Below, piece after piece: positions 1-64,000 of a DNA stretch of 64,000 nucleotides (positions are counted from its first letter, which is position 1; each line of letters opens with the position of its first letter). The stretch comes from Phytohabitans suffuscus (GTDB lineage: Bacteria > Actinomycetota > Actinomycetes > Mycobacteriales > Micromonosporaceae), in NCBI RefSeq assembly GCF_011764565.1, contig NZ_AP022871.1, positions 186,001 to 250,000 on the forward strand, in the 5' to 3' direction. The translations under genes were made by a program, and so were the position numbers. Below the pieces are notes generated by a model that did not search any database, was not told the DNA's origin, and worked only from the letters and a program-made list of their open reading frames with translations.

Positions 1-349
1 CCCCGTAGCCGGCGGCGAGGACGACGGCGTTCCTGATCCCGGCGGCCGCGGCGTCCTCCAGGATCTCGTCGACCCGGCCCGGCCCCACCATCAGGAACGC
101 GAGGTCGACCGGCTCTTCGAGGTCGCGCAGGCTCGGCACGGTGGCCTGCCCGAACAGCTCCGGGTACTTCGGGTGCACGAAGACGAGTTCCTTGAGCCCC
201 CCGGCGGCGTTGAGGCTGCGCACGATGTTGCGCGCCCAGCTGGACGTACCCGAAGCGCCCACAACGGCCACGCGCCGGGCCCCGAAGAGGTGGCGCAGGC
301 GGCCCGGCGTCACCAACGCGCGGCGCTTGTCGTACTCCAGCGTTGCCAT
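1..349 (-). CDS. CoA-binding domain protein, acyl-CoA synthetase (ADP-forming) type, partial
   Basis: The gene runs leftward off the window edge, so only about the first 116 residues are present. A Rossmann-type nucleotide/CoA-binding start is visible (RRVAVVGASG at residues 25-34), followed by VFVHPKYPELFG and DLAFLMVGPG. This is the pattern of the CoA_binding domain found in ADP-forming acetate/acyl-CoA ligases and succinyl-CoA synthetase alpha chains. The ATG at 349 is preceded by GAGAGGAA at a sensible distance. The stop of the upstream P450 lies 68 bp away on the same strand, so the two may be co-transcribed. A role in activating an acid of the neighbouring pathway is inferred. The ligase domains are outside the window. 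Confidence 0.75.
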   Translation of the reverse strand, partial: MATLEYDKRRALVTPGRLRHLFGARRVAVVGASGTSSWARNIVRSLNAAGGLKELVFVHPKYPELFGQATVPSLRDLEEPVDLAFLMVGPGRVDEILEDAAAAGIRNAVVLAAGYG

Positions 350-417
350 CGACAGGTTCCTCTCTCGCGCCGCGCGGAGCGCCCGGCACATCTTTAACTA
401 GGCGTACTATTGGGCGG

Positions 418-1647
418 CTAGAGGACCACGCGGAGCGCCCGAGGCGAACGCATCTTGAGGCCGCGCTCCTCGGTGACGAAGCCGGGCGCCAGCCGCATGT
501 CCGGAAACGCGTCGAGGAAGGCGTTGAGCGAGATCTCCAGCTCGCCGCGCGCCACCATCGCGCCGAGGCAGAAGTGGCGGCCGAACCCGAACGCGAAGTG
601 CTCACCGACTCCGCTGAAGGCCTGTTCGTGCCGGACGTCGTCGCGGTAGAGGTCGAACCGCGACGCGTTGGCGAACCTGCGTTCGTCCCGGTTGGCCGAG
701 GCGATGACCAGCAGCACGAACGAGCCGGCCGGGATCCGCACGCCGCGGACCTCGACGTCCTCGGTCGTCACCCGGCCGTTCATCTGCGAGGGCGGCGTGA
801 GGCGAAGGGTCTCGCTGATCGCCGGGAGCACGAGCGAGCGGTCGTCGCGTACGGCCGCGTAGCGCTCCGGCTCCGCGAGCAGGTGGCTCAGCAGGTTGGT
901 CAGGGTGCGGTCGGTGGTCTCCGAGCCGGCGTTCAGCAGGTGGGTCGCGTGCGTCATCACCTCCTCGTCGCTCAGGCTCCGGCCGTCGACCCGCGCCTGC
1001 GCCAGCTTCGAGATGAAGTCGTCGGACGGCTCGGCGCGGCGGCGCGCGACGAACGGGGCGAGGTACTCCCGCAGCTCCGTCAGGGCCCGCTCTCCCCGGC
1101 GCTCGACCGCCGGATCGCGGGAGAGGTTGGACAGGAACTCGCTCTGCGCCTGGTACCAGCCGTAGAAGACCTCGTGGTCGGACCTGGGCAGCCCGAGCAC
1201 CTCGGCGATCACGTAGACCGGAAGCAGGTTGCTGAACCGCGGCACGAGGTCGACCTCGGTGCCCGCGACCATCCCGCCGACGAGTCCGTCCACTGTGGTG
1301 CGAACCGACTCGTCGAGCAGGCCGCGCACCGTGCCTTCGATCAGCGGCAGCCAGGACCGCAGGCCGCGGCCGCGGAAGTAGGGGCTCATCATGCCCCGCA
1401 CGCTCGCGTGCTCGCGCCCGGCCATCTGCAGGATCGTGCGGCCCATGACCGGTTCGAGCTGCCACTCGTAGTTCGCGGTGGAGAAGACCGGGTTCCGGTA
1501 CGCGGCCCCGACGTCCTCGTGGCGGGTCAGCAGGTACGCCCCGGCCCGCTCGTCGTAGTGGACCGGATCGCGCTCGCGAAGGTAGGCGTAGTACGCGTGC
1601 GGGTCGCGCTCCGTCTCCTCGGCCAGCAGGCTCTGGACCGCCAGCAT
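418..1647 (-). CDS. cytochrome P450
   Basis: A 409-residue soluble bacterial P450, normal for the class. The I-helix oxygen-activation motif AGSETT is centred on Glu243/Thr244, the K-helix ExxR is in ETLRLTPP, and the heme loop FGFGRHFCLG places the axial thiolate at Cys360. A GTG-containing extension upstream is possible, but the ATG at 1647 has a strong GGGGAGGAG ribosome site six bases away and gives the usual N-terminus. Electrons probably come from the ferredoxin and ferredoxin reductase at 4258-5663. It lies divergent from the VOC gene, with an element shared with the second P450 unit in between. The substrate is unknown; a monooxygenation step in the surrounding degradation pathway is inferred. 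Confidence 0.9.
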   Translation of the reverse strand: MLAVQSLLAEETERDPHAYYAYLRERDPVHYDERAGAYLLTRHEDVGAAYRNPVFSTANYEWQLEPVMGRTILQMAGREHASVRGMMSPYFRGRGLRSWLPLIEGTVRGLLDESVRTTVDGLVGGMVAGTEVDLVPRFSNLLPVYVIAEVLGLPRSDHEVFYGWYQAQSEFLSNLSRDPAVERRGERALTELREYLAPFVARRRAEPSDDFISKLAQARVDGRSLSDEEVMTHATHLLNAGSETTDRTLTNLLSHLLAEPERYAAVRDDRSLVLPAISETLRLTPPSQMNGRVTTEDVEVRGVRIPAGSFVLLVIASANRDERRFANASRFDLYRDDVRHEQAFSGVGEHFAFGFGRHFCLGAMVARGELEISLNAFLDAFPDMRLAPGFVTEERGLKMRSPRALRVVL

Positions 1648-1672
1648 GGCTGCTCCTCCCCGGGCACAAAGC

Positions 1673-1693
1673 TTAACCTCACTAACCATTAGT
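1673..1693 (-). promoter_or_regulatory. shared upstream element, copy 1 (P450 unit)
   Basis: The plus strand reads TTAACC-TC-ACTAA-C-CATTA here, 26 bp upstream of the P450 start. The same string, differing only at the linker positions, lies at 8298-8318 upstream of the NTF2-P450-SDR operon in the same orientation to its gene. This could be a TetR-type operator or a shared promoter. It is the most AT-rich stretch of the intergenic region. Confidence 0.45.
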
Positions 1694-1773
1694 ACATCCG
1701 AGGTTCAGGCACGTCAACGGGGTTGGGAGAATGCTTAGCGATGTGTAATATCACGCTGGAGCGAGGAGGAGAG

Positions 1774-2283
1774 ATGGGCACCGGACCACTGCTGCGGCTC
1801 TACCACACCGGCATGATCGTCAACGATCTGGACAAAGCCATGGTCCAGATGGGCGGCGCGCTGGGCCTGCTCTGGGCGCCGCCGAAGGAGGCGAGGACGC
1901 CGCTGCTGTGCCCCGACGGCGTACGCGACCGCCACGTCCGGTTCACGTACTCCCTGCAGGGGCCGCACTTCGTGGAGCTGCTCGAGCAGATCGACGCCGC
2001 GCCCTACCTCCACCTCACCGGCGGCCGCTACATCCACCACCTCGGCTACTTCACCGACGACCTGCCGGCCGCCGCCGCGGCGCTGGAGTCCCAGGGCTAC
2101 CGGCGCGAGCTGTCCGGGTTGCCCGAGGACGGCCGGATCACCAGGGCCTCGTTCCACTACAACCCGGAGGCCCCCGGGATGTGGATCGAGCTCGTCTCGC
2201 ACGAGATCGCGGCCGAGATCGGCGACTGGATCGCCGGCGCGGCGGCCGCCGCCGGCGTGCCCTTTGTCTCCCCCTTCGAGTGA
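1774..2283 (+). CDS. VOC (glyoxalase/dioxygenase fold) family protein
   Basis: A 169-residue protein starting LLRLYHTGMIVNDLDKAM, the typical first beta-alpha segment of a vicinal-oxygen-chelate fold. Candidate metal ligands are the early His in LYHTG, the HHLGYF segment and the Glu in GMWIELVSHE. Members include glyoxalases, epimerases and extradiol dioxygenases; this one resembles the methylmalonyl-CoA epimerase/glyoxalase-like group but cannot be assigned a reaction. The ATG at 1774 is preceded by GCGAGGAGGAGAG, better than the in-frame ATG further upstream. It is first in a plus-strand operon (VOC, CoA-transferase, unknown, ferredoxin reductase, ferredoxin). Confidence 0.75.
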   Translation: MGTGPLLRLYHTGMIVNDLDKAMVQMGGALGLLWAPPKEARTPLLCPDGVRDRHVRFTYSLQGPHFVELLEQIDAAPYLHLTGGRYIHHLGYFTDDLPAAAAALESQGYRRELSGLPEDGRITRASFHYNPEAPGMWIELVSHEIAAEIGDWIAGAAAAAGVPFVSPFE

Positions 2284-2289
2284 GCAGCG

Positions 2290-3501
2290 GTGTCCTCCGG
2301 CCCGCTGTCCGGGTTGCACGTCCTCGACCTGTCCACGTTCGTCGCCGGACCGTCCGGCACCATGGTGCTGGCCCAGCTCGGCGCCGACGTCGTCCGGGTC
2401 GACCCGCTGGGCGGGGCGACCGACACGCGCCGGCTCCCGCTCGCGCCCGACGGCAGCAGCCTCTACTGGGCGGGGCTCAACCGGCACAAGCGCTCGGTGA
2501 GCCTGGACCTCGCCGGCGAGGCCGGCCGGGCGGTGGTCAGGCGGCTGCTGGCGCGGCCGGGTGACGGCTACGGCATCCTCGTCACGAACGCGGTCAACCA
2601 GCCCTGGCTCGACTACGACGCGCTCCGCGGCGTCCGGCCCGACCTGGTCATGGTGCACATCGCCGGTCGCCCGGACGGCCGCCCCGCCGTCGACTACACG
2701 GTCAACGCGGAGGTGGGCCTGCCCTGGCTCACCGGTCCGGTGGACTCCACGCGTCCGGTCAACCACGTCCTTCCGGCGTGGGACCTGCTCACCGGCCTGC
2801 ACGCGGCGCTGTCGGTCGTCGCCGCCGACCGCAGGCGCCGCGCCACGGGCCGGGGCGAGCTGATCCGGATCAACCTGTCCGACGTCGCCGTGACCACCCT
2901 CGCCCACCTGGGGTTCCTGGCCGACACCGCCGTCAACGGGAGCACCCGCGTGCGCGAGGGCAACTACCTGTACGGCGCCTACGGCAGCGACTTCGCCACC
3001 AAGGACGGGCACCGGATCATGGTCATCGCGCTCACCGACCGGCACTGGGCCCGGCTCGTCGAGGTCACCGAGGCGGCCGCGGTCATCTCCGCGCTGGAGG
3101 AGCGGCTGGGCGCCGACTTCTCCCGCGAGCGGCACCGGTACGCGCATCGCGACCTGATCACGGCGGTCCTGAACCCCTGGTTCTCGGCCCGGGTCCGGTC
3201 CGAGGTCGTCGACCGGCTTGAGCGCGCCCACGTGCTCTGGGGCGACTACCGCCGGACCGAGGAGCTCGACGTCGGTCCCGACTCGCCGGTGGCCGCCAGC
3301 GGGCTGTTCGAGGCGGTGGACCACCCGGGGGTGGGCACCTACCCCGTCCCCGGCCCGGTGGCGCGGATGCGCGGCTGGGACCCGCCCCGCCCGGCGCCCG
3401 CCGCGACGATCGGCGAGCACACCGGCCAGGTACTCGCCGAGTGGCTCGCGGCCGGCGAAGCCGAGCTGGCCGGCCTGCGCGCGGCAGGCGTCACCCGATG
3501 A
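2290..3501 (+). CDS. CaiB/BaiF (class III) CoA-transferase
   Basis: A 403-residue protein with the family opening LSGLHVLDLSTFVAGPSGTM and LGADVVRVDPLGG, then NRHKRSVSLDL. Asp165 in AWDLLTG sits where formyl-CoA transferase has its catalytic aspartate, and the ATGRGELIRINL segment is typical. Such enzymes move CoA between acids through an aspartyl-CoA intermediate, or activate steroid and carnitine-like acids. The start is GTG at 2290, seven bases after the VOC stop. The 3' end overlaps the next gene by ATGA. It probably primes the pathway acid for the beta-oxidation genes at 8.3-15 kb (inference). Confidence 0.88.
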   Translation: MSSGPLSGLHVLDLSTFVAGPSGTMVLAQLGADVVRVDPLGGATDTRRLPLAPDGSSLYWAGLNRHKRSVSLDLAGEAGRAVVRRLLARPGDGYGILVTNAVNQPWLDYDALRGVRPDLVMVHIAGRPDGRPAVDYTVNAEVGLPWLTGPVDSTRPVNHVLPAWDLLTGLHAALSVVAADRRRRATGRGELIRINLSDVAVTTLAHLGFLADTAVNGSTRVREGNYLYGAYGSDFATKDGHRIMVIALTDRHWARLVEVTEAAAVISALEERLGADFSRERHRYAHRDLITAVLNPWFSARVRSEVVDRLERAHVLWGDYRRTEELDVGPDSPVAASGLFEAVDHPGVGTYPVPGPVARMRGWDPPRPAPAATIGEHTGQVLAEWLAAGEAELAGLRAAGVTR

Positions 3502-4265
3502 TCGCCCGGCGGTGCTTCCTCACCCTGACCAGGCTGGACGATCCCGCCCGGCACCGCGAGTACAACGCGTGGCACCAGCTGGACCACCTGCCGGAGAACC
3601 TGGCGCTCCCGGGCGTGCTCTGGGGTGACCGGTGGGTACGCTCCCCCGACTGCGCCCCGTTCGTCACGGGCGAGGAGGCGGCGGCGGGCTACCAGTACGC
3701 GGTCATGTACTGGTTCCGCGACCCGGTGGAGCGGGCCGTCCAGGAGTGGGCGGAGCTCAACCAGCGCGCCGTCTGGTGGGGACGGCGGCCGGAGCTGGCC
3801 TACACGCACCGGCGGCCGGTCGGCTTCCTCACCCCCGCGCTGGCCCACTCGGCGGCGGCCGCGCTCGTCTCTTCCGACGTGGTGCCCATGCGACCGCACC
3901 GCGGCGTGCACCTCACCGTGTCGCGGCTCGCCGCACCGGGCAGCGCGCCCGCGGTGTCGTGGATGGCCCGCTACGAGCGCGAGCTGGTCCCGGCGCTGCT
4001 CGGCGTCCCCGCAGTGGCCGGCGTCTCGTCGTACAGCTTCCATTCCAGCGGCGCCGGCTTCGGGTCCGCGTCCGGCGCCGACGACTCCGGCCTGCTCGTC
4101 CGCCTGGTCCACCTGGAGGGCGACCCGGTCGAGGCGATGCCGGCGCTGCGCCGCGCGGCCCCCGGGTGGGACAGGTCGTCGAACCAGGAGCGGGTCCTGT
4201 TCGCCTCGCCGATGCGCGCGATCGCCCCGTGGCGGTGGGACTGGTTCGAGGCGACGGATGGCTGA
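3498..4265 (+). CDS. protein of unknown function with dimeric alpha-beta barrel-like motif
   Basis: A 255-residue protein that I cannot name. Near the N-terminus it has HREYNAWHQLDHLPENLALP, the Y-N-x-W-x4-H-L-P pattern of EthD-like/dimeric alpha-beta barrel proteins. The same pattern recurs in the 102-residue protein at 32211-32519 (EYNKW then QHLPEILAIPG). The second half may contain another ferredoxin-like copy starting at HRGVHLTVSRL, which would fit a fused two-barrel protein. It starts with an ATGA overlap on the CoA-transferase stop, and its end overlaps the reductase gene by 8 bp. It is therefore translated with the oxidative genes. No signal peptide is seen. Confidence 0.6.
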   Translation: MIARRCFLTLTRLDDPARHREYNAWHQLDHLPENLALPGVLWGDRWVRSPDCAPFVTGEEAAAGYQYAVMYWFRDPVERAVQEWAELNQRAVWWGRRPELAYTHRRPVGFLTPALAHSAAAALVSSDVVPMRPHRGVHLTVSRLAAPGSAPAVSWMARYERELVPALLGVPAVAGVSSYSFHSSGAGFGSASGADDSGLLVRLVHLEGDPVEAMPALRRAAPGWDRSSNQERVLFASPMRAIAPWRWDWFEATDG

Positions 4266-5469
4266 CCCGCGGCACATCCTCGTCGTCGGCGGCTCCGCCG
4301 CCGGGCTGAGCACGGCCGAAGCCCTGCGTCGCTTCGGGTTCGACGGTGCCCTCACCGTGCTCGAAGCGGAGGCGGGCGGCCCGTACGACCGGCCCCCGCT
4401 GTCGAAACAGGTCCTGGACGGAAGCTGGGCGCCCGAGCGGGCCGCGCTCTTCCCGGCCGACCGGCTGGCCCGCATCGGCCTGCGCCATCTGACCGGGGTA
4501 CGGGCCGTCTCGCTCGACCGCCGGCGGCGGGTGGTCGGCACGGACGTCGCGGGAGACATCGGGTACGACGAGCTGGTGATCGCCACCGGTGTCGCCCCGC
4601 GCCGGCTCCCCGGCGACCGGCTGCCGGGTGTACACGTGCTGCGTACCATGGCCGACGCGCTCCGGCTCCGCGAAGACCTCCTGCGCGGCGGCCGCCTGCT
4701 CGTCGTCGGCGCCGGTTTCGTCGGGCTGGAGGTGGCGGCCAGCGCCCGCCGGCTCGGGGTGCCGGTGACCGTGGTCGACCCCGACCCGCGCCCCCTGGCC
4801 GGCCGCCTCGGTCCCGCGGTCGCCGGGCGGCTGCTTCGCCTGCACGCCGAGCACGGCGTGCAGCTGCGCCCCGGTGCCGGCGTCCGGCGGATCACCTCCT
4901 CGGCGGGCCGGGCGGACGGTCTCGACCTCGGCGACGGCACTCACCTGGCGGGGTCGGCCGTGCTGGTCGCGGTCGGCTGCCGGCCGATGGTCGACTGGCT
5001 GGCCGGCAGCGGGCTCGACGTCACCGACGGCGTGCGCTGCGACGCGCGTTGCCAGGCGGCACCCGGAGTCTGGGCCGTGGGTGACGTCGCTCGCTGGCAC
5101 CACGACGGCTTCGGCCGGCCGATGCGGATCGAGCACCGGCAGCACGCCACCGAGCAGGCTCAGGCGGTGGCCCGAAACATCCTCGGCGCCGGCGTCGCCT
5201 TCACCCCGACCCCCTACTTCTGGACCGACCACTTCGACGTACGCGTCCAGGTGGCGGGTTTCGTGCCCGCGGGCGCCACGCTGCGGCCGGTCGAAGGGAA
5301 CATCGCGGACGGCCGTTTCGTGGCCCTGGCCGAGCACGGCGGCCGGGTCGCCGGCGTGGTGGCCTGGAACTCCGCCAAGGCTTTCACCGCCCACCGGCGC
5401 CTGGTCCCGGCCTTCGCGGCCGCCAGCGCGCCCAGCAGACCGGGGTACGGCGACGAGGAGCGGACATGA
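4258..5469 (+). CDS. FAD-dependent ferredoxin reductase
   Basis: A 403-residue pyridine nucleotide-disulfide oxidoreductase of the ferredoxin/rubredoxin/putidaredoxin reductase type. It begins HILVVGGSAAGLSTAEALR (FAD GxGxxG-like). It carries YDRPPLSKQVL, the NAD(P)H-binding LLVVGAGFVGLEVAASARRL and the second FAD motif GVWAVGDVARW. The C-terminal reductase domain includes YFWTDHFDVRVQVAG. It should pass electrons from NAD(P)H to the ferredoxin encoded directly downstream (ATGA overlap), which then serves the P450s at 418-1647 and 6553-7815. It overlaps the preceding unknown gene by 8 bp. Confidence 0.92.
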   Translation: MADPRHILVVGGSAAGLSTAEALRRFGFDGALTVLEAEAGGPYDRPPLSKQVLDGSWAPERAALFPADRLARIGLRHLTGVRAVSLDRRRRVVGTDVAGDIGYDELVIATGVAPRRLPGDRLPGVHVLRTMADALRLREDLLRGGRLLVVGAGFVGLEVAASARRLGVPVTVVDPDPRPLAGRLGPAVAGRLLRLHAEHGVQLRPGAGVRRITSSAGRADGLDLGDGTHLAGSAVLVAVGCRPMVDWLAGSGLDVTDGVRCDARCQAAPGVWAVGDVARWHHDGFGRPMRIEHRQHATEQAQAVARNILGAGVAFTPTPYFWTDHFDVRVQVAGFVPAGATLRPVEGNIADGRFVALAEHGGRVAGVVAWNSAKAFTAHRRLVPAFAAASAPSRPGYGDEERT

Positions 5470-5663
5470 GGATCAGGACCGAGCGGGACTCCTGCATCGC
5501 CAGCGGCGCCTGCGTGCTGGAGGCGCCGCAGGTGTTCGACCAGGACGAGGACGGCGTGGTCGTGCTGCTCGCGGAGAGCCCGGCGCCCGAGGTCGCGGAG
5601 TCCGCCCGCAACGCGATGATGGCCTGCCCGGCCGCGGTCATCACGATCGACGAGGACGCCTGA
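5466..5663 (+). CDS. [3Fe-4S] ferredoxin, P450 redox partner
   Basis: A 65-residue ferredoxin with Cys10-x5-Cys16 and Cys54-Pro. The position that would supply the fourth ligand of a [4Fe-4S] centre is not cysteine, which is the signature of actinobacterial P450 [3Fe-4S] ferredoxins. Its start overlaps the reductase stop (ATGA), so both partners are made together. A strong stem-loop follows at 5675-5708. Confidence 0.92.
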   Translation: MRIRTERDSCIASGACVLEAPQVFDQDEDGVVVLLAESPAPEVAESARNAMMACPAAVITIDEDA

Positions 5664-5674
5664 GCGGCTGTGCC

Positions 5675-5708
5675 GCGCGTGCCGCCGCCCGGGGGCGGCG
5701 GCACGCGC
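5675..5708. terminator. bidirectional rho-independent-like terminator
   Basis: A perfect 15-bp stem (arms 5675-5689 and 5694-5708, GCGCGTGCCGCCGCC and its complement) with a CGGG loop. It lies between the convergent ferredoxin and SDR genes. There is no U tract, as is common in actinomycetes. Confidence 0.8.
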
Positions 5709-5715
5709 TCCGGCG

Positions 5716-6522
5716 TCAGGCGGTGTGCCGCGGCGTCTTTCCCGTACCGGTGGCCGGCATCAGAGCCAGCGACAGTCCACCGTCGACGGTGATCTCGGTG
5801 CCGGTCACGTGTGACGCTTCCGGTCCGGCCAGGAAGAGCACGGCCCGCGCGATGTCCTCCGGCCGGCCTATCTTGCGCAGCGGGATCTGCGACTCACGGA
5901 ACGCCCGGTTGGTGACGGCCTTCGGGTTTTCCTTGTCACCGAAGGCGGTGAACGTCAACGGCGTGTCCGTCGGGCCGGGCGCGACGCAGTTGACCCGGAT
6001 CCCGTCCGGCCCCCATTCGAGTGCCAGCTGCTTGACGAGCATGAGCAGTGCGGCCTTGGCCGGGCTGTAGGCGCCCATGGGTGGCGTCGGGAAGTGGGCC
6101 GAGACGGACGTCGTCGCGACGATGCTTCCGGTCGAGGCGGCGAGGGAGCCGTACGCCGCCTGGGCGAGCAGCAGGGTGGCGCGCGTGTTCACCGCGAAGA
6201 CGCGGTCCCAGTCCTCGGCCGCGATGTCCCTGAGCGCGGCGATACCGCCGACGCCGGCGTTGCTCACCAGCGCGTCGACGCCGCCGAACGCCTGCTCCGC
6301 GGCGCGCACGGCGTCGGTGGGACCGTCCACTGTGGCTAGATCGGCCTCGATGGCGACGGCGCGGGCACCCAACGCGCCGACCTGCTCGGCGACCTCGTCG
6401 AGCGCGCCCTTGTCCCGGTCGACCAGGGCGAGCGAGCAGCCCGCGTGCCGCTGGGCGGCCAGCGTCGCCACGGCCCGCCCGATACCGCCGGCCGCTCCGG
6501 TCACGATCATCCTCATCGTCAT
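5716..6522 (-). CDS. short-chain dehydrogenase/reductase
   Basis: A 268-residue classical SDR. The cofactor motif TGAAGGIG is at residues 8-15, NAG in LVSNAGVGG, the catalytic Ser lies in TTSVSAH, and YSPAK supplies the Tyr/Lys pair. The C-terminal EITVDGGLSLALMP is typical. The acidic residue in ALVDRDK after beta-2 suggests NAD(H) rather than NADP(H). The ATG at 6522 follows AGAAGGG. It is the last gene of the NTF2-P450-SDR unit, 30 bp after the P450, and probably oxidises the hydroxyl made by that P450 (inference). Confidence 0.9.
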   Translation of the reverse strand: MTMRMIVTGAAGGIGRAVATLAAQRHAGCSLALVDRDKGALDEVAEQVGALGARAVAIEADLATVDGPTDAVRAAEQAFGGVDALVSNAGVGGIAALRDIAAEDWDRVFAVNTRATLLLAQAAYGSLAASTGSIVATTSVSAHFPTPPMGAYSPAKAALLMLVKQLALEWGPDGIRVNCVAPGPTDTPLTFTAFGDKENPKAVTNRAFRESQIPLRKIGRPEDIARAVLFLAGPEASHVTGTEITVDGGLSLALMPATGTGKTPRHTA

Positions 6523-6552
6523 GTCAGCCCTTCTGTGTCGTCGTGCCAGGTC

Positions 6553-7815
6553 CTACGGTCGCGCCAGGATCGGTAGGCGGATCGGCGTGCGCAGCGACCG
6601 ACCGCCCCAGACGAGCTCCTCGCCGGTCAGCCTCGCCCCGGGAAAGCGCTCCGCCATCGCCGCGAAGAGCGCGACGGCCTCCATCCGGGCCAGCCCCGCG
6701 CCGAGACAGAAGTGGGGGCCCAGCCCGAGCGATACGTGGAAGCGGGAGTCGGGTCTCGTCACGTCGAGCCGGTCCGGTTCGGCGAACACCTCGGGGTCGC
6801 GGTTGGCGGCGGCCAGCACGCCGATCACGGTGTCGCCCGCCTCGATCACCACGCCGTCCAGCTCGCGCCGCTGGGCCGCGACGTACTGCAGGAAATGGGC
6901 CGGCGTGACGAACCGCAACAGCTCCTCGACGGCGGCCGGTGCCCGCGACGGGTCCGCGACGAGCAGGTCCCACTGGTCGCGGTGCTCCAGCAGGCCCATC
7001 ATCCCGATCGCCAGCAGGTTGCTGGTCGTCTCGTGCCCGGCGAAGATCATCAGCGCGAGCATCGCCCGCACCTCCTCGCCGTCCACGACACCGCCCGACT
7101 GCGCCTCCAGCAACGAGGCGACGAGTCCGGTGGTGCTTCCGCTGGCGGTCTGCCGCTCCACCAGCTCGTCGATGTACCCCATCAGGTCGCGGTAGGCGTC
7201 GTCCGCGGCCAGCGACTTCTCCTCCGAGTCGGCGTTCAGCTTGTTCTCGGCGATCCGGAACGCCCAGGAGTGGATGCGGTCGAGGTCGTGCAGGGGGATC
7301 CCGAGCAGGTCGCCCAGCACCCGCAGGGGCAGCGTGTACGCCACCTGCTTGAAGTCGACGGCGCCCCGCCGGCCGGCGATGTCGTCCATCGCCTGCCCGA
7401 CCCGGTGACGGATCTTCTCCTCCATCTCGCTCTTCAGCGCGCGTGCGGAGAACGGCGGCGTGACCACCCGCCGGACCCGTGGATGGTCCGGCGGGTCGAG
7501 CCGGACCAGCTGCTTGAACTCGTGGTCCAGTACCCGGTCGAAGGCGGCGCGCCCGGACGGCGAGAACGCCTGCCGGGCGTGCTCGTAGCGCGCCGAGTGC
7601 TTGGTGCGGGCCCGGCTGTAGAGGTGGTGGTTGTCGCCGAGCAGCGTCTTGACGTCGCTGTGCCGGCTCAGCACTACCGCGTCGCCGATCCGGGTGACCG
7701 GCAGCTCGTCCCGGAGCCGGTTCCACACCGGGTACGGGTCGGCCAGTGCCCGCGGGTCGCCGGCGAACAGTTGGCGGACCTGCTCCGCGAGATCGGAGAC
7801 GGTGGGCAGCGTCAT
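6553..7815 (-). CDS. cytochrome P450
   Basis: A 420-residue P450. The I-helix FAGHETTSN is around Glu262/Thr263, ExxR is in EELLRF, and the heme loop LGLGPHFCLG has thiolate Cys370. The loop's first aromatic residue (usually Phe) is Leu, an unusual but tolerated change. The ATG at 7815 overlaps the stop of the preceding NTF2-like gene (ATGA), so they are coupled. It is only distantly similar to the P450 at 418-1647, so the pathway likely has two separate oxidations. The ferredoxin/reductase pair at 4258-5663 is the nearest redox source. Confidence 0.9.
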   Translation of the reverse strand: MTLPTVSDLAEQVRQLFAGDPRALADPYPVWNRLRDELPVTRIGDAVVLSRHSDVKTLLGDNHHLYSRARTKHSARYEHARQAFSPSGRAAFDRVLDHEFKQLVRLDPPDHPRVRRVVTPPFSARALKSEMEEKIRHRVGQAMDDIAGRRGAVDFKQVAYTLPLRVLGDLLGIPLHDLDRIHSWAFRIAENKLNADSEEKSLAADDAYRDLMGYIDELVERQTASGSTTGLVASLLEAQSGGVVDGEEVRAMLALMIFAGHETTSNLLAIGMMGLLEHRDQWDLLVADPSRAPAAVEELLRFVTPAHFLQYVAAQRRELDGVVIEAGDTVIGVLAAANRDPEVFAEPDRLDVTRPDSRFHVSLGLGPHFCLGAGLARMEAVALFAAMAERFPGARLTGEELVWGGRSLRTPIRLPILARP

Positions 7816-8282
7816 GACTGTCGTCCTTCGCCGTCGGTGTGCCCGAGCCCGGCGCCGGCCGCGGCCGGCCCGGGTGGAAAGCGCAGATGCCCGCTCATGT
7901 CGCCGCGCAGCACCTGCTCGATCTGGCGGTCGCGGAAGCACCAGCGGCCGCCGTCCCGCTCGAAGACGTCGTGGTACCGGTTGACGCAGATCGTGGTGAC
8001 CGCGCCGTCCCGGCTGGGCTGGTGCAGCACCTGGATGTAGCTGCGCCCGGTCGCCCGCGCGGGCGGGTCGAGGGTGACCGACACATTGTTCACCACGTGA
8101 ACGGTCCGCGGTGAGCCGTCGTAGAGCCGCACGTGGGCGCGCAGCCATCCGAGGGTCTCGCCGTAGCCCCGCAGACCCTGCCATCGCCCATGGCGGAACA
8201 GCTCGGCGAACCCCTCGAAGTCAGCCGTGTCCAGCCGATGGGCGTACTCGTGCATCAGCTCGATGATCGGCTCAACGCTCAC
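7812..8282 (-). CDS. SnoaL/NTF2-like fold protein
   Basis: A 156-residue protein with the NTF2-like sequence pattern: an N-terminal helix IIELMHEYAHRLDTADFEGFAELF, then strands ending RTVHVVNNVSVTL, VNRYHDVFERDGGRWCFRDR. Members act as ketosteroid isomerase-like isomerases, dehydratases, polyketide cyclases, or subunits of ring-hydroxylating dioxygenases. The reaction here cannot be fixed. The GTG start at 8282 follows TAGGAGCG. It is the first gene of the operon running to the SDR, behind the shared upstream element at 8298-8318. Confidence 0.75.
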   Translation of the reverse strand: MSVEPIIELMHEYAHRLDTADFEGFAELFRHGRWQGLRGYGETLGWLRAHVRLYDGSPRTVHVVNNVSVTLDPPARATGRSYIQVLHQPSRDGAVTTICVNRYHDVFERDGGRWCFRDRQIEQVLRGDMSGHLRFPPGPAAAGAGLGHTDGEGRQS

Positions 8283-8297
8283 GCCCGCTCCTAGTCC

Positions 8298-8318
8298 TTA
8301 ACCAGACTAAACATTATG
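8298..8318 (-). promoter_or_regulatory. shared upstream element, copy 2 (NTF2-P450-SDR operon)
   Basis: The plus strand reads TTAACC-AG-ACTAA-A-CATTA. Sixteen bases in three blocks with the same spacing match the element at 1673-1693. It lies 16 bp upstream of the GTG start at 8282, in the same orientation to its gene as the other copy. It may be an operator of one of the TetR proteins or a promoter core. Confidence 0.45.
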
Positions 8319-8348
8319 GAGCCGTGCGGTGCAAGGGTTTCGGCGCTC

Positions 8349-9548
8349 TCAGTCGGCGAGCTTCGCGGCCATGGCGTCGATGAGGTACCGCAGCGCCTTG
8401 TGCGGGCGGACCAGCACGGTGATCTCCTCGATCCGCCCGTCCGGATCCCACCGCAGGATGTCCACGCCCTGGATCTCGACGCCATCCAGCACCGCCGCGA
8501 ACTCCAGCACCGCCGAGTCGGCGGCCAGCCACGTGCGCCGGTAGCCGATCGCGTCGCCGAGGACGGCGAGCGCGGCGCCGAGGTAGCGGGTGGTCGCCTC
8601 CCGGCCCCGCTGCGGCGCGTGCACGGCGGGCGACCGGAACTCCACGGACTCCGCCAGGATCGACGTGACCGGGCTCAGGTCGCGGTCGCGCATCATCTGA
8701 TGCCAGCGGCGCACCGGTTCAGGCGCCCCGGTCCGGCCGGGATCAGCCGCCTCCGGTGCGCGCGGTCGCCGGTGGCTGGCGAAGTCGGGAGCCCGCTTGG
8801 CCGCGAACGCCGTGATGCCCTCGACGCCGGACGGGCTGCCCGCCGCCTCCACGATGGCCTCCGCCTCCCGGTCCAGCTGCGTCTCCAGGCCGCGCTCGAA
8901 CGCGCCGCGCAGCAACCGGACCGAGTTGGCCAGGGCGGTGTCCGGTCCCGCCGCCAGCCGGTGCGCCAGCTCGGCGGTGGCCTGGCGCAGCTCGCCGGGC
9001 TCCACCACGTGGCTCAGCAACCCCCAGGCGAGCGCCTCGTCCGCCGGCAGCGTCCGGTTGGTCAGCACGAGCTCGGCCGCGCGGTGGGGTCCGACAAGCC
9101 TCGGCAGGATCCACGAGAGGCCGCTGTCCGGCGAGAGCCCGGCCCCGGTGTACGCCGTCACGAAGCGGGCCGTCCGCTCGGCCAGCACGACGTCGCACGC
9201 CAGGGCGAAACCCAGGCCCGCCCCGGCGCACGCGCCCTGTACCGCCGCGATGACCGGGACCGGCAGCGCGCGCAGCGCGAGCACGGCCCGGTGGGCGGCG
9301 TCCGCCAGCTGGCCCAGGTACTCGCGCGGCTGCGGAGCCGCCGCCATCGCGCGCAGGTCACCGCCGACGCAGAACCGCGCCCCGGCGCCGGTCAGCACGA
9401 CGACCGCCACGCCGGGCAGGGTGGCGACCTGCGTGACGACCTCGTGCAGCGACCGGGCGAGCCCGAGGTCGACCGCGTTCCCCCGCTCGGGCCGGGACAG
9501 CTCGACGGTCGCCACACCGCCGCTCACGTCGAGCCGGACGGCGTTCAC
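8349..9548 (-). CDS. enoyl-CoA hydratase/isomerase fused to a C-terminal NTF2-like domain
   Basis: A 399-residue protein. Residues 1-265 are a crotonase: the GGDLRAM oxyanion segment, GACAGAGLGFALACD, and SPDSGLSWILPRLVG. The last is the PaaG-like form of the active-site loop. One crotonase glutamate is retained in AAELVL, while the residue equivalent to the first glutamate appears to be Tyr, so isomerase or another activity is possible. From about residue 275 a SnoaL/NTF2-like domain follows (RWHQMMRDRDLSPVTSILAE, then VEIQGVDILRWDPDGRIEEI). The usual crotonase ends near 260, so this is a real fusion without an intervening stop. GTG at 9548 overlaps the acyl-CoA dehydrogenase stop. Confidence 0.85.
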   Translation of the reverse strand: MNAVRLDVSGGVATVELSRPERGNAVDLGLARSLHEVVTQVATLPGVAVVVLTGAGARFCVGGDLRAMAAAPQPREYLGQLADAAHRAVLALRALPVPVIAAVQGACAGAGLGFALACDVVLAERTARFVTAYTGAGLSPDSGLSWILPRLVGPHRAAELVLTNRTLPADEALAWGLLSHVVEPGELRQATAELAHRLAAGPDTALANSVRLLRGAFERGLETQLDREAEAIVEAAGSPSGVEGITAFAAKRAPDFASHRRPRAPEAADPGRTGAPEPVRRWHQMMRDRDLSPVTSILAESVEFRSPAVHAPQRGREATTRYLGAALAVLGDAIGYRRTWLAADSAVLEFAAVLDGVEIQGVDILRWDPDGRIEEITVLVRPHKALRYLIDAMAAKLAD

Positions 9549-10701
9549 AGCCCCAGGTCCCGGCCGATGATCTCTTTCATGATCTCCGTGGTGCCACCGT
9601 AGATGGTCTGGATGCGGGCGTCGGCGAACCCGCGGCAGACCGCGTACTCCCGCATGTAGCCGTAGCCGCCGTGCAGTTGCAGGCACCGGTCGGCCACCCG
9701 GACCTGCAGCTCCGAGCACCAGTACTTCGCCTTGGCGGCCCGCACCGGCGTCAGCTCCTTGCGGCTGTGCAGCGCGACGCAGTGGTCGACGAATACCCGG
9801 GCGATGTCGACCTCGGCGTGCAGCTCGGCGAGGAGGAACTTGTTGTGCTGGAAGCTGCCGATCGGTCGCCCGAACGCCTGCCGCTGCGTGACGTACTCCA
9901 TCGTGCGGGCCAGCATCCCTTCGGCGGCGGACACCGCGCTGACCGCCAGCGACAGCCGCTCCTGGGCAGGTTGCGCATCAGGTGGAAGAAGCCCTCGCCC
10001 TCCTCGCCGAGGCGGTTCTCCACCGGCACGCGTACATCCGTGAAGTGCAGCTCGCTGGTGTCCTGGCCGTGCATGCCGAGCTTGTCGAGGTTGCGTCCGC
10101 GCTCGAAACCCGCCATGCCGCGTTCCACCACGAGCAGGGTCAGCCCCCGGTGCCTGTCGGCGGACGTGCGGGCCACGACCACGACGACGTCGGCGTTCTG
10201 CCCGTTGGAGATGAACGTCTTCGACCCGTCCAGGACGTAGTGACCGCCGTCCCGCACGGCCTTGGTCGCGATGCCGGACAGGTCGCTGCCGGCATCCGGC
10301 TCCGTCATCGCGATCGCCCCGACCAGAGAACCGTCGGTGAGGCCGGGCAGCCAGCGCCGCTTCTGTCCGTCGTCGGTCAGGTCGAGCAGGTACGGGCCGA
10401 CCACGTCGTTCTGCAACGCGATCGACAGGCCGGCCGACGCGTAGCCGGACCGGCCGAACTCCTCCCCGACGACCGCGCTGAACCGCCAGTCGTCGACCCC
10501 GGCCCCGCCGTACGCCTCCGGGGTCGCGTGCAGGAGCAGCCCGGCGTCACCGGCCCGGAGGAACAGGCTCCGGTCGACGATCCCGCGCCGCTCCCACTCC
10601 TCGTCGTGGGGTGCGACCTCGGCCTGGATGAACGACCGTACCGTCGACCGGAACTGCTCGTGCTCCTCCTCGTAGAGGGTCCGCGGGACCGTGTCAGTCA
10701 C
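9545..10701 (-). CDS. acyl-CoA dehydrogenase (one-base frameshift)
   Basis: Two adjacent frames together give a 385-residue acyl-CoA dehydrogenase. The N-terminal part runs from GTG at 10701 through AIAMTEPDAGSDLSGI and LDGSKTFISNGQNADV to HLMRNLP. The C-terminal part carries TRQRQAFG-type FAD contacts (MEYVTQRQAFGRPIGSFQ), CLQLHGGYGYMREY and IQTIYGGTTEIMKEIIGRDL. The join needs one extra base at the GGG run 9964-9966, after which the length is divisible by three. The enzyme introduces the alpha-beta double bond of an acyl-CoA, passing electrons to ETF. It sits between an SDR (8-bp overlap) and the crotonase fusion (4-bp overlap), as in a beta-oxidation operon. Confidence 0.88.
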
Positions 10702-11542
10702 CTTCGCCTCCAGGCAGGAACAGGTCGATCCGCAACCGGGACTCGGGCGCGTCGCCGTACCGGTAGGGCGACAGGTCCGTCACGCCGGCGGACGCGAGGA
10801 CCTCGTCGTCGACGTAGCACCGGCCGGTGGCCTCCTGGGCCGGCCGCGACACGATCGCGTGCGCGGCGTCGGCCATGATCTCCGGCCTGCGCGAGACGGC
10901 CATCGCGGCCTCGCCACCGACGATGTTCTGGACCGCGGCGGTCGCGATGGTCGTCCGCGGCCACAGGCAGTTCGCGGCCAGCGGCACGGGGTGGCGCTGG
11001 GCCGCGACCCCGAGCGTGAGCAGGGTCATCGCGTACTTGCTCACCGTGTACGGCGCGTGCGCGCCCAGCCAGTACGGGTCGAGGTTGATCGGTGGTGAGA
11101 GGGTCAGCACGTGCGGGTTGCCCGACCGGTGCAGGTGCGGCAGGGCGGCGCTGGTCATGAGGAAGGTGCCCCGGGCGTTGATGTCCAGCATCAGGTCGTA
11201 GCGCTTGGCCGGCAGCTGCCCGATCGGCGCCAGGGCGATCGCCGAGGCGTTGTTGACGAGGATGTCGATCCCGCCGAACGCCGCAACGGTCTGCTCGACG
11301 GCGCGCTCCACGTCCTCGGCCCGCCGCACGTCCCCGACGATGCCCAGACCCCGCCCGCCCGCGGCCTCGATCTCCCGGACCGCGGTGTGCACGGTGCCCG
11401 GCAGCCGGGGGTCCGGCTGGTCGGTCTTGGCCAGCAGGGCCACGTTGGCGCCGTCCCGCGCCGCGCGGCACGCGATCGCCAGGCCGATCCCCCGGCTTCC
11501 GCCCGACATCAGGACCGTCCGGCCGGCCAGCGGCGCGGTCAT
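10694..11542 (-). CDS. short-chain dehydrogenase, HSDL2-like
   Basis: A 282-residue SDR. The cofactor motif SGGSRGIG is at about residues 14-21, NNAS in ILVNNASAIAL, and YTVSK as the Tyr/Lys motif. The segment LTLSPPINLDPYWLG is characteristic of the hydroxysteroid dehydrogenase-like 2 subgroup, as is a C-terminus that lacks the usual VDGG ending. It probably acts on a hydroxyacyl or hydroxylated lipid intermediate. The ATG at 11542 overlaps the FadB stop and its end overlaps the acyl-CoA dehydrogenase, so it is embedded in the beta-oxidation operon. Confidence 0.85.
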   Translation of the reverse strand: MTAPLAGRTVLMSGGSRGIGLAIACRAARDGANVALLAKTDQPDPRLPGTVHTAVREIEAAGGRGLGIVGDVRRAEDVERAVEQTVAAFGGIDILVNNASAIALAPIGQLPAKRYDLMLDINARGTFLMTSAALPHLHRSGNPHVLTLSPPINLDPYWLGAHAPYTVSKYAMTLLTLGVAAQRHPVPLAANCLWPRTTIATAAVQNIVGGEAAMAVSRRPEIMADAAHAIVSRPAQEATGRCYVDDEVLASAGVTDLSPYRYGDAPESRLRIDLFLPGGEGD

Positions 11543-13698
11543 CGGAACAGCTCCCCCGCCTGCGCGCGGGCGACGAGCGAGGGTGGCGGGGTGAACCGCT
11601 CGCCGTACCTGCCCGCCAGCTCGCGGGCCCGGGCGACGAACCCGGCCGGCCCGCCCTCGTACTGGTTCACGTACTGCAGGACGCCACCGGTCCACACCGG
11701 AAAGCCGATGCCCAGGATCGACCCGACGTTGGCGTCCGCGACCGACCGGAGCACGCCGGAGTCGAGGCAGCGGACGGCGTCCAGCGCCTCGGCGAACAGC
11801 ATCCGCTCGCGCATGTCGACAAGCGGTATGCCGGTGTTCCGCCCGCCGAAGGCGTCCCGCAGGCCGGGCCACAGACCCGCCTTGCGCCCGTCCTGGTACT
11901 CGTAGAAGCCGGCCCCGCTGGAGCGCCCCCGCCGGCCGAACTCGTCCACCATCCGGTCGAGCACCGCCCACCCCGGGTGGACCGGGGTTTCGACACCCGA
12001 CGCCCGGTAGCCGGCCCGGGTCTGCTCCCGGATCGTCCTGGCCAGGGTGAGGGTCAGCTCGTCCACGAGCGCCAGCGCGCCCACCGGGTAGCCGGCCTGC
12101 GTGGCGGCCTGCTCCACCGAGGCGGCGGGCACGCCGTCGCCGACGAGGGCGATCGCCTCGTTGACGAACTCGAGGATGACCCGGCTGGTGAAGAAGCCGC
12201 GGCTGTCGTTGACGACGATCGGCGTCTTGCCGATCTGCCGGGCGATGTCGACCGCCTTGGCCAGCGTCTGGTCGCTGGTCTTCTCCCCGACCACGATTTC
12301 GAGCAGCTGCATCCGGTCGACCGGCGAGAAGAAGTGCAGCCCGATGAAGCCGCCGGGGTCGCGCACCGAGCCGGCCAGGTCGGTGATCGGCAGGGTCGAG
12401 GTGTTCGACGCCACGACCGCGTCGCCCGCGAGGTGGGGCAGCACCTCGGCGATGACCCGCTTCTTGAGCGCGGGATCCTCGAACACCGCCTCGATGACGA
12501 GGTCGGCGCCCCGCGCGTCCGCGATGTCGGCGGTCGGCGTGATCCGGGCCAGGACGGCCGTACGCTGCTCGGGCGTCGTCCGCCCCGCCGCGACGGCCTT
12601 GTCCAGCAGGCGCTCGCTGTAGCTCTTGCCTCGTGCCGCCGCCTCGACGCTCACGTCCTTGAGGACGACGTCCAGACCGGCCTTGGCGCTGACGTAGGCG
12701 ATGCCGGCGCCCATCATCCCGGCGCCGAGCACGACGACCTTGCCGGCGGTGTGCGGCGGGTACCCGGCGGGCCGGCTCGCCCCCCGCTTGATCGCCTGCA
12801 GGTCGAAGAACATCGCCTGGATGATGTTCGCGGAGACCTGGCCGCAGATGAGGTCGGCGCAGTACCGCGACTCGATGACCTGGGCGTTGTCGAAGTCGAC
12901 CTGAGCGCCCTCGACAGCGGCGGACAGCAGGCTCTGCGCCGCCTCGTTGGGCGCGCCCTGCGCCTTCTTGCGCAGCAGCGCCGGCAGGGTCGGCAGCGTC
13001 GCCCACAGCGCCGGCGAGGACGGCGTCCCGCCCGGGAGCCGGTAGCCGGGGCGGTCCCACGGCTGCCGCGCGTCCGGGTTGGCGGCGATCCAGCGCCGGG
13101 CGGCGGCGAGCATCGCCTCCCGGCCGGTGGCCAGCTCGTCCACCAGCCCCTGCTCCAGTGCCTCGGCCGCGCCGAACTGCCGTCCACTGAGGAGGATCCT
13201 CTCCAGCGCGACCTGTAGCCCGAACATCCGGACCGCCCGCGTGGTGCCTCCGCCGCCGGGCAGGAGGCCGAGGGTCACCTCGGGCAGCCCCACCTTGACC
13301 GCCCGGGAGTCGAGGGCGACCCGGTGGTGGCAGGCGAGCGCGATCTCGTAGCCGCCGCCCAGCGCGGCGCCGTTGATGGCCGCCACCACGGGCCGGCCGA
13401 GCAGCTCCAGGCGGCGCAGCGCGGCCTTGACGCCGTCGAGCATCGCGCGCACGGCGGGCCGGTCGTCCTCGGTGGTCCGCATCATGAGGCCGAGGTCGCC
13501 GCCGGCGAAGAACGTCTCCTTCGCCGACGTCACGATGACCCCGGCGATGCCGTCGCGCGCGGCTTCGAGGCGGTCGAGCAGTCGCGGGAGCTGCTCGACG
13601 AAGCGATCCGTCATGGTGTTGGCCGACTGTGCCGGGTCGTCCATCGTGACGGTCACGATGCCGCCGGCGTCCTGGCTCCAGCTGAAGATGTCTGTCAT
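11539..13698 (-). CDS. fadB: FadB-type 3-hydroxyacyl-CoA dehydrogenase / enoyl-CoA hydratase
   Basis: A 719-residue bifunctional enzyme. The N-terminal crotonase part (about residues 1-290) has FFAGGDLGLM, GAALGGGYEIALACHH and KVGLPEVTLGLLPGGGGTTR with both catalytic glutamate positions plausible. From about residue 315 the NAD-binding KVVVLGAGMMGAGIAYVSAKAG starts the hydroxyacyl-CoA dehydrogenase. Its active-site His lies in GLHFFSPVDRMQLLEIV, and dehydrogenase C-terminal domains follow. It hydrates enoyl-CoA and oxidises the L-3-hydroxy product. It pairs with the thiolase 39 bp upstream. The start ATG at 13698 follows GGAAG. Confidence 0.95.
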   Translation of the reverse strand: MTDIFSWSQDAGGIVTVTMDDPAQSANTMTDRFVEQLPRLLDRLEAARDGIAGVIVTSAKETFFAGGDLGLMMRTTEDDRPAVRAMLDGVKAALRRLELLGRPVVAAINGAALGGGYEIALACHHRVALDSRAVKVGLPEVTLGLLPGGGGTTRAVRMFGLQVALERILLSGRQFGAAEALEQGLVDELATGREAMLAAARRWIAANPDARQPWDRPGYRLPGGTPSSPALWATLPTLPALLRKKAQGAPNEAAQSLLSAAVEGAQVDFDNAQVIESRYCADLICGQVSANIIQAMFFDLQAIKRGASRPAGYPPHTAGKVVVLGAGMMGAGIAYVSAKAGLDVVLKDVSVEAAARGKSYSERLLDKAVAAGRTTPEQRTAVLARITPTADIADARGADLVIEAVFEDPALKKRVIAEVLPHLAGDAVVASNTSTLPITDLAGSVRDPGGFIGLHFFSPVDRMQLLEIVVGEKTSDQTLAKAVDIARQIGKTPIVVNDSRGFFTSRVILEFVNEAIALVGDGVPAASVEQAATQAGYPVGALALVDELTLTLARTIREQTRAGYRASGVETPVHPGWAVLDRMVDEFGRRGRSSGAGFYEYQDGRKAGLWPGLRDAFGGRNTGIPLVDMRERMLFAEALDAVRCLDSGVLRSVADANVGSILGIGFPVWTGGVLQYVNQYEGGPAGFVARARELAGRYGERFTPPPSLVARAQAGELFR

Positions 13699-13737
13699 GT
13701 GTGGGCTTCCTTCCCCGCGTCGACCGCTGTCGACCGG

Positions 13738-14967
<1,230 letters not shown>

Positions 14968-15063
14968 GTCTGCTCCTCGATCGTAGGCACCGCCGACCCT
15001 ACCTTGTTAATATTCACTAGGCAACTCGGTGTAAGCTTGGGCGGCATCGAAAGGAGGCGAGCC
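14968..15063. promoter_or_regulatory. divergent promoter region between thiolase operon and double-TetR gene
   Basis: An AT-rich core around 15004-15020 reads TTGTTAATATTCACTAGGC in otherwise GC-rich DNA. It contains a possible -10 (TAATAT) and a TTAA-x4-CACTA string reminiscent of, but spaced differently from, the elements at 1673 and 8298. A near-perfect ribosome site AAAGGAGG precedes the GTG at 15064. Autoregulation by the TetR protein is expected but unproven. Confidence 0.5.
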
Positions 15064-16242
15064 GTGTCGCGACCCAGAAAGGCGCTCAGCTCGGCCGAGC
15101 GCCGGCGCCAGCTGGCCGACCTGGCCGCCAGCCACTTCCACCGCCGGGGCTTCCACCAGGTCTCCCTCGCCGGCATCGCCTCGTCGGCCGGGCTCACCGC
15201 CCCCGCCATCTACCGCCACTTCGAAAACAAGCAGGCCCTGCTCGCGGCATCCATCGACCGCGGCCTCGACATCGTCGAGACGGCCTGGACCGCGCGGGCG
15301 CACACGTCGCTGACCGACGCCCTGGCCGACCTCGCCGCCGCCGCCGAGCAGCGCCGCGACCTCTGGATACTGCTGCAGCGCGAGATGCGCCATCTCGACG
15401 AGCACCAGCGCAAGCCGCTCGAGGCGCGCTTCAGCGCCTTCGCCGCGAGCGTCCGGCGGCGCGTCGGCGAGGCCCGCCCGGAGTGCGACCCCGGCCAGGT
15501 CGCGGTCCTGACCACCGCGATCCTGGCCGTGCTGTCCAGCCCTTCGGTGTATTCGATGCCCGGTCACACGGCCGAGCGCGCACGCCTGCTCGGCCACGTC
15601 GCCGCCGCGGTGTCCGCCACCGGCCTGCCCCACGCCGGCACCGACCGGCTCGGCGGCACATCGCTCACGCCCGCCCGGACGCCGGCGGGCGAAGCGAGCC
15701 GGCGCACGGCCCTGCTCGACACCGCGATAGAGCTTTTCCACGACCACGGCTACGCGGCGGTGAGTCTCGACGACATCGGAGCCGCCGTGGGCATGGCCGG
15801 TCCGAGCATCTACCACCACTTCCCCACCAAGAGCGACCTGCTGGTGCACGCGTTCACGCGCGCGACCGAGCAGCTGCCCGCCGGAGGACGCAGGACCCTC
15901 GACGAGCTCGTCGACCAGTACATCGACCTGGGCGTACGGGAAAGGCTCGTCTTCGGCGTCTACGTCCTGGAGGCGATCAACCTCCCGCCGGACCCGGCAC
16001 GGCACATCAGGGCCTCGCTGGACGCGCACGTGACCGACTGGTGCCGGGCCTTGTCGGCCCAGCGGCCCGAGCTCGGCGACACCGACACGCTCATGCTCGT
16101 GCACGCCGCCCGCGCGGTCGTGCACGACGTCGTGCGCGTGGGACACCTGCACGAACGACCCACCGTCTCGCTCGACCTGCGCGGCCTCGTGAGCGTGGTA
16201 CTCCACGCGCCTCTGCCCGCGCGGAGCCGCCCCGGTGGCTGA
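15064..16242 (+). CDS. tandem double TetR/AcrR-family regulator
   Basis: A 392-residue protein made of two complete TetR units. The first DNA-binding domain (about residues 10-60) has HRRGFHQVSLAGIASSAGL followed by APAIYRHFENKQALL. The second (about residues 215-265) has FHDHGYAAVSLDDIGAAVGM and GPSIYHHFPTKSDLL. Each is followed by its own helical ligand-binding region. Ordinary TetR proteins are about 200 residues. Two DNA-binding heads in one chain could mimic a dimer or bridge operators. GTG start with an AAAGGAGG ribosome site. It is divergent from the thiolase operon, so it most likely represses the 1-15 kb catabolic genes in response to an acyl-CoA or substrate. Confidence 0.9.
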   Translation: MSRPRKALSSAERRRQLADLAASHFHRRGFHQVSLAGIASSAGLTAPAIYRHFENKQALLAASIDRGLDIVETAWTARAHTSLTDALADLAAAAEQRRDLWILLQREMRHLDEHQRKPLEARFSAFAASVRRRVGEARPECDPGQVAVLTTAILAVLSSPSVYSMPGHTAERARLLGHVAAAVSATGLPHAGTDRLGGTSLTPARTPAGEASRRTALLDTAIELFHDHGYAAVSLDDIGAAVGMAGPSIYHHFPTKSDLLVHAFTRATEQLPAGGRRTLDELVDQYIDLGVRERLVFGVYVLEAINLPPDPARHIRASLDAHVTDWCRALSAQRPELGDTDTLMLVHAARAVVHDVVRVGHLHERPTVSLDLRGLVSVVLHAPLPARSRPGG

Positions 16243-16275
16243 CCCGCGAGGACGATCGGGCCGGCGGCGGCGTCT

Positions 16276-16896
16276 TCAGTGCCGGCTGGCGGCGCGGCGG
16301 GCGACGTAGCGGCGGATCTTGGCGGCGGTGCCGCAGTCTTCCATGCTGCACCAGCGGCGGCTGCGGTTCTTGCTCTCGTCGACGAAGACGAACCGGCAGC
16401 CCGAGCACGTCTTGATCCGCTCCAGCGGGCCGGTCGTCAGCAGCTCGGCGGCGGCGTGCACGACGGGCCACAGTGGACGCCCCAGATCCTGGTGACCGGT
16501 CCAGCGCCATCGGTAGTGGCCGTCGCCGAGGACGAGCTGGGCGTGGGCGAGCGCCTCGGCTGTGTCGCCACTCAACCGCGCCAGCTGCCGGCCGGACGGT
16601 CGACCACCCGTGGCGACCGTCCGGAACAGCGCGTCGAGGTGGTCCCGCACGCCCAGGGCGCGCTGGAAAAGGTCGCGGGCGTCGTCGGGTCGCGCGCGTG
16701 CCTGCCGGCGCAGCCTCGCGGCCTCCGGCTCGGTGACCACGCCGGCATGGCGGGCCCACGCCACGAGGTCGTCGTAGCGGTGGAGGACATCGTCGTCGGG
16801 CGGGCCCGCGGGTGGGCCACTGCGGGTGTTGACGTAGTCGAGCGCCAGGCTGCCTCCGACGATCCGCATCCGGCCGACGTCGTTCACTGTTTCCAT
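16276..16896 (-). CDS. CGNR zinc-finger/ABATE-domain transcriptional regulator
   Basis: A 206-residue protein. The N-terminal ABATE-like region (MRIVGGSLALDYVNTRSG) is followed by a C-terminal CGNR zinc finger: Cys164-x2-Cys167 in KTCSGCRFVF, then DESKNRSRRWCSMEDCG with Cys183-x4-Cys188. Basic residues follow (KIRRYVARR). These proteins are DNA-binding regulators of sugar or stress genes. The ATG at 16896 is the best start, although its ribosome site is weak; GTG at 16881 is an alternative. It is divergent from the GH43 gene and likely controls it. It converges with the double-TetR gene, leaving only a 33-bp gap. Confidence 0.85.
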   Translation of the reverse strand: METVNDVGRMRIVGGSLALDYVNTRSGPPAGPPDDDVLHRYDDLVAWARHAGVVTEPEAARLRRQARARPDDARDLFQRALGVRDHLDALFRTVATGGRPSGRQLARLSGDTAEALAHAQLVLGDGHYRWRWTGHQDLGRPLWPVVHAAAELLTTGPLERIKTCSGCRFVFVDESKNRSRRWCSMEDCGTAAKIRRYVARRAASRH

Positions 16897-16992
16897 CAAA
16901 CAGCACTTTACCAGTTGCGCCGACCGGGCCGCCCTCGCTAGCGTTACCTCCATAAAGCATTTCACCGGAAACTGGGCATTGTGGAGGGCGGC
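16897..16992. promoter_or_regulatory. divergent CGNR / GH43 promoter region with mirrored half-sites
   Basis: On the minus strand TAAAGTGCTGTTT (16898-16910) is followed downstream by TGATGGAAAC. On the plus strand TAAAGCATTT (16953-16962) is followed by CACCGGAAAC. Similar TAAAG...TTT...GGAAAC strings therefore point outward towards each gene, as expected if one regulator binds both promoters. The similarity is partial. Confidence 0.35.
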
Positions 16993-18678
16993 ATGACATC
17001 GACGGCTGAAGCCGAGGCCGGTCCGGGCACGGTCGGGCTGATCCACAACCCGGTGCTGCCGGGCTTCAACCCGGACCCCTGCATCCTGCGGGTCGGTCCC
17101 GACTACTACATCGCGACGTCGACCTTCGAGTGGTACCCCGGGGTCCGCGTGCACCACTCGACGGACCTGGTGCACTGGCGACCGCTGGGCGGCATCCTCA
17201 CCGAGCGGCGCCTGCTCGACCTCACCGGCGCCGCGGACTCGGCCGGCGTCTGGGCGCCGGATCTGTCCTACGTGGACGGCGTGTTCCACCTTGTGTACAC
17301 CGACGTGGCCAGCTTCGACGGAGGGTACTGGGACTCCCAGAACTATCTCGTCACCGCCACCGACCTGGCCGGCCCATGGTCCGACCCGATCGCGTTGCAC
17401 GCCCGCGGCTTCGACCCGTCCCTGTTCCACGACGCGGACGGCACAAGCTGGCTGCTGTCCATGACGGCGGACTGGCGCCCCGGACGCAACCGGTTCGCCG
17501 GCATCCAGATCCAGCGGTACGACCGCGCGGCGCGCGAGCTGGCCGGCCCCGATCGGCTCATCTTCACCGGGACCTCGGCCGGTCTGACCGAGGCCCCGCG
17601 CCTGTATCGCAAGGACGGCTGGTACTACCTGCTCACCGCCGAGGGCGGCACCAGCTGGCCGCACCAGGTGACCGTGGCCCGATCCCGCACCCTGCTCGGC
17701 CCCTACGAGACCGCTCCGCACGGCCCGTTGCTGAGCTCGGCCGGACACCCGGACCTGGTGCTGCAGAAGGCCGGGCACGGCAGCCTCGTGTCCACACCCG
17801 ACGGACAGTGGTACCTGGCCCACCTGGTCGCCCGCCCGTACGCCCCGCTCGGCCCGTGCGTACTCGGCCGGGAGACGGCGATCCAGCGGGTCACCTGGGA
17901 CCCGAGCGGTTGGCCGCGCATCGACGGCGCCATCGCGGCCGAGACGGTGCCGCCACCGCGCCCGGTGCCGGTGGTCACGGACCGCCCCGACCCGCGCACC
18001 GACCACGACGACTTCGACCTGCCCGCGCTCCGGCCCGACTGGTCCACGCTGCGCCGCCCGGCCACACCCGACTGGCTACAGCTCACCGCCAGAGCATCAC
18101 ACCTGCGCGTCTACGGTGGACAGTCGCCGGTCGGGCGGCAGCGCCCCAGCCTGGTCGCCCGCCGGGCCACCGCCAAGCACTGCGTGCTCGAAGCCACCAT
18201 GGAATTCCACCCCCGCACCTTCCGGCAGCTGGCCGGGGTCACCGCCTACTACAACACCCGCAACTGGCACTACGCCTACCTGACCCTCGACGACCACGGC
18301 CGGCGGATGCTCGAAGTGATGTCCTGCGACACCGGCCGACGCACCCAGCACACCCACTGCCGCGTCGACGCCACCGGCATCGACCGGATCCGCCTGCGCG
18401 TCCACCTCGACGGACCCACCGTCAGGTTCGCCTACGCGTTCGAAACCCGGCGACTACCCGCCGGCGCGGACCCCGACTGGCGCCGGCTACCCGCCGACCT
18501 CGACGCCACCATCCTCTCCGACGAGCACGCGGCGCGCAGGTCCGGCGACGAGCCGGACGAGCCGGAAGCCTGGGGTTTCACCGGCGCCTTCGTCGGCCTG
18601 TGGGTCCAGGACCTCGGCGCCGACGGCGCGTTCGCCGACTTCGACTCGGCGACCTACAGGATCGTCCAGCCCGGCTGA
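16993..18678 (+). CDS. glycoside hydrolase family 43 (beta-xylosidase / arabinofuranosidase type)
   Basis: A 561-residue protein without a signal peptide, so probably cytoplasmic. The N-terminal five-bladed propeller shows the GH43 triad: Asp28 in GFNPDPCIL (general base), Asp141 in FDPSLFHD and Glu200 in LTEAPRLYRKDGWYY (general acid). From about residue 330 a concanavalin-like C-terminal beta-sandwich follows (YNTRNWHYAYLTLDDHGRR). This two-domain build is typical of intracellular beta-xylosidases that finish xylo-oligosaccharides. The ATG at 16993 has GGAGGG nine bases upstream and is preferred to GTG at 16981. No transporter is next to it. Confidence 0.9.
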   Translation: MTSTAEAEAGPGTVGLIHNPVLPGFNPDPCILRVGPDYYIATSTFEWYPGVRVHHSTDLVHWRPLGGILTERRLLDLTGAADSAGVWAPDLSYVDGVFHLVYTDVASFDGGYWDSQNYLVTATDLAGPWSDPIALHARGFDPSLFHDADGTSWLLSMTADWRPGRNRFAGIQIQRYDRAARELAGPDRLIFTGTSAGLTEAPRLYRKDGWYYLLTAEGGTSWPHQVTVARSRTLLGPYETAPHGPLLSSAGHPDLVLQKAGHGSLVSTPDGQWYLAHLVARPYAPLGPCVLGRETAIQRVTWDPSGWPRIDGAIAAETVPPPRPVPVVTDRPDPRTDHDDFDLPALRPDWSTLRRPATPDWLQLTARASHLRVYGGQSPVGRQRPSLVARRATAKHCVLEATMEFHPRTFRQLAGVTAYYNTRNWHYAYLTLDDHGRRMLEVMSCDTGRRTQHTHCRVDATGIDRIRLRVHLDGPTVRFAYAFETRRLPAGADPDWRRLPADLDATILSDEHAARRSGDEPDEPEAWGFTGAFVGLWVQDLGADGAFADFDSATYRIVQPG

Positions 18679-18701
18679 CCGCCTGCCCTCACGGTGCCGC
18701 G

Positions 18702-18977
18702 CTACCTGGAGATGGCACGCCGGCTTCGGATCCCGTCGACCAGGGCCACGCCCCCGGCGGCGAACCCGACCTGCAGCAGCAACTCGATCCAGTCGACCCC
18801 GCCGGTATCGGCCACGCCCAGCGCGGCGGCGACCAGCGTGCCCAGCAACGCGGCCACGATGCCCACGGCCAGCGTCAGCCAGAAGCCGATCTTCTGCCGG
18901 CCGGGCAACACCAGCCGACCGAGCGCGCCGACGACCAACCCGATGATCAACGCGGTGAAAATGCCGGAGATCTCCAT
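18702..18977 (-). CDS. GlsB/YeaQ/YmgE family small membrane protein
   Basis: A 91-residue hydrophobic protein starting MEISGIFTALIIGLVVGALG, then RLVLPGRQKIGFWLTLAVGI and a third membrane segment. Family members have three membrane spans and Gly-rich first and second helices. They are stress-associated membrane proteins of unknown mechanism. ATG at 18977 is chosen because GGGAGGG lies nine bases upstream and the length fits the family. It converges with the GH43 gene (23-bp gap). Confidence 0.85.
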   Translation of the reverse strand: MEISGIFTALIIGLVVGALGRLVLPGRQKIGFWLTLAVGIVAALLGTLVAAALGVADTGGVDWIELLLQVGFAAGGVALVDGIRSRRAISR

Positions 18978-19271
18978 GGCGGCAGCCATCCCTCCCGGCT
19001 GTCCACCAGGCCCCGGACCGGGAACCGGGCCAGCCGTCTGCCCATTGATCATACGCGGCGCCGGCAACGCGACCCCGACGCGCGAAAGCCCGCGACGTCG
19101 GCCGCCGCCGGCCGGTCGCCCGCCGTCCGCGCTGCCCGATCGTGCGGGCCGGCGTACGACCGCCCCGCCCCTGTCGCCCCGAGTCTGGACGATCTGTGCC
19201 AAGGGTCGCCGTGGTCGGGTGACGCCGGGCAGTCCCCTTTGGAGATTGGGCTACCGCGACGTCCGCGGTGG

Positions 19272-19455
19272 TCCGGACCCAATGCCACTCAACCTAATTT
19301 GATCAAGGCTGTGAGCTGCACGTTTGTCCGGAGCGGTGCGGAGTGCCACGACCGGCCGTGCCCTCGGGTCCGCAGAGCTTTCCCTGCTCACCAGGGGTGA
19401 GCCAGTACCGGCCCGACCCCATGATCGACTTAAGGTGAGTGGCATTGGGTCCGGA
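19272..19455 (+). repeat. 184-bp terminal-inverted-repeat element, copy A
   Basis: It begins TCCGGACCCAATGCCACTCA and ends with the exact complement of those 20 bases. Inside is a perfect GCTCACC-AGG-GGTGAGC hairpin. Inverted copy B is at 50905-51088 and direct copy C at 51978-52161, all three exactly 184 bp. It has no coding capacity, which fits a MITE-like unit or a conserved structured element. Confidence 0.8.
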
Positions 19456-19559
19456 CCGCTGCTCCCGCGGCCTCACCCTCCGCGTCACACGACCCACCCG
19501 CCCTTCAGGCGGCGGTGTGACGGCTGATCGCGGCCGCGCAGGCCCCGGGCTCTGTTGTC

Positions 19560-19615
19560 GATCAGGGACTTTGTGGCGGGACACGCCGGCCGACACGCCC
19601 ACGAAGTCCCTGATC
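19560..19615. repeat. 56-bp palindrome
   Basis: Perfect 12-bp outer arms GATCAGGGACTT and AAGTCCCTGATC surround an almost palindromic centre. It is a lone copy in this window and could form a long hairpin. Confidence 0.7.
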
Positions 19616-19931
19616 AACCCCCGCCGCGCCCTCGGCGGGCGGCCGCCGACCACGGCGATCCCTTAGTAGAGAGCTTTTGGGGTTGGGGTTTGACCTGCCC
19701 GGATTCGGATCCCTCGATCGGCGGCAGCGCGGACCGTCCGTGGCGAATCGTTGCCCCTATCGGACTCTGCTGGTTTCGAGGACTGCCGTGACCTGCGGAA
19801 ACGTAGCCGGGAGAATTGCTGACCGTCCCGACCCAACTCGCGCCGGCGAGGGGTGCCTGGGGAGTTACGGGGGCGAGGTCTGTGTGGCGGTTCGGGTTGT
19901 GGCGGCGTTCGCTGTTGGCTGGCTCTGGGCA

Positions 19932-19979
19932 GATCGTGGTACCTGGCTGCCACTGAAGGAGCAGCTGTGTACCACGATC
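19932..19979. repeat. 48-bp hairpin repeat, copy 1 (subtype I)
   Basis: Ends GATCGTGGTA and TACCACGATC are exact complements. The inner part CCTGGCTGC...GCAGCTGTG continues the stem. It matches the copy at 51514-51561. Confidence 0.75.
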
Positions 19980-20201
19980 CGCGTCTTGGGTTCATCCCCG
20001 AAGCGTCGATCATGGGAAAGAGGGGGCGGTCGGCGCGTTTGGGTAAACGATCGCCAGTGCCAGCGCGACGCGAAATCACCTCGGCCCCGAAAAGCTCGCT
20101 GGAGACCTTCCGGGGTCAGGGTTCGAGTCTGTCCGCAGTGGTCTCTGTGCTTTCCGCTGGTCTGTCCGCGCCGGTGTGGAGGCTGGGGGTCGGTTTCGGT
20201 G

Positions 20202-20249
20202 GATCGTGGTATGGATCCGCCCCTCTGGGGGCAGTTTCATACCACGATC
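20202..20249. repeat. 48-bp hairpin repeat, copy 2 (subtype II, inverted)
   Basis: Same ten-base ends as copy 1. In reverse orientation it differs from the copy at 50746-50793 at only two positions by my alignment. Confidence 0.78.
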
Positions 20250-20440
20250 TGTTGCCGGGAGTCCCGCGTTCGAGGGCGGGCGCCGTATTCGCCTGGTTTG
20301 TTCTCCTTGTCTGGGTGATCGTGGGTCTCAGCCAGCCAGTGGGGACGAGCCGGAAGCCGCCCGGTCGCTCCCCGAGCTGGCGCCGGCCGCTTCCGCCCGA
20401 TTTGCCCGCCCGGCGCAGGGCCCGAGGGATCGGTTCCGGC

Positions 20441-20489
20441 TGATCATGGACGCGAGCCGCCCTCACACGGCAACCGCCGTCCACGATCA
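20441..20489. repeat. 49-bp hairpin repeat of a second family, copy 1
   Basis: Arms TGATCATGGACG and CGTCCACGATCA with GGCAACCGC before the right arm. The related copy is at 51249-51297, and similarity extends upstream of both copies (CCCGAGGGATCG then TTCCGGCT). Confidence 0.65.
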
Positions 20490-20965
20490 GCTGACCAACG
20501 ACGACAAACCAGGCGACTCCGGCGGCGACACCACCGCACGCCCGACCCCGGCCGCCTCGCCATCCGCTCGACCCTGACCGCGAAAGCTCTCCAGGCGGAC
20601 ATTTCCACAGGTCATGGGCCCCGCCTCAACTGGCCAGCAGGGTCCTGAAGGGGCAACGACTCGCCACGGACGCTGCGCGGCGCGGCCCAAGCCGCATCGA
20701 TCAAGGAGACACCGCCGCGACAGCGGCACGAGCCAAGCCCTCGCGGGACGAACGGTCCGTCGTGGACGGGTCTGGAGGCTTCCCGGGGGCGACGGGGTCC
20801 GGCTTGGTGTGATCGTCTGGATCGCGGAGGGTGAGGCCGCGGGAGCAACGGTCCGGACCAGCGCGGACATCGCGGCAGCTCAGATCCAGATCCGGGGTTG
20901 AACGCCGCCGGACCACGAAGATGGACGGGCAGTGTCACCCCAGCCCCGGAAACTCTCCAGATCGG

Positions 20966-21571
20966 CTAGAGCGGCCAGGTTCGCATCGCTGTGTCGGCTA
21001 TGTCGTCGAGGTCGTCGCGGTCGAGACCGTTGGCGGCCTGGACAGCGATCCCGAACCCCACGGTCATGATGTAGCGGGCGAGTCGCCGCGGGTCGGCGTC
21101 GGGCGGGAGGTCGCCGTCGGCGACGGCGCGTTGGAAGCGCTCCTCGAGACGGACTCCCACGTCGTTGCGCCAGCAGACGAGCATGTCGTGGGCGGGGCGG
21201 CTTCCCGCACTCGTCGCCAGCGCGCCCTGCACGGTCAGGCATCCGGAGGGACTGCCGGGGAGGGTCGTGGTCCGGGCCGATCCGCGCAGGAACGCCTCGG
21301 CGACTGCCCGCGCGGTCGGTTCTGCCAGGGCGCTCGTCGCGTAGGAGGCCGGGCCCTCGCCGTAGCGCTCCACGGCCTTGCGGAACAGCTGCTCCTTGTT
21401 GCCGAAGGCGGCGTACATGCTCGTCTTGGTGATCCCCATGGCGCCGGTCAGGTCGGTGAGGCTCGCCCCCTCGTAGCCCCGCGCCCAGAACACCTGCATG
21501 GCGCTCTCAAGCGCCTCGTCGAGGTCGAACTCTCGCGGCCGGCCCATGGCGGTGCGCCGGGAATCAGCCAT
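20966..21571 (-). CDS. TetR/AcrR-family repressor
   Basis: A 201-residue regulator. The DNA-binding domain near the N-terminus reads GRPREFDLDEALESAMQVFW, then GYEGASLTDLTGAMGI and TKTSMYAAFGNKEQLF. A helical C-terminal domain follows with GCLTVQGALATSAGSRPAHD. This layout is typical of repressors divergently paired with an SDR or NADPH-dependent reductase. ATG at 21571 is chosen; ATG at 21547 (MGRPREF) is also plausible because neither has a clear ribosome site. It probably binds the GTACAG palindromes at 21579-21664 and shuts off itself and the SDR. Confidence 0.88.
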   Translation of the reverse strand: MADSRRTAMGRPREFDLDEALESAMQVFWARGYEGASLTDLTGAMGITKTSMYAAFGNKEQLFRKAVERYGEGPASYATSALAEPTARAVAEAFLRGSARTTTLPGSPSGCLTVQGALATSAGSRPAHDMLVCWRNDVGVRLEERFQRAVADGDLPPDADPRRLARYIMTVGFGIAVQAANGLDRDDLDDIADTAMRTWPL

Positions 21572-21578
21572 CCCGTAA

Positions 21579-21664
21579 CTGTACTCCCCGGTACAGAACC
21601 TGCTCGGGTGGCGCACACGACCTTGTGTACCGCTCGGTCTTGATGTGCTAGCGTTCTGTACCGG
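21579..21664. promoter_or_regulatory. TetR operator pair between the repressor and the SDR
   Basis: A perfect inverted repeat CTGTAC-6-GTACAG lies at 21579-21596. The 12-base string GTTCTGTACCGG occurs at 21653-21664 and, inverted, at 21588-21599. Two copies facing opposite ways in a divergent intergenic region fit operators for the adjacent TetR protein. Confidence 0.65.
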
Positions 21665-21732
21665 CCGGAACTTAATCGCTTCAAGGTCTAGGGAAGCCGG
21701 TCCGGACGCCATACCTCGAAGGGAACGCACGC

Positions 21733-22416
21733 ATGAGAGTCGCGCTGGTCACCGGGGCCAACAAAGGCATCGGTTTCGAGACAGCGAAACAGCTTCTGGA
21801 GTTGGGGCACGTCGTCTACGTCGGTGCGCGTGACGTCGAGCGGGGAGAGAAGGCCGCGGCGACGCTCGGCGCACGATTCGTGCAGCTCGACGTGACCGAT
21901 GACGCGTCGGTCGGCAGTGCGCTGGCGACGATCGGTTCGAACGAGGGTCGGCTCGACGTTCTCGTGCACAACGCCGGCATCCTGGAGACCGGGATCGACG
22001 GTCCCACGGCCCTGCGGGTCTTCGACACGAACGCGGTGGGAATGGTACGTGTCACCGAGGCGGCGCTCCCGCTGCTGCGCAGGTCCTCGAACCCCACCGT
22101 CGTCACCGTCTCCAGCAGCGCCGGGTCCTTCTGGGCCGTGAACAACCCCGACCGGCCCGAGTTCGACCTGCCGCTCGCGCTCTACTCCGCGTCCAAGTCG
22201 GCGGCGACGATGCTCACGGTCCAGTACGCCAAGTCCCAGCCCGGCATCAAGTTCAACGCGCTCGAGCCGGGCACCACCGCCACCGACATGACCGCCGCTT
22301 TCGGAGTCGGACGGCCGCCCGAGGTGAGCGCCCGTGTCGTCGTGCGCCTGGCGACGCTCGACGTGGACGGTCCGACCGGGACCTTCCACGACGAAGCCGG
22401 AGAGCTGCCCTGGTAG
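21733..22416 (+). CDS. short-chain dehydrogenase/reductase, carbonyl reductase type
   Basis: A 227-residue SDR beginning MRVALVTGANKGIGFETAKQ. The TGANKGIG form is typical of carbonyl-reductase-like SDRs. It has HNAG in VLVHNAGILE, VSSSAGSFW with the catalytic Ser, and YSASKSA with Tyr/Lys. It ends GTFHDEAGELPW, as in NADPH-dependent reductases induced by xenobiotics. It is divergent from the TetR gene with operator-like palindromes between them, and is likely a detoxifying reductase induced by the TetR ligand. Confidence 0.9.
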   Translation: MRVALVTGANKGIGFETAKQLLELGHVVYVGARDVERGEKAAATLGARFVQLDVTDDASVGSALATIGSNEGRLDVLVHNAGILETGIDGPTALRVFDTNAVGMVRVTEAALPLLRRSSNPTVVTVSSSAGSFWAVNNPDRPEFDLPLALYSASKSAATMLTVQYAKSQPGIKFNALEPGTTATDMTAAFGVGRPPEVSARVVVRLATLDVDGPTGTFHDEAGELPW

Positions 22417-22419
22417 GCC

Positions 22420-22520
22420 GGTCGTCGCCGGCACTGTCATCGCGGCGGTGCCGCTGGCGGGGACGCCGGCCTGGGCGCACGACGAGCTGCGCTCGGCCGC
22501 CCCGGCCGAGGACGCCCGCA
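22420..22520 (+). pseudogene. possible CopC-like N-terminal remnant
   Basis: The 357-bp gap 22417-22773 holds no intact gene. In one frame 22430-22515 encodes VIAAVPLAGTPAWAHDELRS followed by AAPAED, which looks like the signal-peptide cleavage region and first strand of a CopC copper-resistance protein (AHxxLxxxxPA). It has no start of its own and breaks up afterwards. A short direct repeat ATGGTCCTGCACGCC is nearby (about 22519-22552). The match is short. Confidence 0.3.
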
Positions 22521-22773
22521 TGGTCCTGCACGCCCATGGTCCTGCACGCCTTCCTCGGCGTCGCGCTCATGCAGGCGACCGCCGGCGGGCCGCCCGACAC
22601 GAAAACCCCGCCCGCTCCAGGCTCACCGGCCTGACCCCGCACCGGATCCGGCCGGGTCCGGTAGTGGCGCCCGGCCGGATCTGTGGTCAGTCGGAGCCCT
22701 ACCTCCGATACCGGTTACGGCCGCCGGCGCACCGTGCCGGCCCGCAGGTCCCGCAAGCCGGTGGCGTGCGCGG

Positions 22774-23424
22774 TCAGAGCAGGGTGCGCCAGTACGTCCA
22801 GAACGCCTCGCCGACCAGCAGGGTCAGGATCAGCAGCCAGGCGACCGGGATCGCCGTGTGCAGCTTTGCGACCGCCGCGACCCCGGGCCGCCAGGACGCC
22901 GGGACCCGAAGGTGACCGCGGTCCAGGTTGTACAGGGTGGTGTAGCTGAACACGACGATCGTGACGACCCAGACCACCATGCAGTACGGGCACAGCGCGC
23001 CGATCCGGTACAGGCTCTGGAAAAACAGCCAGTGCACCAACCCGACGCCGAAAACCGTGCCGGCCTGCAGGCCGAGCCACCACCGGCGCGGCAGCCGGAC
23101 CCCACCGAGTACCGCGACACCCGTCGCGACCACCAGCGGAAACAGGGCCACGCCGAGCAGCGGGTTGGGAAAGCCGAACACCTCGGCCTGCCAGGTGTTC
23201 ATGACTGACCCGCAGGACAGGATCGGGTTGATCGAACAACTGGGTGTGTAACCGGGATCGCGCAACAGCGCGATCTTCTCCACGGTCAGGACGAACGCGG
23301 CGGCGCCGCCGAGCAGCCCGCCGGCGGTCAGGACCCAGCCGACCAGCCGGTCGCCGATCGCGCTCTCGTCGTCCGGTCCGGCGCCGTCGACGCGAGCCGG
23401 TCGGGTGATGGCGGTGGTGGACAT
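22774..23424 (-). CDS. vitamin K epoxide reductase (VKOR) family protein
   Basis: A 216-residue membrane protein with about five hydrophobic spans. The two redox cysteine pairs of VKOR are present: Cys63 and Cys71 in SCSINPILSCGSVM, and Cys145-x2-Cys148 in GALCPYCMVVW, the quinone-side active site. In actinobacteria VKOR re-oxidises a DsbA-like thiol oxidase using menaquinone. The upstream neighbour (12-bp gap) is exactly such a protein, so the two form a complete disulfide-forming system at the outer face of the membrane. Confidence 0.93.
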   Translation of the reverse strand: MSTTAITRPARVDGAGPDDESAIGDRLVGWVLTAGGLLGGAAAFVLTVEKIALLRDPGYTPSCSINPILSCGSVMNTWQAEVFGFPNPLLGVALFPLVVATGVAVLGGVRLPRRWWLGLQAGTVFGVGLVHWLFFQSLYRIGALCPYCMVVWVVTIVVFSYTTLYNLDRGHLRVPASWRPGVAAVAKLHTAIPVAWLLILTLLVGEAFWTYWRTLL

Positions 23425-23436
23425 GGTGGTTTCCCC

Positions 23437-24234
23437 CTACCGCGCCAGGGCGTCGTCGACGGTCTTCTTCAGCGCCTCGTACGTCGGGTCCTGCTCGTAC
23501 CGGTCGCCGTTGACGAAGAACGTCGGCGTGCCCCGCACACCGAGCCGCTCGCCGTCCTGCGCGTCCGCGCGGACCCGCGCCTCCACCTCGGGGCTGGCCA
23601 GGTCGGCACGGAACCTGTCCACGTCCAGGCCCAGTTCGCGGGCGTACCCGACGAACGTCTCCACCTGCGACTGCTGGTTGTGGCCCCACGCCGTCTGGTT
23701 GTCGAACAGCTTGACGTACATCTGCTCGAACCTGCCCTGCCGCGCGGCCGCCTCCGCGGCGTGCGCGGCGTTGAACGCGTTCGGGTGGCTGGCGATCGGG
23801 AAGTACCGCACCACGTAGGTGATCCGGTCCGCGTACTCCGCGCGCAGCCGTTCGACGCCGGGGTACGCGGCACCGCAGGCCTCGCACTCGAAGTCCAGGA
23901 ACTCGACGACCGTCACCTTGCCGTCGGCGGCGGTGGAGAGCCGGTGGCTGTCCGCCCGGACCACACTCTGTGCCACCTCGCCCGCCGGCACGTCCTCGCC
24001 GCCGGCGCGACTGACCACGAAGGCGACGGCCAGCGCGACCACCGCCACCGCGACGAGGCTCAGCGTCACCTTCAGGTTGGTGCCCATCCCGCCCCGCCGG
24101 GCCTTGCGCACCGCCTTCCCGGCGGCTTTCGCCCGCGCGCCGCCGGTCCGCGCGGCCGGCTCCGCGCCCGATCCGGGGGCCTTGCGTGACCTGGTACCGG
24201 TACCGCGGCGGGCTTTCGTCTTGTGTGGTGGCAT
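23437..24234 (-). CDS. membrane-anchored DsbA-like thioredoxin-fold oxidoreductase
   Basis: A 265-residue protein. A very basic N-terminus (about residues 1-55, rich in Lys/Arg/Gly/Ala) precedes one membrane span (LKVTLSLVAVAVVALAVAFV). The extracellular thioredoxin fold has the active site Cys117-Glu-Ala-Cys120 in EFLDFECEACGAAYP and the cis-Pro loop GVRGTPTFFVNG. ATG at 24234 is preferred over 24240 because AAAGGA then sits eight bases away. It oxidises cysteines of exported proteins and is recycled by the VKOR encoded just downstream. Confidence 0.9.
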   Translation of the reverse strand: MPPHKTKARRGTGTRSRKAPGSGAEPAARTGGARAKAAGKAVRKARRGGMGTNLKVTLSLVAVAVVALAVAFVVSRAGGEDVPAGEVAQSVVRADSHRLSTAADGKVTVVEFLDFECEACGAAYPGVERLRAEYADRITYVVRYFPIASHPNAFNAAHAAEAAARQGRFEQMYVKLFDNQTAWGHNQQSQVETFVGYARELGLDVDRFRADLASPEVEARVRADAQDGERLGVRGTPTFFVNGDRYEQDPTYEALKKTVDDALAR

Positions 24235-24313
24235 GGTCATGTTCCTTTCGGGTGAAAGTCGTGGGCTTGCGGTGCTGCGAGAGCGCGATGACGGAAGGAA
24301 CCTCAAGCCGCGC

Positions 24314-24727
24314 CTATATGCGCAGCACGCCCACCCACATCGGAACGACCGCCAACGGCCGCACGCGAGCGGCGCGCGACCGGGCCCACCAGTACGCCAC
24401 GTCCGCCAGCAGCGGCCGGCGCACCGCGCCCGCCAGCGCCAGTCCGGCCAGCGCGACGACCACGAACAGGCACGCACTCGCGCCCGCTTCACCTGGACCG
24501 TGCCCGCCGTCTGGCCCGCCGCCCGCCTCGGCCAGGAGGACTCCCGGCAGCGAAGCCTGCAGGACCACGTTGGGGCAGGCACCATGACCCGCCATCGACC
24601 CCGGAACCAGCGGCCGATCAGCACAGGACGCGCCACCGAACAACGCCACGGCGAACAACGCCCCGACGACCATCAACCACCGCAGGCAGCGCCCCAGAGG
24701 CACCCGGCCAGCAGCGACAGTCACCAC
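24314..24727 (-). CDS. small two-span membrane protein of unknown function
   Basis: About 137 residues. One hydrophobic span (LRWLMVVGALFAVALFGG) is followed by an outside loop with HGACPN and a Gly/His-rich part (GGGPDGGHGPG), then a second span (ACLFVVVALAGLALAGAV) and a basic tail. The layout resembles the DUF6153-type actinobacterial proteins, but I am not certain. The start is uncertain: tandem GTG codons at 24724-24727 lack a clear ribosome site. It lies upstream of the DsbA/VKOR pair on the same strand (79-bp gap). Confidence 0.5.
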   Translation of the reverse strand: MVTVAAGRVPLGRCLRWLMVVGALFAVALFGGASCADRPLVPGSMAGHGACPNVVLQASLPGVLLAEAGGGPDGGHGPGEAGASACLFVVVALAGLALAGAVRRPLLADVAYWWARSRAARVRPLAVVPMWVGVLRI

Positions 24728-24812
24728 GCCAGGGTACGCCAGGCGACGACCGCCGCCAGACCTCACACTCCCGGTGGCGTCCGGCGATGCACGACCGGGC
24801 GTGCGTGAAAGG

Positions 24813-25306
24813 TCAGGCCCGGATCGCCTCGGCGTACGTCGCGGTGGGCAGCGTGGACGGGCTGGACTGCGCCGGGACCGGGGCGGCGGCGCCCGGCGGC
24901 GGGTTGGGGTTTCCCCGGCCAGCAGCCCCTTGCCGAGCGCGCTGAGCGTGGCGAGGAAGGCCACGTTGAGGGCGGCGGTCCAGTCGAACGCCGTGACGTC
25001 GAAGACGCCGGCCGCCGCGATCGAGGCGGCCAGCGAGGCGAGGAAGGTCTTGCCGAGGCGCACGATCACGTCGGGCCAGAAGCCCAGCTCGGTGGTGTGC
25101 GACGCGTACTGGATGACGGTCAGGATGGCCGACGAGACAGCGGCGCTCAGGGCCAGCGTCAGCGCGTACTTCCACGGCAGGTTGCCGGCCGTGGTCGCGG
25201 CGCCGCCGGCCAGCAACGTCGCCACGAAGACCTGCCCGGCCGACCAGCCCGCCCGCTCCAGCAGGTCGAGCAGGACCGCCCGCCACCTCGCCCGGCTCCA
25301 CGCCAT
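24813..25306 (-). CDS. r1t-type holin-like protein (one-base frameshift)
   Basis: An about 164-residue membrane protein. The cytoplasmic start MAWSRARWRAVLLDLLERAG is followed by about three hydrophobic segments (TLLAGGAATTAG, YALTLALSAAVSSAILTVI, LASIAAAGVFDV). The tail TLPTATYAEAIRA is typical of actinobacterial holins. The frame must shift at the GGGG run (plus-strand CCCC at 24913-24916) to join LLAG to NPNPPPGAAAPVP. One added base restores a length divisible by three. ATG at 25306 follows GGAGGG. Holins open the membrane for murein hydrolases. The divergent neighbours encode secreted proteins that look muralytic. No other phage genes are nearby. Confidence 0.65.
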
Positions 25307-25540
25307 CGGTCGTACCCTCCGCCAGAGAAAAGCGCCACTACAAGGTGGGTACATGATCCTTGTGGCGGCGCGCGGGCCACAAGGCCGAACAGTCCTTCCC
25401 GAGTGCCCCTTTCGGACAGTTGGGGTTGGCCGATCGCGGCCGCCTGCGGCCGGATCCGAGTGAAGCCAAGGTGAAGGCGCTCGACGCTAGCGTGCTGCCG
25501 AGCCTTCCAACCTGGATGGACGCAGGAATGCGAGGACACA

Positions 25541-26946
25541 TTGTACAGACGTAGCAGATCGGTCATCGCGGCCTTGCTCGCCGCGGCGGCTGTCGGGCTC
25601 GGCTCGGTCGCCGTCGTGGAGGTGGCCGCCCGAGCGACGCTCACGCGGCGTCGACCGCGGGTGGGCGGATCACGCGTTCGGAGATCCTCGGCCGGGCGGC
25701 CAACTGGTACGCCCGCCGCAACGATCCGGACCTGACCTACAGCATGACCGCCTACACCTGGGACGGCAACAACTCACGCAGGTACCGCCGGGACTGCTCC
25801 GGCTTCGTCAGCATGGCCTGGCATCTCGACGCCGATCCCAACACCGTCGGCCTGGCGGACGGGACGTACACCGTTCCGATCGCCCGCGGCGAGCTGCGCC
25901 CCGGCGACCTGCTCAACGACACGATCAGCTCGGAGACGGGCTGGCCCTGGCACGCGATCCTCTTCGGCGGCTGGGAAAACGACGCGAAGACCAGATTCTG
26001 GTACTACAGCTTCGGCGCGACGCCGGTAGAGAAGGTCACGGGCGCGTCGTTCAGCCAGGCCACCCTGTCTGGCCACCCGACCAGTGAGTACCGGACCTAC
26101 CGCTACAAGAACGTGATCGAGGACAGCTCCTCCGAGGACCGGGGGCTCGCCGACGTCACCGGTGACGGCTTCACGGATCTGGTGGCCACCAAGTCGGACG
26201 GGACGATGTGGCTCTACTCCAACAACTTCCTGCGCGACGACGGCTGGCCGTACAGCGATGTGCGGCAGATCGGCAGCGGCTGGACCAACTACGACCGCAT
26301 CGTCGCCTCGGACGCGACCGGTGACGGCTACGCCGACCTGGTGGCCTGGCGGCCGGACGGGACGATGTGGCTGTATTCCAACAACTTCAACCGCGACAAC
26401 GGCCGGCCGTACAGCGACGTACGGCAAATCGGCAGCGGCTGGAACGCCTTCAACCGCATCATCGCCGCCGACGCAACAGGCGACGGCTACACCGACCTGG
26501 TCGCGTGGAAGCCCGACGGCACCATGTGGCTGTATTCCAACAACTTCAACCGCGACAACGGCCACCCCTACAGCGACGTCAGGCAGATCGGCAGCGGCTG
26601 GAACGGCTACAACCGCATCGTCGCCTCGGACGCCACCGGCGACGGCTACACCGACCTGGTGGCCTGGAAGAGCGACGGCACCATGTGGCTCTACTCCAAC
26701 AACTTCAACCGCGACAACGGCCACCCCTACAGCGACGTCAGGCAGATCGGCAGCGGCTGGAACAGCTTCAACCGCATCGTCGCCTCGGACGCCACCGGCG
26801 ACGGCTACACCGACCTGGTCGCGTGGAAGAGCGACGGGACCATGTGGCTCTACTCCAACAACTTCGGCCGTGACAATGGGCACCCCTACAGCGACGTGCG
26901 GCAGATCGGCAGCGGCTGGAACGCTTTCAACCGCGTCTTCGCCTGA
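25541..26946 (+). CDS. secreted NlpC/P60-like domain protein with five FG-GAP repeats (one-base frameshift)
   Basis: The corrected product is about 468 residues. TTG start at 25541 (CGAGGA upstream) and a signal peptide MYRRSRSVIAALLAAAAVGL to about residue 30. Then comes an amidase-like domain with the nucleophile motif RDCSGFVSMAWHL and a later WHAILFGGW His, as in NlpC/P60 or CHAP peptidases. Five 53-residue FG-GAP repeats (TGDGYTDLVAWKPDGTMWLY type, DxTGDGxxD calcium loops) fill the C-terminal half. The signal peptide and the domain lie in different frames, joined by one base at the CCC run 25629-25631. A cell-wall or polysaccharide target is inferred. Confidence 0.75.
26152..26946 (+). 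repeat. five tandem 159-bp coding repeats, array 1
   Basis: Units start at 26152, 26311, 26470, 26629 and 26788, exactly 159 bp apart. Each encodes one 53-residue FG-GAP unit. Units 2-5 are nearly identical in DNA, and close copies form array 2 at 27637-28431 in the next gene. Confidence 0.92.
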
Positions 26947-26962
26947 CCCGCCCTTCCGGTTC

Positions 26963-27028
26963 GAACTGACCATTCCCATTCGAGCTGACCGTTCCCATTA
27001 GAGCTGACCGTTCCCATTCAAGCTGACC
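26963..27028 (+). repeat. 19-bp tandem direct repeats upstream of the second FG-GAP gene
   Basis: Three full 19-bp units (26963-26981, 26982-27000, 27001-27019; consensus GAGCTGACCGTTCCCATTA) and a partial fourth (27020-27028). They end 14 bp before the ATG at 27043. Iteron-like binding sites or a slipped-strand expansion are both possible. Confidence 0.85.
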
Positions 27029-27042
27029 ACGACAGGACCCCT

Positions 27043-28431
27043 ATGCGCTCAAGACGAATCATCGCCGGCGCCGGCATCACGATGTCGGTCCTGCTCGCGT
27101 CGGTCGTGCTGGTGCAGGCACCGGCCCGGGCGGCGGACACCGCACCATGCGACCCGAGAGGCACGACGGCGAGCGACGCCACGATCGCCAGGCAGCTCAA
27201 CCAGAGCCTGACCGGTGGCATGCGCGGCGCCATGGACGCGTACCGTGTCTCCTGCGCCAGGGTGATCGCCGCCACCATCAAGGGTCGCGGCCTGCCGGTG
27301 CGGGCCGCTCACCTCGCCATCACCACCACCATCCCCGAATCCACCATCCGCAACCTGACCTATGGCGACCGGGACAGCCTCGGATTGTTCCAGCAGCGAC
27401 CGTCGCAGGACTGGGGTACTCCGGCCCAGATCATGGATCCGGTCTACGCCACCAACCGGTTCGTCGACGCGATGCTCGGCATCGCCGACTGGCGGACCGG
27501 GCCGATCGGTCGGATCTGCCAGGACGTCCAACGATCCGGCCATCCCGACCGGTACAACACCGCGACCGCGGACGGCATCGCCATCGCCGAGGCCATCTGG
27601 CGGGCCATCGGCCAACCGGACACCCGCGTGGGGCACAGCGTCACCGGTGACGAGTTCACGGATCTGGTGGCCACCAAGTCCGACGGGACGATGTGGCTCT
27701 ACTCCAACAACTTCAACCGTGACAACGGCTGGCCGTACAGCGACGTGCGGCAGATCGGCAGCGGCTGGACCAACTACGACCGCATAGTCCCCGCCGACGC
27801 CACCGGTGACGGCTACACCGACCTGGTCGCGTGGAAGCCCGACGGCACCATGTGGCTGTACTCCAACAACTTCAACCGCGACAACGGCCACCCCTACAGC
27901 GACGTACGACAGATCGGCAGCGGCTGGAACGCCTTCAACCGCATCATCGCCGCCGACGCAACCGGCGACGGCTACACCGACCTGGTCGCCTGGAAGAGCG
28001 ACGGCACCATGTGGCTCTACTCCAACAACTTCAACCGCGACAACGGCCACCCCTACAGCGACGTACGGCAAATCGGCAGCGGCTGGAACAGCTTCAACCG
28101 CATCGTCGCCTCGGACGCCACCGGCGACGGCTACACGGACCTGGTGGCCTGGAAGCCTGACGGGACGATGTGGCTGTACTCCAACAACTTCAACCGCGAC
28201 GACGGCCGGCCGTACAGCGACGTACGACAGATCGGCAGCGGCTGGAACGGCTACAACCGCATCGTCGCCTCGGACGCCACCGGCGACGGCTACACCGACC
28301 TCGTCGCCTGGAAGCCCGACGGCACCATGTGGCTGTACTCCAACAACTTCAACCGCGACAACGGCCACCCCTACAGCGACGTACGACAGATCGGCAGCGG
28401 CTGGAACGCCTTCAACCGCATCCTGGCCTGA
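27043..28431 (+). CDS. secreted lysozyme-like domain protein with five FG-GAP repeats
   Basis: A 462-residue protein. Signal peptide MRSRRIIAGAGITMSVLLAS with cleavage after APARA (about residue 29). Residues 60-190 contain AAHLAITTTIPESTIRNLTY, then GDRDSLGLFQQRPSQDWG and DPVYATNRFVDAML. This domain is common in actinobacterial peptidoglycan-active proteins and looks lysozyme-like, with the Glu in IPEST as candidate acid. Five 53-residue FG-GAP repeats follow, matching those of the preceding gene almost residue for residue. The start ATG has AGGACC upstream, and the 19-bp repeats lie between the genes. A perfect terminator hairpin follows. A shared binding target for both proteins is inferred. 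Confidence 0.82.
   Translation: MRSRRIIAGAGITMSVLLASVVLVQAPARAADTAPCDPRGTTASDATIARQLNQSLTGGMRGAMDAYRVSCARVIAATIKGRGLPVRAAHLAITTTIPESTIRNLTYGDRDSLGLFQQRPSQDWGTPAQIMDPVYATNRFVDAMLGIADWRTGPIGRICQDVQRSGHPDRYNTATADGIAIAEAIWRAIGQPDTRVGHSVTGDEFTDLVATKSDGTMWLYSNNFNRDNGWPYSDVRQIGSGWTNYDRIVPADATGDGYTDLVAWKPDGTMWLYSNNFNRDNGHPYSDVRQIGSGWNAFNRIIAADATGDGYTDLVAWKSDGTMWLYSNNFNRDNGHPYSDVRQIGSGWNSFNRIVASDATGDGYTDLVAWKPDGTMWLYSNNFNRDDGRPYSDVRQIGSGWNGYNRIVASDATGDGYTDLVAWKPDGTMWLYSNNFNRDNGHPYSDVRQIGSGWNAFNRILA
27637..28431 (+). repeat. five tandem 159-bp coding repeats, array 2
   Basis: Units start at 27637, 27796, 27955, 28114 and 28273 at 159-bp spacing. Units are nearly identical to those of array 1 (26152-26946), including long runs without differences, which suggests recent duplication or gene conversion. 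Confidence 0.92.
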
Positions 28432-28445
28432 CACCTCCCCCGGTC

Positions 28446-28475
28446 GATGCGCGGCAGCTACGGCTGCCGCGCATC
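28446..28475 (+). terminator. rho-independent-like terminator
   Basis: A perfect 13-bp stem (GATGCGCGGCAGC, 28446-28458, with its complement 28463-28475) with a TACG loop, 14 bp after the stop of the second FG-GAP gene. It is followed by TTGGT, with no long T run. Confidence 0.85.
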
Positions 28476-28509
28476 TTGGTACCCCATCGCCACCGGCTGA
28501 GCCGCCGCG

Positions 28510-28670
28510 CGGCTACGCGGTCTGGGCGATCCGCGACGACCGGTGACGGCCAGACGGCGAGCAGGTGGTCGTAGACTTCGAGCACCCGGTCCACGCCGAG
28601 CCGTCCTGCTCTTCGAGCAGGAGCAGCCGGCCGTCGCCGCTGGTGCGGGTGGCGCGGCGGAAGCCTCGAT
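28510..28670 (-). pseudogene. remnant of an ECF-type sigma factor C-terminal region
   Basis: The 393-bp gap 28432-28824 has no intact gene. On the minus strand one frame reads RRATRTSGDGRLLLLEEQDG then SAW, and the next frame reads VLEVYDHLLAVWPSPVV. Both resemble the C-terminal extension of ECF41/ECF42-like sigma factors (LLEEQDRSRWD ... LYDxLLxxxPSPVV), but the stretch that normally separates them is missing. A frameshift plus deletion is required, so this is read as a decayed fragment. Confidence 0.35.
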
Positions 28671-28824
28671 CACGAACATGCCGGCCATGTTCCCTTGGTG
28701 TACTGCCAGTCGAAGGAGTAGTCAGGCATGCGTCTTCCCGCCGTTTCCACACCGGGTGGTGATGACGCAGGACGCTAGCCTCGGCGGCTCTATCCGCCGT
28801 ACAGCGGCCGTACATCGCCCCGGT

Positions 28825-31800
28825 TCAACACCCGCTCGGGCCCGGTGTGGCACCGGTCTCCTCGAAGATGGCCCGCGCGGCTTCGCGGTGGGCGCCGCCG
28901 GCGCTCCGGTCGCCAGGGGCCGCGTCCAGGATGGCCGCGAGTACGAGATGGGTGTGGGCCTCGCCGAGCCGGTGTCCGGTCTGCTGGTGGTTTCGCAGCG
29001 CCCGCTCGGCGAGGTCGAGCGCGGTCGCGTCGTCGCCGAGCTGGTGGTGCAGCCGGCCGAGGAGGGTGAGCGCCTGGCCCTCGACCACGGCGAAGCCCGC
29101 CTGCTGCGCCAGCGTCACGGCTTCGGTGGCATACCGTTCGGCGGTGCCGCTCTCGCCGCGGCGGTGCTCGGCCGTGGCGAGGCCGAGCAGCGCCTCGCAC
29201 ACCGTGTGCTGGGCGCCGATCCTGCGCGCGATGGCCAGCGCGGTCTCGTGGTGGCGCCGCGCGCCGGCGAGGTCGTCGCCGGCTTCGTCGACGAGAGCCA
29301 GCGCGTTGTGGGCGGCCGCCTGAAGCTCGGGTACGCCGATGTCGTCCGCCAGCTGACGGGCGAGCGCGGCGGCCTCGCGCGCCTCGTCGAGGCGGCCCAG
29401 GTCGCGCAGTGCCCTCGCGGTCCAGACACGGCAGTTCGCCTCGCTGCGTCCGTTGCCGTACGCGTGCAGTGTCGGCAGGGCCGAGTGGAAGAGGTGTAGC
29501 GCCTCGTCGAGCCGGCCGAGCAGCGCGTACAGCTCACCGAGGACGGTGGTCGCCTGGGCCGCGCTGAAGGGACCGGCGGTGTGCGCACGTGGGAACGCCT
29601 CGCGCGTGGCGAGCTCGGCGCCCTCGTGGAGCCTGCCCGTCTCCCGGTAGACGTTCGCGAGCGTCATCATCGTCCGGGCCACCCCGCTCGACCAGTCGAT
29701 ACGTTCGTAGATCCGCAGGGCGTCGCGCAGGTGCTCGATGCACCCGGTCGTGTCGCCCCGCATGTGCAGCGCGATGGCGAGGTTGTTCGACGTCGCGGCT
29801 TCGAGCTGGTCCCAGCCGGCTTTGGCGGCGAGCGTCAGCGTGCGTCGCAGGTACCCGAGAGATCGGCGGTAGTTGCCGAGGTAGTAGTGGACGTGGGCCA
29901 AGCCGTGGTAGGCCGCGGCCTGCGCGTACGGGTCGTCGTCGGCGCGAGCCGCGGCCAGCGCCGCGCGCGAGACCGCCAGCCACTGCGCGAGGTGCCGGCC
30001 CTGGTCCTGGAAGGCCCGCAACGCGTCGGCGCACCGCCAGGCCACGTCGCGGGGGCCGTGGCGCGCGGCGTGGAGAATCACGGTCGCCAGGTTGTGCCAT
30101 TCGGTCCCGATCCAGTCCCGCGCCCGCCCGGCGGCGTCCGGGCCGGACCACATGTTCTGGAAGTCCGCCGGTACCGGAAGGCAGACCACGTGCGGGTGCA
30201 GCACCCTGGCCGCCCCGACGCTTCTCGACCCGAACCAGTCGAAGAGTCTCTTCGCCGCCGTCGCCCGCTCGCCGGCGGTGTCCTCGACGGTCGTCAGGTG
30301 GGCCGCGTACTGCCGCAGCAGGTCGTGCGTCGTGTACCGGCCGGGTTTGTGCTGCACGACGAGATGAGCCGCGGCCAGCCTGTCCATCGTGCGTCGCGCG
30401 TCGGATGGCGCCATCGCGGCCAGCGCCGCGACAGCGTCGAGGCTGAAGTCCGGGCACGGGACCAGGCCCAGATAGCGGAAGCACCGCTGGGCGGCCTCCG
30501 GAAGCGCGCGGTACGAAAGCTCGAAGGCGTTCCGGACGGAGACGTCGTCGTCCCCGTCGACGGCCAGCGCGGCCAGCGCGCTGCTCTCGGCCAGGTCGGC
30601 CGCGTAGCCGGCGATCGTACGGTGCGGCTGGTCGACCAGGGACGCCCCGGCGATCCGCAACGCGAGGGGCAGGTTCGCGCAGATCCTGGCCAGGTCCGCC
30701 GTGGCCGCCGGCTCGGCCGCCACCCGTTCACGGCCGAGCACGTCAGCCAGCAGGTCGGCGGACTCATGCGTCTTCATCACGTCGAGCTCGATCCGCCGCG
30801 CCCCCTCGTACGCGACCAGACCCGTCAGCCGGTCGCGGCTGGTGACCAGGACGAAGCACCCGGTGCCGCCCGCCAGCAGCGGCCGGACCTGCGCGGCGGA
30901 TGCGGCGTTGTCCAGGACGACGAGGACCCGGCGACCCGCGAGGTGGGACCGGTACCTCGCCGACGCCGCGGCCTCGTCGATCGGGACCTGCTTGGCCGGA
31001 ACGCCGAGCCCGCCCATCAGCACGGTCAGCGCCTCGATCGGGCGCAGCGGACGCCCCGGCGCGTACCCGAGCAGGTTCAGGTACAGCTGCCCGTCCGGAA
31101 ACCGTCCGGCGACCCGATGGGCCCAGCGCACCGCGAGGGCGGTCTTGCCGACCCCGGCCGTGCCGGTGACCACGCAGACGACCGTCGGACCGCCGCCACC
31201 GTCACGCTCGCCGTCGAGCAGCGCGTCGAGTGCGCTGAGCGCGTCGGACCGGCCGGCGAAGCCCGGCACGTCGGCCGGCAGCTCGCGTGGCACGGGCGGG
31301 ACCCCGCCGCCGGCGGAGGCCAGCGGCACGCCGTCGCCCCGTGCCAGGAGCTGGGGGTCCCCTCGCAGCATCCGTCCGTGCAGGTCGCGAAGCTGCGGCC
31401 CCGGCTCGATCCCGAGCTGCTCGGCCAGGGTCGACCGGGTGCCGTGGAACAGCTCGAGGGCGTCGGCCTGCCGGCCGGCCCCGTACAGCGCGCGCATGAG
31501 CCAACCGCACAGGGCCTCGCGGTACGGGTGGGCGCGGACCAGGTCCATCAGCTCGGCGATCGGTGCGCCGTAGTCCCCGAGCGCCAGCCGCGCCTCGGCC
31601 CATCTCTCGTACGCGCCGAGCCGCAGCTCCTCCAGCCGCGCGGCCTCCTCGGCGATCTCCGCGCAGTCCGTGAAGTCGCTGTAGGCCGGCCCGTGCCACA
31701 GGTCGAGCGCGACGCGCAACCGATCGCCGGCCCGAACGGCGTCACCTTCCCGCAGCGCCGCGCTTCCCTCCGCGACCAGCCGCCGGAACCGGGTCGCGTC

Positions 31801-32094
31801 CAGTCCGTCGCCCGCGTGCAGCAGGTAGCCGCCGGTCTGGGTGTGGATACGGCCAGGTCCGAGGGCGGCGCGCAACTGGTGGATGTAGTGCCGAAGATTC
31901 TGCGGGGTGGAGGCCGGCGGGCGGTCAGCCCACACCACCCGGGTCAGCCAGTCGACGCTCACCAGCTGCTCCGCCCGCGACAGCAGCGCGGCGAGCACCA
32001 GGCGCGGCTTGTACGCGGAGACGATGGGCACAGGAGTCTCGCCCTGGCTCACTTCGAGTGCGCCGAGAACCCGAAACTCCACCGGCTCCCCCAT
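28825..32094 (-). CDS. AfsR/SARP-family regulator (BTAD, NB-ARC, TPR)
   Basis: A 1089-residue regulator. The N-terminal winged helix (FRVLGALEVSQGETPVPIVS) and BTAD helices run to about residue 250. An NB-ARC ATPase starts near 300 with the P-loop GTAGVGKT (Lys317), RVLVVLDNA as Walker B and FVLVTSRDR. A long TPR-rich C-terminus follows (ANVYRETGRLHEGAEL, ALRDLGRLDEAREA). AfsR-type proteins bind direct repeats overlapping -35 boxes and couple ATP binding to activation of secondary metabolism. The start ATG at 32094 gives the family length. No biosynthetic cluster abuts it; the flanks are the FG-GAP genes and the second catabolic island, so its targets are unclear. Confidence 0.93.
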   Translation of the reverse strand: MGEPVEFRVLGALEVSQGETPVPIVSAYKPRLVLAALLSRAEQLVSVDWLTRVVWADRPPASTPQNLRHYIHQLRAALGPGRIHTQTGGYLLHAGDGLDATRFRRLVAEGSAALREGDAVRAGDRLRVALDLWHGPAYSDFTDCAEIAEEAARLEELRLGAYERWAEARLALGDYGAPIAELMDLVRAHPYREALCGWLMRALYGAGRQADALELFHGTRSTLAEQLGIEPGPQLRDLHGRMLRGDPQLLARGDGVPLASAGGGVPPVPRELPADVPGFAGRSDALSALDALLDGERDGGGGPTVVCVVTGTAGVGKTALAVRWAHRVAGRFPDGQLYLNLLGYAPGRPLRPIEALTVLMGGLGVPAKQVPIDEAAASARYRSHLAGRRVLVVLDNAASAAQVRPLLAGGTGCFVLVTSRDRLTGLVAYEGARRIELDVMKTHESADLLADVLGRERVAAEPAATADLARICANLPLALRIAGASLVDQPHRTIAGYAADLAESSALAALAVDGDDDVSVRNAFELSYRALPEAAQRCFRYLGLVPCPDFSLDAVAALAAMAPSDARRTMDRLAAAHLVVQHKPGRYTTHDLLRQYAAHLTTVEDTAGERATAAKRLFDWFGSRSVGAARVLHPHVVCLPVPADFQNMWSGPDAAGRARDWIGTEWHNLATVILHAARHGPRDVAWRCADALRAFQDQGRHLAQWLAVSRAALAAARADDDPYAQAAAYHGLAHVHYYLGNYRRSLGYLRRTLTLAAKAGWDQLEAATSNNLAIALHMRGDTTGCIEHLRDALRIYERIDWSSGVARTMMTLANVYRETGRLHEGAELATREAFPRAHTAGPFSAAQATTVLGELYALLGRLDEALHLFHSALPTLHAYGNGRSEANCRVWTARALRDLGRLDEAREAAALARQLADDIGVPELQAAAHNALALVDEAGDDLAGARRHHETALAIARRIGAQHTVCEALLGLATAEHRRGESGTAERYATEAVTLAQQAGFAVVEGQALTLLGRLHHQLGDDATALDLAERALRNHQQTGHRLGEAHTHLVLAAILDAAPGDRSAGGAHREAARAIFEETGATPGPSGC

Positions 32095-32210
32095 CCCAGG
32101 TCAGCTCTGGGCCACCACCGACTCGTCCGGGGCCCGCTGCCGGCAGGCCCTGGATCATGATGCACGCAATCCCGGACCTGGGTGCTCTCACCGGACAGGT
32201 TCTGCCCGGA

Positions 32211-32519
32211 TTACGGCGCCGGCGCGTGCGGCACGTAGGGCACGACGGACACCCCCTCGTCCAGGCTGTCGCTCGCCGTCAGCTCCGCGGACGCCAGCCG
32301 CGCCAGCGCGTCGCCGACCTCGCCCTCGATCTCGTAGATCGTCAGGTAGCGGAACTCCGGCGGCGCCTGCGGGGTGCCGTGCAGCACGTAGCGGCGCGCG
32401 GCGGCGAAGCCGGGGATGGCCAGGATCTCGGGCAGGTGCTGGCCGTCGTACCACTTGTTGTACTCGTCCTCCCGGCCTGGCACCGGGTTGCTTCGCACCA
32501 CCAGGATCGCGTTGTCCAA
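32211..32519 (-). CDS. small dimeric alpha-beta barrel-like protein
   Basis: About 102 residues. It reads GREDEYNKWYDGQHLPEILA then IPGF, the EthD-like/dimeric alpha-beta barrel pattern also seen in the 255-residue protein at 3498-4265. Strands AARRYVLHGT and YLTIYEIEGE follow. The most upstream credible start is TTG at 32519 (TAGGAGG at good spacing); no ATG is available in frame. Such proteins can be monooxygenases, isomerases or accessory folds. Last gene of the leftward operon of island 2. Confidence 0.65.
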   Translation of the reverse strand: MDNAILVVRSNPVPGREDEYNKWYDGQHLPEILAIPGFAAARRYVLHGTPQAPPEFRYLTIYEIEGEVGDALARLASAELTASDSLDEGVSVVPYVPHAPAP

Positions 32520-32569
32520 CGTGGGCCTCCTATCCGTACGCCCGGATCCGGTCGGTCCGGGTTCCACCG

Positions 32570-32752
32570 TCAGCTGTCGGTCCGGTCCGCGAGGAGCCTC
32601 GCGACCACCGTGTGCACCACGACGGCCACGACGAGTACGGTCGGCGCCACCACCTGCCCGGTGGCGTAGCCGAGCGCCGCCAGAGCGAGCAGCACGACCG
32701 CTTTCCAACCCAGCGGGACCTGCTCCCGAAACCGGCGGGCGAGGGAGCGCAT
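32570..32752 (-). CDS. 60-residue membrane peptide of unknown function
   Basis: It starts MRSLARRFREQVPLGWKAVV, followed by two short hydrophobic segments (LLALAALGYATG and PTVLVVAVVVHTVVARLL), and ends LADRTDS. No family is recognised. It begins two bases after the ferredoxin stop, in the same operon, so it could anchor or neighbour the electron-transfer proteins. It has no clear ribosome site of its own, which fits translational coupling. Confidence 0.55.
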   Translation of the reverse strand: MRSLARRFREQVPLGWKAVVLLALAALGYATGQVVAPTVLVVAVVVHTVVARLLADRTDS

Positions 32753-32754
32753 CG

Positions 32755-32982
32755 CTATCGAGCCGGGTCGCCCTGCTGGGCCTCGACCGGCTTCAGCTCG
32801 GTGATGGCGTGTACGGGGCAGTCCAGCAGCGCACGCCGTACCCCCTGCTCGTGCTCGGGCGCGACGTCGCCGGCGCCGGCGAGCGACACGTAGCCCCACT
32901 CGTCCAGCGAGAACGTCTCCGGCGCGTGCACCGCGCAGAGGCCGAAGCCGTCGCAGACGGTCCGGTCCAGCTTGATCTTCAC
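32755..32982 (-). CDS. [3Fe-4S] ferredoxin
   Basis: 75 residues from GTG at 32982 (GAGGAGAC upstream). The longer in-frame start is rejected because it adds an unstructured Arg/Pro leader. Cluster ligands are Cys10 and Cys16 in VCDGFGLCAVHAP and Cys55 in LLDCPVHAI. The fourth ligand position is Gly, so a [3Fe-4S] cluster is expected, as for P450 partners. No P450 lies in this operon. The adjacent NuoF-like protein (36 bp upstream) is the probable electron donor or acceptor. Confidence 0.88.
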   Translation of the reverse strand: MKIKLDRTVCDGFGLCAVHAPETFSLDEWGYVSLAGAGDVAPEHEQGVRRALLDCPVHAITELKPVEAQQGDPAR

Positions 32983-33018
32983 GGCGGGTCTCCTCGGTAC
33001 TCGGGCGGTTGTCACGGC

Positions 33019-34314
33019 TCAGCCCGCAGGAAGGGCGGCGGCGTACGGCGGGTCGGTGACCCGGACGCCGGCGTCGCAGATCCCGCAGGTGCCGTCGACG
33101 TGGGTGGCGACAAGGTCGGGGAACTCCCGGAGCAGGCTCGCCGCCACGTTCGTCGCCCCGTCGAGGGTCCCGCAGGCGCCCCGGCCGCGCAGGAACGTCG
33201 ACCAGTGGGTCAGCCGCCGCACGTCGTCGGCTCCCGCCTTGTGCTCGACGAGCGCTTCGAGCACGGCGCTCATCGCGGCGGTGCCGTTGAAGCAGGAGCC
33301 GCACTGCGCCGCGTTCTCCCGGGCGAAGTACGCCATCACCGCCGCCGAGACGGCGACCGGGCAGCTCCGGTCGGACAGCACCGCGACCGCGCCGCAGCCG
33401 AGGCCGCTCCCGGCGGCCTTGAGCGAGTCGTAGTCCAGCGGGATGTCGAGCGCGCGCCGGCCGAGCACCCCGGAGAAGTAGCCGCCCATGAGCAGCCCGC
33501 TGACGGTGCCCGTCTCCTCGCCGAGCCAGCCGAGCACGCCGCGCGGGGTCTGCCCGAACGGGATCTCGTACAGGCCGGACGCCGCGCACCCGGTCAGCGT
33601 CAGCAGGAACGTGCCGGGCGCCGCCGCGGTGCCGACCTCGCGGTAGCCGGCCGCGCCGAGCCGCTGGACGAGCGGCAGGTTGGCGAGCGTCTCCACGTTG
33701 CTCACGAGCGTCGGGCGGCCGGCGACGCCGGACTCGTACGGGCGGGGCGGCTTGTCCATGGGCAGCGCCGGCCCGCCGTTGAGCGCCCGTACGACCGCGG
33801 TCTCCTCGCCGGCGACGTAGGTCGGTTCGACGAGGGTGACCGTGACGGCGGCGTCCCAGAGGCCGGCCGCGGCGACCTCGCGCAGGGCCTGCCGGACGCT
33901 GCTCTCGCTGGCCGGGTCGGACACGTAGACGTGCGGGTCGCCGGAGCCGGTGGCCAGCGCGGCCAGCCGCAGGCCGTCGAGCACGAGGTGCGGCCGGTGG
34001 CGCAGGAGCCAGCGGTCCTTGACGGACGCCGGTTCGCCCTCCTCGCCGTTGGCCACGACGACGGGGACACCGCGGCCGGTCCGGACCGTCCGGAGCTTGC
34101 GGGCGGTCGGGAACGCCGCTCCGCCGCGCCCGCGCAGCCCCGCCCGGTCCACCTCCCGCAGGAGGTGCTCGGCGTCCTCGACGGCCGCGTACCCGCCCGC
34201 CGACAGGTACTGGTGCAGGTCTTCGCGTCCCACCACGCCGGCGACGAGGCGGGCACCCACGCCGGGGTGGGCGGCGACGGCCGTCGTGACGTGTACGTCA
34301 GCGGTCAGACTCAT
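33019..34314 (-). CDS. NuoF-like NADH-binding flavoprotein with altered Fe-S site
   Basis: A 431-residue protein with the complex I 51-kDa (NuoF) NADH/FMN motifs: GLRGRGGAAFPTARKL near residues 60-75 and VVVANGEEGEPASVKDRWLL. It also has TYVAGEETAVVRAL and PTLVSNVETLANL. The SLBB-like and C-terminal parts differ. Where NuoF has CxxCxxC-x40-C for cluster N3, this protein has Cys338-x2-Cys341 without the third Cys, then Cys381 in RGACGTL and a terminal Cys410-x2-Cys413. A stand-alone NADH:ferredoxin reductase feeding the downstream ferredoxin is inferred. It sits between the Rieske gene and the ferredoxin. Confidence 0.8.
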   Translation of the reverse strand: MSLTADVHVTTAVAAHPGVGARLVAGVVGREDLHQYLSAGGYAAVEDAEHLLREVDRAGLRGRGGAAFPTARKLRTVRTGRGVPVVVANGEEGEPASVKDRWLLRHRPHLVLDGLRLAALATGSGDPHVYVSDPASESSVRQALREVAAAGLWDAAVTVTLVEPTYVAGEETAVVRALNGGPALPMDKPPRPYESGVAGRPTLVSNVETLANLPLVQRLGAAGYREVGTAAAPGTFLLTLTGCAASGLYEIPFGQTPRGVLGWLGEETGTVSGLLMGGYFSGVLGRRALDIPLDYDSLKAAGSGLGCGAVAVLSDRSCPVAVSAAVMAYFARENAAQCGSCFNGTAAMSAVLEALVEHKAGADDVRRLTHWSTFLRGRGACGTLDGATNVAASLLREFPDLVATHVDGTCGICDAGVRVTDPPYAAALPAG

Positions 34315-34389
34315 GGGACTCCTCTTCGGACGCGGTGGGGGGCCGGGCCCGGCGTGCCCACGGGACGGCGGGACACGCCGGGCGCGCGG

Positions 34390-34785
34390 TCACGCGGTGA
34401 CGATGATGTTTTCGCCGTCGACCCGCACCGGGTAGGTGCGGATGCTCCATTCCGGCTTCACGGCGGTGGTGCCGGTGGCCAGCTCGAAACCCCACTGGTG
34501 CCAGGGGCAGTAGATGAACTCGCCGTCCCTGATCTCGGCGGCGCCGCCGGGCCGTCCCTCGTCCACCACGGACTGCCCGTGCGTGCGGCCCTGGCACAGC
34601 GGGCCGCCCTCGTGCGGGCAGTAGTTGGCGATCGCGTAGAAGCGCCCGTCCACGTTGTACACCCCGACGCCGTACCGGCCGATGGGCACCACTTTGGACT
34701 GTCCGGGCGGGATCTCGTCCACGGTCGCCACGACGTGCTCGCGGCCCCGGGCCAGCGGGACCCGCACCGTCTCCCGCTCGCGCAT
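34390..34785 (-). CDS. Rieske [2Fe-2S] protein
   Basis: 131 residues. Both Rieske ligand pairs are clear: Cys56-x-His58 in NYCPHEGGPLC and Cys93-x2-His96 in YCPWHQWGFEL. The N-terminal part contains GVGVYNVDGRFYAI. It is a soluble ferredoxin-type Rieske protein, as in the ferredoxin components of non-heme oxygenases. The ATG at 34785 directly abuts the stop of the amidohydrolase gene, so the two are in one operon. It may take electrons from the NuoF-like protein. No oxygenase alpha subunit is in the window. Confidence 0.9.
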   Translation of the reverse strand: MRERETVRVPLARGREHVVATVDEIPPGQSKVVPIGRYGVGVYNVDGRFYAIANYCPHEGGPLCQGRTHGQSVVDEGRPGGAAEIRDGEFIYCPWHQWGFELATGTTAVKPEWSIRTYPVRVDGENIIVTA

Positions 34786-35933
34786 CTAGAGCAGCCTCTT
34801 CTGGCCGGCCAGCGCGGGCACGGTGCTCGGCAGGTGAAACACGTCGAGCGCGTTCTGGTACATGATCTGCTCGCGCCATTTCTCGGGCATGTGCTTGGCC
34901 ACCCACTGCGGGTCGTCGAACGTCCAATGGGGATAGTCGGAGGAGAAGAGCAGGAGCTTGTCCGCCTCCATCCACTCCAGCGCGTTGGTCAGCTCGGTCT
35001 TGTCCTCCGGGTAGTCCAGCGGCTGGGTGGTGAACCAGATGTGGTCCTTCACGTACTCGGACGGCTTGCGCTTGAGGCCGTTCTCCGGGCCGCGGGCCTT
35101 GTAAACCGCGTCCATCCGCCACATCAGCGGCAGGATCCAGTTGAACGCATGCTCGATCAGGACGATCCGCAGCGTCGGGAAGCGGTCGAACACGCCGTCG
35201 AAGACGAGGCTGGCGACCTGGTTGGCGGCCAGCATCGAGTACGACACCATCAGGTCGTGGTTGTACGTCATGAAGCCGACCGGTGACATCGGCAGCTCGT
35301 TGTGCTGCCCCGGCCCAGGTGGCAGGCGACGGGGAGGTCGTTGCGGGTCGCGGCGGCCCAGATCGGGTCGTACCTCGGGTGTCCCCACGACGGGCGCGGC
35401 TCGGCGTTGATCAGCACCTGCGCCATGTACGGGTGGCCGGCCCACTTCTCGATCTCCCGCGCGCCGTGCTCGGGCATCTCGATGGCGGCGACGATCGAGC
35501 CGTAGTACCGCTTGTGCCAGTTGTTCTCGCTGTCCAGCCAGCAGTTGTCCTGCCAGAGGTTGGTCGCCACCGCGAGGGCGTGCTCCTCCTCGTCGGTCTG
35601 GCCGCCACCGTTGAGCGGGCCGAGGATCGCGATGTCGGAGCCGGCCTCCATGATGAGCTGGCGGAAGGTCAGCGCCGGGTCGGAGCCGGCGAAGTTGCCG
35701 TCGTCCGGAAACGTGTCGGTGCGCATCGCGAAGGCGTGGTTGTAGTCGGGCGCGTCGTAGTAGACCGGGTTGCCGGCCATCGCCTTGCGCTGGCTGAAGA
35801 GTGTGCGGTAGGGCTCGGGAACGAACTGGTCCAGCTCGCCGTGGCGCGGCGTCGGGTGCACGTCGCTGTCGATCGCCCGGACCGGCACCTGTTCGGCGTC
35901 GACCTTCTGCTTCTCCTGGATCTCGATGGTCAC
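34786..35933 (-). CDS. amidohydrolase (ACMSD/amidohydrolase-2 type), one-base frameshift
   Basis: The corrected product is 382 residues. A TIM-barrel metal hydrolase/decarboxylase: the N-terminal metal site is in AIDSDVHPTPRHGELDQFVP, the mid-barrel His in LPVACHLGPG, and the catalytic Asp in LLFSSDYPHWTFDDP. The N-terminal part (GTG at 35933, GAGAGGAGAG upstream) and the C-terminal part (QHNELPMSPVGFMTYNHDL onward) lie in different frames. They join if one base is added at the CCC run 35314-35316 on the plus strand. Family members hydrolyse or decarboxylate ring-cleavage or cyclic acids. It precedes the Rieske gene and follows a paralogue. Confidence 0.85.
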
Positions 35934-35978
35934 GGGTCTCTCCTCTCGTCGCCGGATCCGGCGGTCCTATCTCGACAG

Positions 35979-37058
35979 TCAGGCGGCGGCCGGCTCGGCG
36001 GCCCGGATCCCGTACAGCCGAGCGGCGTTGCCGCCGAGCGCCTTGGCCCGCTGCCGCGCGGTCCACGCGGGCGGGAGGTCGCCTTTGGACGCCGTCCGCC
36101 ACTGCGGGTAGCTCGACCCGAACAGCACCATGTCCTCCTTGCCGGTGATCCGCAGCCACTCGTCGGCGAACGGCGCGTCACCGGGGCCGTCGAGCAGCCC
36201 GTGCACGAAGTACGAGCGGCCCGGCAGGTACGAGCTGGGGATGTCCGGGGCCCAGGGCGTCTGCTCCAGGTGCGGCCGGCCGAACGTGTCCATCCGCCAG
36301 ATGAACGGCGTCACCATGTCGGCGGCGCCGTCGGCCCACACCACCTTCAGGTCGGGGAACTCCTGGAACACTCCCTCGGCGATCATGTTGAGCAGGTGCC
36401 AGACGAAGGTCATCGGCTGGTACGCGGCCAGGTGCGAGTACGTCCGCGTGATGCCGGAGGGCGTGGGCGGGTGGGTGATGCCGACGCCCATCTCCAGGTG
36501 CACCGCGACGGGCAGGCCCGCGTCGCAGGCGGCCCGCCACAGCGGCTTGAACTGCGGCCGCCCGTAGGGCACCTCGGTCTGCGTCGGCACGCCGATCTGG
36601 ACCACGCGCGGGTGGTCCTTCCACCGCTCGATCTCCTTGACCGCGCCGTCGATGTCGCGCACGTTCACCCGGATGGTGCCGCGGAACCGGTCGTGGTAGG
36701 TGCCGGAGTCGAGCCAGCGCTCCACGAGCATCTCGTTGGTCGCGGCCATGATCGCCGAGCTGAGGTGCCAGTCGGGCAGGATCCCGGCGGCGGTCATCGG
36801 GTGCAGGATCGCGAAGTCGAAGCCGCGCTCCCGCAGGATCTCGCGGCCGACGGCCTCCGGGTCGGAGCCCGGGTGGGAGCCGTCCGGGTTTTCCGACGCG
36901 GCGGCGTAGCGCGGGCCGGGCGGCGCGAACCACGAGACGTCGACGTGCGGGTAGCCGCGGCTCCTGAACGGCTCGCGCAGCCGGCTCCGCAGGTCGCCGT
37001 CGGACTTGAAGAACACGTGCACGCTGGCGTCGATCAGGGGCTCAGCTGGAACTGTCAT
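35979..37058 (-). CDS. amidohydrolase paralogue with Ser in place of the catalytic Asp
   Basis: 359 residues from ATG at 37058 (GAGGGA upstream; an earlier start adds a basic leader). Same amidohydrolase-2 fold as its downstream neighbour: LIDASVHVFFKSDGDL at the start, LPVAVHLEMGVGI mid-barrel, and FPDLKVVWADGAADMVTPFIWRMD. At the position of the conserved Asp the sequence is VLFGSSYPQW, giving Ser316. The downstream gene has SSDYPHW. Loss of that Asp suggests altered chemistry or a structural partner role. The two paralogues are adjacent (45 bp) and may form a hetero-oligomer. Confidence 0.82.
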   Translation of the reverse strand: MTVPAEPLIDASVHVFFKSDGDLRSRLREPFRSRGYPHVDVSWFAPPGPRYAAASENPDGSHPGSDPEAVGREILRERGFDFAILHPMTAAGILPDWHLSSAIMAATNEMLVERWLDSGTYHDRFRGTIRVNVRDIDGAVKEIERWKDHPRVVQIGVPTQTEVPYGRPQFKPLWRAACDAGLPVAVHLEMGVGITHPPTPSGITRTYSHLAAYQPMTFVWHLLNMIAEGVFQEFPDLKVVWADGAADMVTPFIWRMDTFGRPHLEQTPWAPDIPSSYLPGRSYFVHGLLDGPGDAPFADEWLRITGKEDMVLFGSSYPQWRTASKGDLPPAWTARQRAKALGGNAARLYGIRAAEPAAA

Positions 37059-37088
37059 CGTTCCCTCACTTCCATCTCTGTCGCGCCG

Positions 37089-37104
37089 AAGCAAATTATT
37101 GCTC
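37089..37104. promoter_or_regulatory. palindromic operator-like site upstream of the amidohydrolase operon
   Basis: AAGCAAATTATTGCTC contains arms AGCAA and TTGCT around ATTA. It is 31 bp upstream of the amidohydrolase start and related to AAGCAAATCTTTGATC (minus strand, 38059-38074) upstream of the alpha/beta hydrolase. The form resembles TetR-family operators. Confidence 0.45.
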
Positions 37105-37154
37105 CGCCGCATCGTAACTCCCGTGCCGTCCGTACACCAGTGCGGAGGCCGCCG

Positions 37155-38036
37155 TCACTCGTCGATGTACTTGAGGAACTCGGGCGCGCCGAGCTGCCAG
37201 AAGTCGAACAGGGCGCCGCGTCCCGCGCCGGTCGCCGCGGCCGCGACCTCCCACGCGTCCTCCGGCCACGGCGGCTCGACCAGCCGCGAACCCTTGATCA
37301 GGGCGTGGACCTCGTACGAGGTGCGCTTGGGGTGGTCGTAGTCCTTCTCCCCGCCCCGCACGATGAGCGTGGGCACCTTGACCAGGTCGAACTCCCAGTC
37401 CGGTACGCCCGGAATGGACTCGTTGGGCTTGGGGATGAACGCGTCCAGCCACCGGGTCATGACCCGCTCGAACTCCTCGGCGCCGATCGCCCGGAGCCGG
37501 TCGGCGTTGCGCGGGTTGTCCGCGCACAGCGCCGCCCAGCCGCCGCCCGCGACGCCGCCGAGCTTGATGACGCCTTCGATGCCGGCGGCCCGGACGGTCC
37601 GCAGCTCGTTCATGATGTAGACGCCGGCCAGGCTCATGACGCTGTAGGTCCCGCCGACGATGCACCAGGCCAGCAGCTTGCGGACCTTCTCGGGGTACAG
37701 CTGGGTGAACACGATCATGTCGCGGGCGCCACCCGAGCCACCGGCCGCGACGACCCGCTCGATCCCCAGCTTCTCCAGCATCAGACCCAGCGTCTCGGCG
37801 CGCATGTGCGACTCCGAGCGGCCGTACACCTGGACGTCCGACCGCCCGCAGTTGGGCCGGTCCCAGAGCAGCACCCGCTTGCCCCCCTCGGCCAGGGCGC
37901 CGGCCAGCTCGTGTACGCCGCCGTAGTCCTTGCTGAACCTGCCTCCGGGGGTGAGCACGACGACCTCGCCGTCCTCCGGGCCGACGAACTCGTAGACCAC
38001 CTGCCCGCCGTTGACCTCGACCGTCTCTTCGGCCAT
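37155..38036 (-). CDS. alpha/beta hydrolase
   Basis: 293 residues. Oxyanion region LTPGGRFSKD, RVLLWDRPNCGRSD, and nucleophile elbow AAGGSGGARD with Ser101. A second-acid candidate lies in LIVRGGEKDYDHPKRTSYEV. The usual late catalytic His is not obvious (PPWPEDAWE where His is expected before the Pro), so the triad may be incomplete. It resembles hydrolases of aromatic ring-cleavage pathways, such as MhpC-like C-C or ester hydrolases. The ATG at 38036 stands between the transporter operon and the amidohydrolases on the same strand, with AT-rich operator-like sites on both sides. Confidence 0.83.
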   Translation of the reverse strand: MAEETVEVNGGQVVYEFVGPEDGEVVVLTPGGRFSKDYGGVHELAGALAEGGKRVLLWDRPNCGRSDVQVYGRSESHMRAETLGLMLEKLGIERVVAAGGSGGARDMIVFTQLYPEKVRKLLAWCIVGGTYSVMSLAGVYIMNELRTVRAAGIEGVIKLGGVAGGGWAALCADNPRNADRLRAIGAEEFERVMTRWLDAFIPKPNESIPGVPDWEFDLVKVPTLIVRGGEKDYDHPKRTSYEVHALIKGSRLVEPPWPEDAWEVAAAATGAGRGALFDFWQLGAPEFLKYIDE

Positions 38037-38058
38037 CGCTCGTCCTCCACTCGACTCA

Positions 38059-38074
38059 GATCAAAGATTTGCTT
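38059..38074. promoter_or_regulatory. operator-like site upstream of the alpha/beta hydrolase
   Basis: The minus strand reads AAGCAAATCTTTGATC, matching 13 of 16 positions of the site at 37089-37104 (AAGCAAATTATTGCTC). It is 23 bp from the hydrolase start. Two such sites before neighbouring genes suggest a common regulator. Confidence 0.4.
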
Positions 38075-38106
38075 TCTAGGTGCCTGGCCTCCGATGTGGA
38101 CGGAGG

Positions 38107-39137
38107 TCAGGCGGCCGCGTGCTCGGCCAGGTACGGGACGCCCTGCGAGGCGTCGAGCGGGAAGTGGCACGCGGCGTACCGGCCGGGCCGCACCTCGCGG
38201 ATCTCCGGCTCCTCGCGCTCGCACACGTCCTGGGCCAGCGGGCACCGCGTGCGGAAGCGGCAACCGGTCGGCGGGTTCAGCGGCGACGGCAGGTCTCCGG
38301 AGAGCGCGGCGTCCTGGATCGGCACCTCCGGGTCGGGCTCCGGGATCGACTGCGCCAGGGCCCGGGTGTACGGGTGCGCCGGGGAGGCGAAGAGCTCGTC
38401 CGACGAGCCCACCTCGCAGACCTTGCCCAGGTACATCACCACGACGCGGTCGCTCAGGTTCTTCACCACCGCGAGGTCGTGCGCGATGAAGAGCATGGTC
38501 AACCGGTACCGCTGCTTCATCTCCTCCAGCAGGTTCATGATCTGCGCCTGCACGGAGACGTCCAGCGCCGAGACCGGCTCGTCGCAGATGAGCACCTCCG
38601 GGTCGAGCACCATGGCCCGCGCGATCGAGATGCGCTGGCACTGGCCGCCGGAGAACTCGTGCGGCCGCCGCTCGGACGCCGTCGCCGGGTCGAGCCCCAC
38701 CCGCTCGATCATCGCGTGGGTACGCGTCTCGACCTCGGCCCGGCCCAGCCCGCCGTGGATGCGCAGGCCCTCGGCGATGATGTCCTTCACCTTGCGCAGC
38801 GGGTTGAGCGAGGAGATCGGGTCCTGGAAGATCATCTGCAGCTTGTGCCGCTGCCGCCGCAGCGGCGCGCCCTTGAGGCCGGCGATCTCGACGCCGTCGA
38901 GCCGCACCGACCCCGAGGTCGGCGGCGGCAGCTGCATGATGGCCCGCGCCACGCTGGACTTCCCGCAGCCGGACTCCCCCACCAGGCCGATCGTCTCGCC
39001 GCGCCGCGCGTCGAAGCTGACGTCCGACACCGCGAACACCCGCTCCCCCGGCGACCGCTGTACTCGACGACGAGGTTCTGGACGCTGAGCACCACGTCCT
39101 GCTCGTCCCGCAGGTGCGCGCTGCCGCTGCCGGCCAT
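38107..39137 (-). CDS. ABC transporter ATPase, oligopeptide/dipeptide type (OppF-like), one-base frameshift
   Basis: About 343 residues when corrected. Walker A GLVGESGCGKSS, signature EFSGGQCQRISIARAMVLDP, Walker B VLICDEPVSALDVS, H-loop LFIAHDLAVV, and the oligopeptide-family C-terminus CRFRTRCPLAQDVC. The first 30 residues (MAGSGSAHLRDEQDVVLSVQ) lie in another frame and join VFAVSDVSFDARRGET after one extra base at the CCCCC run 39045-39049. It begins with a one-base stop/start overlap (TGATG) on the preceding ATPase. It forms the ATPase pair with the next gene. Confidence 0.9.
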
Positions 39138-40257
39138 CAGAGCACCACCTCCGGGGCGACCGGGGTACCCGCCGCGGTGACGCCCGCGGCGATGTTGCGC
39201 TCGCGGGCCGCCTCGCCGTCCAGGGTGCCCAGCGGGAAGAAGCACGCCGCCGAGTGCGCCGGCGCGTCCGGATCCGGCTCGAGGACCGGCGTCCGCTCCA
39301 GGCACCGCTGCTGCGCCGACGGGCACCGCGGGGCGAAGGCGCACCCGGGCGGCGGGTCGATCACCACTGGCGGCCGGCCCGGGATCGACGCGAGCCGGGT
39401 GTGGCTGGGCAGGTTCACCTTGGGGATCGCGTCGATCAGCGCCCGGGTGTACGGGTGGCGCATCCGGGCGAACAGCCGTGGCGTGGGCGCGGTCTCCACC
39501 ACCCGGCCGGCGTACATGACCGCGATGGCGTCGGTCCGCCCCGCGACGACACCGAGGTCGTGGGTGATGAGGATCATCGACATGTGCGCCTTCTCCTGGA
39601 GGCCGGCCAGGAGGTTGAGGATCTGGTGCTGGACGGTCACGTCGAGCGCGGTGGTGGGCTCGTCGGCGATCAGCAGCTTGGGCGAGCAGCAGATGGCCAG
39701 CGCGATGGTGACCCGCTGCCGCATCCCGCCGGAGAGGTTGTGCGGGTACTGGTGGAACCGCTTCTCCGGCTCGGGGATGCCGACGAGCCTGAGCAGCCGC
39801 ACCGCCTCGGTGTACGCCGCGGCCTTGTCCAGCCTGAGGTGGTAGCGCAGTGTCTCGGTCAGCTGCTTGCCCACCGGGAGCACCGGGTGAGCGAGGTCAT
39901 CGGGTCCTGGAACACCATCGCCAGGTCGACGCCCCACAGGTGCCTGTTCTGCTTGGGGCTGACACTTGCCAGGTCGACGTCGTTGAGGCGGATGTGGCTG
40001 CCGGGCAGCACGCGCGCGTTCGGCGCCAGGATCTTCATGATGGCCCGGGACAGCACCGACTTGCCCGATCCGGACTCCCCCACGATGCCGAGCGTCTCCT
40101 GGCGCCGCAGGGTCAGGTCCACGCCGTCGACCGCCCGGACCAGGCCGCGCGGGGTCTCGAACCAGACCCGGAGGTTGTCCACCTCCAGCAGGTTTCCGGC
40201 GGTCTTCGCGACGGCGGCGGCCGGGCCGTCCACCTCGGTTCGCGCATCGATGCTCAT
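39137..40257 (-). CDS. ABC transporter ATPase, oligopeptide/dipeptide type (OppD-like), one-base frameshift
   Basis: About 373 residues when corrected. Walker A GIVGESGSGKSV, Q-loop VFQDPMTSL, signature NLSGGMRQRVTIALAI, Walker B LLIADEPTTALDVT, H-loop LITHDLGVVAG, and a C-terminal CAFAPRCPSAQQRC. The two frames meet at DPMTSLT/PVLPVGKQL, where one C is missing from the run at 39885-39887 on the plus strand. The ATG at 40257 overlaps the permease stop (ATGA). Energises import together with the OppF-like subunit. Confidence 0.9.
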
Positions 40258-41156
40258 ATCGAGGACTCCCTGCCGACGCGACCCCGCGCCCAGTCGCCGA
40301 GCCGGTTGAACGCGAATACCGTGAGGAAGAAGAACAGCGCCGGGATCAGCACGAGCAGCGGGTGCTCGCTGAGCGACTCCCGGCCGGCGGCGAGCATCCC
40401 GCCCCAGCTCGGCGCGGGCGGCGGGATGCCGACGCCGAGGAAGCTGAGGCTGCCCTCGGCCACCACGAGGGTCGCCATCACCACGAGGGCGAGCGACATG
40501 ACCGGGAGCATCACGTTGACCAGCAGCTCGCGGGTCAGGATCCGCAGCGGGCGGGCGCCGAGCGCCTTGGCCGCGGTCACGAACTCGCGGTCGGCGAAGG
40601 CGATGGTGTTGGCCCGCGCGACCCGGGCGAAGTTGGGTACGCCGAGCAGCGCGAGCGCCACGACGAGCGTCACGAGGCCCGGCTGGAGCGCGGTCACCAG
40701 CGCGATCAGGAAGATCAACGGCGGGAACGCGAGCATGAAGTTCACGAACAGGCTGATGACCGAGTCGACGGCGCCCCGGAAGTAGCCGGCCAGCATGCCC
40801 AGCGATACGCCGATGACCAGCGCGATGCTCGTGGCGCCGATGGCGACGGCCATGGAGATGCGGGCGCCGTGGACGATCCGGGAGAGCACGTCGCGGCCGA
40901 TCGCGTCGGTGCCGAGCAGGTAGTCGCCGCTCGGTGGGGCGCTGAAGGCGTCGGTCACCTCGCTGGGGTCGCGCAGGGGCAGCCAGTCTGCCGTGATCGC
41001 GGCCAGCACGACGAGCGCGATCCAGACCAGGCCGAACGCGGCGCCGATGTCCCGCCGCCGGCGCCGTACCGGCTTGACGTCCGGTGCGGCCGGCGCTGTA
41101 GCCGCCCGTGCCGGCGGCGCCTCGACGGGGGCGCGCTGCTGGATGATCTCGGTCAC
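40254..41156 (-). CDS. ABC transporter permease (DppC/OppC-like)
   Basis: 300 residues. The N-terminal cytoplasmic tail (MTEIIQQRAPVEAPPARAAT, from GTG) precedes a first span (FGLVWIALVVLAAITADW). The inner core has five further spans and the EAA loop AAKALGARPLRILTRELL. The segment HLLGTDAIGRD-type (DYLLGTDAIGRDVLSRIVHG) is diagnostic of the DppC group. The GTG start overlaps the stop of the DppB-like gene (GTGA), giving translational coupling. Confidence 0.92.
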   Translation of the reverse strand: MTEIIQQRAPVEAPPARAATAPAAPDVKPVRRRRRDIGAAFGLVWIALVVLAAITADWLPLRDPSEVTDAFSAPPSGDYLLGTDAIGRDVLSRIVHGARISMAVAIGATSIALVIGVSLGMLAGYFRGAVDSVISLFVNFMLAFPPLIFLIALVTALQPGLVTLVVALALLGVPNFARVARANTIAFADREFVTAAKALGARPLRILTRELLVNVMLPVMSLALVVMATLVVAEGSLSFLGVGIPPPAPSWGGMLAAGRESLSEHPLLVLIPALFFFLTVFAFNRLGDWARGRVGRESSI

Positions 41157-42121
41157 GAGGTCCTCACCTTCCTCACCCGGGGATCGAGCAACGGATATGT
41201 CAGGTCGACCACGGCGTTGATGACCAGATAGACCACCGCGGTGAGCAGCACCATCGCCTGTACGACGACGTAGTCGCGGGAGTTGATGGCGGTGATGACC
41301 ATCGTGCCCATGCCGGGCAGGGAGAAGATCGCCTCGACCAGGACGGTGCCGCCGATCAGCCGGCCGATCACCACGCCGGAGACGGTCACCAGCGAGAACG
41401 ACGACTGCCGCAGCGCGTGACGCAGCAGGATCCGCCAGGTCGGCAGCCCCCTGGCGCGGGCCGAGAGCACGTGGTCCTGCTGGAGGGTGGCCATCATGTC
41501 GCCCTTGAGGATGCGGGTGAACAGTACGCACTCCCCGGCGGCGAGCGTGACGACCGGCAGCACGAGCCGCTCGAAGTGCCGCACCGGGTCCTCGGCGAAC
41601 GGCGTCCAGCCGAGCACCGGGAGCAGGCCGAGCTGCACCGCGAACACGTACACGAGCAGGATGCCGAGGACGAAGGCCGGGGTGGCGAGCGTCGCGGAGA
41701 TGACGAACGTGGAGACCCGGTCGAGGATCCCGCCGGGGCGGTACGCCGACCAGACACCGACCGGGATGGAGACGGCCAGCGCCAGCAGGATCGCGAGGAA
41801 CGCCAGCTCCAGGGAGACCGGCGCGCGCTCGGCGATCGTGCTCGCGACGCTGAGCCCGGTCTGGTACGAGCGGCCGAGGTCGCCCTGCAGGACGCCACCC
41901 ATCCAGGAGAAGTACCGCTCCCACAGCGGCTGGTCCAGCCCGTACTGCGCGCGGGCCGCGGCGACCTGCTCCGGTGTCGCGTCGGGCGGCAGGATCGCGT
42001 CGACCGGGCTACCGGGGATCAGTTCGAGCAGCAGGAAGACCGCCACCGTGACAAGGAACAGCAGGAGCAGGAAGCGGGCCACCGAGCCTGCGTGCCGGCT
42101 CAGCGCGCGTGCTGCGTTCAC
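41153..42121 (-). CDS. ABC transporter permease (DppB/OppB-like)
   Basis: 322 residues from GTG at 42121; an ATG at 42205 would add a hydrophilic leader that the family lacks. The first span is ARFLLLLFLVTVAVFLLLEL followed by PGSPVDAILPPDATPEQVAA. The EAA loop is HVLSARARGLPTWRILLRHA, and the C-terminus DLTYPLLDPRVRKVR is typical. It pairs with the DppC-like permease in the membrane channel. Confidence 0.92.
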   Translation of the reverse strand: MNAARALSRHAGSVARFLLLLFLVTVAVFLLLELIPGSPVDAILPPDATPEQVAAARAQYGLDQPLWERYFSWMGGVLQGDLGRSYQTGLSVASTIAERAPVSLELAFLAILLALAVSIPVGVWSAYRPGGILDRVSTFVISATLATPAFVLGILLVYVFAVQLGLLPVLGWTPFAEDPVRHFERLVLPVVTLAAGECVLFTRILKGDMMATLQQDHVLSARARGLPTWRILLRHALRQSSFSLVTVSGVVIGRLIGGTVLVEAIFSLPGMGTMVITAINSRDYVVVQAMVLLTAVVYLVINAVVDLTYPLLDPRVRKVRTS

Positions 42122-42214
42122 GTCTCGACCATCCGTTCGCTCGGCGTTGTGTCCTTTGTGGAGGGCTGGTCGGCGGGCACGTCCGCGGCCGGCGTCCGTG
42201 CCCACCGTGCCGCG

Positions 42215-43774
42215 TCAGCCAAGCCAGGCGTACTGGAAGTAGGCGCTGGCGCCGGAGTTGGTGCCGGCCACGACGATCCCCTTGACCTTCTTCTTCACGT
42301 ACAGGTGACCGGTCTGGTACCGCCAGGTCCGCAGCGGCCCGTCCTTGGAGATCTCCCCGACGACGGTCTTGTAGGCGGTGGTGACCTCGTTCCTGTCGTT
42401 GGACGACCGGGTGACGGCGAGCGCCTCGTCCACCTTCGGGTTGGCGTAGCTCATGACGTTGAGCGCGCCCTCGGAGTGGAAGACGTCGTAGAGCCGGTCC
42501 ATCTCCTGCGAGAGCGTGGCGCCCATGATGGTCTGGAACTCGCGCTTGGACGACGCCTGCGAGAGCGTCGCGCCGTCGACCGGGTTGAGCTTGAACGTGA
42601 GGCCGTTGATCTGCTGCATCTGCGACTGGATGAGCTGTGCCACCTGTTCCAGGGCCGGTACGCCGGCGTAGCACGTGAACGTGACGGTCTCGCCGCTCTT
42701 GCCGGTCCGCGCGAGGTAGTCGTCGAAGAGTCGCTGCGCCTCGGCCAGGTTCTTGTCCGGGAACCTGCCCATCGCGTCGTCCCGCTCGGCGGCGTCCGGC
42801 CGCAGGAACGCGTCCACCGGGGCGTCGCCGGGGTACACGGCGTTGTTGATCTGGGCGCTGTCGAACGCCAGCAGCATCGCCTTGCGCAGGCCCTCGTCCT
42901 TGACGACCGCGTCGTTCTCGTTGAACTGCAGGCCGGTGCCGCCGACGAGCGGGACGCGGTACACGTCGTACCCGCCCTCGGCCTCGATGGCGCGGGCGTC
43001 CTTGGTGAGCAGCGACCAGTCCACGTCGATCTCGCCGCTGCGCAACGCGTTGAGGCGCTGGTCGTCGGCGCCGATCACCTTGACGACGAGCCCGTCCAGG
43101 TACGGCAGGCCGGTCTCGAAGTAGTCGGGGTTGCGGGTCAGCTCGAGCTGCGAGTTGCGGGTCCACTTCTTCAGGACGAACGGTCCGGCGCCCACCGGCG
43201 CGTTGCCCACGTCGGCGCCGGCCTTCTGGATGGCGGTCGGCGAGCCGATCGCGCTCAGGCCGCGGACCAGCGCCCAGGGGAGCTGGTAGTTGGGCTTGTC
43301 GAGGGTCACCGTGACCGTCCGCGGGTCGGTGGCCTTCCAGGTCATCCCCTGCGTGACGCGCAGCGCCGGCGAGAGGGTCGCCGGGTCCTTGACGCGGTCC
43401 CAGTTGAAGACGACGGCGTCCGCGTCGAACGGGGTACCGTCGCTGAACTTCACGCCGGAGCGGAGCTTCAGCGTCCAGCTGACGCCGTCGGTGGTCGAGA
43501 AGGACTCGGCCATCTGGCCGACGAACTCCTTCTTGTCCAGATCGTACCGCAGCAGCGTGCCGAAGATCGGCGCGCAGCGGTCGAACGACTGGACGCCGCA
43601 GGACGCCGGGTCCAGCGACGCCGCCTCCACGTTGACCGCGTACGACAGGGTCCCGCCGCGCCGCGGTTCGCCGGACCCGGAACCGCCGTCGTCGCCGGCG
43701 CCGCAGCCGGCCACGACCAGACTCACAGCGAGCACCGCGGCCATCGGCCCAGGTGCCTTCCGCCAACCCTTCAT
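42215..43774 (-). CDS. extracellular solute-binding lipoprotein, family 5
   Basis: 519 residues from ATG at 43774. Lipoprotein signal MKGWRKAPGPMAAVLAVSLV with lipobox VVAGC (Cys24) and a Gly/Ser spacer (GDDGGSGSGEPRRGG). The family-5 pattern follows: TLSYAVNVEAASLDPASCG, then MAESFSTTDGVSWTLKLRSG and VKFSDGTPFDADAVVFNWDR. It delivers peptides, nickel or other small solutes to the Dpp-type permease encoded 93 bp downstream. The substrate is unknown; the amidohydrolase and hydrolase genes next to it suggest an amide or cyclic acid (inference). Confidence 0.93.
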   Translation of the reverse strand: MKGWRKAPGPMAAVLAVSLVVAGCGAGDDGGSGSGEPRRGGTLSYAVNVEAASLDPASCGVQSFDRCAPIFGTLLRYDLDKKEFVGQMAESFSTTDGVSWTLKLRSGVKFSDGTPFDADAVVFNWDRVKDPATLSPALRVTQGMTWKATDPRTVTVTLDKPNYQLPWALVRGLSAIGSPTAIQKAGADVGNAPVGAGPFVLKKWTRNSQLELTRNPDYFETGLPYLDGLVVKVIGADDQRLNALRSGEIDVDWSLLTKDARAIEAEGGYDVYRVPLVGGTGLQFNENDAVVKDEGLRKAMLLAFDSAQINNAVYPGDAPVDAFLRPDAAERDDAMGRFPDKNLAEAQRLFDDYLARTGKSGETVTFTCYAGVPALEQVAQLIQSQMQQINGLTFKLNPVDGATLSQASSKREFQTIMGATLSQEMDRLYDVFHSEGALNVMSYANPKVDEALAVTRSSNDRNEVTTAYKTVVGEISKDGPLRTWRYQTGHLYVKKKVKGIVVAGTNSGASAYFQYAWLG

Positions 43775-43921
43775 GGTTGCTTGCTCCCGTCTTCGTTGCG
43801 AGCTCGCATCAGTTGCTTGCTGGCGGCCGCCGCGCGGGCGGTTGTCGAACAGCATCGGTAAGACGGGGCGGGGAGCCATACCCACAGTGTCAAAGCGCGT
43901 CGCCGGCTTCCTGACGACTTG

Positions 43922-45660
43922 TCAAAGATCTGCTCCGCCGCGCTCGATCAACGGTTTTGCCTGCTCAGTGTCGTTGTGCGTGAGGGGTGGTGAGTCCGCC
44001 GCGGTCGCCTCCACGACCATGATCGCGGCGTACAGCGAGGTGCTCCACTCAGGATCGTCGAGGTCGACGCGCAGCAGCCGCTGGATCCGTCCGAGGCGCT
44101 CGTACAGGGTCGGCCGCGAGACGCCCAGCTCCTGCGCGGTAAGGGATTTGTTGCCCTGGAAGCGCAGGTAGACGCCGAGCGTCCGGACCCAGTCCCCGCC
44201 GTCCAGCGCGTCCCGATGCAGCAGCGGCCCGAGCATCCGCTCGACGAACGCCTGCAGCCGCGAGTCGTTGCGCAGCGTGTAAAGCAGCCCGCGCAGCTTG
44301 ACGTCCTCAATGGAGTAGATGCCGCGCCGGGTGCCCGGCGCCGCGCGCGAGGCGAGCGCGACGTCGACCGCCTCGGCGAAGGACCGGCGCACATCGGCGA
44401 GGGCCGCGACGAGGCCGCCGCGCGCCACCACCGGCCGTTCGATGCCGACGCCTCGGCACAGCTCGTGCAGGGCGGTCGCGAACGCCTTCACCGGCTGCTC
44501 GAACTGGTTCGTCGTGAGCAGCAGCAAGGCTCCCCACCGGTCCGGTCCGATCGGTGCGGCGAGGCCCTCCACGCGCGCCTCGTCCAGCGCCCTGGTCACC
44601 ACCCAGCGCAGGTCGTGCCCCGCGGACAGCACGACGACCGGCAGGTACTGGCGGCGCCGGGTCGGGCGGCCCAGCGCCGCCGTACGCGCGTGGATCGCCT
44701 CGAGACTGCCCCGGCCCCCGGAGATGATGTTCTCCAGCACGGTCCGGTGCGCGTTGGCGACCACGACGTCGTCGTCCTCGAGCAGCAGGCGCATCCCGAG
44801 GGCGGCGGCCGCCCGCTCCAGGATCGCCACCTGCGCCCGGTCGGGCGGCCCGGTGGAGAAGAGGACGAGCCGCCCGCGCTGGCGCCGCCGCACCTCGACC
44901 GGGGTCACCACCGAGCAGTCGACGTCGTCGACCTGGGTGCCGAAGCTCTTGGTCAGGCTGAACGCCTTGCGTTTCCACCTGGCCAGCAGCTCTTCGGTGT
45001 CGCCGTCCGGCGCGCGCAGCGCCAGCACCTGGTGCATGAGGTTGGAGAAGACCACCTGGCCGCCGGCGAGCTCGGCCGCGGCGGTCACCAGCTCCTCCAT
45101 GGAGGCGCAGGCGGAGGTCAGCTCGGTGAACCGCTCGTGCGCGGAGGCGGTGACCTGCAGCAGCCGGCGCTGCCCCATGAGGATGACCGAGTGGGCCGCC
45201 TCGGTCACCTTGACGAACGGGACCTCCCGATGGAAGGCGATCAGCGGCAGGTGGCGCCGGTTGCAGGCGCGGATCATGGCGGACGGCACGGCGGCGAACC
45301 GGCGGCCCAGCTCGATCGCGAGGCCCGCGATGCCCTGGTCGGCGAGGGCGTCCACATACTGCGCGATCTCCTCGGACGCCTGCGGCAGCCCGATACCCGT
45401 AGCAAGTATTAGCTCCCGCCCTGCAGGAGTCCGTGGGTGTCGGCGAGTTCGATGACGTGCAGCCAGCGGATCCGCCGGTCCAGGTGCTGCTTGCCGGCGA
45501 CGACGACGGGCGCGCCCTGTGCGGTGATCGGCATGGCCAGAAAATCGGCGATCGTCAACGTGCTCAGGCTGTCCAGCTCCGCGGCCGCCGCCGGAATGTC
45601 ATGTACGGGCCGGAGGCGCGGCCGGGCCAGCTCGGCGGTGAGGTTTCCTGGTTCGGCCAC
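43922..45660 (-). CDS. PucR-family transcriptional regulator (one-base frameshift)
   Basis: About 579 residues when corrected. The N-terminal PucR domain has LTIADFLAMPITAQGAPVVV then LDRRIRWLHVIELADTHGLL, and, in the next frame, ELILATGIGLPQASEEIAQY. The C-terminus has a helix-turn-helix-30 domain, FQGNKSLTAQELGVSRPTLY then ERLGRIQRLL. One base is missing at the CCC run 45415-45417, exactly between GG and GEL of the conserved GGELxLxTG motif. PucR proteins sense purine, amino-acid or amide catabolites. It lies upstream of the ABC transporter operon on the same strand and is a good candidate for controlling uptake and breakdown. Confidence 0.85.
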
Positions 45661-45840
45661 TCTGGTCTCCTCCGTCGCCGTGAGTCCGGGCCGGTCACAG
45701 GCATTTCGATCTAGTGACCCATGTGACGGGAGTATTACACGCAGCGGCTTTCATGGGGAGAGTGCGGAGCGAATATTTGGCCCGGTCGCCAACGGCGGGT
45801 GGGGACGGCAGCCAGACCCGGCACCGTCATAATGGGCGGT
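45661..45840. promoter_or_regulatory. divergent region between PucR and double-TetR genes
   Basis: 180 bp without coding evidence. AT-richer patches lie at 45730-45740 (GGGAGTATTACACG) and 45770-45780 (GCGAATATTTGG), suitable for -10 elements of the two divergent genes. No clear palindrome is seen. Confidence 0.35.
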
Positions 45841-47115
45841 ATGACAGCTTCCCTCCCGAGGGCCTCGGGGGTCGCGCCCACGGCCAGCCGAGCCGACGCG
45901 GTCCGCCAGACGGCGGCGCGCCTGTTCGAGGCGTCGGGCTACGCCGCGACGACGATGAACGACATCGCGGACGCGGTCGGCGTACTACCGGGAAGTCTGT
46001 ACCACCATTTCAGGTCAAAAGAAGAAATAGCGGTCGACCTGTTGACCTCGCTGGGGCGCGCCCTCGACGACCTCGGCGATGGCCTGGCCCGCCAGCCGGG
46101 GCTGGACGGCGAGGCCGCCGTCCGGCGCCTGGCGGTCGACGTCTTCACCCTGAGCTTCCGCCACGCGGCGGCCGTCCGGCTCCGCGCCCACGAGGCACCG
46201 CCGAGCGTGTCGACCGACCGGTTCCGCGAGGCGATGCGGCTGCGGGCGCCGGCCCTCGACCGCGCCTGGCGCCAGGCGGTGGGATCGCTGCCGGCCGCCG
46301 GGGCCACGCCCAAGGTCGACCTCGGCCTGCTCCGCTACGCCCTGGGCTACCTGGCCTTCTACTCGGCCACCTTCTACGACCCGGGCACGATGGACCCGAG
46401 GGCGCTGGCCGAGCACGCCTGCGACGTGATCCTCCACGGCCTCGTCGCCGACTCCCCCGGCGACGAGCGGCTCGACGGCTCCCCCGCGTTCGAGGCGGTC
46501 ACCGGCGTCATCGCCGGATGGCGGCGCGGCGGCCGGCCCGAGCCGGCCAACGACCGGGAGGCGATCGTCGCGGCGGCGCGGGCCGAGTTCGCCCGCCGGG
46601 GGTACGAGGCCACCACCATCCGCGACATCGCGAACGCCGCGGGCGTGCCGATGGGCACGCTCTACCGCCGGATCGAGTCCAAGGAGGCGCTCCTCGGCGA
46701 GATCCTCGGCAGCTACGGGGCCCGCTTCGAGCAGGCGTTCAAGGCGATCGTGGTGTCCGGCTCGTCCGCGCCCGAACTGCTGGACGGGCTGGCCCGGGTC
46801 TTCGTGCACATGAGCCGGCGATACCCCGAGGAGGGGCGGATCGTGACGTACGGCTGGAGCCGGCGGGAGACCACGACCGGCCCGCTGCACGACTACTTCA
46901 CCGCGACCGAGCAGCGCCTCACCCAGCTCCAAAAGATCATGAAGCGCGGCTTCAGCACCGGACAGCTGCGGCGGGTGGCCAGCCCGGCCGAGACCGCGCT
47001 GCACCTGCGCAGCGTGCTCTGGGTCCCCTTCCACGAGCACGCCCGCACGAGCGAGGGGCGCGCCCACGCGTTCCTGCGGGAGAGCCTGCTGCGCGGCGTG
47101 CTGTCACCCCGGTGA
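45841..47115 (+). CDS. tandem double TetR/AcrR-family regulator
   Basis: 424 residues with two TetR units. The first DNA-binding domain is about residues 18-65 (FEASGYAATTMNDIADAVGV, LPGSLYHHFRSKEEIAVDLL). The second is about residues 242-290 (FARRGYEATTIRDIANAAGV, PMGTLYRRIESKEALLGEIL). It has the same architecture as the protein at 15064-16242, but the sequences are clearly different. ATG at 45841 follows GGGCGGT. It is divergent from PucR, flanks the second catabolic island and may bind the AAGCAAAT-type sites at 37089 and 38059 (inference). The 3' end overlaps the convergent hypothetical gene by 12 bp. Confidence 0.9.
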   Translation: MTASLPRASGVAPTASRADAVRQTAARLFEASGYAATTMNDIADAVGVLPGSLYHHFRSKEEIAVDLLTSLGRALDDLGDGLARQPGLDGEAAVRRLAVDVFTLSFRHAAAVRLRAHEAPPSVSTDRFREAMRLRAPALDRAWRQAVGSLPAAGATPKVDLGLLRYALGYLAFYSATFYDPGTMDPRALAEHACDVILHGLVADSPGDERLDGSPAFEAVTGVIAGWRRGGRPEPANDREAIVAAARAEFARRGYEATTIRDIANAAGVPMGTLYRRIESKEALLGEILGSYGARFEQAFKAIVVSGSSAPELLDGLARVFVHMSRRYPEEGRIVTYGWSRRETTTGPLHDYFTATEQRLTQLQKIMKRGFSTGQLRRVASPAETALHLRSVLWVPFHEHARTSEGRAHAFLRESLLRGVLSPR

Positions 47116-47570
47116 CCGGTCGCCGCCGATCCGCACCTCGCAGTTGAGCGCCGCCTCCAGGGCGGTGTGCAGCCTGCTCTCCGGCACCCGGCGCAGGTCG
47201 GCGGCGCTGAGCGTCACCGTGACGACCTCCTCGTCGCCGCGCACCTCCCGCACCACCCGCCCGGCCACCTTGAACGCGGCGAGTACGCCGTGGGCGTCGT
47301 CGTCGGTCCCCGGCTTATGTAGGTGACCACCCCGGCCTCGGCCGGGGTGCGGAAGGACTCGGCGCAGAGCGTCACGTGCTTGGGCAGGTCGGCCAGGTCC
47401 AGCCCGGCCACGATGAGCTCGATCTCCCGGTTTCGGTCGGGCAGCCGCTCGGCCGGCGAGGCGACGACGTCGGTGCCGCGCTCGCGCAGCCGCCGCAGGC
47501 CCTCCTCGTACTCGCCGGCGGAGAGGGTCCCGGCACGGTCGACGACCACGCGGACGACAGCTGTTCGCAT
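47104..47570 (-). CDS. hypothetical protein (one-base frameshift)
   Basis: About 155 residues when corrected; no family recognised. The N-terminus reads MRTAVVRVVVDRAGTLSAGE, then LRRLRERGTDVVASPAERLP and KHVTLCAESFRTPAEAGVVT. After the frame change it continues PGTDDDAHGVLAAFKVAGRV and SAADLRRVPESRLHTALEAA, ending GGDRSPG. One base is needed near the CCCC run 47308-47311, after which the length is divisible by three. Alternating strands and helices suggest a small alpha/beta protein. It converges with and overlaps the double-TetR gene. Confidence 0.55.
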
Positions 47571-47622
47571 GCCGGTCACGCTAGCACCGGCGGCGCACAG
47601 GCCCTAGACTCCTGACGCATCT

Positions 47623-47640
47623 GGAGCAAATTCCTGCTCC
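47623..47640. promoter_or_regulatory. palindrome upstream of the NRAMP gene
   Basis: GGAGCA-AATTCC-TGCTCC, a perfect 6-bp-arm inverted repeat, 34 bp before the GTG start. It shares AGCAAATT and TGCTC with the site at 37089-37104. It could be an operator for a metal regulator or for the same TetR-type protein. Confidence 0.4.
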
Positions 47641-47673
47641 GCTTCCTTCGTCCCGGAGCGGGGTGGATGCCGC

Positions 47674-48891
47674 GTGTCGAGAGCGAAGCCCGCGCGTGGG
47701 GTGACCCTGCTCGGCCCGGCGTTCATCGCCGCCGTGGCGTACGTCGACCCGGGCAACGTCGCCACCAACGTCACGGCGGGCGCGCGGTACGGGTACACGC
47801 TCGTGTGGGTCGTGGTGCTCGCCAACGTGATGGCCGTGCTCGTGCAGTACCTGTCGGCCAAGCTCGGCATCGTCACCGGCCGGTCGCTGGCCAGCCAGAT
47901 CGGCGACCGGCTGCCGACCGCGGCCCGGATCGGGTACTGGCTGCAGGCGGAGGCGATCGCCGTGGCGACCGACATGGCCGAGGTCATCGGCGGAGCGATC
48001 GCGCTGGCGCTGCTGTTCGACATCCCGCTCGCCGCCGGCGCGGTGTGCACGGCGGCGGTATCGCTGCTGCTGCTCCGCGTCGGCGACACGCGCGGCCAGC
48101 ACGTCCTCGAACGCGTCATCATGGGCTTCCTGGCGCTCATCGCGGTGGGTTTCACGGCCGGGCTCGTGGTCGAGCCACCATCCGCCGGAGCGCTCGCCGG
48201 CGGCCTGGCACCGTCCTTTGTGGGCACAGACAGCGTGCTGCTCGCCTCGGGCATCATCGGCGCCACCGTCATGCCGCACGTCATCTACCTGCATTCCGGC
48301 CTGACCGCGGGACGGCTGGGCCTTCGCGGCGCGGGCGCCGGCGTGCCCCGGCTGCTGGCCGGCACCCGCGCCGACGTGTTCTCCGCGCTCGTGGTGGCCG
48401 GGCTGCTCAACCTCTCGCTGCTGGTGGTGGCGGCCTCCAGCCTGCACGGCCTGCCCGGCACCGACACCCTGCAGGGCGTACACGGGCTGCTGTCCAGCGA
48501 GGTCGGGACCGGTGTGGCGCTGCTGTTCGCGGTGGCGCTGCTCGGCTCGGGGCTGGCCTCGACAGCGGTCGGCAGTGCCGCCGGCGCCGAGGTGATGCAG
48601 GGCCTGCTGCGCCGCCGGATCCCGCTCGTGCTGCGGCGCACGCTCACGGTCATCCCCGCGGTCGCGCTACTGGCGCTGGGCGCCGAGCCGAGTGCCGCGC
48701 TCGTCATCTCGCAGGTCGTGCTCTCGATGGGCATTCCCTTCGCGCTGGTGCCCCTCGTTCTCCTCACGAGCCGCCGCGCCGTGATGGGCGAACACGCCAA
48801 CCGCCCGGCCACCACCGTCGCGGCGGCGGCCATCGCGGCGTGTGTCATCGCGCTCAACACGGTGTTGCTCTATCTGACGTTCACGGGCTGA
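47674..48891 (+). CDS. NRAMP-family divalent metal transporter
   Basis: 405 residues with about 10-11 membrane spans. The metal-coordinating DPGN motif is at residues 25-28 (AAVAYVDPGNVATN), and the second motif appears as GATVMPHVIYLHSGL in span 6, with Met-Pro-His conserved. NRAMP proteins import Mn2+ or Fe2+ with protons. The GTG start at 47674 gives the full first span. It stands alone, 92 bp before the aldehyde dehydrogenase gene on the same strand. Confidence 0.93.
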   Translation: MSRAKPARGVTLLGPAFIAAVAYVDPGNVATNVTAGARYGYTLVWVVVLANVMAVLVQYLSAKLGIVTGRSLASQIGDRLPTAARIGYWLQAEAIAVATDMAEVIGGAIALALLFDIPLAAGAVCTAAVSLLLLRVGDTRGQHVLERVIMGFLALIAVGFTAGLVVEPPSAGALAGGLAPSFVGTDSVLLASGIIGATVMPHVIYLHSGLTAGRLGLRGAGAGVPRLLAGTRADVFSALVVAGLLNLSLLVVAASSLHGLPGTDTLQGVHGLLSSEVGTGVALLFAVALLGSGLASTAVGSAAGAEVMQGLLRRRIPLVLRRTLTVIPAVALLALGAEPSAALVISQVVLSMGIPFALVPLVLLTSRRAVMGEHANRPATTVAAAAIAACVIALNTVLLYLTFTG

Positions 48892-48983
48892 GACGCGCGC
48901 GTTGACATGCTGTCGGCGATCTCCGCGCCCCCTCTGACACTGTGTCCATTGTCCGGTTCCCGCGGCGTGGCGACGATGGGCCC

Positions 48984-50489
<1,506 letters not shown>

Positions 50490-50745
50490 CCCGCGCGGGC
50501 GCCGACCCCTCCAGCGCCACCGGCCCGTCCAACCCCGTCCCGGGTTATATAGAGAGCTTTCAGCGTCGGGGTGCCTGGATCCTTCCACGGAGCTGAAAAA
50601 ACCAGATCAAGAAGCTTTGAGCTACCGCGACGTCCGCGGCGGTCCGGACCGTTGCTCCCGCGGCCTCACCCTCCGCGGTCCACAACCCACAGCCACCCCA
50701 TCCGATGCTGGGCGCACCGACGCGCCCAGCCTCAGTCGGCCAAAA

Positions 50746-50793
50746 GATCGTGGTATGAAACCGCCCCCAGAGGGGCGGATCCGTACCACGATC
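50746..50793. repeat. 48-bp hairpin repeat, copy 3 (subtype II)
   Basis: Ends GATCGTGGTA / TACCACGATC. The inner part TGAAACCGCCCCCAGAGG and GGCGGATCC extends the stem. Nearly identical to copy 2 (20202-20249) in reverse. Confidence 0.78.
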
Positions 50794-50904
50794 CACTGAA
50801 CCCCCCCACGACGAACGATCCGTCGTGGACGGGCCTGGACGCTTCCCGGCGACGACGGTCCGGCTCGGTGCGGACCGCGGAGGGTGAGGCCGCGGGAGCA
50901 ACGC

Positions 50905-51088
50905 TCCGGACCCGATGCCACTCGCGTTAAGTCGATCATGGAGTCAGGCCGGTACTGGGCCACCCCTGGTGAGCAGGGAAAGCTCTGCGCACCCGAGGAC
51001 ACAGCCGTTCGTGGCACTCCGCACCGCTCCGCACAAACGTGCAGCTCACAGCCTTGATCAAATCAGGTTGAGTGGCATCGGGTCCGGA
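50905..51088 (-). repeat. 184-bp terminal-inverted-repeat element, copy B
   Basis: Inverted relative to copy A. By my own alignment there are about 14 mismatches and no gaps over the element. The length of exactly 184 bp is preserved. Confidence 0.8.
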
Positions 51089-51248
51089 CCGTCACTCCCG
51101 CGGCCCCACCCTCCGCCGTGCGAGACGCCTGCCGCGCAGCGGCAGGCGTCGCCCCGTCCCCGGCCGCGCACCCGGTCCCGCCCCATACGGACGGCAGCTT
51201 TATGCGGATTTGTTCGCCTGTCGCGTCGCCCGAGGGATCGTTCCGGCT

Positions 51249-51297
51249 TGATCGTGGACCCGAGCCACCCGACGAGGGCAACCGCCGTCCACGACCC
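51249..51297. repeat. 49-bp hairpin repeat of a second family, copy 2
   Basis: TGATCGTGGAC...GTCCACGACC with GGCAACCGC inside, matching 20441-20489. The similarity extends upstream. Confidence 0.6.
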
Positions 51298-51513
51298 GCT
51301 GACCGCCGAGATATGCCCGTGACCTGCGGAAATGTCGATCTGGAGAGTCCTCGGGGTGGAGGTCCTGGGTAGATCGCGCAGCGTCCGCGTGCCTGGGGTT
51401 GACCCGAGACGGGTTTCGCTGGTCGCGGTCAAATCCGTTCTGGTGTCGCACTGGCTGCTGGTGCCAACCGCCCCCTTTCCGTGATCGACGTTCTGGGGTC
51501 GGCCCGAGGTGTG

Positions 51514-51561
51514 GATCGTGATACCTGGCTGCTGCTATAGGTGCGGCTGTGTACCACGACC
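51514..51561. repeat. 48-bp hairpin repeat, copy 4 (subtype I)
   Basis: GATCGTGATACCTGGCTGCT...GGCTGTGTACCACGACC, a slightly diverged version of copy 1 (19932-19979). The length of 48 bp is kept. Confidence 0.68.
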
Positions 51562-51687
51562 TGCCCGGAGCCAGCCGACGTCAACGTCGATCAAGGTCCC
51601 GTGGGATTTCGGATTGGGTGGCATGAGCAGATCGCGCAGCGTCCACCGGTCGCGGTCAGATCCGCTGATCGCGGCACGATCCCAGTA

Positions 51688-51735
51688 GATCGTGGTATGA
51701 AACCGCCCTCATAGGGGCCATTCCATACCACGATC
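51688..51735. repeat. 48-bp hairpin repeat, copy 5 (subtype II)
   Basis: GATCGTGGTATGAAACCGCC at the left and ATACCACGATC at the right. The middle has diverged, but the length stays 48 bp. Confidence 0.75.
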
Positions 51736-51977
51736 CGCCGAAACCGCGTGCGCGTAGACCACGAACCCTGGTCCCGGACCCTGAGCCAGCGAACAAACCG
51801 TCAGAAAGCGGCCATCCGCAAAGACCATTGTGGACAGACCCGAGACCGTGACCCCGAAAGCTCGATAGAGACCGGAGACCTTCCGGGGTTGGGGTTGCGG
51901 GCCTGTCCACGCGCCGGTTGGTCCGGCCGCCTTCAACCCCGGATCTGGAAGTGAGCTGCCGCGATGTCCGCGATGGC

Positions 51978-52161
51978 CCCGGACCCAGCGCCACCCAGCC
52001 TAGTGTGATCAAGGCTGTGGGCTGCGCATTCTCAGAGGCGGCGCGAGCGCCACGAAAGACCGAGCACTCGGGCGCACGGAGACTTTCCCCTGCCCACCAG
52101 GGGCGGCCCAGCACGGGCCCGACTCCATGATCGACCTAAGGTGAGTGGCATTGGGTCCGGA
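51978..52161 (+). repeat. 184-bp terminal-inverted-repeat element, copy C
   Basis: Same orientation and length as copy A, more diverged internally. Its flanks (51953-51977 and 52162-52185) are themselves inverted copies of a GAGCTACCGCGACGTCCGCGG-like string, so the whole palindrome-ended unit is about 233 bp. Confidence 0.75.
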
Positions 52162-52235
52162 CCACCGCGGACGTCGCGGTAGCTCGAATCTCTTGGCTCT
52201 TGAGAGGGGTCGCGGCGATGCTCCCGCGACCGCGG

Positions 52236-52709
52236 CTAGTCGAGGCGAAGGATGGTCTCCTCGATCTCGGTGTCTCGCGCGTTCGCGTACGAGGTCTCGA
52301 CGCCGACGACCGTGAAGCCCGCCTTTCGCAGGACCTTGAGCGACGCCAGGTTGTCGCTGGCCGCGCGGGCGTGCAGGGGGCGGACCGAGACCGTGTCGAG
52401 GAGGATGGCCAGGGCTCGGCTGGCGACGCCCTGGCCCCAGACGGAGCGGTCGATCCAGTAGGTGACCTCGGTGTCGCCGTCCACGACGAAGCTGCCGATG
52501 CTGCCGACCAGGTCTCCGTCGAGGGTCACCGCGTGCAGGGTGACGTCGGGCGAGCTTCGCAGCTTGGACATGTGGCGGTCGAACGCCGCGCGGTCGTCGG
52601 GGTCCCTGGCGACGAAGGCGGCCAGCTGGACCGACTCGGGGTCGCGCATCTGGTCGAACAGCGCGTCGAGGTCGGCGTCGTCTACCGGTCGCAGTGCCAC
52701 GCCCGTCAC
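52236..52709 (-). CDS. GNAT-family N-acetyltransferase
   Basis: 157 residues of the RimJ/RimL-like GNAT type. DAVTLDGDLVGSIGSFVVDG-like strands precede TYWIDRSVWGQGVASRALAI, which carries the acetyl-CoA loop (WGQGVA). It ends NLASLKVLRKAGFTVVGVET, the family's terminal helix. GTG at 52709 (GAGGAGGGCACC upstream) overlaps the PlsB stop, so it is coupled to plsB. The substrate is unknown. It borders repeat island 2. Confidence 0.87.
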   Translation of the reverse strand: MTGVALRPVDDADLDALFDQMRDPESVQLAAFVARDPDDRAAFDRHMSKLRSSPDVTLHAVTLDGDLVGSIGSFVVDGDTEVTYWIDRSVWGQGVASRALAILLDTVSVRPLHARAASDNLASLKVLRKAGFTVVGVETSYANARDTEIEETILRLD

Positions 52710-54481
52710 GGTGCCCTCCTCAGCTCGGCGACCATGGTTACCCGGCGGACCGTTTCGCGTAGTTCGTCGCGGAAGGCCGCGCGGTGCTGTCGCAGCTGCG
52801 GCGCGGTCGGGTCGAGGAGACCGCGGTGGCGGGCCAGCTGCAGCGCCGGCTTGAAGAGCTCCAGCGACACCGACTCCTCGCTGGCCAGCCGGCCCTGCAG
52901 CGCCCACTGCCGGCCGACACGCAGGCATTCGTCGAGGAACCGGGGCTCGTCGACCTCGTCGTCCTCCCAGGCGGCGAGGCGGTCGGCCACGAGGTGGTAC
53001 GCGTCGAGGAAGGGGCGGAGCACCAGCGGGGCGAGCAGCGGCCTGCCGTTCTCCAGCCAACGGCGCGCGTCGGCCGGGGTGAACTCGTGCAGCCCGTCGC
53101 CGCCGCCCGGCTCGATGATCGCCAGCTCCCGCGCCATCTGCTCGGCGAAGTCACGGCGGCGGGCGAAGAAGAAGTCGAACTTCAACCGGTCGCGCAGCCG
53201 CAGCGCCTCCTCGGTCGCGGTGGCGAGGCCGTCGTCGCCGCCTTCCATCGCGGCGACCAGGGCGAGCTCGCCGATCGCGCGGTCGACCAGCATGTGGATC
53301 GCGGTGTTGCGGTAGAACGCGGCCACCAGGTGCTGGCCGGGACCGATCAGCCACACCGTCTCGGTGCCGCCCTCGTAGCTGGTCAGCACGCCGGAGGCGA
53401 CCAGCTCCCGCAGCGTGCGGCGGACCGTGGCCCGGTCGGTGAGGTTCGCCGCGCCCGCCACCGGCCACCGCCGCGAGGCGATGTAGCCGGCCATCGGCGC
53501 CACGGTGTCCAGCACCCCGTCCAGGGTCAGCGCCCGGTCGGCGGCCAGCATCGCGAGGCAGACGACCGCCGTGACGGTGACCGGGGTCGCCTGGTTGATG
53601 CGGTGCGAGGTGTCCAGGGCGATCCGCTCGACGACGTGCCGCCCCTGCTGGTCCGCGCCGCGCAGCTCGGCCATCCGCTCGCGCAGCGGCACGGGCTCGC
53701 CGAAGTCCAGGTACGCCCTGCCGAGCCGGTTGGCCTGCAACCGGGCGAAGTTGATCAGCCAGCGGGCGTCCTCGGGCCGCTTCCTGGCCCCGCGCGCCTC
53801 GGCGGTCATCGCGCCGACCTCGTGCAGCTGCTCGTACACGATGGACACCGGCACGATCAGCGCCTCGGCGTCGGGCGTGGCCTCGATCGCGTCGACCACG
53901 TAGCGCACGATGCCGTACGTGGGCGGCCGCAGCTTGCCGGTGCGGGTCCGCCCGCCCTCGATGGACCAGCTGAGGTTCCGGCGGTTGCGGATCAGCTGGC
54001 CGATGTAGGCGCGCAGCGCGAGCTTGTACACCGGCTGGTCGCGCGTCGAGCGGCGGATGTAGACGATGCCGGACCGGCGGGCCAGGTGGTTGACCGGGAA
54101 GAAGCTGAGGTTCGAGCCGCCCAGGGTGAACGCCGGGCTGAGCCCGTGCCGCTCCAGCGCCACCGGGACCGCGGCGCCGTCCAGGTACGAGCGGTGGGAG
54201 AACAGGAACAGCAGCGAGTACTTCCGGTCGAGCCGGTGCAGCCGCCGGGCGGCCTCCTCGTCCACCAGCAGCTCGTGCGCGCGAAACATCCACCTGGTGA
54301 ACCGCGACCACGCGCTCATCGCCCGCGCGCTGTGCATCGCACCCATCTCGCGCAGGTAGCCGGCGGCTTCGGCGCTCACCTCGCCCGGGTCGCGACCCAG
54401 CGAGCGGGCCAGCCCGGCCAGCCGCGCGGCGAACTCGCCGTCGGCCAGCAACTGGCCGACCTCGGCAGTGTCCGAGGACAT
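52706..54481 (-). CDS. plsB: glycerol-3-phosphate 1-O-acyltransferase
   Basis: 591 residues; related to PlsB but shorter than the about 800-residue enterobacterial enzyme, as in other actinobacteria. The acyltransferase blocks are clear: HRSYLD (His96 and Asp101, the HX4D catalytic pair), GGSNLSFFPVNHLARRSG then IVYIRR, SIEGGRTRTGKL, and IVPVSIVYEQL. It makes lysophosphatidic acid, the first step of phospholipid or triacylglycerol synthesis. The ATG at 54481 follows GAGGTGG. Confidence 0.9.
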   Translation of the reverse strand: MSSDTAEVGQLLADGEFAARLAGLARSLGRDPGEVSAEAAGYLREMGAMHSARAMSAWSRFTRWMFRAHELLVDEEAARRLHRLDRKYSLLFLFSHRSYLDGAAVPVALERHGLSPAFTLGGSNLSFFPVNHLARRSGIVYIRRSTRDQPVYKLALRAYIGQLIRNRRNLSWSIEGGRTRTGKLRPPTYGIVRYVVDAIEATPDAEALIVPVSIVYEQLHEVGAMTAEARGARKRPEDARWLINFARLQANRLGRAYLDFGEPVPLRERMAELRGADQQGRHVVERIALDTSHRINQATPVTVTAVVCLAMLAADRALTLDGVLDTVAPMAGYIASRRWPVAGAANLTDRATVRRTLRELVASGVLTSYEGGTETVWLIGPGQHLVAAFYRNTAIHMLVDRAIGELALVAAMEGGDDGLATATEEALRLRDRLKFDFFFARRRDFAEQMARELAIIEPGGGDGLHEFTPADARRWLENGRPLLAPLVLRPFLDAYHLVADRLAAWEDDEVDEPRFLDECLRVGRQWALQGRLASEESVSLELFKPALQLARHRGLLDPTAPQLRQHRAAFRDELRETVRRVTMVAELRRAP

Positions 54482-54972
54482 CAACCACCTCGCAGGGTAC
54501 GTACGCGACTACGGTCCTGGAAGCATAGAGACCTTTCGGGGTTGGCGTTGCGGGCTGTGCCATGGTCCCGGCCGGGTCGGGACCTTCGCCCCTATCGCCG
54601 CCGGCCGTCGCGCCGCCAGAATCTGAGATCGGCGCGTGGGCCAAAGGCCACCGCCTGCTCCGAATTCGGGCTGCCTGGATCCGGCCGGTAATTGCTACGC
54701 GAAATACGACGCGTAATAGCGCTGGCGCGCGCCCGACTTCCGGCCTGCGCGCGGTTTTCCGACTCGCCGGGCGAGCCCGGGATAAGTGGTCTCTGAGCTG
54801 CTGAAACTTGCCGACGTCGAGCCGACGGGCGGCGCTTTCACGCCGACCTGGCGGCATCACAAATTCACATTAAGTCTGGTACAAGAAATCCCTATCTCGG
54901 GCCGTCCAGATTGACGAATGCTCCGCACCGCCATACGTTTTTCGCAGCTTCGATCTGGGGAGGTCAAACACA
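54482..54972. other. 491-bp intergenic region between plsB and the DUF4142 gene
   Basis: No gene is seen. It contains a GAGACCTTTCGGGGTTGGCG string at 54529-54548 that recurs in both repeat islands, a patch TACGCGAAATACGACGCG near 54696, and AT-richer DNA at 54858-54895 (CACATTAAGTCTGGTACAAG) that could be the promoter of the rightward DUF4142 gene. A good ribosome site GGGGAGGTC precedes 54973. Confidence 0.45.
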
Positions 54973-55722
54973 ATGTCGACGAAACGACGGGCGATATCCG
55001 GATCGCGCCGGTCAGCGGCCGTTCTCGTCGGTCTGGTCGTCGGTCTGCTGGGCGCGGTGGCGGTGCCGAGCGGCGCCCGGGCCGCCCCGGACACGCCGCT
55101 GACCGCCGCGGACAAGGAGCTGTTGTCGGCGGTCCGGCTCGCCGGCCTGTGGGAGGAGCCGGCCGGCGACATGGCGGCCCGGAAGGGCGGAAGTGACCGG
55201 GTGCGGCAGGTCGGCGCCGAGATCGCCGAGCAGCACGCGCAGCTCGACCGGCTGGTGGTGGACGCGGCCGGCAAGCTCGGCTACCGGCTGCCCACCGAGC
55301 CCAACAGCGACCAGCAGGCCTGGCTGGCCGAGATGGACGAGGCGAAGGCCGGCGCCGACTTCGACCAGGTCTTCGTCGACCGGCTCCGCGCCGCCCACGG
55401 CAGGATCTTCCCGGTCATCGCCGGGGTCCGGGCGGGCACCCGCAACGACATCGTCCGCAAGCTCGCCGCGGACGCCAACGGCTTCGTCCTGGGCCACCTC
55501 ACCCTGCTCGAGAGCACCGGCATCGTGAAGTTCTCCGAGCTGCCCCCGGCCCCCGACCCGGGACAGGCCGGCGGCCAACCCGACCGTGGCTGGCTCGGCA
55601 ACGCGATCGCCACCGGCACCGCCGGTAGCGAGAACGTGCCCGCGGGGGTGATCTGGCTGGTCCTGCTCGCCGCTCTCGGCGCGGGTGCCGCCATCACCGT
55701 CAAGATGTTCCGCCGGACATGA
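54973..55722 (+). CDS. secreted DUF4142-domain protein with C-terminal membrane anchor
   Basis: 249 residues. Signal peptide (basic start, then SAAVLVGLVVGLLGAVAV, cleavage near ARA-AP). The DUF4142 helical bundle runs from about residue 42 to 180: TAADKELLSAVRLAGLWEEP, IAEQHAQLDRLVVDAAGKLG, FVLGHLTLLESTGIVKFSEL. A C-terminal span VIWLVLLAALGAGAAI ends in KMFRRT. DUF4142 proteins are ferritin-like exported helical proteins of unclear role. The stop overlaps the next gene (ATGA), so the two membrane proteins are probably partners. Confidence 0.88.
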   Translation: MSTKRRAISGSRRSAAVLVGLVVGLLGAVAVPSGARAAPDTPLTAADKELLSAVRLAGLWEEPAGDMAARKGGSDRVRQVGAEIAEQHAQLDRLVVDAAGKLGYRLPTEPNSDQQAWLAEMDEAKAGADFDQVFVDRLRAAHGRIFPVIAGVRAGTRNDIVRKLAADANGFVLGHLTLLESTGIVKFSELPPAPDPGQAGGQPDRGWLGNAIATGTAGSENVPAGVIWLVLLAALGAGAAITVKMFRRT

Positions 55723-56687
55723 CGGGCGGCGCGCGCCGGGCGTCCAGGCCGGTGAGCGGGAGGCAGGAGGACCGCGCGACGGAGCGCACCGACCAGGTCG
55801 GGGCGGTGGAGACGACCAGCAGCGCGACCGGCACCCGGCGCGGGGTGTCCCGGCCGCGGCTGCTGGCCGGGCTCGCGTTCCTGGTGCTGGGGATCTCCGC
55901 GGCCAGCACCACCTCCGCCGGCGCGGCGGGCGCGACCCTGGTCTACGCCTTCCTGAACTTCTTCGCCGGCGTGGTGACCCTGGTGGCACTCTCGCTGACG
56001 GTCATGGGCGGCCTCGTGGCCACCGACCGCTTCTACCTGACCATCGGTCACCGGGTCTTCTTCCAGGGCGTGCACCGCGCGACGGCGATCATCGCGATCG
56101 TCTTCCTCGGGCTGCACGTCTCGCTGAAGATCCTGTCCGGCAGCGCCACCCTGATCGACCCGATCGTGCCGTTCGCCAACCTGGCCAACCCCGTCTACAT
56201 CGGACTGGGCACGATCGCCGGCTACCTGATGGTCGCGGTGTTCTGGACCGGGATCATCCGGGCCCGGTTCGCCAGCGGCGGCAAGCCGTGGATGTGGCGG
56301 ACCCTGCACGCCGCCTCGTACCTGGCCTGGCCGATCGCGATCACGCACGGCCTGACCGCCGGCCGGCCGGCCAAGACCTGGGTGACCCTGAGCTACCTGG
56401 GCTGCGTCGTGTTCGTCCTCATCGGCCTGCTGGTGCGCCTCTACGTGGTCCTCGGGCGCCGCGCCAACGGCCCGAAGGCCGGACCGGCGGCGGTCGGCGT
56501 CAACGTGCAGACCGTGCTCATGCCCCGGGTCGGCGACGGTCCGTACCGCCGGGAGCAGGCGCCGGCCCGGCACCGGCTGGAGACCGGCGGCGACCGCCGC
56601 ACCGGGTACGAGCCCGAACCGGGCCACGGTCGCCCCGGTCCCTACCCGCCGGCGGCAGATCCGGCGCCGTCACGCCGGGCGTGGTGA
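55719..56687 (+). CDS. heme-binding-type membrane protein (ferric reductase / cytochrome b561-like)
   Basis: 322 residues with about six membrane spans between residues 50 and 250 and a long basic tail. Paired histidines in spans fit b-heme ligation: IGHRVFFQGVHRATAIIAIV, LGLHVSLKIL, WRTLHAASYLAWPIAITHGL. This pattern is shared with the ferric-reductase-like transmembrane domain (YedZ/MsrQ group). It may carry electrons for the partner DUF4142 protein encoded just upstream (inference). Its end overlaps the convergent SARP gene by 46 bp. Confidence 0.75.
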   Translation: MTGGARRASRPVSGRQEDRATERTDQVGAVETTSSATGTRRGVSRPRLLAGLAFLVLGISAASTTSAGAAGATLVYAFLNFFAGVVTLVALSLTVMGGLVATDRFYLTIGHRVFFQGVHRATAIIAIVFLGLHVSLKILSGSATLIDPIVPFANLANPVYIGLGTIAGYLMVAVFWTGIIRARFASGGKPWMWRTLHAASYLAWPIAITHGLTAGRPAKTWVTLSYLGCVVFVLIGLLVRLYVVLGRRANGPKAGPAAVGVNVQTVLMPRVGDGPYRREQAPARHRLETGGDRRTGYEPEPGHGRPGPYPPAADPAPSRRAW

Positions 56688-59524
56688 CCGGAGGCGGTGT
56701 TGAGCAACGCGACTTCGCGTTTTATCGATATCTCGATGATCGAGGCGTACGGCTGCCGGGCCATCTCCAGCGCCTGGTGCAGCAGGCGCCGGGCCTCGCC
56801 GTAGTGCCCCTGGCGCTGGCGCAGCAGGCCCAGGCCGCGGACCGCCTGCGCCTGGCCGGGCAGGTCGCCGAGGGCGGTGGTCATCGCGCGGACCTCGGCG
56901 AAGGCCGCCTCGGCCTCCGGGTAGCGCTCCTGGTCGATGCGGAGCATTCCCTGCCAGAAAAGCACCTGGGCGAGGCTCCTCCTGGCTTCCGGGACCCGGT
57001 GGCAGAAGGCCAGCGCCTGGTCGAAGAGGGCGTCGGCCTCCGCCAGGTCGCCTTCCTGCAGGGCGAGCTGGGCCATGTTGCGCAGGGTGTACGCGGCGCC
57101 GCCGAAGTCGCCGCCCTCGACGAGGTCCGGAAGCGCGCTCGCGAACCGCCGGGCGGCGTCGCCGAGCCGCCCCAGCATCCGGGCGGTGCTGCCGGCCAGG
57201 GCGGTCGCGGTGGCCCGCCCGTACCGGTCGCCGGCGCGCTCGAACAGGGCCGCCGAGTGGAGCAGGTGCTTCAGGCTGCTGTCGTACTCGTGCCGGTACC
57301 CGTCCAGCTCGGCGGTCCGGCACAGGACCGCGGCCTGGCCCCGGATGTCACCGGCCCGCCGGGTCCGTTCGAGGGCCTTGGCGAGCAGGTGCTCCCAGCC
57401 GTCGGCGTGGTGGCGCATCGGGTACAGCGGCGAGAACGCACAGGCCAGGTCCCAGCAGTCGGCGGAGGTCCCCTCCGCGGCGGCGAGCTGCACCATCTGC
57501 TCGACGTTGACCCGTTCCTGCTCGAACCAGCCCAGCGGATCGGTCCGGGCCGCCGTCCGGACCTCGTCGGCGACCGGCCACCGGTCGGCTTCGCTGCTGA
57601 CCCGCAGCAGGTCGGAGCCGTGCACCGCCCGGAACGCGACCTCGGCGAGGCTCAGGTACGCCCCGCGCGCCCGGGCTCTGGCCTCCCAGCGGGCGCGCGT
57701 GGTCTCGGCCGCCTGGCAGTGCTCGCGGGCGACGAGCCGGACCAGGTTGTGCATCTTGAAGCGGGGTCCGGTGATGCCGTTGCTGGCGTGGTCGAAGAGC
57801 TGCGCGTCGATCAGCTCCTCGAACGCCTCCTCGGCCGTGTCGAGGCCGGTGTCGAGCAGGGCCGCGCCGAGCCAGACCGGGATGTCCGGCACCTCCAGGT
57901 CGCCGAAGTGGTTGATCAGGCGTTGCGCGTCGCGGCTGAGCCCGCGGTAGCTCAGGCCGATGCTCCCGCGCACGTCGAGGTCGCCGTACGAGAAGCGGTC
58001 GAGCCTGGTCTGCTCGTCGTCCAGGCGCTCGACGAGCTTGGCGACCGTCCAATGTGGTTTGGCCACGAGCAGCGCGGCCGCGATCCGGATGGCGAGCGGC
58101 AGCCCGCCGCAGCGGCGCACGAGCTTGACCGCCGAGTCCGCCTCGGCGCTGACCCTCCCGTCGCCGGCGGTGGCGCGCAGCAACTGCTTCGCCTCGGCGG
58201 CCTCCATGACGTTGAGGCGGATGGTGCGCGCGGCCATGACGGCGGCGATCGGATTGCGCCCGTTCACGATCACCGCGCAGTCCGGGCCCGCCGGGATCAA
58301 CGGCATGACCTGCTCGCCGACGGACGCGTTGTCGAGCACCACGATCACCCGCCGCCGCGACAGCAGCGACCGGTAGAGGTCGACGCGCTCGTCCAATGTG
58401 GCCGGTACGGCCGAGCCGGTCACGCCGAGCAGGCGCAGGAAGCGTCCCAGCACCTCCGTCGGGTCCACCGGCCGCTCGGTGTCGAACCCGTGCAGGTTGG
58501 CGAAGAGCTGCCCGTCGGGGAACCGCTGGCTCAGCGCGTGTGCCGCGCGGACGGACAGCGCCGTCTTGCCGACGCCCGCCGGACCGATGACCACGACCAC
58601 CGGAGGCGCGTTGCCGTGCCCACCGAGCAGCCCGTCGGCCAGGGCCGCCATCGCCGTCTCGCGCCCGGTGAAGTACGCGATGTCGGGTGGCAGGTTTTGC
58701 GGGGTGTACTCCGGGGACGGCGGCGCGGCGGGCGCGGCCGGCGGCGTACCCGGCTGGGCGTTCTCCGGCGGGCTGGCGGTGTCCCGGTCGTCCCGCAGGA
58801 TCGCCAGGTGCAGCTCCCGCAGCGCGGAGGTCGGGCTCGTGCCCAGGTCGTCGTCGAGGATGCGCCGGCACTGCTCGTACAGCCGCAGTGCCTCGGACGA
58901 GCGCCCCACCGCGCGCAGTGCGGTCATCGCCTGCTCGACCAGCCGCTCGCGGGTGGGGTGGTGGCCGGCGAGGTCGAGGATCTCGTCGGCGATCCGCTGG
59001 TGCAGCCCCAGCCGCAGCTCGGCCTCGAAGAGCGCCTCGTACGCGGCGAGCCGTTCGGCCTCCAGCCGGTGGATGAGCGAGGTCGCGGCCGGCGTCTCCA
59101 GCTCGTTACCCAGGACCGGGCCCCGCCAGAGCGAAAGCGCGTGCCGCAACGACTCGCGTACGGCCTCGTCGGGCCGCCCCGCGCCGCCGGAGACGATCTG
59201 GCGGAACAGCTCGGCGTCCACCTGGGAGGCCGGCGCGGTCAGCCGGTAGCCGTCGCCGCGACCGGCGAGGACGACGTCGGCGCTGGAGCCGTCCCGCGCG
59301 CCGAGCTTGCTCCTGAGCTCGGAGATCCTGCTCTGCAGGACGGCGCGGGCCCGCTCCGGGGCCTGCTCGCCCCACAGGTGCTCGACGAGCGCGTCGGTGG
59401 AGACCACCCGGTCGAGCTCCAGGGCGAGGATGCCCACGATGAGGCGCTGCTGCTTGCGCACGAGCGGGACCTGGTGGTCGTCTCTCCACACTTCCACCGG
59501 TCCGAGCACACGGATCTCCACCAT
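56642..59524 (-). CDS. AfsR/SARP-family regulator (BTAD, NB-ARC, TPR) of the RiPP locus
   Basis: 960 residues from ATG at 59524 (MVEIRVLGPVEVWRDDHQVP). A winged helix and BTAD domain run to about residue 250, then a Pro/Ala linker. The NB-ARC P-loop is GPAGVGKT (Lys320), RRVIVVLDNA serves as Walker B, and GGLPLAIRIAAALL follows. The TPR-like C-terminus contains LGRLGDAARRFASALPDL and RYPEAEAAFAEVRAM. It sits 129 bp downstream of the MFS exporter of the RiPP locus and is the likely pathway activator. A GCGAACCC string repeated three times near 61351-61440 is a possible target (inference). Confidence 0.92.
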   Translation of the reverse strand: MVEIRVLGPVEVWRDDHQVPLVRKQQRLIVGILALELDRVVSTDALVEHLWGEQAPERARAVLQSRISELRSKLGARDGSSADVVLAGRGDGYRLTAPASQVDAELFRQIVSGGAGRPDEAVRESLRHALSLWRGPVLGNELETPAATSLIHRLEAERLAAYEALFEAELRLGLHQRIADEILDLAGHHPTRERLVEQAMTALRAVGRSSEALRLYEQCRRILDDDLGTSPTSALRELHLAILRDDRDTASPPENAQPGTPPAAPAAPPSPEYTPQNLPPDIAYFTGRETAMAALADGLLGGHGNAPPVVVVIGPAGVGKTALSVRAAHALSQRFPDGQLFANLHGFDTERPVDPTEVLGRFLRLLGVTGSAVPATLDERVDLYRSLLSRRRVIVVLDNASVGEQVMPLIPAGPDCAVIVNGRNPIAAVMAARTIRLNVMEAAEAKQLLRATAGDGRVSAEADSAVKLVRRCGGLPLAIRIAAALLVAKPHWTVAKLVERLDDEQTRLDRFSYGDLDVRGSIGLSYRGLSRDAQRLINHFGDLEVPDIPVWLGAALLDTGLDTAEEAFEELIDAQLFDHASNGITGPRFKMHNLVRLVAREHCQAAETTRARWEARARARGAYLSLAEVAFRAVHGSDLLRVSSEADRWPVADEVRTAARTDPLGWFEQERVNVEQMVQLAAAEGTSADCWDLACAFSPLYPMRHHADGWEHLLAKALERTRRAGDIRGQAAVLCRTAELDGYRHEYDSSLKHLLHSAALFERAGDRYGRATATALAGSTARMLGRLGDAARRFASALPDLVEGGDFGGAAYTLRNMAQLALQEGDLAEADALFDQALAFCHRVPEARRSLAQVLFWQGMLRIDQERYPEAEAAFAEVRAMTTALGDLPGQAQAVRGLGLLRQRQGHYGEARRLLHQALEMARQPYASIIEISIKREVALLNTASGHHARRDGAGSAAGG

Positions 59525-59653
59525 TGTCCCCCGTAGGACGGCGTCCGACCCCGGGCGGAACCGACGCAGGCAGGAGCTGATCATATACAACCACGGAAGC
59601 GGCCGCCGGCCCTCGTGCGAGGGGCGGCGGCCGCCAGCCGGGGGGGCGCTCGT

Positions 59654-60981
59654 TCAGGCATCGACGGGCTTCGGCTCCGCGTCCGTCCGCTCGGCGGCGG
59701 CCGGGGCGTCGCTGCCGCGAAGGGCGATCCACGCGTACGTCCCGCACGCCGCGATCAGGACGCCCGCGGCGACGAAGATGGTGTCGTACGTCCCGAACCG
59801 CACCCCGGCGACCTCGACGTCGAGGTCACGCAGCAGGGAGCTGGACAGCCAGCCGGCGACGCCGATGGCGATCACCGACATGAGCTGTACCGCGGGCTGG
59901 ACCAGGCCGAAGACCCGTCCGAGCAGGTCCCGGGGACGGAGCGCATGACGATCGGCGCCACGACGGTGTTCATCGCGGCGAGCGGCACGGCGAGGACGAG
60001 GAGCAGCAGCAGGCCGGCGGCGAAGGTGGTGCTCCGCGCGTACACCGCCATGACCACGCCGGTCGCGATGAGGCCGACCCAGTACGTCCGGGCCAGGCCC
60101 ACGCGCTGCGCGGCCACCCCGGACAGCGCCGCGCCGGCGACCGCGCCCACGCCGAACGCGGTGCCGAGGAAGCCGTACATCTGGGCCGAGGCGCCGAGGT
60201 TGTCGGTCACGAAGAAGACGTTGAGGGTGTTGAGCAGGTAGGCGCCGAAGTTCGCGACCATGGCACTGACCAGGAGCGCGACGAGGATGCGGCTGCCGCC
60301 CACCACGGCGAGCCCGGCGCGCAGCTCCGACCACAGGCCCGGCCGCTGCGGGACCTGCCGGCCGGCTTCGGGCCCGGGGGTCCGGACCCCGTACAGGAAC
60401 AGGAAGGAGACGAAGAAGCTCGCCGCGTTGATGAGCAGGGCCCAGCCGACGCCCACCCCGAACAGCAGCGGGGCGGCCAGCGGCGGCCCGACGATGCCGG
60501 CGATCGCCATCGACGCCTGGCCGATCCCGGACGCCTTCGCCCGCTGGTCGGGCTCGACCACGTCGGCCACGACCGCGAAGCGCGCGGGGGTGAAGAACCG
60601 GGAGATGGCGGTACTGACGAACACGGTGGCGTACACGACGGCCAGCGTGGCCCCGACCGGTACGGTCCCCTCCGGCAGAAGGGGAAGCAGCGCCAGGGCG
60701 CCGATGAGCCCCATCCGCAGCAGGTCGCTGCCGAGCATCGTGCGCCGGTTGTCCCACCGGTCCACGTACACGCCCGCGATCGGGCTGATCAGCACGGTCG
60801 GGACGACGACGGCCGCCAGCACGCCGCCGACCGCGGCCGGGGCCCACGGCTGGTCCGCGGCGAGGATCGTCGAGATCCAGAGGATGACCGTCACGTCGAA
60901 GACGTAGTCGCCGACCCAGGAGATGACGCCGGCCGCCCAGAGCCTCGCGTACGAGCGGTTGATCAGAAGTCTCGTCAGCAT
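59654..60981 (-). CDS. MFS exporter (one-base frameshift)
   Basis: About 442 residues and 12 membrane spans when corrected. It starts MLTRLLINRSYARLWAAGVI, has the MFS inter-span motif VYVDRWDNRRTMLGSDLLR (DRxxRR), and the central region YGVRTPGPEAGRQ. The last two spans lie in another frame (RDLLGRVFGLVQPAVQLMSV onward) and join after one base at the GGGG run 59932-59935. This is the MFS_3/enterobactin-exporter-like group often found in natural-product loci. It lies directly after the precursor peptide gene on the same strand and is the probable exporter of the product. Confidence 0.87.
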
Positions 60982-61054
60982 TGTCTCGTCGGCCTCCGGT
61001 CTGCCGCGTAACGGTCTCGCGTGTTGGGTCTGGTGTGGTCGCGGTGACCACGCC

Positions 61055-61097
61055 GGGCGCCGGCGATCTTCTATGGGGGTCGAAGAGGCCGGCGCCC
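61055..61097 (-). terminator. stem-loop between precursor and exporter genes
   Basis: 10-bp inverted repeat GGGCGCCGGC (61055-61064) and GCCGGCGCCC (61088-61097) with a 23-base loop, placed 45 bp after the precursor stop. A partial terminator here would let the precursor be made in excess over the exporter, as is usual in RiPP operons. Confidence 0.5.
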
Positions 61098-61141
61098 GAC
61101 CGCTCAGCTCGCCCAACCGCCTGGCGCGGAGGGCGGGTCGG

Positions 61142-61321
61142 TCACCCGCAGCAGCCGACGTTGACGTGAATCGCGCGCTCCAGCGGGTCCTCCTCCTCGA
61201 ACTCGTGACCCTCGACGTCGCCGTCCTCCGACACGGTGGCGTTGTAGCCCTTGGGCAGGCGCACCTTCGCCTTGACTTCGACACTGTCCGAGCTCAGGTC
61301 GATGTTGACGTCCTCAGCCAT
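61142..61321 (-). CDS. RiPP precursor-like peptide, 59 residues, C-terminal GCCG
   Basis: A short gene starting at ATG 61321 with GGAGGG nine bases upstream. The leader-like part MAEDVNIDLSSDSVEVKAKV is acidic, followed by RLPKGYNATVSEDGDVEGHE and an acidic stretch FEEEDPLE. The last nine residues are IHVNVGCCG, holding the only two cysteines of the peptide directly before the final Gly. Short length, charged leader, Cys-rich end, an exporter downstream and a divergent B12-radical SAM maturase of the RiPP type together support a ribosomal peptide precursor. The peptide family is not one I recognise. Modification of the Cys-Cys-Gly end or of residues near it is inferred. Confidence 0.7.
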   Translation of the reverse strand: MAEDVNIDLSSDSVEVKAKVRLPKGYNATVSEDGDVEGHEFEEEDPLERAIHVNVGCCG

Positions 61322-61597
61322 GCTCTTTCGCCCTCCTTCCCTTCTTCGTCGCGAACCCTTCCGCGTCGCGAACCCTGTCCACCGCCGGGGCGGCTGGCGC
61401 CCCGGCGCGTCCAGTAGATCCAGCCGCCGTCCGCGAACCCATCCGTCCGGGGGTGGATCGCCGCGGGTTCACCCTCCACCGGCGGAGACGGGTACCGGCG
61501 GATGGTTGGCCAGGGGCGTCCCCCGGGAGGTGGAGGCGGTATTCGCGGCCGCGGGCGACAGTCCAACGGCAGCCACCCGCGCTGCGGATCGGAGTCG
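61322..61597. promoter_or_regulatory. divergent promoter region of the RiPP locus
   Basis: 276 bp between the leftward precursor and the rightward radical SAM gene. The string GTCGCGAACCCT occurs at 61348-61359 and 61365-61376, and GCGAACCC again at 61433-61440. Direct repeats of this kind are what SARP activators bind, although the spacing is not the canonical 11 bp. A perfect 9-bp hairpin (GCCGGGGCG, loop GCTGG) is at 61384-61406. Confidence 0.45.
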
Positions 61598-63498
61598 GTG
61601 ACGGTGACCCTTCAGATCGAGGTGAGGCGCGCCGACGACGTCCCGGTCGAGCGACCGCCGGGCACGCTCAAGGTGCTGCTCGTCTGCATGCCGTGGCTCG
61701 GCCTGCACCTGCCGTCGCTGGCGTTGAGCACCCTGGCTCCGCTGACCCGCGGGCTGGACTTCGTCGACGGCCTGGACGTGCGGTACGTCAACATCGAGTG
61801 GGCGCAGTACCTGCGCGACCGGACGGACGGCCGGATCGGCGGCGACGACTACTCGGCCATCTCCGAGAGCGACTTCTCCGCCGTCGGCGAGTGGGTCTTC
61901 TCGGGCTCGCTGTACGACCGGCCGGACCCGGAGCGGACCGCGTACCACCGCCGGCTCACGGCGGGCGGGCACGACATGACCCTGGCCGAGGAGCTGTACC
62001 GGCTGGCCGGCCCGTTCGTCGAGGCGGTCGCCGACGACATCTGCGCCGGCGGCTACGACGTGGTCGGCTTCACCACCACCTTCGTCCAGAACGTCCCCTC
62101 TTTCGCGCTGGCCCGGGCGATCAAGCGCAGGAGGCCGGAGGCGGTCGTCGTCTTCGGCGGCGCGAACTGCGACGACGTGCAGGGCGCGGCGATGCACCGC
62201 AACTTCGCCTTCGTCGACTACGTGGTCCGGGGTGAGGCCGAGCGGACCTTCCCGCTGCTGCTTCGCCGCCTCGCCGGCGCCACCGGCGTCCGCGACCGCG
62301 ACATCGCCGGGCTCTGCTGGCGGGACGGGGACGGCCAGCCGCGGGCGAACCCGATGGACGCCGGCGGGGTGGGTGTCGACGCGATCCCGGAGGCCGCCCA
62401 CGACGACTACTTCTCGGCGCTGGAGCGCAACCCGGTCGGCGCCGAGGTGCACCCGAAGATCATTCTGGAAGGGGCGCGCGGCTGCTGGTGGGGCAGAAGC
62501 ACCACTGCACGTTCTGCGGGCTCAACAACACGTTGATGGCGTTCCGGGCCAAGGACGCGACGAGGATCCTGGACGAGCTGAAGCGGGCCGTCCGCAAGCA
62601 CCGCGTCCTGGACGTGATGTTCGCCGACAACATCCTCGACCAGCGCTACCTGACCGAGCTGGTGCCGGAGCTGACCGCGCTGGGCTGGGACCTCGACATC
62701 TTCTTCGAGGTCAAGTCGAACCTGCCGTACCCGAAGCTCGCCGCCCTCGCCCAGGCCGGCGTCACGCGCGTCCAGCCCGGGATCGAGAGCCTCAGCACGC
62801 GCGTGCTGGAGCTGATGCGCAAGGGAGTGCGGGGCTGGCAGAACGTCCGCTTCCTGCGCGACTGCGTGACGGTCGGGATCCATCCACAGTGGAACATCCT
62901 GTACGGCTTTCCGGGCGAGACCCCTGACGACTACGCACCGGTCTTCGAGCAGCTGCCGAGCCTGGCGCACCTGCCGCCGCCGCAGGGGGCCTCGCGGGTG
63001 GCGCTGACGAGGTTCAGCCCGTTCTTCGACGATCCGGGGCTCGGCATGGTCAACGAGGGGCCCGCGCCGGCGTTCACGCTGATCTACGATCTGCCGCCCG
63101 CCGAGGTGGCCGACCTCGTGTACCTGTTCCAGAGCAGGGACAGCGGGCTGGTCGGCGAGCCGGTCGAGCGCCTGTCCAGCCTCGTCGCCGACTGGTCGAG
63201 GGCGTCCGGGCGGACGCTGGCCGCGCTCGACCGGAGCGGCGGCGGCCTGGTCCTCGTGGACCGGCGGCGCTCGGCCCGTGCGGTGGAGCACCGGCTCGAC
63301 GCGCGGGAGGCGGCGGTGTACCGGCACCTGCTCAAGGGCCACAGCCTCGCCGCCCTCACCAGGATCGCCCAGGAGGCCGGCTCGCCGTTCGACGCGGCCG
63401 GGGTGGCGGAGTTGGTGGCTCGGTGGCGCGCGCGAGGTCTGGTCTTCCAGGACGGGGACGTCCATGTCGCCCTGGCCACCGGGTTGGGGTACCGGTGA
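61598..63498 (+). CDS. B12-binding radical SAM RiPP maturase, C-methyltransferase type (one-base frameshift)
   Basis: About 633 residues when corrected. The N-terminal cobalamin-binding-like domain has LKVLLVCMPWLGLHLPSLAL, YDVVGFTTTFVQNVPSFALA and VVFGGANCDDVQG. The radical SAM core has GARGCWWGQKHHCTFCGLNN, giving a CX7CX2C cluster motif (Cys296, Cys304, Cys307). That motif, with WWG and FCGLN, is the hallmark of RiPP maturation radical SAM protein 1 (TIGR03975-type). It continues IFFEVKSNLPYPKLAALAQA and VTRVQPGIESLS. The frame breaks inside this motif at GGGG 62490-62493; adding one base restores it. GTG at 61598 follows CGGAGTCG. It likely methylates an unactivated carbon of the precursor. 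Confidence 0.88.
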
Positions 63499-64000
63499 GC
63501 GCGACCCCCGGCCCGGGCACCACTTCGGACGATCCGATGTGGACCCACTGGCCGTCGCACCTGAGGCGCTCCGTGGCCGACCTCGAAGCCGTCGCCCGGC
63601 AACGGCTGCGCGGTGTCGTCGTCGGCGAGCCGGTGCACCTGGCGCCGGAGGCGGACACCGGCGCGGCGGTGTTCCTGGCGCTGCTGCGGGAGTCGGCCGG
63701 TCTCGGGCTGGTGGTCCGGTGGCGGGGGTCGGTCAGCGGTATCCCGCACGCGCTGGTGCGCCACCTCAGCGCGCCGTACGACGGCCCGGCCGGCCACTTC
63801 GCGTGGCGCCGCCCCCGCACGGCCGGACTGCGGCTGCGCCGGGGGCCGGGTTTCCTGACGATCGAGGACCGGCGGTTCGGCCCGGTCCGGCGCACCCTCG
63901 TGCCGGAGCACGACGAGCGGTTCGCCGCGCTGTGCCCGCCGGCCACCGCCGGGCTGCTGCCGGAGGTCGACCCCGCCGCCGGCGCGCGCCTGTGCTCGGA
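63495..64000 (+). CDS. partner protein of the radical SAM enzyme, unknown function, partial
   Basis: GTG at 63495 overlaps the radical SAM stop (GTGA), so it is translationally coupled. The open frame continues off the right edge. Visible parts are MWTHWPSHLRRSVADLEAVA, VVVGEPVHLAPEADTGAAVF, GLVVRWRGSVSG, HALVRHLSAPYDGP, then GPGFLTIEDRRF. No catalytic motif is recognised. The position suggests an accessory protein such as the DUF5825-type proteins I associate with this maturase family, but that match is from memory and weak. Confidence 0.6.
   Translation, partial: MSATPGPGTTSDDPMWTHWPSHLRRSVADLEAVARQRLRGVVVGEPVHLAPEADTGAAVFLALLRESAGLGLVVRWRGSVSGIPHALVRHLSAPYDGPAGHFAWRRPRTAGLRLRRGPGFLTIEDRRFGPVRRTLVPEHDERFAALCPPATAGLLPEVDPAAGARLCS

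What the first reader, a model, noticed from the sequence alone, without database searches (positions are those of the whole stretch)
56642..64000. Candidate undescribed RiPP locus with a GCCG-ending precursor
SARP regulator, MFS exporter, a 59-residue acidic peptide ending VGCCG, a divergent B12-binding radical SAM enzyme of the RiPP C-methyltransferase type, and a coupled partner protein form a compact biosynthetic locus. Known: TIGR03975-like maturases act on ribosomal peptides. Seen: the peptide has only two cysteines, both directly before the terminal glycine. Inferred: the core is the short C-terminal end, and the product is C-methylated and exported by the MFS protein.
Basis: partly seen in the sequence, partly recalled or inferred. 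Interest (0 to 1): 0.85.

Follow-up and report, generated by a model that had tools for sequence, protein, structure and literature searches.

The report
Hybrid thiazole and radical-SAM peptide cluster
An actinomycete chromosome holds a gene for a 59-residue peptide with two adjacent cysteines at its end, next to genes whose enzymes are predicted to turn those cysteines into thiazole rings and would likely also methylate and trim the peptide, a mix that points to a likely new type of small modified peptide.

Summary
The 59-aa frame (61142-61321, minus) has a strong ribosome-binding site and coding-type codon use, and its one known homologue, in Phytohabitans kaempferiae, is 84% identical. That homologue ends GCCS: the CC pair is conserved, the last Gly is not. 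The neighbour is a TIGR03975 B12 radical SAM enzyme followed by an overlapping DUF5825 gene, a pair reported to C-methylate amino acids in clavusporins. As assembled, its frame is broken inside the CxxxCxxC motif; P. kaempferiae has an unbroken copy.

The CC pair is therefore most likely an azole-forming site, probably a C-terminal bithiazole in a C-methylated hybrid RiPP. A CC end is no hallmark of the maturase family: none of 15 other loci has a credible CC-ended peptide. The E1-YcaO type looks rare. The chemistry is inferred from families; nothing was assayed.

The parts
56642..59524 (-). SARP-type regulator (BTAD, NB-ARC, TPR); likely cluster regulator
   Evidence: Pfam/NCBIfam; start codon and membership in the cluster inferred
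59654..60981 (-). MFS exporter candidate; frame broken near 59930
   Evidence: PF07690/PF05977; codon HMM
61142..61321 (-). 59-aa precursor peptide candidate ending HVNVGCCG
61622..63498 (+). TIGR03975 B12-binding radical SAM enzyme; frame broken near 62490 inside CxxxCxxC
   Evidence: unbroken 628-aa homologue P0014; start codon inferred from P0014
63495..64000 (+). DUF5825 partner, GTGA overlap with the maturase; cut by the window end (its stop lies 58 bases beyond). The further genes of the cluster lie past the window and are listed in the full report

Best explanation
The 59-residue peptide is likely the precursor of a hybrid RiPP: an E1-YcaO cyclodehydratase encoded just past the window end is predicted to convert its C-terminal Cys57-Cys58 pair into thiazol(in)es, and the B12 radical SAM enzyme with its DUF5825 partner would C-methylate nearby core residues. 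Inferred order: the N-terminal part of the E1-YcaO protein (predicted strand-strand-strand-helix pattern, RRE-like) binds the leader; the YcaO domain cyclises Gly56-Cys57-Cys58 to tandem thiazolines; the SagB-like protein oxidises them to a bithiazole; TIGR03975/DUF5825 methylates a carbon in the conserved segment (I/V)HVNVG; the SPASM-type enzyme adds a further C-H-based crosslink, for which the conserved His-Val-Asn is a candidate site; the M16 pair removes the leader; the MFS protein exports. Shown: gene content, families, conservation of the peptide and of two unbroken enzymes in a second species. Inferred: every chemical step.
For: Peptide conserved with HVNVGCC unchanged. P. kaempferiae has the peptide (P0002), a 691-aa E1-YcaO (P0005, 79%) and a 628-aa maturase (P0014, 84%), all listed with the same longest contig, 429,026 bases. 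The E1-YcaO profile matches LynD (1.7e-20), TruD and MusD in the PDB, and P0005 passes the TOMM leader-binding cut-off (45.4 over 36.9). Foldseek also ranks LynD first. The only Cys in the peptide are 57 and 58, and there is no Ser/Thr after residue 31. P0014 passes TIGR03975 (572.8 over 281.85). [quoted passage not shown] A maturase relative lies beside DUF5825 in 29 of 29 fetched non-own loci, of 48 matched places in 33 genomes. A metagenomic YcaO relative (P0008) and maturase relative (P0016) share contig length 17,556. A second Micromonosporaceae cluster (L041) also joins TIGR03975 + DUF5825 to E1, YcaO and SagB genes, these three all over their curated cut-offs.
Against: Four genes are frame-broken in this assembly (MFS, maturase, E1-YcaO, SagB-like region), so this copy may be inactive. 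TIGR03604 (85.4 bits here, 93.0 in P0005; cut-off 219.25) and the SagB match (24.3; cut-off 78.4) are below their curated cut-offs. The SPASM-type enzyme passes none of the cut-offs among the 25 best families listed (best 177.2 against 525). The three P. kaempferiae genes are linked only by equal contig length and species name. The AlphaFold model of P0005 is weak (mean pLDDT 59.2, 5 sequences), and its match to LynD has TM-scores of only 0.29-0.35. No product mass is known.
Confidence: 0.6

Rival explanations
1. The cysteines are thioether donors: the SPASM-type radical SAM enzyme links them to other residues (ranthipeptide/sactipeptide-like), and the YcaO does something else, such as a single azoline or a cleavage.
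For: The SPASM-type enzyme's only PDB sequence match is 5wgg (2.2e-9; recalled as the thioether-forming CteB). Its NCBIfam matches include maturases of Cys-containing peptides (TIGR04463, CefB, PapB families). A YcaO entry titled as having peptidase activity (7u58, MusD) is also among the matches.
Against: Two adjacent Cys at the extreme C-terminus give an unusual thioether layout. An E1-YcaO of the LynD/TruD kind would have no other Cys substrate in this peptide.
Confidence: 0.2
2. One reading: the core is only C-methylated by the TIGR03975/DUF5825 pair and exported; the azole genes past the window belong to another pathway.
For: The peptide lies divergently next to the maturase, and such pairs work in other clusters.
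Against: The E1-YcaO gene is convergent with DUF5825, 6 bp away, and the peptide, maturase and E1-YcaO of P. kaempferiae are listed with one contig length. No other ORF of 20-110 aa with coding bias, a ribosome-binding site and a place outside larger genes was listed in 59400-73300.
Confidence: 0.1
3. In this strain the cluster is decaying: the frame breaks are real, and nothing is made.
For: The heuristic flags 5 frame changes in 14.6 kb of cluster coding sequence against 26 in 209.4 kb sampled elsewhere in the same genome (P 0.04-0.05). One of the five is an ordinary gene junction; without it P is 0.11-0.13. A break near the E1-YcaO start was missed. One break lies inside the CxxxCxxC motif.
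Against: Nine random stretches of the genome show 20 flagged changes in 144.7 kb against 11 in 164.8 kb of three control genomes (p = 0.07), as indel errors in the assembly would give. The codon HMM sees coding sequence on both sides of the MFS, maturase, E1-YcaO and SagB-region breaks. P. kaempferiae has unbroken maturase and E1-YcaO proteins.
Confidence: 0.25

Closest known systems
Clavusporin-type C-methylation (TIGR03975-like B12-rSAM + DUF5825)
   Same: Same enzyme pair; reported C-methylation of amino acids (PMC12257519, passages read; the primary clavusporin paper was not seen)
   Different: The present precursor ends in CC(G/S), and E1-YcaO, SPASM-type radical SAM and M16 genes lie beside it; clavusporin leader removal is described as involving a POP protease, MpcP (PMC12951456, one passage)
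Cyanobactin heterocyclases LynD/TruD and the related MusD (TOMM/LAP azole peptides)
   Same: Single-chain E1-like + YcaO protein; best sequence and fold matches
   Different: 16-19% identity in the fold alignments; one CC pair at the very C-terminus; radical SAM enzymes in the same cluster
Nostatin A (azole-containing proteusin)
   Same: Combines azoles with a class B cobalamin-dependent C-methyltransferase assigned by its authors (PMC11583998, passages read)
   Different: Proteusin: nitrile hydratase-like leader, PoyD-like epimerase; here a 59-aa precursor with DUF5825, SPASM-type rSAM and M16 genes
L041 cluster (unnamed Micromonosporaceae genome G012)
   Same: TIGR03975 + DUF5825 + E1 + YcaO + SagB
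   Different: Separate E1 and YcaO genes, no match to the window's SPASM-type or M16 proteins, 46-aa candidate precursor without Cys

Membership tests
TIGR03975 RiPP C-methyltransferase | Score over the curated cut-off | tested here: met
   C-terminal piece alone 331.7 over 281.85, N-terminal piece 221.9; unbroken homologue P0014 572.8
TIGR03975 RiPP C-methyltransferase | B12-binding domain and continuous CxxxCxxC radical SAM motif | tested here: inconclusive
   B12-binding 37.4 bits and Radical_SAM 57.3 bits over cut-offs, but the motif is split by a frame break in this assembly; it is continuous in P0014
TIGR03975 + DUF5825 pair (clavusporin-like) | Adjacent DUF5825 gene | tested here: met
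   29 of 29 fetched non-own DUF5825 loci also have a maturase relative
TIGR03975 + DUF5825 pair (clavusporin-like) | C-methylated product | not testable with these tools
   needs mass spectrometry
TOMM / linear azol(in)e peptides | E1-like leader-binding domain plus YcaO | tested here: met
   PF02624 81.8 over 25.7; TIGR03882 45.4 over 36.9 in homologue P0005, but 22.5 and 21.4 (below) in the two broken frames here; LynD/TruD/MusD
TOMM / linear azol(in)e peptides | SagD-family score over cut-off (TIGR03604) | tested here: not met
   85.4 and 93.0 against 219.25: not of the SagD subfamily as curated
TOMM / linear azol(in)e peptides | SagB-type dehydrogenase (optional in TOMMs) | tested here: inconclusive
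   24.3 against 78.4, region frame-broken
TOMM / linear azol(in)e peptides | Azole in the product | not testable with these tools
   needs mass spectrometry
SPASM thioether maturases (SCIFF, PapB, TIGR04463) | Score over a family cut-off | tested here: not met
   best 177.2 against 525; the 25 best of 53 families were listed
A putative maturase family with CC-ended peptides | CC-ended peptide beside the maturase in related loci | tested here: not met
   0 of 15 loci with a credible one; 6 of 15 contain only chance-type ORFs of 25-120 aa ending CC or CCx

The most novel reading that the evidence does not exclude
A new class of hybrid RiPP: a short precursor whose conserved tail (I/V)HVNVGCC(G/S) is turned into a C-terminal bithiazole next to C-methylated residues and a radical-SAM-made His-Val-Asn crosslink, combining LynD-like, B12-rSAM/DUF5825 and SPASM-type chemistry on fewer than ten residues.
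Probability: 0.3. Interest if true: 0.78.

Novelty: new variant of a known kind. Interest (0 to 1): 0.56.

Why it matters
A cluster that puts an azole-forming YcaO enzyme, a B12 radical SAM C-methyltransferase with DUF5825 and a SPASM-type radical SAM enzyme on one short precursor would let the order and compatibility of these chemistries be tested on a very small core. My ten paper searches listed no paper that I recognised as describing this combination; only open-licence PMC papers were searched, listings were capped, and two papers holding the word TIGR03975 (PMC9426513, PMC12350317) were seen in the listing only. It also shows that a window edge can hide the enzymes that decide what a precursor's residues are for.

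Tried and rejected
Programmed frameshift in the maturase: set aside, because the related protein P0014 is continuous at that place and other genes in the cluster show breaks too. CC end as a hallmark of TIGR03975: rejected. DUF5825 fold: the AlphaFold model from two sequences had mean pLDDT 41.6 and was not used. An alignment of DUF5825 with fused maturase-DUF5825 proteins was unusable. M16 peptidases as a tracer of the cluster: rejected, 70 of 197 genomes have relatives at 1e-30. E1-YcaO in other genomes: the own genome and one weak partial match among 250 of the family at 1e-20, the own only among 394 of the class at 1e-40; in both only 3-4 first-look candidates a genome were scored. A scan of named genomes with the maturase's C-terminal half gave only three loci, L002-L004. 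SPASM enzyme distribution: not obtained. Exact clavusporin cluster comparison: the primary paper was not found in the library (one search lists three papers that mention it once each).

Full report
Observation. The window is G000:C1:186001-250000 of a 10.15-Mb single-contig genome. The peptide ORF 61142-61321 (-) encodes MAEDVNIDLSSDSVEVKAKVRLPKGYNATVSEDGDVEGHEFEEEDPLERAIHVNVGCCG. It has a Shine-Dalgarno stretch. Among ORFs of 20-110 aa in 59400-73300 that passed my ribosome-site and codon filters it is the only one outside larger genes, and a codon HMM trained on the region recognises it as coding. The protein search found two entries: itself and P0002 of Phytohabitans kaempferiae, 49 of 59 residues identical, ending HVNVGCCS. 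A search of 6 genomes of the genus (own included) found only the own copy. The Cys pair is thus conserved in the one known homologue, and the last Gly is not.

The maturase. The divergent gene matches TIGR03975 in two frames (221.9 and 331.7 bits) that meet between GARGCWWG and QKHHCTFC. In P. kaempferiae the same protein is continuous (P0014, 628 aa, 84%) and passes the family cut-off. DUF5825 follows with a GTGA overlap. The PF19142 search found it in 33 of 250 family genomes (48 matched places, some of them pieces of one gene). Thirty loci were handed out; all 29 that are not the own one also carry a maturase relative, so the pair looks like a fixed module. PMC12257519 (passages only) states that such a pair C-methylates amino acids in clavusporin biosynthesis. 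Some relatives fuse the two (P0048 and others; 120 of 556 hits listed).

Beyond the window (window numbering continued; window position = L005 position + 53999). DUF5825 ends at 64058. Then, all on the minus strand: E1-like/YcaO protein about 64065-66070 (PF02624 81.8 bits; TIGR03882 pieces; frame breaks near 65420 and 66026); radical SAM protein about 66180-67413 with TIGR04463, PapB and SCIFF-type relatives below their cut-offs; LuxR regulator about 67410-68186; a region 68188-70121 with a weak SagB match and at least one frame break; M16-like proteins 70130-71587 and 71530-72789, the latter with HLFEH. P. kaempferiae has the E1-YcaO protein unbroken (P0005, 691 aa, 79%), listed with the same longest contig (429,026) as its peptide and maturase. 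The five-member alignment A1 matches LynD, TruD and MusD in the PDB by sequence. A weak AlphaFold model (pLDDT 59.2) ranks LynD first in Foldseek with TM-scores of 0.29-0.35. Its N-terminus is predicted as three strands followed by helices, compatible with an RRE.

Why the Cys pair is probably an azole site. Cys57 and Cys58 are the only cysteines, and there is no Ser or Thr between residue 31 and the end, so a LynD-like enzyme has one obvious target; that TruD and LynD act on Cys is recalled, not tested. The rival is thioether formation by the SPASM-type enzyme, whose only PDB sequence match is 5wgg. The two can be separated by mass (see next steps). The His-Val-Asn crosslink is speculation from recalled radical SAM cyclophane motifs of the form aromatic-X-Asn.

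Neighbourhood test. In 15 loci with maturase relatives (L002-L004, L041-L052) no credible CC-ended peptide was found; six (L004, L042, L046, L047, L048, L049) contain ORFs ending CC or CCx that I judge to be chance, since none is among the coding-biased candidates near the maturase. Several loci have other candidate precursors: L041 46 aa without Cys, L046 63 aa with YK repeats, L050 and L052 27 aa with HG(S/T)CKY. One of the 15 (L041) has E1, YcaO and SagB genes beside TIGR03975/DUF5825. None of the 15 has a match to the window's SPASM-type enzyme at 1e-3; two (L002, L042) have M16 matches. The E1-YcaO type looks rare: 2 of 250 family genomes including the own one, 1 of 394 class genomes, the own, and nine proteins at 1e-10 in the large protein set, own included, with 7988 candidates scored.

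Frame breaks. Counting same-strand frame changes whose old frame stays open more than 40 nt past the change: 5 in 14.6 kb of cluster coding sequence, 4 in 46.9 kb of the rest of the window, 2 in 17.8 kb to the right, 20 in 144.7 kb of nine random stretches of the same genome, 11 in 164.8 kb of three control genomes. The cluster excess is borderline (P 0.04-0.05) and so is the genome's excess over controls (p = 0.07). A closer look shows that one of the five, at the start of the LuxR gene, is an ordinary gene junction (with four, P is 0.11-0.13), and that one break near the start of the E1-YcaO gene was missed. The count is a heuristic. Assembly error and decay both remain open.

Novelty. Azoles with a B12 C-methyltransferase occur in nostatin A (PMC11583998, passages), and the maturase/DUF5825 pair is known. 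The 2015 TOMM survey PMC4603692 contains none of the terms radical SAM, rSAM, C-methyl or hybrid (find only). The full combination was not recognised in the listings of ten searches of open-licence papers. I file it as a new variant of a known kind: a hybrid of azole RiPP and C-methylated RiPP, with an unusual CC-ended short precursor.

Noticed in passing
L041 (G012:C1:2389000-2408999), 5459-12533: A second hybrid cluster: TIGR03975 + DUF5825 + E1 (TIGR03882) + YcaO (TIGR03604 over cut-off) + SagB (over cut-off), with a 46-aa Cys-free candidate precursor directly upstream of the maturase.
   Followed up: partly
L050 12269-12352 (-) and L052 12262-12345 (-): Two similar 27-aa peptides (IKKV..KK.THG(S/T)CKY) directly upstream of the maturase relative in two genomes; candidate short precursors.
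   Followed up: no
L046 7582-7773 (+): 63-aa peptide with repeated SYK/GYK motifs just upstream of a maturase/DUF5825 pair in a genome of the same genus; no NCBIfam match.
   Followed up: partly
L053 6044-6388 (-), about 16 kb right of the window end: An aroma-sacti-domain protein (NF045560, 77 bits over 30) contains QDVEGHE; the window peptide has GDVEGHE and the cluster's LuxR protein DDVEGHR. Whether the shared DVEGH means anything is unknown.
   Followed up: partly
L042 10311-13010: The M16 match of this relative is split around an ORF at 11243-11872 that looks, by eye only, like an IS3-type transposase.
   Followed up: no
L005 19014-20000 (+), right of the cluster: FAD-dependent oxygenase of the BagK/FevA1 type (198.5 bits, below its cut-off of 800; the stretch cuts the gene), start of the right-hand flank.
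   Followed up: no
whole genome G000: Flagged frame changes are about twice as frequent as in three control genomes (20 in 144.7 kb against 11 in 164.8 kb, p = 0.07), which hints at indel errors in the assembly.
   Followed up: partly
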